The position numbers were made by a program, and so were the translations under genes. From Lachnospiraceae bacterium (GTDB lineage Bacteria > Bacillota > Clostridia > Lachnospirales > Lachnospiraceae), in assembly GCA_017552985.1 (NCBI GenBank), contig JAFZNO010000052.1:1-39041 (forward strand): a DNA stretch of 39,041 bases. Reading direction: 5' to 3'. The first letter of the stretch is position 1. The number at the start of each line of letters is the position of its first letter. Below the pieces are notes generated by a model, which ran no database searches, was not told the origin of the DNA, and saw only the letters and a list, made by a program, of their open reading frames with translations. Below, piece after piece: positions 1 to 39,041 of this stretch.

Positions 1-3000
1 CCGCCACCGGATTGTTTCCGGCTGCGCTGTCCGCCACGCTTGTCACGCTGCCAGACGCCTTTGCCACCAGCACGTCACCTTCAAACAGACTTCCGCCCGT
101 CACGCTCACGGCGTCGTTTCCGTGGGCCGTGCCGTCATATGTCCATTCTTCGTCTACTGCCGTAATGGTGATTGCGGCGCTTGCATTTTTCATGGTCAGG
201 GCGCCGTCCGCGGTGGTTACCTCGTAGTTTCCGGGATCTCCCGTCTTAAATTCATAGCTTGCCAGCTGATTTACAACCGTGCCTTCCTCCGGGTAGGTGA
301 TCGAACCAGTCACAATCGCCGTGATCTCGTCACTGCCTGCAAGACCCGTCACGTCATATTCGTTCAGGCTTTGCGCCTTTCCGTTGTAAGTAAATTCCTC
401 GCTCCGTGCGGTAATTATCATCTTGCGTTTGCTGATCGTCAGGTTTCCTTCCTCTTTCAAAGGGTTTTCGAAGTTGTAACAATCACTGTTTTCAATAACG
501 TAAACAAAAGAGTTCTTCTCCGCGTCCCAGGAATCCCTTACGGCCACGGCCGTCGGCGAAATTGTTAGATTGTCGCCCGTACTCAGCGTAAATACCGTCT
601 GACCTTCAACGCCCTCAATCACTTCACCGTTATACGTCACCGTATATACTTGATAAGTATGACCTTCACCGTCGTACGTCCAATCCTTCGACGCAGATTC
701 GATCTTCAGCGAACCAGTTGCTTTTTTAACAGAGACCTCGATACATTTTTCCTCGGAATCGAGATGCTCTGCATCACCCACTGCCTTATACCACACGTAA
801 TAGGTTTTTGCTTCGGTTTTCTTCGGAATCGTCGTGGCATATGCGGATGCGGCAGGTTTCGTGGTTGCATTCACGCCGAGAGCATAGTACGTCGTACCGC
901 CCGATGCCTCACCAGCCGTCACAAGTTCCTGCTCATATCCTGCGTAGGTAAGATTATTACCAACCGGAGCTTTCGTGACAACCGCCGTTTCCTTTTGTGT
1001 ATAGACGTAAGTATACGTCGTATCTTCCGTAATCTCAGTCTCCGTGCTCGGCGTAACGTTCCAGGCTCCCTCCAGATAGATGCTGCCTGGCCTCTTTCCC
1101 ACTGCGGGAATCTGGTCTGCAGACAGTTTTAGTTTATCTGCCCCGATGCCATTAAGCGTCACGGTCTTGTCAGCCGTTGCTTCTTCGCCCTCGCCTTCAT
1201 TCCAGGAACCATTCTTCACCTTGAAGGTAACGACGTAAGAAAAGGCTTCCTTCGCGTTACATGCGCAAACGTGGTTCACGAAGGCATGGGATTCCGTCGC
1301 TCCCAGCTTACCGCAGTTTTTGCAGTAGAGCGTATGATTCTCTCCATTATTCCTGTAAATCTTATAATCATGGTCGTCACAAACCGTGATCTTCACCCAT
1401 TTTTCGTAACAGCCTTTCACACGCATCGAATAGGGCACAGGCGTCGCATCGCTGGAATCAATTATATAAACCTTCATCCCGCTAAAACTCACTTCGCCGG
1501 CGTCGTCATTACGTTCGCCGTGGCCAATGGCCTGCGCGTCATCTGCGCTATCCGTAGTGGCTACGACAAGACCGCCCGTGATGGTAACCTTGCCGCCTGG
1601 TGCTCCGTTGGCGCCGCCAATTCCCGCCGCACGGTGACCGCCGTTGGCATATACCGTGCCGCCGCTGATCCGGACGGTGCCGCCCTTGCCTCCGTTTGTC
1701 GTGGTGTTGGAGTAGCCGCTCCCGCCGCCGCCTCCAATTCCTGCCGCCCAGGAAAAGCCGTTGGCGTAAACAGTTCCTCCCGTAATGGTAACCGTACCGC
1801 CGTCACCGGCGTTTCTGTTAACGGTATCAGTTCCGCCGCCGCCAATTCCCGCGCCGCCGGTAGTCGGATTATCTTTGTTGCCGCCGTTGGCCGTTACTTT
1901 TCCGCCATTGATGGTAACCGTGCCGCCGTCACCATATCGTCCGCCGCCAATTCCTGCACCTCTCTCGCCGCCGTTTGCATTAATTACGCCGCCGTTGATA
2001 ATGACCGTTCCGCAACCCTCGTCGTCATTTCCGCCAATGCCCGCCTGGTACTTGCCCGACGTTGTTACGGTAAGTTTTCCCGCAGTGTTTTCGCTAAGGC
2101 TCTGTGCCCAGATCGTAAGGCTTGTGCCCTCAGGAACGTTTACTCCCGCAATTGCCGTCAGCTCTGCCCCGTCACAGAGGATCAGGTTCACGTCGCCTTT
2201 CACGTTCAGCCTGGAATCCATCGTGACGTTTTCACTTACCACGTACCAGCCGCTGTCAAGGTTATTGTACGAGTCAATGCGATATGCACTGACGGGGCCT
2301 TTCGGTACGCCTGCGGCGTCCACGTAGGATACGTTTAGGGTCACGTCCGTTTCACTTGTAATTTTTGCCCAATAATTATCTTGAATGGCTGATGCGCCGT
2401 TGGAATTATCATACAGCTGCGTATTGTTTTTGCCGTCTCCCGCGATCACGATCATTTCGCCGCCCAGGGTCACGGTGCCTGCGTCGCCGTTATGTTCCCC
2501 GTGGCCGATGGCCTGCGCATCTTTTTGGCTGATCGTAGTGGCTACGACAAGACCGCCCGTAATCTCCACCGTGCCGCCCTGAGATCCGTTTGCGCCACCA
2601 ATGCCTGCCGCGCGGTGTCCGCCGTTGGCGTAAACCGTTCCGCCGCTGATCTGGACGTTGCCGCCCTTGCCTCCGTTTGACGTATTGCCAGAGTTGCCGG
2701 TTCCACCGCCGCCGCCGATTCCCGCGGCCCAGGAAAATCCGTTTGCGTAAACGGTTCCGCCAGTGATGATGACCGTGCCGCCGTCACCGCCTTTTAAACT
2801 GTCGACGTCACATCCGCCGCCGCCAATTCCCGCGCCGCCGGTAGCCGGCTCACCTTCGTCTCCGCCATTGGCCGTTACGGTTCCGCCGCTAATGGTAACC
2901 TTGCCGCCGTCACCTTGTAATCCTCCGCCAATGCCTGCGCTCTGCCGGCCGCCGGTAGCCGTTACGGTACCGCCAGTGATGGTAACGTCGCCGCCGTATC

Positions 3001-6000
3001 CAGCCACTATGTCATTGTTCATCCATCCGCCGCCTCCGATTCCGGGACCCCATTGCCCGCCGGTAGCGTTCACCGTGCCGCCGTTTATGGCAATCACGCC
3101 GCCGGAGCCGGCCCTGCCGCCGCCGATTCCCGCGCCTTTATAACCGCCGTTGGCCGTTACGTTGCCGCCGTTAATGATGATCGTTCCCGAATCCTTTTGA
3201 TCGTCACTGCCAATGGCAGAATAGCATTCTATTCCCGCCGCCCTTAAGGCTCCGGTTTGTCCGCTCTGACCGTAAATGGTAAGGCTGTACCCTTTATTTA
3301 CGCCAACACCCTTGTTTGCCGTCAGCTGCGCCCCGTCACAGAGGATCAGGTTCACGTCGCCTTTCACGTTCAGCCTGGAATCCATCGTGACGTTCCCACT
3401 TACCGCGTACCAGCCGCTGCCAAGGTTATTGTACGAACCAATGCGATATGCCTCAACGGGGCCTTGGGGTACGCCTGCGGCATCCACGTAGGATACGCTT
3501 AAGGTCGCTTCCTTAACGTCTGTAATTTTTGCCCAATAATTATCGTGACAAGCAGAAACGCCGTCAGACTTTTCAAACAATTGCGTATTGTTTTCGCCGT
3601 CTCCTGCGATCACATTCATTTCGTCGCCCAAGGTCAGGCTGCCGGCGCCTTCATTATGCTCGCCGTGACCAATGGCCTGCGCATCATCTTTGCTGAGCGT
3701 AGTGGCTACGACAAGACCGCCCGTGATCTCCACCGTGCCGCCCGGAGCTCCGTTCGCGCAGCCAATGCCTGCCGCGCGGTGTCCGCCGTTGGCGTAAACC
3801 GTTCCACCGCTGATCAGGACGTTGCCGCCCTTGCCTCCGTTTGACGTATCTTCAGAACTGCCGCTCCCGCCGCCGCCGCCAATGCCTGCCGCCCAGGAAA
3901 AGCCATTGGCGTAAACGGTTCCGCCGGTGATGGTAACCGTGCCGCCGTTACCGGCGTTTTTGTTACCGGTATCAGTTCCACCGCCGCCAATTCCCGCGCC
4001 GCCGGAAGTAGGGTCATCTTCGTTGCCGCCGGCTGCCGTTACAATTCCGCCGGTGATGGTAACCATGCCGCCGTCACCTTGATATCCGCCGCCGATTCCC
4101 GCGCCATACTGGCCGCCGGCTGCCGTTACGTTTCCGCCGTTTACGATAATCACGCCGCCGGAGCCGGCCCTGCCGCCGCCAATCCCGGCACTCTTGTAAC
4201 CGCCTTTGGCCGTTACGCTGCCGCCGTTAATGATAATCGTACCCGAATCCTTTTGATCATCGCTTCCAATGGCGGAATAGCAATCGTTTCCGAAAGCCTT
4301 CAAGGCTCCGGTTTGACCGCTCTGGCCGTATATGGTCAGGCTGTACCCGCTGTTTACGCCAATGCCTGCGTTTACCGTCAGCTCTGCCCCGTCACAGAGG
4401 ATCAGGTTCACGTCGCCTTTCACGTTCAGCCTGGAATCCATCGTGACGTTCCCACTTACCACGTACCAGCCGCTGCCTAGGTTATTGCTCGTGCCAATGC
4501 GGTACGCACTGACGGGGCCTTTCGGTACGCCTGCGGCGTCCACGTAGGATACGCTCAGGGTCACGTCCGTTTCACTTGTGATTTTTGCCCAATGATTATC
4601 TTGACAGGCCAAGGCGCCGTTGGAATTATCATACAGCTGCGTGTTGTTTTCGCCGTCTCCCGCAATCACGATCATTTCGCCGCCCAGGGTCACGGTGCCT
4701 GCGTCGCCGTTATGCTCGCCGTGACCAATGGCCTGCGCATCATCTTTGCTGATCGTAGTGGCTACGACAAGACCGCCCGTGATCTCCACCGTGCCGCCCG
4801 GAGCTCCGTTCGCGCCGCCAATGCCTGCCGCGCGGTGTCCGCCGTTGGCGTAAACCGTTCCACCGCTGATCAGGACGTTGCCGCCCTTGCCTCCGTTTGA
4901 CGTAGTGGCAGCGTTGCCGTTTCCGCCGCCTCCGCCAATTCCTGCTGCCCAAGAAAATCCGTTCGCATAAACGGTACCGCCAGTGATGATGACCGTGCCG
5001 CCGGAACCGGCCATCATATTACCTTTATTTGATCCGCCGCCACCAATTCCTGCTCCGCCGGTAACCGGTGCGTTTTCGTTGCCGCCGTTTGCCGTAACCT
5101 TTCCGCCGTTAATGGTAACCGTACCGCCGTCACCGTAAAGCCCGCCGCCGATTCCAGCGCTTCTCTCGCCTCCGTTTGCGTTAATTACGCCGCCGTTAAT
5201 GGTAACCGTGCCGCAACTTTCGCCGCTGTTTCCGCCAATGCCTGCCTGATACTGGCCCGGCGTCGTCGCCGTAAGTTTTCCCGCAGTGTTTTCGCTAAGG
5301 CTCTGTGCCCAGACCGTAAGACTATTGCCCTCAGGAACGTTCACTCCTGCGCTTGCCGTCAGCTCCGCTCCGTCACAGAGGATCAGATTTACGTTGCCTG
5401 AAACGGTGATCCGCTTCTCAACCGTCACGTTGGCATTCACCACGTACCAGCCGGTAGTCATCTCCGTCATTCCATCCGTGACAAAATCATAATCCGCCTG
5501 CGTTTTATTGGCATTACCTTCATCCGTAGGATCGAGATAGGGGATGCTTTCAATGCTTGTATTTGTGAACACGGCCGTTTGTACCAGCTCCGTCCCGTCA
5601 GCAACCAGATTCCCCTCTTCGTCTTCCTTTACCTTAATCGTTACCGTCCTGTCAGATGAATCATAGGTTATGCCGCCCAAATACTCACCCTTGTGTGATT
5701 CGGAAATCACGTACTCATATTGTCCCGCTTCCGTGAACGTGATCTTTCCAAAGCTCTCCGTATATCCTGCGGAGTCTTTGGTCACGGTAACCTGCGTCAT
5801 TTCGGGTAATGGTGATTCACCCAGTGACGAGATAGTGAATTCGAATTCGTCCTCGCTTTTCCACGCACGGCCAACAAGGTTTGCACACGCCATGATTTCG
5901 CCTTCACAAGTCGCAGCATCACTCGTTTCACTGGCTTTTGCTACCATTGGAATGGAAAAGACGTCCACGGTAGTCAGCATCATTACAAAAGAAAGAACAA

Positions 6001-6046
6001 TGCTTAGAATTCTCGAACCCGTCCTCTTGCCATATCTTTTACTCAT
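1..6046 (-). CDS. Giant secreted surface protein 3 (partial; pilin isopeptide, beta-solenoid and MBG-like domains)
   Basis: Partial gene: 2015 codons are visible and the C-terminus lies off the left edge. The ATG at 6046 has AGGAGG seven bases upstream and overlaps the TGA of the small membrane gene by four bases (ATGA), so translation is probably coupled. A signal peptide (basic start, hydrophobic core, cleavage near residue 40) is followed by a Spy0128/FctA-like domain at about 55-163, ending in ITYD and FTNT, typical of self-crosslinking pilin domains. Residues about 195-1520 are four near-repeated solenoid modules rich in TINGG and AGIGGG. A Cys/His-rich segment (about 1556-1596; CxxC, CxC) resembles a zinc ribbon. 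From about 1776 on are MBG-like domains (WTYDG, FTYNG). It is probably a cell-wall adhesin or scaffold. The ligand is unknown, and a C-terminal LysM, as in the two neighbours, is only inferred. Confidence 0.88.
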   Translation of the reverse strand, partial: MSKRYGKRTGSRILSIVLSFVMMLTTVDVFSIPMVAKASETSDAATCEGEIMACANLVGRAWKSEDEFEFTISSLGESPLPEMTQVTVTKDSAGYTESFGKITFTEAGQYEYVISESHKGEYLGGITYDSSDRTVTIKVKEDEEGNLVADGTELVQTAVFTNTSIESIPYLDPTDEGNANKTQADYDFVTDGMTEMTTGWYVVNANVTVEKRITVSGNVNLILCDGAELTASAGVNVPEGNSLTVWAQSLSENTAGKLTATTPGQYQAGIGGNSGESCGTVTINGGVINANGGERSAGIGGGLYGDGGTVTINGGKVTANGGNENAPVTGGAGIGGGGSNKGNMMAGSGGTVIITGGTVYANGFSWAAGIGGGGGNGNAATTSNGGKGGNVLISGGTVYANGGHRAAGIGGANGAPGGTVEITGGLVVATTISKDDAQAIGHGEHNGDAGTVTLGGEMIVIAGDGENNTQLYDNSNGALACQDNHWAKITSETDVTLSVSYVDAAGVPKGPVSAYRIGTSNNLGSGWYVVSGNVTMDSRLNVKGDVNLILCDGAELTVNAGIGVNSGYSLTIYGQSGQTGALKAFGNDCYSAIGSDDQKDSGTIIINGGSVTAKGGYKSAGIGGGRAGSGGVIIVNGGNVTAAGGQYGAGIGGGYQGDGGMVTITGGIVTAAGGNEDDPTSGGAGIGGGGTDTGNKNAGNGGTVTITGGTVYANGFSWAAGIGGGGGSGSSEDTSNGGKGGNVLISGGTVYANGGHRAAGIGCANGAPGGTVEITGGLVVATTLSKDDAQAIGHGEHNEGAGSLTLGDEMNVIAGDGENNTQLFEKSDGVSACHDNYWAKITDVKEATLSVSYVDAAGVPQGPVEAYRIGSYNNLGSGWYAVSGNVTMDSRLNVKGDVNLILCDGAQLTANKGVGVNKGYSLTIYGQSGQTGALRAAGIECYSAIGSDDQKDSGTIIINGGNVTANGGYKGAGIGGGRAGSGGVIAINGGTVNATGGQWGPGIGGGGWMNNDIVAGYGGDVTITGGTVTATGGRQSAGIGGGLQGDGGKVTISGGTVTANGGDEGEPATGGAGIGGGGCDVDSLKGGDGGTVIITGGTVYANGFSWAAGIGGGGGTGNSGNTSNGGKGGNVQISGGTVYANGGHRAAGIGGANGSQGGTVEITGGLVVATTISQKDAQAIGHGEHNGDAGTVTLGGEMIVIAGDGKNNTQLYDNSNGASAIQDNYWAKITSETDVTLNVSYVDAAGVPKGPVSAYRIDSYNNLDSGWYVVSENVTMDSRLNVKGDVNLILCDGAELTAIAGVNVPEGTSLTIWAQSLSENTAGKLTVTTSGKYQAGIGGNDDEGCGTVIINGGVINANGGERGAGIGGGRYGDGGTVTINGGKVTANGGNKDNPTTGGAGIGGGGTDTVNRNAGDGGTVTITGGTVYANGFSWAAGIGGGGGSGYSNTTTNGGKGGTVRISGGTVYANGGHRAAGIGGANGAPGGKVTITGGLVVATTDSADDAQAIGHGERNDDAGEVSFSGMKVYIIDSSDATPVPYSMRVKGCYEKWVKITVCDDHDYKIYRNNGENHTLYCKNCGKLGATESHAFVNHVCACNAKEAFSYVVTFKVKNGSWNEGEGEEATADKTVTLNGIGADKLKLSADQIPAVGKRPGSIYLEGAWNVTPSTETEITEDTTYTYVYTQKETAVVTKAPVGNNLTYAGYEQELVTAGEASGGTTYYALGVNATTKPAASAYATTIPKKTEAKTYYVWYKAVGDAEHLDSEEKCIEVSVKKATGSLKIESASKDWTYDGEGHTYQVYTVTYNGEVIEGVEGQTVFTLSTGDNLTISPTAVAVRDSWDAEKNSFVYVIENSDCYNFENPLKEEGNLTISKRKMIITARSEEFTYNGKAQSLNEYDVTGLAGSDEITAIVTGSITYPEEGTVVNQLASYEFKTGDPGNYEVTTADGALTMKNASAAITITAVDEEWTYDGTAHGNDAVSVTGGSLFEGDVLVAKASGSVTSVADSAAGNNPVA
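1480..5460 (-). repeat. Four tandem ~1.0-1.16 kb near-identical modules inside giant 3
   Basis: Two landmark sequences recur at matching offsets. GGCCTGCGC (plus strand) starts at 1529, 2510, 3674 and 4730. ATCAGGTTCACGTCGCC-like sequence starts at 2181, 3345, 4401 and, diverged, 5392. The modules are therefore about 981-1164 bp (roughly 330-390 residues) with long identical stretches, so they arose by recent internal duplication or are kept alike by gene conversion. Each module encodes a NLILCDGAELT strand, an AQS or GQS segment, and a run of AGIGGG / TINGG coils. Confidence 0.9.
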
Positions 6047-6387
6047 AATTCTTCCTCCTGCGCGTTTTGTTCTTCTGAAGCGCCTTCCCCTTTTTCTTTG
6101 TTCCGGTAGTACTTGATGCTCAGCGTGATCGCCACTCCAAAGGCAAAGGCGATCAGTGCCGTCAGCACGTAACTGCCTGCCTCTGCCGGCATGAGGAACG
6201 AACCATAAAGCGTCTCTCCGCCCGCTTTGCCAACGCCGGTAAAAATACTCAGCACCGCCAGAAGCACTAACGCAAGGCCGGCCGTCGAAGCCGACAGGAT
6301 GCGTCTTACCCTTTGCTCATGCCTTTGTTTGATCCTCTTCCCTCGTCGTTTGATCTCCTCAAACGCCGCTTCTTCCCTATATTTCAC
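6043..6387 (-). CDS. Small two-helix membrane protein A, paralog of 19469-19813 and 19988-20302
   Basis: 114 aa. The GTG start is set by GAGGAGG about ten bases upstream and by alignment with two paralogs that also start GTGAAATAT. About 30 N-terminal residues are charged (FEEIKRRG, HEQRVRRIL), then a hydrophobic helix at about 31-50, a short outside loop with GETLYGSFLMPAEAG, a second helix at about 73-91, and a charged C-terminal tail. Both termini should be cytoplasmic. It overlaps giant 3 by four bases, so the two are made together. The region around MPAEAG through YYRNKEK is almost identical to paralog B, also at DNA level, which indicates recent duplication or conversion. I recognise no named family. 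A role in export, anchoring or sensing of the giant protein is inference. Confidence 0.85.
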   Translation of the reverse strand: MKYREEAAFEEIKRRGKRIKQRHEQRVRRILSASTAGLALVLLAVLSIFTGVGKAGGETLYGSFLMPAEAGSYVLTALIAFAFGVAITLSIKYYRNKEKGEGASEEQNAQEEEL

Positions 6388-6490
6388 AACAGTATCCTCC
6401 TCTCAACAACCCCCTCGTTCAAGCAAGCATCCCACTTTCTTTATTATTTAATTGCAGCAATTTTCATTTTTACTCACTTAATATTTTTAA
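6388..6490 (-). promoter_or_regulatory. Conserved leader/promoter region of the small protein A - giant 3 unit
   Basis: Minus-strand sequence here aligns with the region before paralog B. GTGAGTAAA (6477-6469) and TGCAATTA (6456-6449) lie 90 and 69 bases upstream of the GTG, exactly as in the other unit. AAAGAAAGTG and GAGGGGG are also shared. The elements probably include the promoter. I cannot assign -35/-10 boxes securely; ATGAAA followed by TAAAGA is one option, and an ECF-type promoter with a TGAAAAT-like -35 is another. Confidence 0.5.
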
Positions 6491-6500
6491 GTTGAATGAT

Positions 6501-6548
6501 AAAAAAGAAATGATTTCAACGCGGCAAACGCCACGTCGAAACCATTTC
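6501..6548 (-). terminator. Rho-independent terminator after giant 2
   Basis: On the minus strand GAAATGGTTTCGACGTGGC, a GTTT loop, and GCCGCGTTGAAATCATTTC form a 19-bp stem with a few G-U or mismatched pairs, followed directly by six T. It lies about 35 bases past the stop of giant 2 and just before the leader of the next unit, so it separates the two transcripts. Confidence 0.85.
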
Positions 6549-6583
6549 TCTTTATCCCCTCATATGATTTACTTCATGAAAAA

Positions 6584-9500
6584 TTAGTACTTCAGCACCT
6601 GTCCTGCCCTGATAAAGTCAGGATTCTTGATCTTGTTTACGTCCACGAGATACTTCTGCTTCACGTGCAGCTTTCTTGCGATCCTGCTCAGGGTGTCGCC
6701 GCTCTTTACGACGTAAATGCCGGAAATCTCACTGGTTGCCACTTCTGCCTCCGCCTTGCCGTAAGTGCAGTAGAGGTAAACGGGACCGTACCACTCAACG
6801 CCTTCCACCGTCTTTACGATCTTGCCTGGCATCGTCACGCTATACTTCTCGTTCTCATACACGTAATCAAATATCAGCGTTATGTCCGGATGATCCTCCA
6901 GCGTCTTCAGGATGTCCTTCGGCAGTGAAGTTCCCTTGTTCCAGTAGACGCTCTGTTCTCCGCCAAGCGCGATCGCGTACCGGAGCCTTTCGCGGAGCTC
7001 ATCCAGGTAATCTCCGTATTCGTTCGTTACGACCGTCGTGCTTCCGCCGGAATCCTTCTTGTTCTCCTTGAAGGTTGCCTTGTAAGTTGCCTCTCCCGTT
7101 ACTGCCGCGGGCGTTACGTCCCAGCCCGTGAAGGTATAGGTATAATCTGCCGTTTCTGCCTTTACTGCGTCAGCGTGGGTCGGTACCTCGCCGTACTCAA
7201 CGATCGTCTCGTCGATCAGGCTTCCGTCGTCCATCAGCCAAGTGATCTTGTAGCCGTTCGTCAGCTCGCCAAAGGTTGCCTTGTAGGTTGCCTCTCCCGT
7301 TACTGCCACGGGCGCCTTGTCCCATCCGGTGAATATGTAATTGTGTTCCGCCGTATTCTTCTTCACTGCGTCCGCGTGGGTCGGTACTTCGCCGTACTCC
7401 ACGGTGGTCTCGTCGATCAGGCTTCCGTCATCCATCAGCCAGGTGATCTTGTAGCTGTTCACGCTGTCTGAGAAGACTGCCTTATACTCTGCTTCTCCCA
7501 CCACGGCCTTCACGCTCGGCGTCCAGCCTGAGAAAACATAAGTCTTCTCAGCCGTTGCCTTCTTCGTAACACTCTCGTGAACCGGAATCTCGCCGTACTC
7601 CACGGTGGTCTCGTCGATCAGGCTTCCGTCATCCATCTGCCAGGTGATCTTGTAGCTGTTCTTCGCCTTGCTGAAGGTTGCCTTGTAAGTTGCCTCTCCC
7701 GTTACCGCCACGGGCGCTTTGTCCCATCCCGTGAAGGTATAGGTATATTCAGCCGTTGCCTTCTTCGTTGCGTCCGCGTGGGCCGGTACCTCGCCGTACT
7801 CCACGGTGGTCTCGTCGATCAGGCTTCCGTCATCCATCTGCCACGTGATCTTGTAGCTGTTCTTCGTCTCGTTGAAGGTTGCCACGTAGGTCGTGTCTCC
7901 CGTTACCTTCACGGGCGTTTTGTCCCATCCGGTAAAGGTGTAGGAAAACTCAGCCGTTGCCTCCTTCGTTGCGTCCGCGTGGGTCGGAACCTTGCCGTAC
8001 TCCACGGTGGTCTCGTCGATTAGGCTTCCGTCATCCAACAACCAAGTAATCTTGTAACTGTTTGTCGAATCCGCAAAGGTTGCCGTATAAACCGCCGTAC
8101 CCGTCACTGCAACGACGTTCTTGTCCCAACCCTGGAAAACAAACGTCTTTTCTGTCGTCGCGGTCTTCTTGGGCGTTTCGCCGGCATACACGGGTACTTC
8201 ACCGTAAGCAATTTCCGTGCTCTGTAATACCGTGCCGTCCTCGTTTACAAAGGTAATAAAATATTTCCGCTTTACCGTGTTATAAGTTGCCGAATACGTA
8301 GCCTCACCGGTTACGGCCGTAACCGCAGGACTCCATCCCTTGAAGGGATACATATTCTCATCCGTGGAACCCTTAACCGGCGTCACGCTCGCATATGCGG
8401 GAACGGTGCCGTACTCCACTTCACTAGAGAACAATTCGCTTCCGTTATCATCCTGGAACGTAATGACGTATTTCCTCAAAATTTCCTTATACGTTACCTT
8501 GTAGGTTGCCTTGTCCGTTACTGCCTCAAGTTCTTTATCCCAACCGTCAAATTCATACTTATACTGATTTGTTTCTGCTTTATCAGGAATGGTGCCTTCG
8601 AATTTAGGCATTTTCCCATATTCCACTTCGCTGCTCTGCAATACGTTTCCATTCTCGTCAACGAACTGGATCTCGTATTTATTCAGAATATCCTCATAGG
8701 TTGCGGTATAGGTAGCCGTTCCTGCAACTGCTTCAAGTTCTGCATCCCAAGCCTTAAACTTATAGGAATACTGCTGCGTTGCCTCTTTCTTAGGCTCCTT
8801 GCCGGCATAAACGGGCATTTCGCCATAAGTTACTTCACTGCTGTAAAGCTCGCTTCCATCCTCATTTAAGAACGTGATAACGTATTTCATCTTCTGGAAC
8901 TCTGCGGAAACCGTAGCATCTCCCTCAGGCATGGTAAAAGTATAGGTATTCTCATCAACCTTCGCCGCGTCAACCGTTGTCGTTCCAGCCGTCACTGTCA
9001 GAGACTTCAGCTCATAGTGTTCCTCCGCCTCTACGGTCACGGTAACCGACGTTCCTTTCTCTGCAACCATCGGGGCATTCACGCTTCCGTTTTGAATGCC
9101 AGTTGCCACGTTAACGTGATAATAGTCCGCAGGAACCAACGTTCTGCCTGCAAGCGCACTCTTGTTGGCATCCTCTGTCTTTCCAAAAAGCGTTCCGTCG
9201 TTTGCATCCTTAAAGCCGCACAAAAGCTTTACGGTACCGTCGTAAGAATCAGCCTTTACGGACATGCTCTCTGCCGTCTCTGCACTACTTCCGATGGTAA
9301 CGGTGGTACCCGTTCCATCTTGTCCAGCTCCGATGCCTGCGCTTCCGGTTCCGCCAACGGCATTTATCTTTCCTCCCGTGATGATAACTTCAATGCCTTC
9401 GGATTCAAAGCCGCCGCCAATGCCTGCACCGCTTTCGCCGTAATCTTTGTCAGTTCCGCCGGTGGCATTAACTACGCCGCCGTTAATCAGGACCTTTCCG

Positions 9501-12500
9501 CCTTTGCAACAGCCATAACCGCCGCCAATGCCTGCAGCCCTTTCACCGCCAACGGCTGTCACAACGCCTCCGTTAATGGTAATCGTACCAACGTTTACGT
9601 ACCATCTTCCGCTTCCGATTCCCGCTCCGGAAGATGCGCCTGTTGCTATTACGTTACCGCCATTGATGGTAATGTCACCGGCACTTTTATATTCCCTACT
9701 GCCAAGGCCTGCCGCACCGTATTCAACGAAAGCTGAGCCATCATAGACTTCGCCGGCAATTAACGTTCCTGCACCCGCCCCTTCACTCTGGGCCCAGATG
9801 GTCAGACCGTTACCCGCTTCTACCGTAACGCCTCTCACGGCAGTCAAAGTTGCGCCATCACACAAAATCAGATTCACGTTACCATCGATGACAATGCGAT
9901 CAGAAGTCTGATCTCCGATCCGGACGTCGCCGCGAACCGCATACCAGCCCGTTTCGAGTTTCGTTTGATTCGTTAACAACGCATAATCATCCTGATACTG
10001 GATGCGTTCGCTACCGGATTTCGTGGGATCAATATAATTGATGGCATTCGCCACCTTAAACTTTGCCCAAACGCTTACCGTGCCGTTAGGCATCGTAAAG
10101 GTGATCACGTTGTCGCTTCGCTGGAACGAAACTTCCCTGCCGTCAGCGTCTTTCACCGTGATCTCATGAAGCGCAAAGTCCTGAGCCGGTGTTGCAATCA
10201 GCGTAACCTTGTCACCAGGCTGAGCTGCTTGATAAAGGTTTTCAGCCGTCACCCCGCCATTGGTAATGCCTTTATCCACGGTAATCGCATAACCGGTACC
10301 CGGCTTCAGCGTCGTACCTTTCAACTGCTCGATCAATTCATAGTTGTCTTTTGCATTCCCAGGAACAAAGACCTTTTTCCCATCCGCAGAACTATTATCG
10401 ACAAATGTCTGCCTGAAGGTTACGTCACCAACGTAAGCGTCTGCCTTGACGCTCGGAAGGGAAGTGTTGGAATTGTTATGATCAAATACAATGCTACAAT
10501 ATTTTCCGCCAATCTTCGAAACGCCCTGAATGGTTCCTCCGTCAATCGTAATGGTGTCTCCGACAGTCGCAACAAAACTGCCCGAATCTCCCGTACCAAT
10601 GGCAATATTGTCGGTTCCCATGCCTGCTTTTACGTCTTTAAGCACGACGGTTCCCGTCACGTGAATCTTACCGGCTCTGCTTCTTGCACCACCACCGATA
10701 CCAGCTGCGCCAGTACCGCCAGTCGCTGAAATAGTTCCGCCGCCCAAGACCGTGGTTCCGCCACTGCAGTTCCCGCCGCCGCCAATGCCTGCCGCGCCCT
10801 CGCCGCCAGTCGCCGAAATATCACCGCCATAAATTTCAATGTTTCCGCTGCACACTAATACTCGCTTGTGATCAGAACCAATATAAATGCCACTGCCGAT
10901 TCCGGCCTGTTCCTTAGAACCCGTGGTGATCAGTTTACCTTTCTTATCTCCCGTAGACTGTGCATAAATTTTTAGTGAATTGCCCTCCCTTACGTTGATG
11001 CCACTCGTTGTCGTAAGCGTTGCGCCATCACACAGGATCAGCTTAACGTCTCCCGTAACCGTTACCAGATCGGAGATCGTAACGTTTCCGCTTACCACGT
11101 ACCAGCCATCCTTGCCATTTGATCCAGTAAAGGTCGTCGTATTGCCCTTCACTTCTTCACCCTCGACAGGGTTGCTAACTTTGCCATTCTCGTCAAGATA
11201 AAACGCTTTCGGTTCATACTTAAGCGTTTTCCCTGCAATGTCTTTGATCTGTTTGTCCGTCAACTTACCGGTATATATAGTTCCGGTTCCGACACTAAAC
11301 ATACATCCGTCAGCAATGGTAACGCTTCCGTTATAACTTGATGATTCTATGGAAATGGAATCCCTGGTTGCATTCACGTAAGAAAGCGCAGTGGTTACGT
11401 TTCCCCCTGTACGATTTCCAATCCCCGCGGCATTATATCCGCCAAAAGCATGGATCTCGCCGCCGGAAATATGAATATTTACGGGCTCTGGAGTTGTAGA
11501 ATCTCCAGAGCCGATGCCGGCTCCATACCGTCCGCCATAGGCATAGACAATTCCGCCGGTAATAGTAATGTTTGCGCCATTACCGGTTACTGCACCGATG
11601 CCCGCAGAGTTAATTCCTCCCTTTGCGTAAATATTTCCTCCGTTAATCAGTATCATTTCAACGGTATGGCCATTTCCCTCAGAGTACCCGAGGCCAATAC
11701 CCGCTGACGTTAAATCCTCCTTATCCAGGTTCGCCTTAATCGTACCATTATTTATGATAATGGCGGGCGCCTCTCCATCTCTGCCGCCGCCGATGCCCGC
11801 ACCGTTACTGCAACTCGTCGTTATTGTGCCATTGTTGATGACAACTTTGCCACCCTTACTATTTTCTCCGCCGCCGATACCTGCACCGCCAACTTCGTTT
11901 TTCAAGTTCAACACGCCACCGTTGATCGTGATTGTTTTGTTACCAAAATCACCATCGTAGCCAGATCCTATGTTCGCTCCAAAACAACTTGTTGAATTAA
12001 TGTTTCCGCCATTAATAATGATGTCTATTCCGCCGGAATGTGCACCGCTTCCTATTGACGCTCCCTGATTACCTATGGGCGTTATGTCGCCGCCATTGAT
12101 AGTAATCGTTCCAGATGCAGTACCTGCTCCTTTTCCGCCGCCAATGGCAGCGCCATCTTTACCTGCCGTTGCCGTAATCTTCCCGCCATTTATTGTTATT
12201 GACTTCGCCCATTGACCGGTACCGCCGCCAATAGCCGCAGCTTTAGCTGCTCCAGTTGCCGAAATCTCGCAACCGTTAATGGTGATGGGACCTGCATCCC
12301 ATTCAATGTCAGAGCCAATGGCTGCGCGGTCTCCATCAGCCGAACAAACCAATTTTCCCTTATTCTCACTAGACTGCGCCCAAATGGTCAAACTGCCTTC
12401 ATTTCCAACGCTAATTCCTTTTTCGCAAGTCAGCGTCGCGCCGTCGCAAATAATTAGATTGACGTTGGCAGTGATCAAAACTCTGCGCGTAAAGGTATAA

Positions 12501-13027
12501 TCTTCTTTTACGACATACCACGTATACGGGAATCCGTTCCATTGATAGTCAAGTCCCCATATGTCCTGCGTGGACACGTCATTACATGAGGTATCAGCCT
12601 TCCAGTCTCTTACTCCCGTAACGGGATTATAATAATAGATTTTGTACTCATCCGTCACGGCAATCTCATATTCCCTGCCATCCAGGACCACCTTCATCCA
12701 TTCCGCGCTGGAAAAGGGTTGACGAGCCGTAACAATCCACTCACCATTTTTATCTTCTGCCGAAAACAGTTTTTCATTGCTGACTGACACGGAGCCAATC
12801 TCGCCCTCTAATCCCAGAAAATCCAAAATTTCCCTCAAAGAAGCGCTGGAATCGCCCGCCATGACGAATTCACTGTCATCATACGTGAATTCCACGGTAT
12901 ACGGAGCGTCTTCGTCCGCACGTACCTCTGATTCCTTTGCACTAACCATCGCACTTCCCGCCGGCCAAATGACGCCTAAGATCAGCGCCAACGTCAGAAG
13001 CATTACAATCCTTTTTCCTGTCTTCAA
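6584..13027 (-). CDS. Giant secreted surface protein 2 (beta-solenoid, nine InlB-type repeats, C-terminal LysM)
   Basis: 2147 aa. The start is TTG at 13027, supported by AGGAGGT eight bases upstream and by the signal peptide that begins there (KTGKRIVMLLTLALIL, cleavage near 30). A small beta domain (about 42-127) precedes three blocks of TINGG / AGIGGG solenoid (about 155-600, 650-900, 1080-1280). These are separated by divergent InlB-type segments ending in FTMPNGTVS and FTMPEGDATVS. Nine repeats of 67-69 residues follow (1381-1991), then a ~110-residue conserved module (YLDELRERL, LGGE, KTLEDHP) and a LysM domain in the last ~43 residues (YVVKSGDTLSRIARKL). LysM implies non-covalent attachment to peptidoglycan. 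The gene is 49 bases after giant 1, with no terminator seen between them. It is probably an adhesin or cell-surface scaffold; the ligand is unknown. Confidence 0.92.
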   Translation of the reverse strand: MKTGKRIVMLLTLALILGVIWPAGSAMVSAKESEVRADEDAPYTVEFTYDDSEFVMAGDSSASLREILDFLGLEGEIGSVSVSNEKLFSAEDKNGEWIVTARQPFSSAEWMKVVLDGREYEIAVTDEYKIYYYNPVTGVRDWKADTSCNDVSTQDIWGLDYQWNGFPYTWYVVKEDYTFTRRVLITANVNLIICDGATLTCEKGISVGNEGSLTIWAQSSENKGKLVCSADGDRAAIGSDIEWDAGPITINGCEISATGAAKAAAIGGGTGQWAKSITINGGKITATAGKDGAAIGGGKGAGTASGTITINGGDITPIGNQGASIGSGAHSGGIDIIINGGNINSTSCFGANIGSGYDGDFGNKTITINGGVLNLKNEVGGAGIGGGENSKGGKVVINNGTITTSCSNGAGIGGGRDGEAPAIIINNGTIKANLDKEDLTSAGIGLGYSEGNGHTVEMILINGGNIYAKGGINSAGIGAVTGNGANITITGGIVYAYGGRYGAGIGSGDSTTPEPVNIHISGGEIHAFGGYNAAGIGNRTGGNVTTALSYVNATRDSISIESSSYNGSVTIADGCMFSVGTGTIYTGKLTDKQIKDIAGKTLKYEPKAFYLDENGKVSNPVEGEEVKGNTTTFTGSNGKDGWYVVSGNVTISDLVTVTGDVKLILCDGATLTTTSGINVREGNSLKIYAQSTGDKKGKLITTGSKEQAGIGSGIYIGSDHKRVLVCSGNIEIYGGDISATGGEGAAGIGGGGNCSGGTTVLGGGTISATGGTGAAGIGGGARSRAGKIHVTGTVVLKDVKAGMGTDNIAIGTGDSGSFVATVGDTITIDGGTIQGVSKIGGKYCSIVFDHNNSNTSLPSVKADAYVGDVTFRQTFVDNSSADGKKVFVPGNAKDNYELIEQLKGTTLKPGTGYAITVDKGITNGGVTAENLYQAAQPGDKVTLIATPAQDFALHEITVKDADGREVSFQRSDNVITFTMPNGTVSVWAKFKVANAINYIDPTKSGSERIQYQDDYALLTNQTKLETGWYAVRGDVRIGDQTSDRIVIDGNVNLILCDGATLTAVRGVTVEAGNGLTIWAQSEGAGAGTLIAGEVYDGSAFVEYGAAGLGSREYKSAGDITINGGNVIATGASSGAGIGSGRWYVNVGTITINGGVVTAVGGERAAGIGGGYGCCKGGKVLINGGVVNATGGTDKDYGESGAGIGGGFESEGIEVIITGGKINAVGGTGSAGIGAGQDGTGTTVTIGSSAETAESMSVKADSYDGTVKLLCGFKDANDGTLFGKTEDANKSALAGRTLVPADYYHVNVATGIQNGSVNAPMVAEKGTSVTVTVEAEEHYELKSLTVTAGTTTVDAAKVDENTYTFTMPEGDATVSAEFQKMKYVITFLNEDGSELYSSEVTYGEMPVYAGKEPKKEATQQYSYKFKAWDAELEAVAGTATYTATYEDILNKYEIQFVDENGNVLQSSEVEYGKMPKFEGTIPDKAETNQYKYEFDGWDKELEAVTDKATYKVTYKEILRKYVITFQDDNGSELFSSEVEYGTVPAYASVTPVKGSTDENMYPFKGWSPAVTAVTGEATYSATYNTVKRKYFITFVNEDGTVLQSTEIAYGEVPVYAGETPKKTATTEKTFVFQGWDKNVVAVTGTAVYTATFADSTNSYKITWLLDDGSLIDETTVEYGKVPTHADATKEATAEFSYTFTGWDKTPVKVTGDTTYVATFNETKNSYKITWQMDDGSLIDETTVEYGEVPAHADATKKATAEYTYTFTGWDKAPVAVTGEATYKATFSKAKNSYKITWQMDDGSLIDETTVEYGEIPVHESVTKKATAEKTYVFSGWTPSVKAVVGEAEYKAVFSDSVNSYKITWLMDDGSLIDETTVEYGEVPTHADAVKKNTAEHNYIFTGWDKAPVAVTGEATYKATFGELTNGYKITWLMDDGSLIDETIVEYGEVPTHADAVKAETADYTYTFTGWDVTPAAVTGEATYKATFKENKKDSGGSTTVVTNEYGDYLDELRERLRYAIALGGEQSVYWNKGTSLPKDILKTLEDHPDITLIFDYVYENEKYSVTMPGKIVKTVEGVEWYGPVYLYCTYGKAEAEVATSEISGIYVVKSGDTLSRIARKLHVKQKYLVDVNKIKNPDFIRAGQVLKY
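7057..8887 (-). repeat. Nine tandem InlB-type (Listeria-Bacteroides-like) repeats in giant 2
   Basis: Nine units of 67-69 codons, each with the pattern (Y)KITW-DDGS-, a VEYGEVP-like turn, YTFTGWD and VTGEATYKATF. Units 5 to 9 are closest to one another (MDDGSLIDETTVEYGEVP), while units 1 to 4 are more diverged. This suggests growth of the array at its C-terminal side. Confidence 0.9.
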
Positions 13028-13076
13028 TGCTCTCTACCTCCTGCTCTCCTGCTAACTGTCCATTCAGGATTATCTT

Positions 13077-16000
13077 TTAATAATTTAGTAACTGATTCAC
13101 CCAAATCAGGTTCGGATTTTTGATCAAATTCTTCTTCACCAGCCAGTCCACCGTCACGTTGAACCTGCGGGCAAGCTTCGAAAGGTTATCACCGCGCCTT
13201 ACCACGTACGTTCCCTTCACGGCTCCGTCAGAATCCTTTACGTTAACTCGCAAATTATAGCGACTGTACAGGTTCAGCGGTCCGTACCAGGAAACCGTGG
13301 GATCCGTCTCCACGTCCTTTCCGCAGATAGTCACCTCGTAGCTCACGTTTTTGTACTCATACTTGAAGATCAGCGTTATCTGCGGGTGATCCTCCAAGGT
13401 CTTCAATACGTCATAGGGCAGTCCCGTTCCCTTCGCCCACGTTATCGTCCGCTCGCCGCCAAGGGAGATAGCGTATTGAATCATCTTCCGCAGTTCGTCG
13501 AGGTAATCTTCCGGATCCCCGGAGGGAGGCGTCAGACTGCTGCTTGCCTTCTTTGTGGCGCTGAAGGTTGCCACGTAGGTCGCAGGTCCTGTCACCATGG
13601 AAGGCGTCTCTTTCCAGCCGGTAAAGGCGTAAACCCATTCCTCCGTCTCTGCCTTGTCTGCGTCAGCGTGAGAAGGCGTCTCGCCGTATGCGTAAGTCTC
13701 CACGTCGATCACGCTGCCGTCATCCATCTTCCAAGTGATCTCATAACTTCTCTTTGTCTGGTCAAAGGTTGCCACGTACGTTGCGGGTCCCGTCACTGCC
13801 AAAGGTGCTGCGTCCCAACCGGTAAAGGCATACGTAAACTCTGCCGTTGCCTTCTTTCCGGGATCGCCGTGGGTGGGCACCGTACCGTATTCCACCTGGG
13901 TTACGTCGATCACGCTGCCGTCATCCATCTTCCAGGTGATCTCATAGCTTCTCTTCGTCTCGCTAAAGGTTGCCACGTAAGTAGCCGTTCCCTGAACTGC
14001 TACGGGCGTCACGTTCCAACCGTTAAAGGCATACGTAAACTCATCCGTAGCCTCCTTCCCGGGATCCTCGTGGGTGGGCACCGTGCCGTATTCCACCTGG
14101 GTTACGTCGATCAGTTTCCCCTCATCCGTCAGCCAGGTGACGTTGTACTTTTTCTTGGTTCCCTCAATGACTGCCTGATAGGTTGCCTTGTCCGTCACGG
14201 TTGCAATTTCAGGACTCCAACCCTTGAATTCATAAGAATATTCGTCCGTCTCCGTCTTTGTTAAGGCTGCGTGGGTGGGTACGGTTCCGTACTCCACTTG
14301 GGTAACGTCGATCAAGTTCCCTTCGTCGTCCAGCCAAGTAATCTCATAAACGTTCGTGCTGTCAGCGAAAACTGCCTGATACTCCGCTGCAGCCTTGGCT
14401 GCCGTGATGCCAGGCGTCCAGCCGGAGAATACGTAAGTCTTCTCCGCCGTTGCTTCCTTCGACGCGTCAGCGTGGGTGGGCACCACGCCATATTCCACTT
14501 CCGTGACGTCGATCACGTTTCCGAGATCATCCTTCCAAGTGATGACAAAGCACTTCTTTGTTCCCTCAAAGGTTGCGGCATAAACGGCATTGCCTTCTAC
14601 CGCCTTGGGCGTCTCATTCCATCCCTTGAAGGTAAATTCGTACTCCTCCGTCTCCTGCTTCTTCGGATCCTCGTGGGTGGGCACCACGCCAAACTCCACC
14701 ACCGTCTTGTCGATCAGAGTTCCGTCATCCATCAGCCAGCTGATCTCATAGCTTCTCTTATTCTCGCTAAAGGCAGCCGTATAGGTAGCCGTTCCCTGTA
14801 CTTTAGCAGGCGTTACGTCCCAACCCGTGAACGTGAAAGTAAATTCTGCCGTCTCCTGCTTCTTCGGATCAGCGTGCGTCGGCACAACGCCGTATTCCAC
14901 CTGGGTTACGTCGATCACGCTGCCGTCATCCATCTTCCAGGTGATCTCATATTTTCTCTTAGTCTCTTGGAAAATGGCGGTATATTCCGCGTCACCGTCA
15001 ATCGCTTCCGGAGTCTTATCCCAACCCGTAAAGGTATAGGTAAACTCCTCCGTTTCCTTCCGCGTGGGCTCCTCACCCACATACTGCGGAACCGTTCCCT
15101 GGGGAACGTTCTCATCCGTCTTCAGTACTTTACCGTCGTAATTCTTCCACGTAACCACGTACTTCGGGATCTGCGTCCACTGTGCCTTTAAGGTTACGTC
15201 ACCATATTTTCCAGTCAGGGACGCACCTGCCGCATACAATTCATCTGCTTCCAGCCAATTGCCTGCATCGGAAACCACTTTCCAACCGTCAAAGAAGTAA
15301 TCTTCACGAGTCGGATCAGGAAGCTTTTCCATGCTTTCAATCGTATATTCCAATGAATCGATCGGGTCAGCTCCGTTCGCGTCAAAGATGATCTCGTAGG
15401 TCTCCAACTCCCTGAAGGCGTAAAGCGTTGCATCGCCATTAATCTGATATGCGTCACCCAATCCAAAGCTCTGACCCTTGCCGTCTGCCTGCGTATTCCA
15501 ATTCCTCAAAACGTAGCCAATCACTTCCGTCGACGTTTTCGGAAGGTTAAAGCTGCTCTGGTTTTCTCCCTCCTGAATCAGGCCCGATTCACCCTCATTT
15601 ACGTTAGGAACAAGCGTGACCTTCGGCAATCTAGTCGTATTTGTCATTAAGCAAAACTCGGAAAGTTCAAAGTCGTCACCCGCACCAAAGCCCCAGAACG
15701 TCAGTCTGAAGAAACAATACTCTTCATTATTGGAGATCATTTTTACGGCCTGCGATCTTGCATTCCCAGGCAAGGAAGTATCATTAGTTACTTCATCCAG
15801 AACTACCCATTCGCCGTCCTGACTCTTTTTTGCCTCTAACTTCCAGTTCTTCGGATTTCTGCCAGGATCATTCCACGAAGCATTACCGGTGACAAAGACG
15901 TAGCCGTTAGGGATTACGTAATCCTTTGTCACAAATTCCACGGAAAACGTATCATCCTGGGCCAGTCCGGAGACGTACCATGCCGTATTTTCATCATTGT

Positions 16001-19000
16001 CGAACATCTTGTCATAGGTTGCTCCCAAAGCTCCCGCGTGACTTTCCGGTTCAAACGGGACGTAACCGTGATATGACGTAGTCCACTGAGCGAAAAGCGT
16101 GCTCTTTGCAGGCACGACGTCGCCCTCGCGATAGCTTTTTCCGCTTCCATCCTGTGCGTCATTCCAACTGGTAAAATAAAATCCATTCCTCTTTACGCTT
16201 AAACTTGGAATTTTTAACTCTTGGGAAGCGACTTCCGAGATCTTAAGCTCTGCCTTCAGGACTCCAATCACGATTGGATTGCCTTCTCCGCCATTCGGTA
16301 ATAACCGCGCGTAGTTGCAAAAGCTCTGAAGCAACGGATAATCAGGACCCAAGCACCAGGGCCGGCCAAAACTGTCCATGTCCCACTTTTTGAAATTCTT
16401 GGGATCCCGGAACTCTTCTTTGCGTAAGCTTTCGCATCTCGTACCTGATTCGGAGCCCTTTTTATTTCCCACAACGTCAAGAAAGTCAACGTCAAATGCA
16501 TAACAATCCGTCAGAGCCGACGCTTTACCTTGTCCAAGCACGCCCCCAATGCGATTATTTGTCTGGTAATGCCCCAGGTATTCTATTTCTCCGTAATGAA
16601 AACTCCGTTCAATTCTGCCATTGTTTTTGTTATCGATGACTCCGGCTACGCCGCCGCCATAACCGCCATCCTCGCTAACCTTTCCCACGTGCCCGCAGGC
16701 GTAGATTTCTCCGCCCTCAAGCTTACCTACAATACCGCCGCCGCCAGACTCATTATACCCGTCATTTGAAACGGTTCCAAAGGCCATGCTCCTGATAACG
16801 GTATAACCTCTGCCTGCGATTCCTCCCGCAAAGGAAGTCATCGAAGTGGATTGGGCGGAAACAGTTCCTGAAAACAGGCAATCACTTACGTAACCTTCAT
16901 TCAGTCCGACAATGCCTCCCACGTTACATTCGAAGCGTTGGTTGCCGGAAACCGTCCCGAAAAATTGACAATTTATGATCTCTCCGTTGCTGCGTCCGGC
17001 AATTCCTCCCGTGAACTCTTCATTATTCTTTACCTCACCGTATACGATAAGGTTCCTTATGCTGGAACTATATCCGCATTCTCCAAACAGCCCCGCCGAC
17101 TCAGAATCCGAGTCCACGGACAATCCCTTGATCACGTGGTTTTTCCCGTCAAAGATTGCTTTAAATTCTCTCCGTTCCATTCCAATGGGATCCCAATCGA
17201 TCCCCGTTAAATCCAGATCCGCCTTCAGGCAAATCCGCGTGCCGGCTTGCACGTACCCGTTGTTGACGCCTTCGGCAAAACTTAAGAATTCGGCAACGTT
17301 ATTAATGTAATAGGGAAGAGTTACGCCGCTTCCGCCAGTTCCGCCGGTTCCTCCGGTTCCGCCGGCATTAGAAAGTTTTCTAAGCTGTGGTACTCCGTCG
17401 CGGATCTCCCACATATTCGAGAAATCCCAGTGCTCAAACTTTGAACTGTCCGAAAACCTGCTCTCATAATGATAATGGGTATAACCGTCTCCTCCCAGAT
17501 CCTGTCCGCTCTTATATCCGTTCATCGCATGTTTTGCGCAGGGAGACCACCAGTAACAATCCTCCATTACTACGGTAGTACCCGCATCCCGGGGTCCGCA
17601 TAAACCGCCGGCATGACGCTCATTCGCACAATCGACACCATAAGTATCGGACGTCAAACCGGTTTTGGGTGCTTTACAGTAGCATCTCGTCATCTTAATG
17701 TTTTCGCCATAGAAGCGCCCAACGATGCCGCCAACTCTATAATCTCCGTAGATGATCCCTCGGTTATAGCAGTCAGATACTTCTCCGTTCGTAAGTGCTC
17801 CAATAATGCCTCCGATGAATTCCTTCTCACCAACGACCGTGCCCGTATTGCCACAGCCCAGAATGGTGATGTATCCCGCATTACCCGTAATTCCGCCCAC
17901 GTGGCCCACGCCATAAACGGATCCTTCATTAAAATCATTCTCAAGGCCGGCGCCACCGTCAAACGTTCTTCCCGCAATGCCGCCCACGCGATCTTTTCCG
18001 TGAATTTCACCTTTATTAACACTGTATTTAACGTTTGCGTTGGTCGAACCAATAATGCCTCCGGTATAATCCTCGCCCACGACTTTTGCCGTATTCGTGC
18101 AATAAAGAACCGTCGTGTCGCCAATGGCTCTGGGGAAATTGTATTCGGCTATTCCCGCAATGCCGCCGGTATAAGACGTTCCCGTTACGTTTCCCTTGTT
18201 GAGGCAGCCGCTGACGCCTTGGCTGTAATTCATGTAACCCACAATGCCGCCGGTCTTCTTTGTTCCCGTAATCACGCCGGCATTCGTGGATGAAGTAATG
18301 GAAGCGTTGGAAGAAAGCGTTCCCGCGACGCCGGCTGATTCCTCGTCACCGTCAACGCTGCCCCCATTGTAGCAATTCTTTATCTCAGTGCCCTTTACCT
18401 CTCCTGCAATGCCTCCCGTATGGCTTCCTCCGCTAACTTTTCCTCCGTTGGTGCAATCCTCAATGACGCCCGTCTCTTGCGCGGTATTGAGGAACTTTCC
18501 GGCAATGCCGCCGGCGTAGGAATGCTTAGAATTATTGATCACGCCATTGTTAACGCAATCGGTCAGGGATATGTCGCCACTTGCGTAACCAACGACTCCA
18601 CCCACGCATTCGTCATTACTGCTGACGTTGCCCTTGTTTGAGCAGCTCCATATGACGCCACCTGTATAGGATCCCGCGATTCCGCCAATATTTTTTCCCT
18701 CGGCGGTGACGCTGCCGTTGTTCAAACTGCGCCTGATCGCCCCATAGTTGTGACCCGTAATGCCTCCAATGGTTTCCGATCCGCCACTTTGCTTAATGGC
18801 CGCTTCATTCGTACAAGTATCGATCGTTCCACTGTTTTCTCCGGTAATTCCGCCAGCACAGCCCTTTGCCTCAACGGATCCCTGGCTGTAACTTTTTCGT
18901 ATGACGGATTGATTCTGTCCGGCAATGCCTCCGACCCGTTCGTTTCCCTGAACGATACCGTCAAAATTACATTCCTCAATGGTTCCGGCGTTTACGGCAG

Positions 19001-19466
19001 TGATTCCGCCAACGTAATTATAACCCTTAACAATTCCGCTTACGTACACTTCCTTCACCGTACCGGTAACGTACCCAAATAAGCCGCCCCTGGATGAAGA
19101 GGAAACATAGAGCCCGTATATTTCATTTCCTTCTCCCAATAAAGTACCGGCAAATGGACGTTGCTCACTTCCGATGGGCGTCCAGCTTCCAAGGCTTTCC
19201 CCACATACGGATGACAGATCCAGACTTCTGTCTAGCAAAAAGTACTTCCCCCCGTAGGAATTCCCCGCGTTTACGTATCTTTCCAACGTCTGCAGGTCCG
19301 CTACGTCTTCGATCAAATACGGATTTTCTGCCGAACCGTTTCCCGTCCACGTACCGCCTGCCGCATGAGCAATTGCTCCAAAACAGCATGCAGTGATTGC
19401 AAAAATTGCTGCCACAACTGCCGCACTCCATAGGTGACGTTTAACCGATCTCCACTCTTTTGTCAT
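13077..19466 (-). CDS. Giant secreted surface protein 1 (GLUG solenoid, discoidin-like, InlB-type repeats, LysM)
   Basis: 2129 aa from the ATG at 19466, which has GGGGAGGAAG at good spacing; a TTG six bases further upstream is too close to that site. The signal peptide ends near AHA-AGG. Residues about 50-690 and 715-1035 carry GLUG-type solenoid coils (VGGIAG, GGITG, CYN/CTN), joined by a GGTGGTGG linker. An InlB-type segment follows, then a discoidin/F5-8C-like domain (about 1150-1290; YDKMFDNDENTAWYV, NPKNWKLEAK, FFRLTFWG), another InlB-type segment, eight ~67-residue repeats, the YLDELRKMI / LGGE / KTLEDHP module, and a terminal LysM (YVVRRGDNLSKLARRF). The discoidin domain suggests glycan binding. 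The gene starts two bases after small protein B ends, so the two are coupled. Confidence 0.92.
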   Translation of the reverse strand: MTKEWRSVKRHLWSAAVVAAIFAITACCFGAIAHAAGGTWTGNGSAENPYLIEDVADLQTLERYVNAGNSYGGKYFLLDRSLDLSSVCGESLGSWTPIGSEQRPFAGTLLGEGNEIYGLYVSSSSRGGLFGYVTGTVKEVYVSGIVKGYNYVGGITAVNAGTIEECNFDGIVQGNERVGGIAGQNQSVIRKSYSQGSVEAKGCAGGITGENSGTIDTCTNEAAIKQSGGSETIGGITGHNYGAIRRSLNNGSVTAEGKNIGGIAGSYTGGVIWSCSNKGNVSSNDECVGGVVGYASGDISLTDCVNNGVINNSKHSYAGGIAGKFLNTAQETGVIEDCTNGGKVSGGSHTGGIAGEVKGTEIKNCYNGGSVDGDEESAGVAGTLSSNASITSSTNAGVITGTKKTGGIVGYMNYSQGVSGCLNKGNVTGTSYTGGIAGIAEYNFPRAIGDTTVLYCTNTAKVVGEDYTGGIIGSTNANVKYSVNKGEIHGKDRVGGIAGRTFDGGAGLENDFNEGSVYGVGHVGGITGNAGYITILGCGNTGTVVGEKEFIGGIIGALTNGEVSDCYNRGIIYGDYRVGGIVGRFYGENIKMTRCYCKAPKTGLTSDTYGVDCANERHAGGLCGPRDAGTTVVMEDCYWWSPCAKHAMNGYKSGQDLGGDGYTHYHYESRFSDSSKFEHWDFSNMWEIRDGVPQLRKLSNAGGTGGTGGTGGSGVTLPYYINNVAEFLSFAEGVNNGYVQAGTRICLKADLDLTGIDWDPIGMERREFKAIFDGKNHVIKGLSVDSDSESAGLFGECGYSSSIRNLIVYGEVKNNEEFTGGIAGRSNGEIINCQFFGTVSGNQRFECNVGGIVGLNEGYVSDCLFSGTVSAQSTSMTSFAGGIAGRGYTVIRSMAFGTVSNDGYNESGGGGIVGKLEGGEIYACGHVGKVSEDGGYGGGVAGVIDNKNNGRIERSFHYGEIEYLGHYQTNNRIGGVLGQGKASALTDCYAFDVDFLDVVGNKKGSESGTRCESLRKEEFRDPKNFKKWDMDSFGRPWCLGPDYPLLQSFCNYARLLPNGGEGNPIVIGVLKAELKISEVASQELKIPSLSVKRNGFYFTSWNDAQDGSGKSYREGDVVPAKSTLFAQWTTSYHGYVPFEPESHAGALGATYDKMFDNDENTAWYVSGLAQDDTFSVEFVTKDYVIPNGYVFVTGNASWNDPGRNPKNWKLEAKKSQDGEWVVLDEVTNDTSLPGNARSQAVKMISNNEEYCFFRLTFWGFGAGDDFELSEFCLMTNTTRLPKVTLVPNVNEGESGLIQEGENQSSFNLPKTSTEVIGYVLRNWNTQADGKGQSFGLGDAYQINGDATLYAFRELETYEIIFDANGADPIDSLEYTIESMEKLPDPTREDYFFDGWKVVSDAGNWLEADELYAAGASLTGKYGDVTLKAQWTQIPKYVVTWKNYDGKVLKTDENVPQGTVPQYVGEEPTRKETEEFTYTFTGWDKTPEAIDGDAEYTAIFQETKRKYEITWKMDDGSVIDVTQVEYGVVPTHADPKKQETAEFTFTFTGWDVTPAKVQGTATYTAAFSENKRSYEISWLMDDGTLIDKTVVEFGVVPTHEDPKKQETEEYEFTFKGWNETPKAVEGNAVYAATFEGTKKCFVITWKDDLGNVIDVTEVEYGVVPTHADASKEATAEKTYVFSGWTPGITAAKAAAEYQAVFADSTNVYEITWLDDEGNLIDVTQVEYGTVPTHAALTKTETDEYSYEFKGWSPEIATVTDKATYQAVIEGTKKKYNVTWLTDEGKLIDVTQVEYGTVPTHEDPGKEATDEFTYAFNGWNVTPVAVQGTATYVATFSETKRSYEITWKMDDGSVIDVTQVEYGTVPTHGDPGKKATAEFTYAFTGWDAAPLAVTGPATYVATFDQTKRSYEITWKMDDGSVIDVETYAYGETPSHADADKAETEEWVYAFTGWKETPSMVTGPATYVATFSATKKASSSLTPPSGDPEDYLDELRKMIQYAISLGGERTITWAKGTGLPYDVLKTLEDHPQITLIFKYEYKNVSYEVTICGKDVETDPTVSWYGPLNLYSRYNLRVNVKDSDGAVKGTYVVRRGDNLSKLARRFNVTVDWLVKKNLIKNPNLIWVNQLLNY
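13548..15166 (-). repeat. Eight tandem InlB-type repeats in giant 1
   Basis: Eight units of 67-70 codons with EITWKMDDGSVIDVTQVEYG, a VPTH turn, FTGWD and a TATYVATF end. They are homologous to the array in giant 2, and the last two units are the most similar to each other. Both arrays sit directly before the same 156-residue C-terminal region. Confidence 0.88.
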
Positions 19467-19468
19467 GA

Positions 19469-19813
19469 TCAATCTTCCTCCCCCCGCTCAGGTTGTTTTG
19501 CTGAAATGCTTTCATTTTTCTCCTTGTTCCGGTAGTACTTGATGCTCAGCGTGATCGCCACTCCAAAGGCAAAGGCGATCAGTGCCGTCAGCACGTAACT
19601 GCCTGCCTCTGCCGGCATCAGGAACGAGCCGTAGAGCGTCTCGCTTCCCGCTTTGCCGGCGCCGGTAAATACGCTCAACGTCACCAGAAGCACCAGCGCA
19701 AGACTGACCGTCGAAGCCGACAGGACGTATCTTACCCTTTGCTCATGTTTTTGTTTCATTCTTTTCCCTCGCCGCTTGATCTCCTCAAACGCCTCATCTT
19801 CTCTATATTTCAC
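19469..19813 (-). CDS. Small two-helix membrane protein B
   Basis: 114 aa from the GTG at 19813, chosen because GGAAGGAGG precedes it and because paralogs A and C align from the same GTGAAATAT; a GTG at 19873 would add 20 residues but has no matching support. Layout: charged cytoplasmic start (FEEIKRRGKRMKQKHEQRV), helix at about 31-50, outside loop with SETLYGSFLMPAEAG, helix at about 73-91, charged tail. The loop and second helix are identical or nearly so to protein A. Its stop lies two bases from the start of giant 1. Function unknown; the tight pairing with a giant surface protein, seen twice, is the main clue. Confidence 0.85.
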   Translation of the reverse strand: MKYREDEAFEEIKRRGKRMKQKHEQRVRYVLSASTVSLALVLLVTLSVFTGAGKAGSETLYGSFLMPAEAGSYVLTALIAFAFGVAITLSIKYYRNKEKNESISAKQPERGEED

Positions 19814-19925
19814 GGCAGTTTCCTCCTTCCGGCAATCCCCCTCGCTCAACAACCGTTTCACTTTCTCTATCACTTAATTGCATCAGTTCTCAAATTTACT
19901 CACGTAAATTTTTCAGTTTTTCGCA
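19814..19925 (-). promoter_or_regulatory. Conserved leader/promoter region of the small protein B - giant 1 - giant 2 unit
   Basis: The minus strand carries GTGAGTAAA (19903-19895) and TGCAATTA (19882-19875), 90 and 69 bases upstream of the GTG start, the same spacing as before protein A. It follows a terminator, so the unit must have its own promoter here. TTGAGA (or TGAGAAC in an ECF reading) upstream of TGCAATTA is a candidate -35. No -10 box can be fixed by eye. Confidence 0.5.
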
Positions 19926-19928
19926 AAC

Positions 19929-19967
19929 AAAAAAGAGAGGACTTGTCGCTTTACCAAGTCCTCTCTC
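19929..19967 (-). terminator. Rho-independent terminator after the sigma/PrsW block
   Basis: AGAGAGGACTTG (19934-19945) and CAAGTCCTCTCT (19955-19966) form a 12-bp stem with a 9-base loop. On the minus strand the stem is followed by six T. It ends the transcript of small protein C and separates the regulatory block from the surface-protein unit. Confidence 0.88.
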
Positions 19968-19987
19968 ATCTTTCCCGTATTTTTAGT

Positions 19988-20302
19988 CTACTCTTTCTTT
20001 TCTCCGCCATCCTTTATTCGGCCGTGGGTCACGGACAATGCCCCCAAAACGCCTACAAAAAAAGCAAGCAATGCCGTCAGAATATATCCTCCCGACTCAG
20101 CCGAAAGAAGAAATGCTCCATAGACCGTCTGCGTTCCCTCCGCGCTTGTCCCCGCGAACCTTCCCAACACGCCAAACAGCGCAATGGCAAGTATTGCGGT
20201 CGATCCATACAAAATGCGCCTCACCCGCTGTTCATGCCTTTTCCGGATTTTTGATCCGCGTTTTTTTATCTCTTCAAATCCTTCTTCTGCGTTATATTTC
20301 AC
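19988..20302 (-). CDS. Small two-helix membrane protein C, last gene of the sigma/PrsW block
   Basis: 104 aa with a GTG start (GTGAAATAT, AGGAGG upstream), overlapping the PrsW-like gene by four bases. It is a clear paralog of A and B: FEEIKKRG, KRHEQRVRRIL, a helix at about 31-50, YGAFLLSAESGGY in the loop, and a second helix at about 73-92. It differs from A and B far more than they differ from each other. Placed after an ECF sigma factor and a PrsW-type protease, it could be the membrane substrate or anti-sigma partner of that pair. However, its cytoplasmic N-terminus of about 30 residues is short for a known anti-sigma domain. That role is inference. Confidence 0.82.
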   Translation of the reverse strand: MKYNAEEGFEEIKKRGSKIRKRHEQRVRRILYGSTAILAIALFGVLGRFAGTSAEGTQTVYGAFLLSAESGGYILTALLAFFVGVLGALSVTHGRIKDGGEKKE

Positions 20303-20949
20303 GACGACGGCCTCCTTTCTTCCTTCTTTCCCAAATAATGATATGTCTGCGGATACAGGATCAGTGCGCCCAAAAGCGGTAATGCGTATCCTACGTACGT
20401 GGTGATCCCTGATTTTGATACTAATAAATTATACGTCGCATGGAACGTCATTGCAAGAGATAATGCTCCGATAATTCCGGAAACGGTAAAAACTTTATAT
20501 TGTTTCAAAAGATGAAGTCCTACGGACAGTGCCACCATGCTCACAAGATGCATGACGCCCACAACGGATCCCCTGATCAGGACGTAAGCAAGACTCTGCG
20601 CTCCCCTGGACAGAACGTAACAACAGTTTTCAAAGGTTGCAAAACCCGTGCCAATTCCAACTGCAACCAACAAGAGCTCCACGTCCTTCGGCTCAAAGAG
20701 CATCAGATAAAACAATACCGGCAAAAGTTTCATGATCTCCTCTATGATCGGCGAGAGAAAAATGGCCGTATCCTCTGCCCCCATGCCTGAGATCAGTTCA
20801 ATGTAACCGCCTACGTAAGCCGCCAAAAGACAAGCCGCCATGCCGGAGAGAAACGAAGCCACAAAACGTCTGGCACTGCCCTGCAGAAACATTAAGGCGA
20901 TCACAAGGGGCACCGTTATGCAAATCAAAACGTTTTCCGCGTAAATCAT
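20299..20949 (-). CDS. PrsW-family intramembrane protease
   Basis: 216 aa, about seven hydrophobic helices. The family motifs are present: EE at 70-71 (SPIIEEIMK), FATFEN with E107, a histidine at 134 (GVMHLVS) and FHATYN with H170. These are the expected metal-binding and catalytic positions of PrsW glutamic/metallo-type membrane proteases. Known relatives cut an anti-sigma factor (RsiW in Bacillus, RsiT in Clostridioides) to release an ECF sigma factor. The ECF sigma gene two genes upstream fits that role. It overlaps both neighbours by four bases. Length is close to the usual PrsW size. The substrate cannot be read from the sequence; the small proteins A, B and C are candidates. Confidence 0.85.
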   Translation of the reverse strand: MIYAENVLICITVPLVIALMFLQGSARRFVASFLSGMAACLLAAYVGGYIELISGMGAEDTAIFLSPIIEEIMKLLPVLFYLMLFEPKDVELLLVAVGIGTGFATFENCCYVLSRGAQSLAYVLIRGSVVGVMHLVSMVALSVGLHLLKQYKVFTVSGIIGALSLAMTFHATYNLLVSKSGITTYVGYALPLLGALILYPQTYHYLGKKEERRPSS

Positions 20950-21776
20950 GAGTTCTCCATCCCTTCTGCCGCACCGTCAGTCTCTCCTCGCAACCGTTTC
21001 ACGGCGATCCATTCGATCGGAATCGTCAACGTATTGATGGCAAGCGCAATGTTATAATAGATTTCATCGCTCATGTACGTCACGAGAAGCGTCCACAGGA
21101 ATACGGTTATCGAAAGATACAACGTCTTCTCGCCGTAACTCTTATCCCTTAACGACCTGTAATTCTTCCAAAGCAGCCATGCGGTAATTCCGTGCGCTAT
21201 CACGTAACTGCCCACGTTCATAACGTTCCACGCCGTTTCATTCTCAGTAATAAGCATTACCGTCTGCATGAGCAGGATCCCCACGCTCATAACCACTGCA
21301 AGCATTCTTTCTCCGTCCGTGTCCCACGCACGCACGTACTCCAGCCCTCTGACTAGCAGATACGCCAGATAGACGTAGGGCAATCCAAACAATATGTCCT
21401 GCACCCACTCACCTGACCACGCGATCCACAGTGCAATGCTGGCACTCATATACAGGATCGTAAAAAGAAACGCCCGCGGCATCCATTTTTTTCTCTTACC
21501 CGAAAGTGCCTCCAGCCCTGCAGACACAAGAAGAAGCATGGCGCACTCGGCAATCTCGTCCACCGTAAAGGGCATCCTCTCCTCTGGCCGGACGATACAA
21601 AAAATCAGGCAATAGAGATCACTCAAAAACAAACTCATCATGGCAAACGTAAAAAATGCCGGGAAGATGCCATTCCTACCCTTCTTCATAAGACCGGCGG
21701 TCGATATGACGATCGGAACCACAATGGCCGCCTGGAGGCTCAGCAAAAACGCCTCCATGATTGTTAAATATCCCAT
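20946..21776 (-). CDS. Polytopic membrane protein between the sigma factor and PrsW
   Basis: 276 aa with about eight predicted membrane helices and short loops; the C-terminal tail is charged. It starts inside the end of the sigma gene (13-base overlap) with GGAAGGGAC upstream, and its stop overlaps the PrsW start, so the three proteins are made in step. I do not recognise the family, and no catalytic motif stands out. As the only other membrane protein between sigma and protease, it may be a sensor or the sigma-binding partner, but nothing in the sequence proves it. Confidence 0.8.
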   Translation of the reverse strand: MGYLTIMEAFLLSLQAAIVVPIVISTAGLMKKGRNGIFPAFFTFAMMSLFLSDLYCLIFCIVRPEERMPFTVDEIAECAMLLLVSAGLEALSGKRKKWMPRAFLFTILYMSASIALWIAWSGEWVQDILFGLPYVYLAYLLVRGLEYVRAWDTDGERMLAVVMSVGILLMQTVMLITENETAWNVMNVGSYVIAHGITAWLLWKNYRSLRDKSYGEKTLYLSITVFLWTLLVTYMSDEIYYNIALAINTLTIPIEWIAVKRLRGETDGAAEGMENS

Positions 21777-22345
21777 GAATACTTTGTCCCTTCCAATTTT
21801 CCCTTCAGCGAAACCTTCGCCCTCGCCGAAAGGTTATAAACCTGTTTCTCCGATTTTTTCATGACCCGTCCGATTTCCGACGGCGTCATGTTTTCAAAAT
21901 AAGTCAGGTACAATACCTGCGCATAATCCGGATGCAATGACTGCATCACCTTCCAAAGCTTCGTGTTTCTTTCATCCGCCAGCATGGCCTGTTCCGGGCT
22001 GTTGCCAAAGGATCCCATCTCTGCCATGGGCTCCGCATCCTCCCAGATCTCGGAAGGAATTTCCCTGTGCCGTCTCAAGAACATTCTCGCCTGGTTTCTT
22101 GCCACGGCATACAGCCACGTCTTGAACTCCGCGTCCTTTCTGATGGAATAATGCGCGGTTCCGGAGGCAAGAAGCGCGAACGTGTCCATCATTAATTCCT
22201 CCGCATCCTCCGCGTCCCGGACGATGCCGTACAGAAAAAAGGTCAGACTATCCTTGTGCTTTAAAAATAGAGTCCGAAGGGCTTCCTCGTCCCCCTCCCT
22301 CAAAAAGCGGATATACAGTTGTCCGTCAGCTCCAGGCTTATCCAC
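21764..22345 (-). CDS. ECF-family RNA polymerase sigma factor
   Basis: 193 aa, GTG start with GGAGGAAG upstream. Region sigma-2 (about 12-93) has DAEDAEELMMDTF and FKTWLYAVARNQARMFLRR, which are core-binding and -10 recognition features. A short linker (about 94-125) is followed by region sigma-4 (about 130-186) with LHPDYAQVLYLTYFENMT and a helix-turn-helix ending KKSEKQVYNLSARAK. Length and layout are normal for an ECF sigma. The linked PrsW protease suggests release by membrane proteolysis. Likely targets are the neighbouring surface units, but no matching promoter could be confirmed by eye. Confidence 0.93.
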   Translation of the reverse strand: MDKPGADGQLYIRFLREGDEEALRTLFLKHKDSLTFFLYGIVRDAEDAEELMMDTFALLASGTAHYSIRKDAEFKTWLYAVARNQARMFLRRHREIPSEIWEDAEPMAEMGSFGNSPEQAMLADERNTKLWKVMQSLHPDYAQVLYLTYFENMTPSEIGRVMKKSEKQVYNLSARAKVSLKGKLEGTKYSWDI

Positions 22346-22364
22346 GCCTTACTTCCTCCCTGCA

Positions 22365-22529
22365 TCATACGTACTGGTCATGCTTTTTCTTATCGTGATA
22401 TTTCTCCAATATCGGCGCGATCACGTTCACGATCAGTTTCATGTCCAAGTTAAAGAAATAAATACAAAACAATAGCAGAAACAATGCCGCGATCACGGCC
22501 AAAATAATCAAAATAACGTGTAAGACCAT
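22365..22529 (-). CDS. 54-aa single-helix membrane peptide upstream of the sigma factor
   Basis: Start ATG at 22529 (VLHVILIILAVIAALFLLL follows), supported by AGAAGGAGGGG nine bases upstream. A longer reading from 22556 lacks a site. One membrane helix (about 2-25) is followed by a hydrophobic stretch and a charged tail (EKYHDKKKHDQ). It ends 19 bases before the sigma start and is probably cotranscribed with it. No family recognised. It could be a small membrane regulator of the block or an unrelated micropeptide. Confidence 0.6.
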   Translation of the reverse strand: MVLHVILIILAVIAALFLLLFCIYFFNLDMKLIVNVIAPILEKYHDKKKHDQYV

Positions 22530-22660
22530 CGTGGGCCCCTCCTTCTGCGTGCTCAAATCTGTAACGTGTTTTCAGAAGGCATCTTCCCACGCTGTCCGAA
22601 GGCATCCCCCGCTTCGCGGTGCCTCCTTCGGACTTAAATTCGCGTGGGCCCCTCCTTCTG
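22530..22660. repeat. Intergenic region with an 18-bp direct repeat and a hairpin
   Basis: CGTGGGCCCCTCCTTCTG occurs at 22530-22547 and 22643-22660. On the minus strand each copy is an AGAAGGAGGGG ribosome site, but only the left copy is followed by an ATG. Between them GTCCGAAGG (22594-22602) pairs with CCTTCGGAC (22625-22633), with an inner CCGC-TTC-GCGG hairpin. There is no T run after it on the minus strand, so it is not a typical terminator. It may be an RNA-stability element or the remains of a duplicated gene start. Confidence 0.6.
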
Positions 22661-22661
22661 A

Positions 22662-24242
22662 CTACCAAGCTTCGTTGTCGGGCAGTTCCTCAAGCGTCGG
22701 ATCCAGCGGCTCCTCGCGCATGACCGTCCTCATAAACTGATTGAACTGGTCACGGACCGCCTGGCGGGAATAAATGCGGGGATCACAAAGATCATGCGAA
22801 ACCCAGACGAGCTTGATGCCGCGCTCCCTTGCCTGCTCCTCGAACTGTCCGTGCATGCCCGTGAGTGCCTTACATCCCATGTGTTCCCACAGCATGACCA
22901 TGTCCGCGTTCATGCGCTCCACGTACTCCCAGAGCTGGTCTACCAGTACCTGATAGCCGCCGTGGGTGTGGTTTCTCATGATCATGTTCTCGGAGAGATA
23001 TGCCATGTCGTAGTATGCCCGCTCCCGGTTCTCCGGCGTGTCCTCCTCGGCGATCTCCTTCTCGATCACCATGGAGAGCATGTCCGTCAGCGGCACGACG
23101 CCCCAACACCTCACCATCCAGTAGAGCATGTCGATCACGTACTGTGGCTGCACGCCCCAGACAATGCATCTGTGGCGGTATTCCGAAGCCATCATGGTCT
23201 TGTTTTCATAGCCCTTGTGGACAAGGTCCATGATCTTCTTGTCGATGAGGGGAAATTCCGCGCTTCGTCCGCAGTTCCCCATGTAGTTCGTGTTATTGTA
23301 CAGCGAAAATACCGCGCCAAAGAACTGCGGATACGGCGTGGAGTTCACGTCCAGCCACTCGAGACGGTTGCGCGTTGTCAGGTTTACCCGCTTTGCCGCC
23401 GCAAAATAAGCTTTCCAATCCCACTTTTCGCCAGTCTTTTCTTCGATAAAGGCAATCGCCCGCTTGACCTCTTCCGCCGCGTATTTCTGGGTGTCTTCGC
23501 TGCGATGCCTTAGGGGTGACGCCATTTGGTACGTCGGTATCCCATATTGCTTTTCCAAACGCTTTGCAATAATGCCGTTCCCCAGCATGGAACCGTCACA
23601 GGTCGTATTCACCTGCACGGCACACTTTCCCGCCACGACAAAGTCATCCTCGATCGAGACGCCGGCCTCCACCTCCGGCATGGGGCATACGTCCCCGGGA
23701 ATGCCAAAGGCCTGCGCCACGTCAATGTAATGAACGTCTGAATTCTGATTGATCAGGTTCGCCGCAAAGAGCGTCGGGATCTCGCGCTGCAGGGCGATCA
23801 GGTTGGGAAAGCCCATGAGATATGAGGTCATGGCGTTCTCATCCACGAGCACGCACTTGTCAGAAAACTTCTTGTCATTTCCGCAGCGTCTGTCCGCGCG
23901 GAGACACTGCTTGACGATCCCCGCCACCTCATAGGACACGTAGCCCATGCCGATATGAGTGATTCGAAGGATCTCGTCCCTCTGTCCGATGGTGAACTTG
24001 TCGATCATGTGAGGCACCGCGAGGAAGTTCACCATCCACCGGTACCGGAAAAGGCCCTTTAGGAACCCTCGCCCCATGGATACGCCCATCATGATCTTCC
24101 ACGTGGCGAGCCATTGTCCGAAATCATACATGGTATCCTTGAAGCCGCGCCATTCCCGGCGCTTACGGACCTTCCCCGCGTTATACAGCACGCCAAGCTT
24201 CTGATCGCCTGGCAGGTTTTTTTCATTTTTGACCGTTTCCAT
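22662..24242 (-). CDS. 2-hydroxyacyl-CoA dehydratase-type (D-component / HgdB-like) iron-sulfur protein, 526 aa
   Basis: I start at the ATG at 24242 (AAGGGAA upstream); a TTG just before it is less likely. The protein has the layout of the HgdB/FldB/FldC superfamily: a cysteine-bearing N-terminal part (CLRADRRCG), a middle with TTCDGSMLGNG, and a C-terminal part with LWEHMGCKAL and LVWVSHDLCDPR, the region that normally supplies cluster ligands. It has no signal peptide, so it is cytosolic. Family members remove water from 2-hydroxyacyl-CoAs after one-electron activation by an ATP-driven activator; related double-cubane proteins do other reductions. The substrate is not readable. It lies 22 bases after the GGDEF gene and likely shares its transcript. 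A matching activator is at 33126-33917. Confidence 0.8.
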   Translation of the reverse strand: METVKNEKNLPGDQKLGVLYNAGKVRKRREWRGFKDTMYDFGQWLATWKIMMGVSMGRGFLKGLFRYRWMVNFLAVPHMIDKFTIGQRDEILRITHIGMGYVSYEVAGIVKQCLRADRRCGNDKKFSDKCVLVDENAMTSYLMGFPNLIALQREIPTLFAANLINQNSDVHYIDVAQAFGIPGDVCPMPEVEAGVSIEDDFVVAGKCAVQVNTTCDGSMLGNGIIAKRLEKQYGIPTYQMASPLRHRSEDTQKYAAEEVKRAIAFIEEKTGEKWDWKAYFAAAKRVNLTTRNRLEWLDVNSTPYPQFFGAVFSLYNNTNYMGNCGRSAEFPLIDKKIMDLVHKGYENKTMMASEYRHRCIVWGVQPQYVIDMLYWMVRCWGVVPLTDMLSMVIEKEIAEEDTPENRERAYYDMAYLSENMIMRNHTHGGYQVLVDQLWEYVERMNADMVMLWEHMGCKALTGMHGQFEEQARERGIKLVWVSHDLCDPRIYSRQAVRDQFNQFMRTVMREEPLDPTLEELPDNEAW

Positions 24243-24264
24243 CAAAATTCCCTTTCAAGTTACC

Positions 24265-26202
24265 CTATACGCTTCTGTGGCGCCTGTTTCTCACCTTATA
24301 GCGGTACATTCTTTCGTCCGCCTCGCTGAGCGCATTGTCAAGGCTGACCTGCCTGCAGTTCTCAAAGACGGCGCAGCCTATGCTGGCTGATACGTTATAG
24401 GGTTTATTTAAGATCTCGGAACGCTTTGAGATCTCTGCCGTAAAGGCTCTTGCGCGCGCGGCTTCCTCTTCGCGGGAATACTGCCCGATGCCCACGAGGA
24501 AAAACTCGTCTCCGCCACTCCTTACGCAGATTTCCCGCTCCTTCGCCACCGCAAACAAGGCGGCGCAGACCGTCTTGATACCCAGGTCTCCCTCCCCGTG
24601 ACCAAAGGTATCATTGACGTATTTCAATCCATCCATGTCAATGACGCTTACAAACAAGGCATCGTCTTCCCGCGAAGCTGCAAGCATCTCCCGGTATTTC
24701 TCGTACATGCCCCTGCGGTTGTAAGCTCCCGTCATTTCATCCCGGACGGACAGCGTTTGCAGACGCTCCTTCGAGCGCGTCATCTCAAGGGCATTATTGA
24801 TGTATCGCAGCCAATTCCGGTAAACCACGTTCGGCACTTTGTGCTTTTGAAGCGTCCTCTGCAAAACGGCATAGCCGAGCAGAACGCCGTCAAAATGCAC
24901 CGGGGAAAAATAAAAGGCACTGGCCTCCCCGCGATCCTGACCAAGCTTGGGGATCATCTCAGAAGTCTTAAAGGAGATCGCTTCTCCTTCCCCGTAATAG
25001 CTCTCCTCGCCAACCTGGGTGCTGGCAACGTAGATCCGCATGTTTTCGGGATAACCCTCATACCTCTCGTCATCCATGTCCAGCCAGTTTTCTTTCAGGC
25101 AAAGATAAAAATTCTGATATGGCTTCAGCAAATCCGCATAGTTAAAAATGTTTTTTACACACTCCTCTGCAGTCTTGGAGGCCGTAAACCCTTCCAGCGC
25201 ATAGCTTTCCATCAACGCGCCGACACTCACCTGCTCCGCGTAATCCTCATCCGCATGGTTGTAGGAGCTGACGTACAGTGAATTCCGGAACGTCCGCATG
25301 GCGTAAACCGGATCCGTCTGACAGCCGCAGCTCGCTCCGGGACGGAATTGCATCTTTGCGTTTTTTTCAACGGGGAGTAATTCCGCGCCTGGCTCCATCT
25401 TGCTCCTGACGTAATCCACCGCATCCGCGCCCATGGCCACGTCGCCGGGATCAAAGGAAGTCAGCGTTATTGGGTTGATCGCGCCTTCGTCCGTGGAATC
25501 AAATCCCATGACCACGATATCCTCGGGAACCTTGACGTCATGTTTGCTCAAACGATCCATCAGGCCGATCGCCATGCAGTCGCTCGCGCAAAGGATCGCG
25601 TCCGGGCGGGAGATCTCCCCGTTTACGATCTTCCTCGCCAGGGCATCGCCGCTAAAATACCAGAAATCCCCATAGATAACGTGTTCCGGAAGAACGCTCA
25701 GCCCGTGCTTTTCTATCTCATCCATGAAGATGGACAATCTCTCCTCTGAAACGGGATTGCCCTGGTGTCCCGTCAGTATGCAGAGCTTCTTTCTTCCATG
25801 AACCTCTATCACGTGTCTGCACATCTCCCGAAGGGATGCCTCATTGTCGTTTTCGATCAGCTTTGTTCCCTCTATGGGGATCTCCAGGGAGCAGACCGGG
25901 AGGTCAGGATATTGGGACAGCCGCTTCATCAGACGCTTTAACACCAGATCCCCGGGATCTCCAGTGACCGTGGAATAATCCAGGATCACGCCGTCAAGCT
26001 CATCTAAATTGGCCATCTCGTAAATATTTGACTCACCGCGGACGTAATTCTCATGCGGAAAGGACAGATGCGTGCTAGATGAGAATACGCACAGGTCATA
26101 ATCATATTTATGGCATTGCCTCGTGATGCCTTCCACAATCCTTCTGACGTGCACCATCTCCGGAAACGCTACAAATAGCCCGATTCTTTTTCGTCTACTC
26201 AT
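24265..26202 (-). CDS. Cytosolic periplasmic-binding-protein-like sensor fused to GGDEF diguanylate cyclase
   Basis: 645 aa, ATG with AAAGGAGG upstream. Residues about 1-290 look like the sugar-binding core of LacI/GalR regulators (RIGLFVAFPEMVHVRRIVEG, DAILCASDCMAIGLMDRL, EDIVVMGFDSTDEG). There is no DNA-binding helix-turn-helix in front and no signal peptide. A middle region (about 310-470) may be a GAF-like sensor. The C-terminal GGDEF domain has an intact RSGGDEF motif and VSVIDMDGLKYVNDTFGH, so it should make cyclic di-GMP from two GTP. The usual RxxD inhibition site is not conserved (KERE at that place). It likely links a cytoplasmic ligand to cyclic di-GMP. It sits between the two dehydratase-type genes. 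Confidence 0.88.
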   Translation of the reverse strand: MSRRKRIGLFVAFPEMVHVRRIVEGITRQCHKYDYDLCVFSSSTHLSFPHENYVRGESNIYEMANLDELDGVILDYSTVTGDPGDLVLKRLMKRLSQYPDLPVCSLEIPIEGTKLIENDNEASLREMCRHVIEVHGRKKLCILTGHQGNPVSEERLSIFMDEIEKHGLSVLPEHVIYGDFWYFSGDALARKIVNGEISRPDAILCASDCMAIGLMDRLSKHDVKVPEDIVVMGFDSTDEGAINPITLTSFDPGDVAMGADAVDYVRSKMEPGAELLPVEKNAKMQFRPGASCGCQTDPVYAMRTFRNSLYVSSYNHADEDYAEQVSVGALMESYALEGFTASKTAEECVKNIFNYADLLKPYQNFYLCLKENWLDMDDERYEGYPENMRIYVASTQVGEESYYGEGEAISFKTSEMIPKLGQDRGEASAFYFSPVHFDGVLLGYAVLQRTLQKHKVPNVVYRNWLRYINNALEMTRSKERLQTLSVRDEMTGAYNRRGMYEKYREMLAASREDDALFVSVIDMDGLKYVNDTFGHGEGDLGIKTVCAALFAVAKEREICVRSGGDEFFLVGIGQYSREEEAARARAFTAEISKRSEILNKPYNVSASIGCAVFENCRQVSLDNALSEADERMYRYKVRNRRHRSV

Positions 26203-26236
26203 GGCAAGTCCTCCTTTCCTTCAACCCATTCCCACG

Positions 26237-27472
26237 TCACGTTCCGGCTTCGTCTTTTTTGTATTGTCTGTTGCGGAGTATGATCATCGCCAACAATACC
26301 AAGTATGCAAAAACCATGCAAGTGCACGCATAGGTCACGGCACCCGTCATAACGTAAGACTTTCCTTCAACAATTTCTTCTCCTTGGCTGAGAAGAATCT
26401 TTTTTATGCCGTCCTCCAGCATTGTGTCATTGCAAAACGGCGTATTTTCGGCATAGACCGCCAGGCACGAATTTTCCTCCGGGAACCAGACCATCACCGC
26501 GACCCCGGTCTTACTCCTTAACTTTCGCACGTACGCCTCTCTTCCATAAGCTTCCGTGAGCGTGAAATTCTTTTCCAGCAAAAAGTCTTTGGACTCTTTC
26601 GAAACCGGATGCTCCGACTCCCTGCAGAACATTCCAAGATACGTGAGCATGCCTGCGGCGGAGTTATTCTTTGGGAGCAGATATTTGTAATACTGACTAT
26701 TCCCGGTAAGGTCTTCCTCCAGGTAATCTTCATAGGATTTCCCTGAAGTCTGCTCAATGAGTGTTTTCGCCGCTTCCATGGTATCCGGCCTCTCCCGCTT
26801 TTCCAGGAGCCCGCCGTCGAACAATTTCATGATTGCCAGTTCAGACGCCAGTTGATCCATGATTTCTTTATTGCAGGGATAATTTCCCGTCTCGACAGTC
26901 ACAATCCCATCACCATAAAAACTATAGATCGTACCTTTTTCGGTCCCGCAAAACGTGGCATTTTTTACCTGCGCCGAATAAAAGAAATGGGTGAGCGCGT
27001 CGTCAATCTTTTCCAGTGGCGCGGCTTCTTCCTCCCTTATCTTTTTCGCGTAAAGCTTTTTTAGCTCGTAATAAGGAGATAAGCTATAGCTGACTCCGGG
27101 AAACGTCTTTTCCTTTTTTCCGTTTTGATACTTTAAGGTGACCGTTTCATAGACCACGTCGGCACCCTTCATCTGCCTCGCCTTTTCAAAGCGCTCAGGG
27201 TTTATGCGCGTACAGATCTCATACTCTTCTTTTGTCAATTCGAATCTTTTTTCATCACCTGTTTGATGCTCTTCGTAGACAAGATAATACTTCTTTCCGT
27301 CCCCGTATACCCGGAGGTCTGCGTCCGTATTGCCCGAAAAACCGCCGGAAAAATGGACGTTGATCTCATCAGGAAATACGTGAAATCTCCCGCTTTTGAC
27401 AAAAAGCCACCCGCCAATGACGGAAAAAACGGCAACCATAATGATCAGCAGAATTAACCTAGTTTTTCTCAT
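26237..27472 (-). CDS. Two-anchor membrane protein, possibly with a degenerate beta-lactamase-like fold
   Basis: 411 aa. An N-terminal membrane helix (about 5-25) and a C-terminal one (about 375-400) enclose a ~350-residue outside domain. Parts of it recall serine beta-lactamase-like hydrolases: LIEQTSGKSYEDYLEEDL resembles the common TGKSYEDYL segment, and NSAAGMLTYLGMF resembles the AAGLxST-D- motif. I see no SxxK catalytic motif, so it would be inactive. Several cysteines (FCGTE, YPCNKE, MFCRES, FCNDT) may form disulfides. The start is weakly supported: GGGGGAG lies about 12 bases upstream. It lies between a dehydratase-type gene (30 bases upstream) and the GGDEF gene (34 bases downstream). 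Confidence 0.7.
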   Translation of the reverse strand: MRKTRLILLIIMVAVFSVIGGWLFVKSGRFHVFPDEINVHFSGGFSGNTDADLRVYGDGKKYYLVYEEHQTGDEKRFELTKEEYEICTRINPERFEKARQMKGADVVYETVTLKYQNGKKEKTFPGVSYSLSPYYELKKLYAKKIREEEAAPLEKIDDALTHFFYSAQVKNATFCGTEKGTIYSFYGDGIVTVETGNYPCNKEIMDQLASELAIMKLFDGGLLEKRERPDTMEAAKTLIEQTSGKSYEDYLEEDLTGNSQYYKYLLPKNNSAAGMLTYLGMFCRESEHPVSKESKDFLLEKNFTLTEAYGREAYVRKLRSKTGVAVMVWFPEENSCLAVYAENTPFCNDTMLEDGIKKILLSQGEEIVEGKSYVMTGAVTYACTCMVFAYLVLLAMIILRNRQYKKDEAGT

Positions 27473-27502
27473 CCCCCTCAGCGCTCCCCCATTAGCTGAA
27501 TC

Positions 27503-28690
27503 CTATGAAATTTGCAGTTTCTTGATCTCTATGCTTTCTATAAATGCCTGTACCCTGGTCCGGAGCTGCCCTTCGGACGACCGTACGTTGTAGGGTCTGT
27601 CCACGGAGAGCACCGGGTATCCGTAATCCTGACGAAGTGCCGTGCTTCCCGTCAGTCGCTCATATGCCCATGGGTCACAGAATTTCACTTGATCATAAAT
27701 GATGCCGTCCGCGCGGTATTCCTTCGCGAGCTCCGCAACGTAAGCCTTGCGTCCGTAAACTTTCTCCATGTTCATCTGACGCGGGCACTGACAGCGGTGC
27801 ACGTACTGCTCACAGACCTGCGTCAGCGCGTCCCTGTCATCCGTAAGCTCTATCACGTCACGCCCCGGAAAGGATCCAAAGCAATACCGGTCCGCGCAGA
27901 CGTAGGCCCCGCACTCCTCGATCAGCTTGACGTATTCCGGATCGTCCATCTCGGATCCCACCACCATAAGCCTAGCGCGGTACTTTTTGTCATCCGGCTC
28001 CCTGGTCTTAATCTCCTCTAAGGTCGCCTCCAGTCTGTCAATGATCATGTCCTTCGGGCAGACGTAGGTCGCCAGCGTCAGGACTGCAAACTCATATCCC
28101 GTGATCCTGGGCCTTTCTTCCTTGCGGAATTCCCCGATGGCCCTGATCACCCGGCAGACGCGGTTGTGCTCCGCCACGGCCTTCCGGATCGCGGCGTCCG
28201 ACACGTCGATGCCATACGTCTCACTCAAGGGCTTCAAAATATGGTTCTTACACTGCAACACAAGTAACTCTACGCCGTTGTCATCCGCCTTGAAGGGAAT
28301 CTCCATGTGCTCATAAAAGAATTTGTCATTCCCTTCCAGCGCCTTTAAAAGCTCCATGTTCTCCGCCGCGCGGTTCATCATCGTGCATCCGTCCGGCGCG
28401 ATCAGGCAGTCCGCAAAATTAAAGCCGCCCTCTATGGCCCGTTCGAGAAGCGCGCGCGCCGTCTCGCAAAGCAGGTTTGACATGTAATAGGTCGCCACGT
28501 CCATGGATCCCGTATTCGGTGCAAACAGCCTCACGCCAAAGCAATTTCCCAGGTTAAACAACGGTTCCGGCGTATTCTCACAAAGGTAGGCCGCACAGAT
28601 CCTCCCCTCGGCCTTTGCCGCCCGCACCAGGTCATTATTTGCATTCTGCAAAAGGTCTTCAAAGTATTGCAGACTCGATAAGTCTCTCAT
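27503..28690 (-). CDS. 2-hydroxyacyl-CoA dehydratase / double-cubane-type iron-sulfur protein, 395 aa
   Basis: Length and order match the HgdB/FldC/BcrB superfamily. ENTPEPLFNLGNCFGVRLFAP is an N-terminal cluster region, FADCLIAPDGCTMMNRAAEN the middle, and QCPRQMNMEK and DQVKFCDPWAYE the C-terminal cluster ligands; RLMVVGSEMDDPEY starts the second Rossmann-like half. More than ten cysteines are present, so a double-cubane cluster protein is as possible as a dehydratase subunit. It is the first gene of the leftward run, preceded by AAGGAAG and a good promoter, and is followed 30 bases later by the membrane protein. The other dehydratase-type protein at 22662 may be its partner, though the two are separated by two signalling-type genes. 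Substrate unknown. Confidence 0.82.
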   Translation of the reverse strand: MRDLSSLQYFEDLLQNANNDLVRAAKAEGRICAAYLCENTPEPLFNLGNCFGVRLFAPNTGSMDVATYYMSNLLCETARALLERAIEGGFNFADCLIAPDGCTMMNRAAENMELLKALEGNDKFFYEHMEIPFKADDNGVELLVLQCKNHILKPLSETYGIDVSDAAIRKAVAEHNRVCRVIRAIGEFRKEERPRITGYEFAVLTLATYVCPKDMIIDRLEATLEEIKTREPDDKKYRARLMVVGSEMDDPEYVKLIEECGAYVCADRYCFGSFPGRDVIELTDDRDALTQVCEQYVHRCQCPRQMNMEKVYGRKAYVAELAKEYRADGIIYDQVKFCDPWAYERLTGSTALRQDYGYPVLSVDRPYNVRSSEGQLRTRVQAFIESIEIKKLQIS

Positions 28691-28765
28691 TCCACTTCCT
28701 TACTTCGCCAAACGTAAGATCTCGCCGTCTGACGCTTTGTTTTCTCGATAAAACTAATTAAAATC

Positions 28766-28794
28766 ATTGTATCACGTCACGGGCAAACAAGCAA
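28766..28794 (-). promoter_or_regulatory. Promoter of the dehydratase-GGDEF operon
   Basis: On the minus strand, TTGCTT (28794-28789) and TACAAT (28771-28766) are 17 bases apart, and TG stands one base before the -10 (TGATACAAT). This is a good sigma-A promoter about 75 bases upstream of the start at 28690. Confidence 0.6.
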
Positions 28795-28838
28795 CGACGA
28801 CACCCCAACGTTTTGCGCTATTTTTATCGTTTTTGCTA

Positions 28839-28865
28839 GGAAAACGTTCTCTCCCGTGATATACT
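28839..28865 (+). promoter_or_regulatory. Extended -10 promoter with a LacI/CcpA-like operator before the GH13 gene
   Basis: TGATATACT (28857-28865) is an extended -10 box. Upstream, GGAAAACGTTCTCT (28839-28852) is a near-palindrome around a central CG, like a cre site or LacI-type operator. It covers the -35 position, where no good hexamer is seen. This suggests catabolite or sugar control of the GH13 gene. A second partial copy, CAACGTTTTGCG, is at 28807-28818. Confidence 0.45.
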
Positions 28866-28930
28866 GAAATAGACCTTAACCGGTCAGGAACCCATTCACG
28901 ATTTTATCACCGCATTTCGGAGGACGTAAC

Positions 28931-30493
28931 ATGAAAAAAAGCAGCTCCCGGTTTCCCAAATGGCTGGACAACGCCGTATTTTACGAGATTTATCCGCAGT
29001 CTTTTCTCGATACCAACGCGGACGGGATCGGTGATTTTCAAGGTATCATCCAAAAACTCGATTACGTAAAGTCCCTTGGCTGTACGGCGCTCTGGATGAA
29101 TCCCTGTTTTGAATCTCCGTTTGGAGACGCCGGATATGACGTCTCCGACTATTACCGCGCCGCCAAGCGGTACGGTACTAACGAAGACCTCAAGCGCCTC
29201 TTCGAGGAAGCGCACCGCCGCGGCATGCACGTGCTCTTGGATCTCGTGCCCGGCCACACCTCCGTGGCCCATCCCTGGTTCAAGGCGTCCATGAAGGCGG
29301 AAAGAAATGAATTCACGGACCGCTACGTCTGGACGGATAACATATGGGAAAGTCCGGATGGACATGCCTCTCTTCGCGGCATCTCCGACCGCGACGGCAG
29401 CTGCATGGTCAACTTTTTCAGTCACCAGCCCGCCCTGAACTATGGTTTCTACAAGCCCGATCCAAAGAAAAAATGGCAACAGCCCATGGATGCCGAAGGG
29501 CCTCAGGCGACGCTTCAGGCCATGAAGGACGTCATGCGCTTTTGGCTGAAAATGGGATGTGACGGCTTCCGCGTTGACATGGCCGGCTCCTTGGTAAAGG
29601 GTGATCCGGACAGTAAAGGCACCATCCGCCTCTGGCAGGACGTCCGCGCCTTTTTGGATCAGGAATTCCCCGATGCCGCCATGATCTCAGAATGGGGCGA
29701 ACCCGACAAGAGTTTGCAGGGCGGTTTTCACATGGACTTCCTTCTTCATTTTGGTCCATCCCATTATAACGATCTGTTCCGCTGCGAGCGCCCCTTCTTT
29801 TCCGGAAACGGGGACGCCAGCGCCTTTGTAAAAAAATATCTGGAAAGCTATGAAAAGTCCGGCCGCAAAGGTTTGATCTGCATTCCCTCCGGAAATCACG
29901 ACATGGACCGCCTGGCCAGAACCATCAGTGGCGTACACCAAAAGATTTCCTTCGCGTTCTTGCTCTCCATGCCGGGTGCGCCCTTTATCTATTACGGCGA
30001 CGAGATCGGCATGCGCTACGTGGAGAACCTGACCTCCGTGGAGGGCGGCTACGGCCGCACCGGTTCCCGCTCGCCCATGCAGTGGGATAACGCGTTAAAT
30101 GCAGGATTTAGCAGTGCTCCCGCGTCAGAACTCTACGTGCCCTTGGATCCGGATCCCAATCGTCCCAACGTCAAGGCCCAGATGGAGGATCCCGATTCCC
30201 TTTGGCATGAGATCCAGCGCCTGATCGCGATCCGGATGGCGCATCCCGCACTGCAAAGCAAAGGGGAAATCCAGTTCATCCAGGCGAAAAAGAACGCTTA
30301 TCCGCTTGCATACCTTCGCACCGCCGGTCAGGAAACAATCCTTGTGGTACTCAATCCTTCTGACCGGGAAGTAAGTTTTTCCTTTGACGGTGCCCTCGGA
30401 GAATGCATCTATTCCATCGGCGGCGAAGCAAAAATGAAAAACGGGCAAGTTACGATCCCTGCCCGCTCTGCATCCTACCATATTTGTAAATAA
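28931..30493 (+). CDS. GH13 alpha-amylase-family glycosidase (cytosolic alpha-glucosidase-like)
   Basis: 520 aa, ATG with GGAGG eight bases upstream. A (beta/alpha)8 barrel with the GH13 conserved regions: LLDLVPGHTS (region I), GFRVDMAG with nucleophile D216, MISEWGEP with acid/base E254, and SGNHDMDR with D324. A beta-sandwich C-domain is at about 440-520. The short start, YEIYPQSFLDTNADGIGDFQGI, is typical of alpha-glucosidase, oligo-1,6-glucosidase and trehalose-synthase types. There is no signal peptide, so it acts on imported oligosaccharides. Exact specificity cannot be told. It is followed after 11 bases by the His-rich protein gene, an odd partner for a sugar enzyme. Confidence 0.93.
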   Translation: MKKSSSRFPKWLDNAVFYEIYPQSFLDTNADGIGDFQGIIQKLDYVKSLGCTALWMNPCFESPFGDAGYDVSDYYRAAKRYGTNEDLKRLFEEAHRRGMHVLLDLVPGHTSVAHPWFKASMKAERNEFTDRYVWTDNIWESPDGHASLRGISDRDGSCMVNFFSHQPALNYGFYKPDPKKKWQQPMDAEGPQATLQAMKDVMRFWLKMGCDGFRVDMAGSLVKGDPDSKGTIRLWQDVRAFLDQEFPDAAMISEWGEPDKSLQGGFHMDFLLHFGPSHYNDLFRCERPFFSGNGDASAFVKKYLESYEKSGRKGLICIPSGNHDMDRLARTISGVHQKISFAFLLSMPGAPFIYYGDEIGMRYVENLTSVEGGYGRTGSRSPMQWDNALNAGFSSAPASELYVPLDPDPNRPNVKAQMEDPDSLWHEIQRLIAIRMAHPALQSKGEIQFIQAKKNAYPLAYLRTAGQETILVVLNPSDREVSFSFDGALGECIYSIGGEAKMKNGQVTIPARSASYHICK

Positions 30494-30504
30494 AGGAGTA
30501 CGTC

Positions 30505-30765
30505 ATGCACGAAAACGAACATACCCATGGTCACGCTCATGACCACGAACACGCATCCGGAGAGGCAACCTCACGCGAAGAAACCCTGGCGCTGCTGTCC
30601 TATATGGTGCATCACAATAAGCATCACGCCGAAGAATTGTCCGGGCTTTCAAAAAGCTTGAGCGGTGACGCCGCCGCCGCATTACAAAAGGCCATCAGCG
30701 CCTTTGAAAACGGCAATGCCGAGCTCGAGCGGGCCCTGGAACTGATGAAAGAAGAATCCTGCTAA
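30505..30765 (+). CDS. Histidine-rich small protein, probable nickel or other metal carrier
   Basis: 86 aa, ATG after AAAGGAG. The first 20 residues hold seven histidines (HENEHTHGHAHDHEHASG), and a second cluster, MVHHNKHHAEEL, starts at about residue 34. The rest is helical and acidic. His-rich tails like this occur in nickel, cobalt and zinc chaperones. It is followed 14 bases later by a CooT-family nickel protein, which makes nickel the best guess. No enzyme domain is present. Confidence 0.75.
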   Translation: MHENEHTHGHAHDHEHASGEATSREETLALLSYMVHHNKHHAEELSGLSKSLSGDAAAALQKAISAFENGNAELERALELMKEESC

Positions 30766-30779
30766 AAGGAGGCCGTCCC

Positions 30780-30974
30780 ATGTGTCTTTCCAACGTTTAT
30801 CTCTTAAAAAATGATCAGGAAAAAGAGCTTTTGTGCAAGAACGTCGCCTCCATTTCTTACGAGAATGGGGAGCTAGTCCTCAAAAACGTTCTTGGGATCC
30901 CCACAAAAATAAAAGGCGAAATCTCCCACGTAGATCTGGTGGAAAACTTCGTCTTTGTAAAGCCTGCGCCATAA
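30780..30974 (+). CDS. cooT: CooT-family nickel-binding protein
   Basis: 64 aa, ATG after AAGGAGG. It starts MCLSNVYL, the cysteine-2 start typical of CooT, the small dimeric nickel carrier that supports CO dehydrogenase maturation, and it keeps the all-beta layout (ISYENGELVLKNVLG, GEISHVDLVENFVFVK). The length is right for the family. The neighbouring His-rich gene and the CooC-type ATPase gene at 36113 fit a nickel pathway. The client enzyme is not visible, because no CO dehydrogenase catalytic gene is in the window. Confidence 0.8.
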   Translation: MCLSNVYLLKNDQEKELLCKNVASISYENGELVLKNVLGIPTKIKGEISHVDLVENFVFVKPAP

Positions 30975-30989
30975 TCCAGCGCTTTTTGA

Positions 30990-31901
30990 TCAACCGGCGG
31001 GATTTTTTTCCCGCCTTTCTTTTTTCCCGAAATGTAGCTCCCGAAGGCCCGTGACCTCATTGCAGATCTCGCGGACGTCACAGACGGAGCACTCCGTCGG
31101 CAGACCCTTTTGGATCTTCGACAAGGAATTCCGGATCTCCACGGCCTTTTGGGCTTCCTTCGCGAGTCCGTTATAATCAAACGCATCCTCAGTGATGAAA
31201 CTCACCCGGACGGCCAAAACCTCCGGGTTTTTCTGATAGTGGGAAATAACGGCATCTCCCATCCGTTCAAACGTGATCCCGTCCTGCAGGGCTTTCTTCG
31301 CCACGCGCACCGGCTCCCTCGCCGACTGTCCGGAGGTCCGCATCATAAATCCCTTCCCATAGACGTGAAACTTCACAAAATCCACGTCCTGCAGGAGCTT
31401 CAAGGTCCGTTCCGCATCCGCTGGATTGCCTGCCTGCTTTGGGTTTTCCGCATCCGCCGGATCGCTTGCCTGCTTTGGGTTTTCCGCATTTTCCGCGCGC
31501 TGCGCCTCCCTCTTCACCAGCACCTCACAGATCCTGGCATAACTTACGTCGCCTTGGATTTCCTGGAGATCCCGTCCGTAAACACAGATTTCATGGTTTG
31601 GAAGCGCATGCGCATCCCTAAAGTCCAGTGCCTCCGCAAAGTCACGTCCTCCCCTAAAGTCACGCCCAGGGACTAAATCCTGCCCTTCCATGAACAATTC
31701 TACGTTGTCGGTTACGCAGGTAAGATTGACGGAAGCCTTGTTTCCTCCGCCTAATTCAAACGCCGCGTCCTTTTGAAAGATCATCTCAAAATCTTTCGTT
31801 TCGGGCCAAGCCTTTGCCGCGTCAAAGGAATGGATCTCCGGAGAAAACCCCGTAAGCAGCTCTCTCACCCGCATGATCAGCGCGTCATGTAATTGCATCA
31901 T
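30990..31901 (-). CDS. Acetyl-CoA synthase beta (CdhC/AcsB)-like protein lacking the A-cluster C-terminal domain
   Basis: 303 aa. It starts by a four-base overlap with the end of the GGDEF gene. It resembles in order the middle part of CdhC/AcsB: FELGGGNK (CdhC ELGGPK), CVYGRDLQEIQGDVSYARICEV (GPD-E-Y-EV), a region around HVYGKGFMMRTSG, LAVRVSFITEDAF (MQVTFYTD), and then a CSVCDVREIC cluster at the place where CdhC has its first A-cluster cysteines. It stops there; the CGCFE-containing domain is missing. It is therefore unlikely to be a working acetyl-CoA synthase and could carry a different metal site. The CooC-type gene in the same run supports a nickel link. Family assignment is by remembered motifs and is moderate. 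Confidence 0.6.
   Translation of the reverse strand: MMQLHDALIMRVRELLTGFSPEIHSFDAAKAWPETKDFEMIFQKDAAFELGGGNKASVNLTCVTDNVELFMEGQDLVPGRDFRGGRDFAEALDFRDAHALPNHEICVYGRDLQEIQGDVSYARICEVLVKREAQRAENAENPKQASDPADAENPKQAGNPADAERTLKLLQDVDFVKFHVYGKGFMMRTSGQSAREPVRVAKKALQDGITFERMGDAVISHYQKNPEVLAVRVSFITEDAFDYNGLAKEAQKAVEIRNSLSKIQKGLPTECSVCDVREICNEVTGLRELHFGKKERREKNPAG
30996..31027 (+). terminator. Rho-independent terminator of the GH13 - His-rich - CooT transcript
   Basis: GGCGGGA (30996-31002), a T6 loop and TCCCGCC (31009-31015) are followed by TTTCTTTTTT. It lies 22 bases after the CooT stop and inside the last codons of the convergent ACS-like gene. Confidence 0.85.
31412..31483 (-). repeat. Two tandem 36-bp repeats inside the ACS-like gene
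   Basis: Two in-frame 36-bp copies encode ENPKQAGNPADA and ENPKQASDPADA. They form a low-complexity linker insert between the two conserved parts of the protein. Copy number is likely to vary between strains. Confidence 0.85.
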
Positions 31902-33097
31902 TCCTTCACCGTTTCTCCCGCATTTTCGCTAAGGACTCTTCCCTTCAGATATCCCTTGCGCTCATACATCTTTCTGTCCGCGCGCATAAAGACGTCGTTA
32001 TAGCTATTGTCAGACCCGGGATCATAGATACTAAAACCGCTCGCGACGACTACGAGGCCATCCTTTTGGTTCTTGTCTACGTCAGCGTCAAAGCCCCGCA
32101 TGATCTCGTCCCTGTCCCTGTAGTCCAATTCTTCCATGATGACGACAAATTCATCACCGCCAATGCGGAACACGGGACTGTACTTAAACCGCAGGCAGAT
32201 GAACTTGCAAGCGTCCTTGATGTATTGATCACCCGCGTCATGGCCAAGGGTGTCGTTCACTTTTTTCAGATCATTCAGGTCAAATACCGCGACGGCATAT
32301 TCCTTAATGGTTCCTTCTTCCACGCGGATCTCCAGGTCCCTCAGCTTCTCCAGGTAAGCCAGCTTGTTCTTGACGCCCGTAAGCGCGTCCCTGTAGGCTA
32401 ACTGCTTGGTCGTACCGATCTCCCGGGAATACGATACGGTCTCGTCCTTGTAGACGAAGGTATGGATCATGCACGTGGCCAAAAGACATCCCACCGCATA
32501 AAACGGCATCAGCGGATACAGGGACTGAAGTGCAATAAAAATGGTCATTGCGATGCCCGAAAAACCTATGGTCTTATGGTGCCGCTTGTCCTCATCCTCC
32601 GCTTTCACTGACACAATAAAGGAGTAAACGGAGGTCATAAAGAACAAAAACATTTGAATGAAAAGCGTTACGTATCTTGCCCTGCCTGGCACGTATTCCT
32701 TATCTTCGCTGAAGCCAAACACGATCGGCACGAAGAAATTAATGATAAGAACGACTACCTCATAGATCGTAATGATCCAGCCGGCATAGATCAGGAATTT
32801 GCCGTACGCCTTCTTGTTTTTTAGGTACGCTACGACAAATCTTGTCCACAGGAACACGGAAATCACCATGGACAGGAAGTAGATCACCGTGTCCGCGTAC
32901 GTCAGCGTGATCAACCTTTGCCCGTACAAAATTCCCCAAAAAATGTCCGACAGAAGATAAACGATAACTCCAAAAAGGAAATGTCGGTATCTTCGCTTTG
33001 CAACCTGACTTTTCTCGAGGTGAGCATTCATCAGGGCCTCATAATTGACAATAATAAGAACGGTAATGGAAAGCATTCCTATGCTGGCGTAATACAT
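31898..33097 (-). CDS. Membrane-bound GGDEF diguanylate cyclase
   Basis: 399 aa from the ATG at 33097, chosen for the GGGAGGAG in front; a longer reading (to 33175) overlaps the activator gene and has no site. Six to seven membrane helices (about 1-230) form a probable sensor, followed by a GGDEF domain (about 250-395) with FDLNDLKKVNDTLGH and an intact RIGGDEF. It should make cyclic di-GMP. The RxxD inhibition site is not clear (FKYSPVFRIGGDEF). It sits between the dehydratase activator and the ACS-like gene, overlapping the latter by four bases, so it may report metabolic or redox state. Input signal unknown. Confidence 0.88.
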   Translation of the reverse strand: MYYASIGMLSITVLIIVNYEALMNAHLEKSQVAKRRYRHFLFGVIVYLLSDIFWGILYGQRLITLTYADTVIYFLSMVISVFLWTRFVVAYLKNKKAYGKFLIYAGWIITIYEVVVLIINFFVPIVFGFSEDKEYVPGRARYVTLFIQMFLFFMTSVYSFIVSVKAEDEDKRHHKTIGFSGIAMTIFIALQSLYPLMPFYAVGCLLATCMIHTFVYKDETVSYSREIGTTKQLAYRDALTGVKNKLAYLEKLRDLEIRVEEGTIKEYAVAVFDLNDLKKVNDTLGHDAGDQYIKDACKFICLRFKYSPVFRIGGDEFVVIMEELDYRDRDEIMRGFDADVDKNQKDGLVVVASGFSIYDPGSDNSYNDVFMRADRKMYERKGYLKGRVLSENAGETVKE

Positions 33098-33125
33098 AAA
33101 ATTGCTCCTCCCAAATATCAACGAA

Positions 33126-33917
33126 TTATTTCCGCAGCCCTTTCTGCCTTGCAAATTCTGCAGCGCCAAGCGCACCCATAAGCTGCGGGTCAGTCTTTAA
33201 TTCAATGACTTTGATCTTCAAAACCTTTTCAATGGCCGCCTTTAAGCCGTCATTCTTTGCGCAGCCGCCCGTCAGCGCAATGCTGTCGGTGGCACCGGCC
33301 TTCTTGGCCATAATAAAACAGCGCTTTGCCACTGCCATCTGAATGCCAGCCGCGATTTCCTCCATCGGCTTGCCCTCTCCGACAAGACTGATGACCTCCG
33401 ACTCAGCAAACACGGTACACTGCGCGGTGATGGGGATCACGTTCTTCGCTTTGAGCGAGAGCTTTGAAAACTCTGGCAGCTCCATCTCAAACGAACGTGC
33501 CATCGCTTCGTAAAAGCGTCCCGTGCCTGCCGCACACTTGTCATTCATGGCGAAATTCTTGACGGTTCCGTCCGTATCCACGGCGATTCCCTTGACGTCC
33601 TGGCCGCCTATGTCGATGATGGCCTTAACGCCGGGATCCGTCACGTGCACCCCCATGGCGTGACAGGAAATCTCTGATACGTTCTCGTCGGCAAAGGGTA
33701 CCTTGTTGCGGCCGTATCCCGTGCCGATCAGGTACGTAAGATCACTGGAATCCTTTAATCCTGCTGCCGTCAGCACCTCCTGCATGGCGCTTTTCGCAGA
33801 TTCCTCCGCGCGGATCCTGCTTCTGATGGTCGTACTCGAGAGAATCTTCCCCTCCTCGTCCACGATCACTGCCTTGGTATAGGTGGAACCCACGTCGCAT
33901 CCGCCAAAATACTTCAT
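33126..33917 (-). CDS. 2-hydroxyacyl-CoA dehydratase activator (HgdC/FldI-like ASKHA ATPase)
   Basis: 263 aa, the normal length of this family, ATG with AAGGAG. Nucleotide-binding motifs: CDVGSTYTKAVIVDEEG at the start, IDIGGQDVKGI in the middle and ALTGGCAKNDGL near the end. The two cysteines that hold the shared [4Fe-4S] cluster of the homodimer are in NDKCAAGTGRF and ITAQCTVFAESE. It uses ATP to send one low-potential electron to a dehydratase component. Likely clients in the window are the proteins at 22662 and 27503. It lies 25 bases after the TIR gene and 28 bases before the GGDEF start, so it belongs to that run. Confidence 0.92.
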   Translation of the reverse strand: MKYFGGCDVGSTYTKAVIVDEEGKILSSTTIRSRIRAEESAKSAMQEVLTAAGLKDSSDLTYLIGTGYGRNKVPFADENVSEISCHAMGVHVTDPGVKAIIDIGGQDVKGIAVDTDGTVKNFAMNDKCAAGTGRFYEAMARSFEMELPEFSKLSLKAKNVIPITAQCTVFAESEVISLVGEGKPMEEIAAGIQMAVAKRCFIMAKKAGATDSIALTGGCAKNDGLKAAIEKVLKIKVIELKTDPQLMGALGAAEFARQKGLRK

Positions 33918-33942
33918 TTCAAGCCAAACTCCTTCCAGCCCG

Positions 33943-36081
33943 TTAATCTAGTGAAAATAATCTCTCCGTGACGTCAGTGAATCTGTATAGGTTGCCATTG
34001 ATCGTCACGTCCATATAGCGCTCTCCTCCGGAGAAATAAAACACGCCTGTCCAGGTTGTCCCGTTGTCAAACGACAGAATGACTCGGCTCGGTTTGAGAT
34101 CATAGGTTCCCAAGTACGTACTGCTTGAGGTAAAATGATCATAAACAAAACCGCCATTATCGTCCAGCACAATCTCACTTCCGTCTACCGACTCCCAGTT
34201 TCTCATCAGCCCTTTTTCGGTAAAATACCTCTGTACAAGCCATTCCGTGGCCGTCGAATCGCCTTCTCCCGCCGCTTCCAAAACGATGTCATACTTTAAG
34301 TTTGCGGAAACGTTCAGATAGCCATAAATGCAGTAATATGCCATCTGGGAATAATCTGCATATCCTCCGTCCTGGTAGAACTGCTGGCCTTTTGAACGAC
34401 TAATCCAGTCTTGGGCAAGGTAAGCGTTTTTCTTTGTTCCCTTGCCTTCCAAATAGTACTCGGCCAATTTCAGGCAAAGCTGCTCATCCTGGGAGTAATC
34501 GGAAGCGAATTGGTAATAACGCAGCGCATCTTTATAGTTATTCGTACCGTCATAATAATCCGCCAAAGCGATCATCACGTTAGGATCCTTTGTCCCTCCG
34601 TCAATGATCTGCTTCATTATGCGTATGGCTTCCTCCTCGTTGATCGCTCCGCCGCTCTCTCCGGTAAGCAAATCCTTCGCATAGGCAACCTTCGCTTCAT
34701 AATCGCCTTCTTCACCCGCTTGCTTTAGGAGTTTGCGTCCCAGCTCCACGTCCTGTTCCACGCCATGACCATTTAAATACTGGTATCCCAATTCTTTCTT
34801 ATCGCCGGCACTGAGCGCGGCAACGCTTTCTTCCCATGCTTCCGATTCATCCTTAGGCGTGCCGTATTCCGTTTTCTCCCCGGAATCTGCGCCCTCGCGA
34901 GAGTCCTCACTTTCCACCCGCTCCCCCTCAGGATTATCCTTGCCGGACTTGGCAAGTTTCGTTCCCAAAAGAATTCCCAGAAGAAGCAAAACCACAAACG
35001 CCGCTGCAGCACCTCCCCAAAGAAGGATCTTCTTCGTTTTATCATTAAGGCCTCTCCTGCCAGACTCTTCATCGTCATACTCATCTTTCAGGGCTGCCTT
35101 GGCCATCGCTTCCTTCCGCTGTGCCTCCCGCATTGCCTTGATCGCCCGCGCTGCGGCCTCAGCCTCCTGGCCGGCCACGTAACCGGACGAAGCTTTCGGA
35201 GCTTCCGCTACTGACGGCTCTGCAGGCGCTGTTTCTGGCGCCGTCCAATTCTCCCGAGGATTCTCTGCCGCCGGCGTTGTCACTGCCTCCTCTACGATTT
35301 CTGCCGCCGGAGTAACCTCGGTTTCTGGCACTGCCCAGTTTTCCCGCACGTTTTCTGCTTCCTCCGTCACGGCTTCCTGCACAATTTCCGTCTCCGGCGT
35401 TGCTGCGGCTTCCGTTACAAGTCCCGCCTCAGTCTCCGTCGCAATCCCTGCCGACGGCGTCACCTGGGGCTCTGACGCCGTCCAGTTCTCCCGTGGCGAC
35501 TCTGCCGCCGGTACCGGTTCGGTCTCTGGCGCCGTCCAGTTCTCCCGTGGCATCTCTGCTTCCGGCGTCACCTCGGTTTCCCGCACAATTTCCGCCTCTG
35601 GCACCATCGTGACTTCCTGCGCGGGTTCCACTTCCTGCGGCGCCTGCGCCTCAACGGGATGAATCTCCACGTTCATGCGGTGAAGATTGCCCTCTATCAA
35701 TTTGCTGAGCTCCTCAAAGCATTCCTCCTGCGGCTTGTTCACGGCATTTAGCCAGTGAACGCGCGTGAGGTAATACTCCAGCTCATCATTCATTTTCTCA
35801 TCCGTAGCACAATACGGAACCATGGTTTTTCCTGCATTAAACGCAAGTGCCACTTCATTCATGACCTGTCTTGATTCATTCGATTGATGCGTATAAAGCA
35901 GGACAAACACCTTCGCCGCCTGGAGCGCGCTCTTGATCGCCGGCACCCACTCAGATCCGGGTTCGATGTTTCTCGGCGCATACCAGCACGTGATGCCCTT
36001 TTTCTCCAGATACGCAACCATGGCGTTTGCCAGGTCGGCATTCTTCGACGAATAACTGATAAAAACCATTTCCGCACTCAT
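33943..36081 (-). CDS. TIR - transmembrane - Sel1-repeat receptor-like protein
   Basis: 712 aa, ATG with GGGAGGAA. The TIR domain (1 to about 140) starts MVFISYSSKNADLANAM, has WYAPRNIEPGSEW, and keeps a glutamate at 76 (NEVALAF) where TIR NADases have their catalytic residue. A Pro/Glu/Thr-rich linker (about 141-345) repeats ENWTAPET-like units. One membrane helix (about 350-371) is followed by an acidic stretch, Sel1/TPR-like repeats (about 430-590; LGYQYLNGHGVEQD, LAEYYLEGKGTKKN) and a small C-terminal beta domain (about 610-712). The TIR domain should be cytosolic and the Sel1 part outside. Bacterial TIR domains make or break NAD-derived signals, or act as scaffolds. No defence partner gene is adjacent; it lies between a CooC-type ATPase and a dehydratase activator. 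Confidence 0.85.
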   Translation of the reverse strand: MSAEMVFISYSSKNADLANAMVAYLEKKGITCWYAPRNIEPGSEWVPAIKSALQAAKVFVLLYTHQSNESRQVMNEVALAFNAGKTMVPYCATDEKMNDELEYYLTRVHWLNAVNKPQEECFEELSKLIEGNLHRMNVEIHPVEAQAPQEVEPAQEVTMVPEAEIVRETEVTPEAEMPRENWTAPETEPVPAAESPRENWTASEPQVTPSAGIATETEAGLVTEAAATPETEIVQEAVTEEAENVRENWAVPETEVTPAAEIVEEAVTTPAAENPRENWTAPETAPAEPSVAEAPKASSGYVAGQEAEAAARAIKAMREAQRKEAMAKAALKDEYDDEESGRRGLNDKTKKILLWGGAAAAFVVLLLLGILLGTKLAKSGKDNPEGERVESEDSREGADSGEKTEYGTPKDESEAWEESVAALSAGDKKELGYQYLNGHGVEQDVELGRKLLKQAGEEGDYEAKVAYAKDLLTGESGGAINEEEAIRIMKQIIDGGTKDPNVMIALADYYDGTNNYKDALRYYQFASDYSQDEQLCLKLAEYYLEGKGTKKNAYLAQDWISRSKGQQFYQDGGYADYSQMAYYCIYGYLNVSANLKYDIVLEAAGEGDSTATEWLVQRYFTEKGLMRNWESVDGSEIVLDDNGGFVYDHFTSSSTYLGTYDLKPSRVILSFDNGTTWTGVFYFSGGERYMDVTINGNLYRFTDVTERLFSLD
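35185..35650 (-). repeat. Pro/Glu/Thr repeat linker of the TIR protein
   Basis: Repeated DNA units with GCCGTCCAGTTCTCCCG (plus strand) occur near 35240, 35480 and 35530, with a diverged copy near 35330. They encode PRENWTAPET-like units between the TIR domain and the membrane helix. The region is low in complexity and likely disordered. Confidence 0.8.
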
Positions 36082-36112
36082 CCTAAAGTTCCTCCCTCAA
36101 ATGGCCGTATTC

Positions 36113-36949
36113 CTACAGTCCCATTCGCTCGAGCGCCTCCCTGGCGCCCCTGCAGACCGGTGCGTCTGCAGATAATTCAAATATGCTTTTTCCCAAAACG
36201 TCATTTCTCGCATGCTCCGGATCTCCCGGGATCATGCTAAGGATCTCCATCCCCGCCAGCTTCGCGCCTGACGCCGGCGACTTTCCCGCCTGATCCATGC
36301 CAGGCCAGAATGCCTCCCCTGCGGGATTTCCGCCCGTCATGGCCCGGATTACCTCCGGATCATCCACGCGGTTTACGATCACGCCGCATTTATCATAGGC
36401 CACAAGCTCGTCCGCCACGTGATGGATGGAATTAATCACCTGGACTCCTTTTTTGCTTCCGTCCGTCACAAAAAACAAATGCGTCACCCTCTCCATGACC
36501 CTGCGGTTTACCTGTTCGATCCCGGCTTCGCCGTCGATCACGACAAAATCAAAATCCCTGCTGATCATCTCGATGACTTCTTTCAAATACGCGTTCACGG
36601 CGCAGTAGCATCCCGCGCCCTCCGGCCTTCCGATCGCCAGAAACGAAAAGCACTCCGTCTCCGTCAGCGCGTCAAAAATGCGAAAACGCACTTCCCCCAA
36701 CAGCTCTATGGCTTCCTTGCCGGCTCCCGCGGCCGCCTTCTCGATGATCTCCCTCCGGAGGTCATCCAGCGTCACCCCGGGAGTCACGCCCAAGGCCGTG
36801 GACAGTCCCACCGCCGGATCCGCATCGATTGCCAAGATCCTTGCTTCCGGATATTTTTCACTCAAGATCCTCACAAAGGCTGAGCAGATCGTGGTCTTCC
36901 CAACGCCGCCCTTTCCGACAAGCGCCAGGATCTTAGTCCTTTTTTCCAT
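36113..36949 (-). CDS. cooC: CooC-type nickel-insertion ATPase (MinD/SIMIBI family)
   Basis: 278 aa, ATG with GGAAGGA. The deviant Walker A, GKGGVGKTT, is at 12-20, IDADPAVGLSTALGV follows, and VIDGEAGIEQ is the Walker B-like region. A CxC motif at C114/C116 (GAGCYCAVN) matches the CooC cysteine pair that binds nickel or zinc between the two subunits. An insert near residues 215-235 is slightly unusual. The family loads nickel into CO dehydrogenase, and close relatives serve acetyl-CoA synthase (AcsF). It lies 31 bases before the TIR gene. The ACS-like gene in the same run and cooT nearby support a nickel role. Confidence 0.85.
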   Translation of the reverse strand: MEKRTKILALVGKGGVGKTTICSAFVRILSEKYPEARILAIDADPAVGLSTALGVTPGVTLDDLRREIIEKAAAGAGKEAIELLGEVRFRIFDALTETECFSFLAIGRPEGAGCYCAVNAYLKEVIEMISRDFDFVVIDGEAGIEQVNRRVMERVTHLFFVTDGSKKGVQVINSIHHVADELVAYDKCGVIVNRVDDPEVIRAMTGGNPAGEAFWPGMDQAGKSPASGAKLAGMEILSMIPGDPEHARNDVLGKSIFELSADAPVCRGAREALERMGL

Positions 36950-37013
36950 GCCGTTTTCGTCCTTCCCCGCCTAATCTTGATCCTGCCGCGCGGTCCGCTT
37001 TTGCAGGGATTGA

Positions 37014-37586
37014 TCACCGCAGATCCGGGAACCAAATGACCTCCGGCTGGGGCGTCACGTGCTCCCCGATGATCTTCTCCATAAAGACCATGTGATACCA
37101 CCTCTGAAACTTATAACCGCAGTTTTGGAAAGTCCCCACCAGGTGAAATCCCAAGTGTTCGTGAAACTGCGCGCTGTTGGCGGTAAGGTATTCGTCATCC
37201 TTCTCAGGATAACCAATGCAGGCATAGAGGTTCAGGATCCCCATTCTCTTTAGGATCTCCTCCATCCGCCCGTATAAAAGCCTTCCAATTCCGGCCTTTC
37301 GCACGTCCTTGTCCAAATAGACGGTGAGCTCAGATGCCCAATGGTACGCCGCCCTCACGTGGAAAGGTCCTGCATAGGCATATCCCAGGATCCTGTCTCC
37401 CTGCATGGCGCAAAGGTACGGGTACTTCGCCGAGATCGCAGTCATCCTGCCGCGAAACTCTTCCAAAGACGGCACCTCATATTCAAAGGTGATGGCCGTG
37501 TTTTTTACGTAATACCCATAAATTTCCAATAGCCGCGGCGCGTCGTCAAGGGTCGCTAGCCGTAGCGATATCTCTTCGTTTTCCAT
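37014..37586 (-). CDS. GNAT acetyltransferase, phosphinothricin acetyltransferase-like
   Basis: 190 aa. It starts ISLRLATLDDAPRLLEIYGYYVKNTAITFE, the typical opening of the PAT/bar/MnaT group, and carries the acetyl-CoA binding motif VRKAGIGRLLYGRM at about 115-128. NSAQFHEHLGFHLVGTF is the usual C-terminal GNAT segment. It transfers acetyl from acetyl-CoA to an amino group, perhaps of an amino acid or its analogue. It lies 64 bases before the CooC-type gene and may share its transcript. Confidence 0.88.
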   Translation of the reverse strand: MENEEISLRLATLDDAPRLLEIYGYYVKNTAITFEYEVPSLEEFRGRMTAISAKYPYLCAMQGDRILGYAYAGPFHVRAAYHWASELTVYLDKDVRKAGIGRLLYGRMEEILKRMGILNLYACIGYPEKDDEYLTANSAQFHEHLGFHLVGTFQNCGYKFQRWYHMVFMEKIIGEHVTPQPEVIWFPDLR

Positions 37587-37648
37587 CCTTACGTTCCTTC
37601 AAAAGCCCTCGGGAATGCTTGTCTCGCAAGGCTTTGCCATGATTCAGA

Positions 37649-38692
37649 TTACAAATATTTAACCAGTTGGTCTCTTACGCCGTCCAGCCAGGGATCCGCA
37701 AGGCCAAAATTCATGGAATGATGCGACCATGCCGCGCGGGGAATGCCAAACTTCTCCAGCGCACTGTTCATGTCGCGATACCATGCGAGCGCGTCCTTCG
37801 GGTTGGCAAGATCGATCACGCCATATTCTCCGCAGTACAGTGCCACGTTATATTTCTCCGCGATCTCAAGGGCCGGCTTCATCAAGTTCTCAAAATACGC
37901 GCCATTCATCTGTGCCGGCAACGTGTCAGGGAACTCCGAGTCAAAGTCATGGCCAAAGAATTCTTCCGTGCGCGCCTTGTACTCAGCCACCGTTCCGGGA
38001 TAGGAGAACTTCCACTTTTCAGGATCCCTGGGCATGCGATCCACCCAGTGCGCTCCCTGATGCGTGAACGCCAGCGGGCTGTAGCAATGGAACGTAAACA
38101 CAATGTTTTCATCTGCGGGAGGATCCAGAAGCGTTAAACCGTAAATGCTGTCGTTAAAAATGCCTCCAACGATGATGCGAACGTCCTGATCGATCTCACG
38201 GATCGCCTTGATGGTTCTCGCCGCGATCTTATTCCAAGGCTCCGCGAACTCCCTGTTGGTCACTTCATTCAGGAGCTCCAACACCACAAAATCACGGTAC
38301 TTGCCATATCTCTGCGCGAGGTTTTTCCACAGCTCCACAAAAATGTCCTGCAGCTTTTCCTGATAGAAGAACTGGCAGTTATTCGCATCGTCAAACACGT
38401 AACCGTGTGCCTTGTGAAGGTCCAGCACCATGTTTAATCCATATTTCTGACACCAGGCGATGCACTGGTCCACGTAAGCCAGACCGTCTTCCTTCATCAT
38501 GCCATCCTCTTCCTGGATGACCTCAGCGTCCACGGGAACGCGTACGTGATCCAGTCCCCATTCCTTCACCAGAGCAAAATCACGCTCGATCATAAAAGTA
38601 TCATAGTGCGCCTTGTTGTAATTGTTCCAGCCGCACTGCGACAGCCATCCGCCTAAGTTTACGCCCTTGTGAAATCCCTCGAATTTCTTCAC
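37649..38692 (-). CDS. GH5-family glycoside hydrolase (cellulase/glucanase-like, cytosolic)
   Basis: 347 aa, GTG start with an AAAGGCAGGA-like site. GH5 clan-A features are in order: FHKGVNLGGWLSQCG, WGLDHVRVPVD, VVLELLNEVTN with acid/base E143, VFTFHCYSPLAFTHQGAHW, and ALYCGEYGV with nucleophile E289. There is no signal peptide or binding module, so it probably acts on imported beta-oligosaccharides such as cellodextrins or other beta-glucans, or on a glycoside. Specificity cannot be told from sequence alone. Confidence 0.9.
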   Translation of the reverse strand: MKKFEGFHKGVNLGGWLSQCGWNNYNKAHYDTFMIERDFALVKEWGLDHVRVPVDAEVIQEEDGMMKEDGLAYVDQCIAWCQKYGLNMVLDLHKAHGYVFDDANNCQFFYQEKLQDIFVELWKNLAQRYGKYRDFVVLELLNEVTNREFAEPWNKIAARTIKAIREIDQDVRIIVGGIFNDSIYGLTLLDPPADENIVFTFHCYSPLAFTHQGAHWVDRMPRDPEKWKFSYPGTVAEYKARTEEFFGHDFDSEFPDTLPAQMNGAYFENLMKPALEIAEKYNVALYCGEYGVIDLANPKDALAWYRDMNSALEKFGIPRAAWSHHSMNFGLADPWLDGVRDQLVKYL

Positions 38693-38748
38693 GTTTTTGT
38701 CCTGCCTTTCTCTTTGTTCTTTACGTTGTCCTTTTTTACGTCAACAAA

Positions 38749-38778
38749 TACCGCAAAATTATAAGCTTTCATGCGGTA
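38749..38778 (-). terminator. Weak hairpin after the right-edge gene
   Basis: TACCGCA (38749-38755) pairs with TGCGGTA (38772-38778) around a 16-base loop. On the minus strand TTTGTT follows, so it may be a weak terminator. A TATAAT (minus strand, 38764-38759) in the loop could instead be part of the promoter of the GH5 gene. Confidence 0.35.
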
Positions 38779-38789
38779 AAATCATACCT

Positions 38790-39041
38790 CTATGCTCTTG
38801 ATTTCGATGCTTTTTTCGGCTGCGCCTTGTCGATCACTCTTTTATACGCCATCAGCATTCCATTCGTTACGTTTCCGTCGAGCTTTTTGGCCAAGGCTGG
38901 ATTATTGATCATGGCACCTACCAGATACATGCCTAGAATCTTTCCCACATGCTTTTGCGGAAAATCATAAAAGCCGTGTTCCTTGTAAAACCTGTGATCC
39001 TCGCGCATCATGCCCTGCATCTGATAGATCAGGTCGCGGAA
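38790..39041 (-). CDS. C-terminal end of an unrecognised gene cut by the right edge
   Basis: The last 83 codons of a leftward gene; the reading frame continues to the window edge, so the first internal ATG (39020) is not the true start. The visible end contains REDHRFYKEHGFYDFPQKHV and GMYLVGAMINNPALAKKLDG and closes with a basic tail. I do not recognise the family and assign no function. Confidence 0.6.
   Translation of the reverse strand, partial: FRDLIYQMQGMMREDHRFYKEHGFYDFPQKHVGKILGMYLVGAMINNPALAKKLDGNVTNGMLMAYKRVIDKAQPKKASKSRA

Follow-up and report, generated by a model that had tools for sequence, protein, structure and literature searches.

To our knowledge, the control of giant surface proteins in gut Lachnospiraceae has been little studied. 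In the SigW-RsiW system of Bacillus subtilis, RsiW has a single helix and a zinc site. Published reports describe PrsW as the site-1 enzyme of regulated proteolysis in this system (PMC6066255, PMC8844934), and assign a class I anti-sigma domain to RsiW (PMC8103513). RsiV is a lysozyme-binding protein on the outside of the cell and is cut by signal peptidase (PMC6066255, PMC8844934). The SigI-RsgI systems of Clostridium thermocellum, as outlined in PMC4711584, comprise several paralogous alternative sigma factors with promoter variants of their own that drive cellulosomal genes; the promoters predicted for SigI6 and SigI3 are in part those of the genes encoding them. PrsW-linked polymorphic toxins, in which a PrsW domain is fused to an exported toxin, are placed mainly in Gram-positives in PMC3482391.

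The DNA analysed here (the window, 39,041 nt) is the entire contig C83 (JAFZNO010000052.1) of the Lachnospiraceae bacterium assembly GCA_017552985.1; coordinates refer to the whole window and all features described lie on the minus strand. Four genes joined by head-to-tail overlaps form an operon. It begins with an ECF sigma factor gene (21764..22345, 193 aa), followed with a 13-nt overlap by the gene of a polytopic membrane protein (20946..21776, 276 aa; earlier called the eight-helix protein), for which a separate profile was built. The gene of a PrsW-family intramembrane protease (20299..20949, 216 aa) overlaps the preceding gene by ATGA. The operon ends, as previously described, with C (19988..20302, 104 aa), a two-helix protein gene that overlaps the PrsW gene by GTGA. 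A strong terminator-like hairpin with a T run lies 3′ of C (19933..19967, z -6.1); it was missing from one hairpin scan, which covered loops of 3-8 nt, because its loop has 9 nt.

Downstream lie two further two-helix genes, each ahead of a giant surface protein gene. B (19469..19813, 114 aa) has an open frame reaching 19873, and its GTG at 19813 has the Shine-Dalgarno-like sequence AAGGAGG. Its stop is at 19469. For giant 1 (13077..19472, about 2130 aa; GLUG and Listeria-Bacteroides repeats, C-terminal LysM) the overlapping TTG 19472 is a possible start, ATG 19466 the more likely one. After a gap of 49 nt follows giant 2 (6584..13027, 2147 aa; beta-helix repeats, InlB-B-like repeats, C-terminal LysM), with a terminator-like hairpin on its 3′ side (6506..6549). 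A (6043..6387, 114 aa) overlaps giant 3 by ATGA (6046/6043); giant 3 (2..6046, at least 2015 aa) has an FctA isopeptide domain and 14 beta-helix stretches and runs off the contig end. The coordinates and gene orders given in the preliminary description for A, B and C, and their description as paralogous two-helix membrane proteins, agree with the open reading frames.

The sigma factor scored above the Pfam cut-off (PF04542, 43.7 bits against 24, E 2e-11; PF08281 was also above its cut-off, E 4e-8) and matched TIGR02937 (E 1e-24). With 193 residues and regions 2 and 4 only, it is an ECF sigma factor, and it may already belong to a numbered ECF group. None of six scanned proteins gave an RsgI-type match, which places the locus outside the SigI-RsgI class. 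The protease matched PF13367 with 55.5 bits (cut-off 23.5, E 7e-15) and stayed below the narrower NCBIfam PrsW equivalog cut-off (25.8 against 225 bits). PrsW proteases are marked by the conserved acidic motifs EExxK and FxxxEN; both occur in all 40 PrsW proteins of the modules described below. The polytopic membrane protein fell into no Pfam or NCBIfam family above cut-off, and its profile had no match among PDB sequences.

B and C are 80% and 54% identical to A. All three share the GTGAAATAT start and the FEEIK, HEQRVR and YG[SA]FL motifs noted earlier, and a YG[SA]xLL...GGY outside loop is conserved in the family, 67 of whose 68 members in the fetched loci have two hydrophobic segments. Pfam and NCBIfam matches of A, B and C were all below threshold: the zinc-finger anti-sigma domain (class I, SigW-RsiW type) was absent, as was any match to PF13786 (DUF4179), and the three proteins have no cysteine. 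Against PDB sequences the two-helix profile found no relative, only 17 chance-level matches (best E 0.59). A first two-helix profile matched 22 of 121 genomes at E up to 0.01. Thirteen of these were dropped as chance, all their matches having E values of 1e-3 to 1e-2, and the nine kept are all among the ten genomes with the membrane partner.

Loci defined by the membrane-protein profile gave 40 PrsW/membrane-protein modules, three of them in other families; similar cassettes occur in other Clostridia. The sigma gene lies upstream in 39, a two-helix gene downstream in 38, and a large ORF follows the two-helix gene in 34. The gene order exceeds chance, because the succession of sigma factor, membrane protein, PrsW and two-helix protein recurs across the modules. 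In the literature searched, represented mostly by titles and the openings of abstracts, no description of this cassette was recognised. Full-length two-helix proteins also occur outside the locus analysis, for example in G215 (C10 and C30), G426 (C9), G270 (C41, C54 and C55), G175 (C39) and G148 (C91). At family level all 22 genomes with full-length members (21 plus G248) also have the membrane partner, so the family is not widespread without sigma and PrsW genes. Wide occurrence of the family in their absence had been named in advance as grounds for rejecting the proposal, and this count shows no such pattern.

Two positions of the two-helix gene can be distinguished. In 25 of the 40 modules a copy, D, directly follows the sigma gene and precedes the membrane-protein gene; in many modules a copy of the S type immediately precedes a giant, and the two genes often overlap by 4 nt. 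C groups with the S copies, though it is located in the sigma operon, and seems therefore to have replaced D there; a C-like gene overlapping PrsW was found in only three of the 40 modules. This arrangement bears on the possibility that the anti-sigma role, and that of PrsW partner, belongs to the polytopic membrane protein, the two-helix proteins being accessory, for instance as escorts of the giants. Where D is lacking, as in the window and several other modules, sigma gene and polytopic gene overlap directly. This is the usual position of an anti-sigma factor, and the overlap in the window fits this assignment equally well. However, D separates the two genes in most modules, an S-type C occupies the sigma operon where D is missing, and the N-terminus of D and S, which resembles proteins beside sigma genes in a comparison that covered D and S, points to the two-helix proteins. 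We regard the polytopic protein as an unlikely anti-sigma factor.

A two-box element, TGAGTAAA-N13-GCAAYTAA, with fixed spacing ends 60 nt ahead of both A and B, in the exact form TGAGTAAA-N13-GCAATTAA (19874..19902 before B, 6448..6476 before A). A sigma-70 scan listed no promoter before the sigma gene, B or A in the window, and for giant 2 no element of its own was found. The 3.86-Mb genome (G000) has four exact sites and no site with one mismatch; all four directly precede a two-helix/giant operon or a lone giant, namely A, B, E and an unlinked giant of 1042 aa on C45. Among 138 genomes of the genus, 11 of 12 exact sites fall in genomes with the membrane partner, and each of the 11 has S and/or a giant downstream. 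When at most one mismatch is allowed, 9/10 genomes with the partner have a site versus 6/128 without; the reversed-pattern control gave 0/10 and 16/128. Among 397 genomes of the family, two have exact sites, both with the system, and the reversed control gave three matches in three genomes, all without it.

Upstream of S genes or giants, 26 of 39 regions reach at least 12/16 positions, some of these regions having defined the consensus. Of the 21 upstream regions added once the consensus had been set (L158-L176), 11 score at most 10/16, as do five further regions (L217, L218, L224-L226); a diverged form is visible by eye in only some of them. No region upstream of a sigma gene reaches 12/16 (0/40; 0/35 in a second count); the sigma gene itself is not driven by this element.

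Variants of the -10 box track the sigma tree (Mantel test, r 0.64, p 0.0001, n=25; r 0.63, n=19 without close sigma factors). Two paralogous systems differ by one base of the element, the fifth of the -10 box, which is T in 11/11 sites of type I and C in 5/5 of type II, and the difference holds inside single genomes too. On this evidence transcription of the small-protein/giant operons is very probably the work of this sigma factor. The earlier proposal that links the small proteins to the sigma factor and PrsW likewise gains support at the level of sequence: promoter and sigma clade point to one system. We think it very improbable that some other regulator or sigma factor recognises the element, which would then be no more than a passenger of the cassette. 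Such a reading would accommodate the elements found ahead of a surface protein in G088 and of a trypsin fusion in G512, genomes in which the membrane partner was not found, but it is opposed by the fixed 13-nt spacer, by -10 variants that follow the sigma clade and by the rarity of the element in genomes without the cassette.

The giants compared have no domain or anchor in common, their features including LysM, a lipobox-like N-terminus, SPQTG and a C-terminal helix. Four carry the promoter with no two-helix gene ahead: the C45 giant, its G011 ortholog and two in G046. The suggestion that each small protein monitors whether its own giant is exported or engaged, A and B acting as sensors, was set aside for these two reasons. 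The same findings speak against the two-helix proteins being export or assembly partners of the giants, with PrsW processing either of them and no anti-sigma role, as does the location of D and C in the sigma operon rather than ahead of a giant. The placement of S before giants would suit such partners, as would an S N-terminus fused to a trypsin-like protease ahead of a large gene; on balance we judge this reading improbable, more so than an anti-sigma role of the polytopic protein.

Ten places matched only the N-terminus of the two-helix family. Six of them overlap or adjoin an ECF sigma gene, and one of the six is a DUF4179 protein (L213), a domain reported in anti-sigma factors (PMC6066255). 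When the helix was left out of the search, four of the six sigma neighbours remained in the top 6 of 807 ORFs (top-6 E values 3e-5 to 0.64), L214 came 11th (E 2.8) and L219 fell outside the best 25 of the 807. Two of the ten matches are unrelated (L212, L216), a 502-codon ORF in L006 is also a weak match, and a basic segment followed by a helix can match through composition. The similarity of the cytosolic N-terminus to proteins encoded next to other ECF sigma genes is short and weak. This N-terminus is also fused twice to a trypsin-like protease; both fusions, found by protein, lie behind the same promoter element (15/16), and an S/trypsin fusion precedes a large downstream gene. The preliminary description had offered the small proteins as PrsW substrates or sigma regulators; N-terminal similarity and the S/D grouping favour the regulator as the best reading, and cleavage by PrsW is suggested by analogy.

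We consider it fairly probable that the cassette is an ECF switch under PrsW control that is dedicated to giant surface proteins and uses anti-sigma-like proteins of the two-pass type, one of which is encoded in the target operon as feedback. The genes, their order, the element, its link to the sigma clade and its place before the giants can be read directly from the DNA; the anti-sigma role is suggested by weak homology and position, and PrsW cleavage, signal and feedback by analogy only. The small two-pass proteins would hold the sigma factor at the membrane, their basic cytosolic N-terminus of about 30 residues serving as a short anti-sigma segment; D or C would be supplied by the sigma operon, and S, represented here by A and B, by the target operon. 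The switch would be set off by an envelope signal, for which the polytopic membrane protein is a possible receiver, and PrsW would cut the two-pass proteins near the outside loop. With further proteolysis the sigma factor would be freed to read its promoters, and the target operon would make the giant and usually, ahead of it, fresh S, which would re-capture the sigma factor and limit output. Where a module has neither D nor C, no anti-sigma-like gene was seen other than the one ahead of the giant, in the target operon of the sigma factor itself. A more tentative version, possible yet doubtful, is a self-terminating switch: the sigma factor, free by default or after cleavage, would drive one burst of giant and of its own anti-sigma factor and then stop, coupled translation of the latter metering the number of giants, and the cassette would serve as a general loader into which unrelated giants are swapped.

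The cassette is recognisable and contains two protein families lacking a Pfam or NCBIfam match above cut-off. With four sites in one genome, its element has the specificity needed to put forward a regulon on the basis of DNA alone, and the question of what turns giant surface proteins on becomes testable with a two-gene reporter. The cassette also offers a PrsW system whose partners are small two-pass proteins, and their short outside loop would lend itself to deriving a cleavage rule.

The locus resembles PrsW-linked polymorphic toxins in bringing PrsW together with exported proteins. Unlike in those toxins, PrsW is here a separate gene beside the sigma factor, and Pfam scans of 11 giants found no toxin domain; the export idea put forward for PrsW in PMC3482391 was dropped because PrsW and the giants are not fused. 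With SigI-RsgI it shares paralogous sigma systems that have distinct promoter variants. SigI-RsgI, as far as we know, differs in sigma family and sensor and includes neither PrsW nor a two-helix pair. Like SigV-RsiV and other DUF4179 anti-sigma factors, the two-helix proteins have a cytosolic N-terminus followed by a helix, and it is this N-terminus that the L213 protein matches; unlike RsiV, they continue with a short loop and a second helix in place of a sensor domain. The combination of an ECF sigma factor with PrsW is that of SigW-RsiW-PrsW-RasP, whereas the anti-sigma candidates here are two-pass proteins (cysteine-free in A, B and C), accompanied by a polytopic partner, and the putative targets are giant surface proteins.

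The genes of interest in the window, which is the whole of contig C83 of a 98% complete assembly (G000; 3.86 Mb in 137 contigs), all lie on the minus strand. Close relatives of this genome are entered as Acetatifactor sp. and uncultured Lachnospiraceae. In the order of transcription the sigma gene (22345-21764) is followed by the genes of a polytopic membrane protein (21776-20946), PrsW (20949-20299) and the two-helix protein C (20302-19988). A strong hairpin (19967-19933) separates C from the two-helix gene B (19813-19469), which precedes giants 1 and 2; a terminator-like hairpin (6549-6506) stands between giant 2 and the two-helix gene A (6387-6043), and giant 3, after A, leaves the contig end. 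Comparison of the window sequences bore out the preliminary description in that A, B and C share motifs and all start with GTGAAATAT. Directly ahead of the sigma gene is a 54-codon one-helix ORF (MVLHVILIILAVIAALFLLLF..., 22365-22529, minus strand), counterparts of which precede sigma in loci L036 and L037. Further upstream on the same strand (22662-26202) are genes for two proteins, of 527 aa and 645 aa; by eye, the end of the 645-aa protein looks GGDEF-like. Their upstream counterparts encode 526 and 645 aa in L036, and a 526-aa gene is likewise found upstream in L041 and L042.

Searching the genome with B revealed two further relatives, both on contig C79, where a parallel locus has the order sigma 2, D, membrane protein, PrsW, E, trypsin-like protease, giant. 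The two-helix gene D overlaps sigma 2, and the giant is a lipoprotein-like protein of 2435 aa. The arrangement of the window will be called type I and that of C79 type II. In the latter, E corresponds to A and B of the window; genes at that position are designated S. In type II target operons the two-helix gene is followed by a trypsin-like protease gene and then by the giant (L006, 11079-11927); G004, G080, G119 and G132 have operons with the same placement.

The preliminary description proposed that the ECF sigma factor, PrsW and the two-helix proteins form a candidate signalling system paired with the giants. Profiles of the two-helix and membrane proteins were run on 121 and 138 genus genomes and 397 family genomes; the class-level search (391 genomes) used the membrane-protein profile only. 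The membrane protein was found by profile search in 10 of the 138 genus genomes, in 24 of the 397 family genomes (G188, G443 and G467 with weak matches only, inside ORFs of ~1200 codons) and in 4/391 class genomes, three of these outside the family. Full-length two-helix proteins occurred in 22 family-level genomes, 21 of which gave a membrane-protein match as well; in the remaining one (G248) the membrane protein lies beside the two-helix gene.

Pairs of PrsW and membrane protein (modules), counted by rule in the fetched loci, numbered 40. Loci were picked via membrane-protein or two-helix matches, so these genes are present by construction; sigma, gene order and giants were not preset in this way. 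A sigma gene lay upstream on the same strand in 39/40 modules, and S was located at most 1200 nt downstream of PrsW in 38/40. D stood between sigma and the membrane protein in 25/40, and a C-like gene overlapped PrsW in 3/40. By the rule 12/40 had neither; in one of these (L168) the sigma gene points the other way and adjoins a D-like piece. An ORF of 500 codons or more followed S in 34/40 modules. In the other six the giant's frame opens upstream of S (L166), the locus reaches a contig end (L038, L177), 1.1 kb of contig remains (L162), or there is no such ORF (second module of L168, first module of L175). Many of the compared genomes are drafts. At the contig end in L038 (2882-3523) the start of S continues into an apparently unrelated ATPase-like reading frame, which would reflect recombination or misassembly. 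Genome G006 has, away from its sigma cassette, a solitary pair of an S gene and a giant of 2968 aa (L049, 8989-9318).

The two-helix profile matched, along its first part only, 10 places outside cassettes. Six were proteins of 317-474 aa adjoining an ECF sigma gene, with overlap in five; in the sixth (L219) the protein's gene precedes that of sigma without overlap. Two were fusions of the family N-terminus and first helix to a trypsin-like protease, and two were unrelated. When a 30-column profile of the cytosolic part (helix excluded) was used, both fusions, together with four of the six proteins beside sigma genes, took the first 6 ranks among 807 ORFs (E values 3e-5 to 0.64), a ranking that serves as a check and not as independent discovery since the pool contains loci picked by the full profile. 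The sigma neighbour of L214 ranked 11th, and that of L219 was not among the best 25 of the 807. One sigma neighbour carries DUF4179, which one paper reports in the anti-sigma factors RsiV and BAS1627 (PMC6066255). In a family tree of chosen rows (18 D, 30 S, 3 C), D fell on one side and S and C on the other, with support values of 78/96 that do not reach the level the tool counts as strong; C clustered with A and B. This topology suggests that D and S are an ancient pair and that, in the lineage of the window, C is an S copy which took over the place of D in the sigma operon.

Comparison of upstream regions revealed an element, TGAGTAAA-N13-GCAAYTAA, with constant spacing ahead of two-helix genes. 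The window has two exact sites, before A and before B; a window scan allowing up to three mismatches found no other. The G000 genome has four exact sites, none with one mismatch and three with two. Three of the exact sites lie before A, B and E; the fourth lies before the gene of an InlB-repeat protein (1042 aa) on contig C45, where no sigma cassette was seen. Both trypsin fusions (L209, 2398-3456; L210, 1987-2973; minus strand) have the element directly upstream (15/16 each) and a large gene downstream. They were located by protein match and not via the element, which thus lends independent support to the family link as well as to the promoter. In G512, one of the two fusion genomes, no membrane partner was found.

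Among the 138 genus genomes, 23 sites with at most one mismatch were found in 15 genomes; the reversed pattern gave, by our table count, 16 sites in 16 genomes, none with the membrane partner. Such element sites occurred in 9/10 genomes with the partner versus 6/128 without. The sole site of G006, one of the nine, has one mismatch and is not close to a giant; the tenth partner genome, G004, has a 13/16 site before S. Eleven of the 12 exact sites were in membrane-protein genomes, all upstream of S and/or a giant, and the twelfth (G117) was where an unrelated ORF ends. G088 (85% complete), one of the six genomes in which no partner was found, has a 15/16 element (L112, 4324-4352) 180 nt ahead of a 1690-aa surface protein (4533-9605), and G046 has two more tandem giants with the element, away from the cassette. 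In the 397 family genomes only G000 (four) and G175 (one, at S) had exact sites; the reversed control gave three. In G011 (contig C20; L037, 10325-10582) the element and approximately the last 25 codons of S are left before the giant, the remainder of S being gone.

Upstream of S genes and giants the element scored at least 12 of 16 in 26/39 regions, which include the sequences that gave the consensus and three found through the motif; of 21 later-fetched regions (L158-L176) 10 scored at least 12 and 11 scored 10 or less. Scores in L217, L218 and L224-L226 were 9 or 10. Some low scorers have, by eye, a diverged form with the spacing kept, e.g. TGAGAGTT...GTACCTA. Upstream of sigma the best scores were 8-11 of 16 in 35/35 regions, and again in 40/40 when we rescanned from the profile-defined sigma start because some ORF starts had been called too far upstream. 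These scores indicate that the sigma genes are not autoregulated by this element; ECF operons are mostly autoregulated, according to a review (PMC8103513). TTGAAA/TATAAT-like sequences could be seen by eye upstream of some sigma genes, sigma 2 among them; a sigma-70 promoter scan listed none in the window regions ahead of sigma, B and A.

In a sigma tree of 36 rows, including six from other ECF factors, the variants GCAATTAA, GCATTATA and GTACCTA of the -10 box belonged to separate clades. GACACTTA fell in another clade, together with rows whose element was unreadable, and GCAACTAA, GGTACTAA and near forms in one poorly resolved clade. Sigma distance correlated with promoter distance (r 0.64, p 0.0001; 25 modules with readable element), the permutation controlling the kinship of loci only in part and five module sigmas of the tree (L172, L173, L174, both of L175) being omitted; with close sigmas removed r was 0.63 (19 modules). 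Type I and type II sites differ at the fifth -10 base inside each of the genomes that have both types (G000, G077 and G132), with T in the former and C in the latter. Counted over the genus, 11/11 type I sites had T and 5/5 type II sites had C; some of these genomes hardly differ at the locus, and in G077 type II was assigned via target genes. The promoter element thus appears to follow its sigma factor.

We propose that D, C and S would tether sigma at the membrane via their N-termini, and that PrsW, together with the membrane protein, would cleave these proteins at the conserved external loop, close to their second helix. Released sigma would then transcribe the giant operons, and S, co-produced with the giant, would close the loop; in the 12/40 modules without D and C it may be the sole anti-sigma-like protein. 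Less weight is given to the membrane protein itself being the anti-sigma factor, and likewise to S being an export partner of the giant. The switch is the constant part and the giant an apparently exchangeable cargo, since the giants examined vary in their ends and in their domains (beta-helix, GLUG, FctA, FG-GAP, collagen-like, InlB repeats). No description of the cassette was recognised in the literature searched, which covered journals in part and did not extend to the ECF re-classification. In B. subtilis PrsW is the established site-1 protease for RsiW (PMC6066255, PMC8844934).
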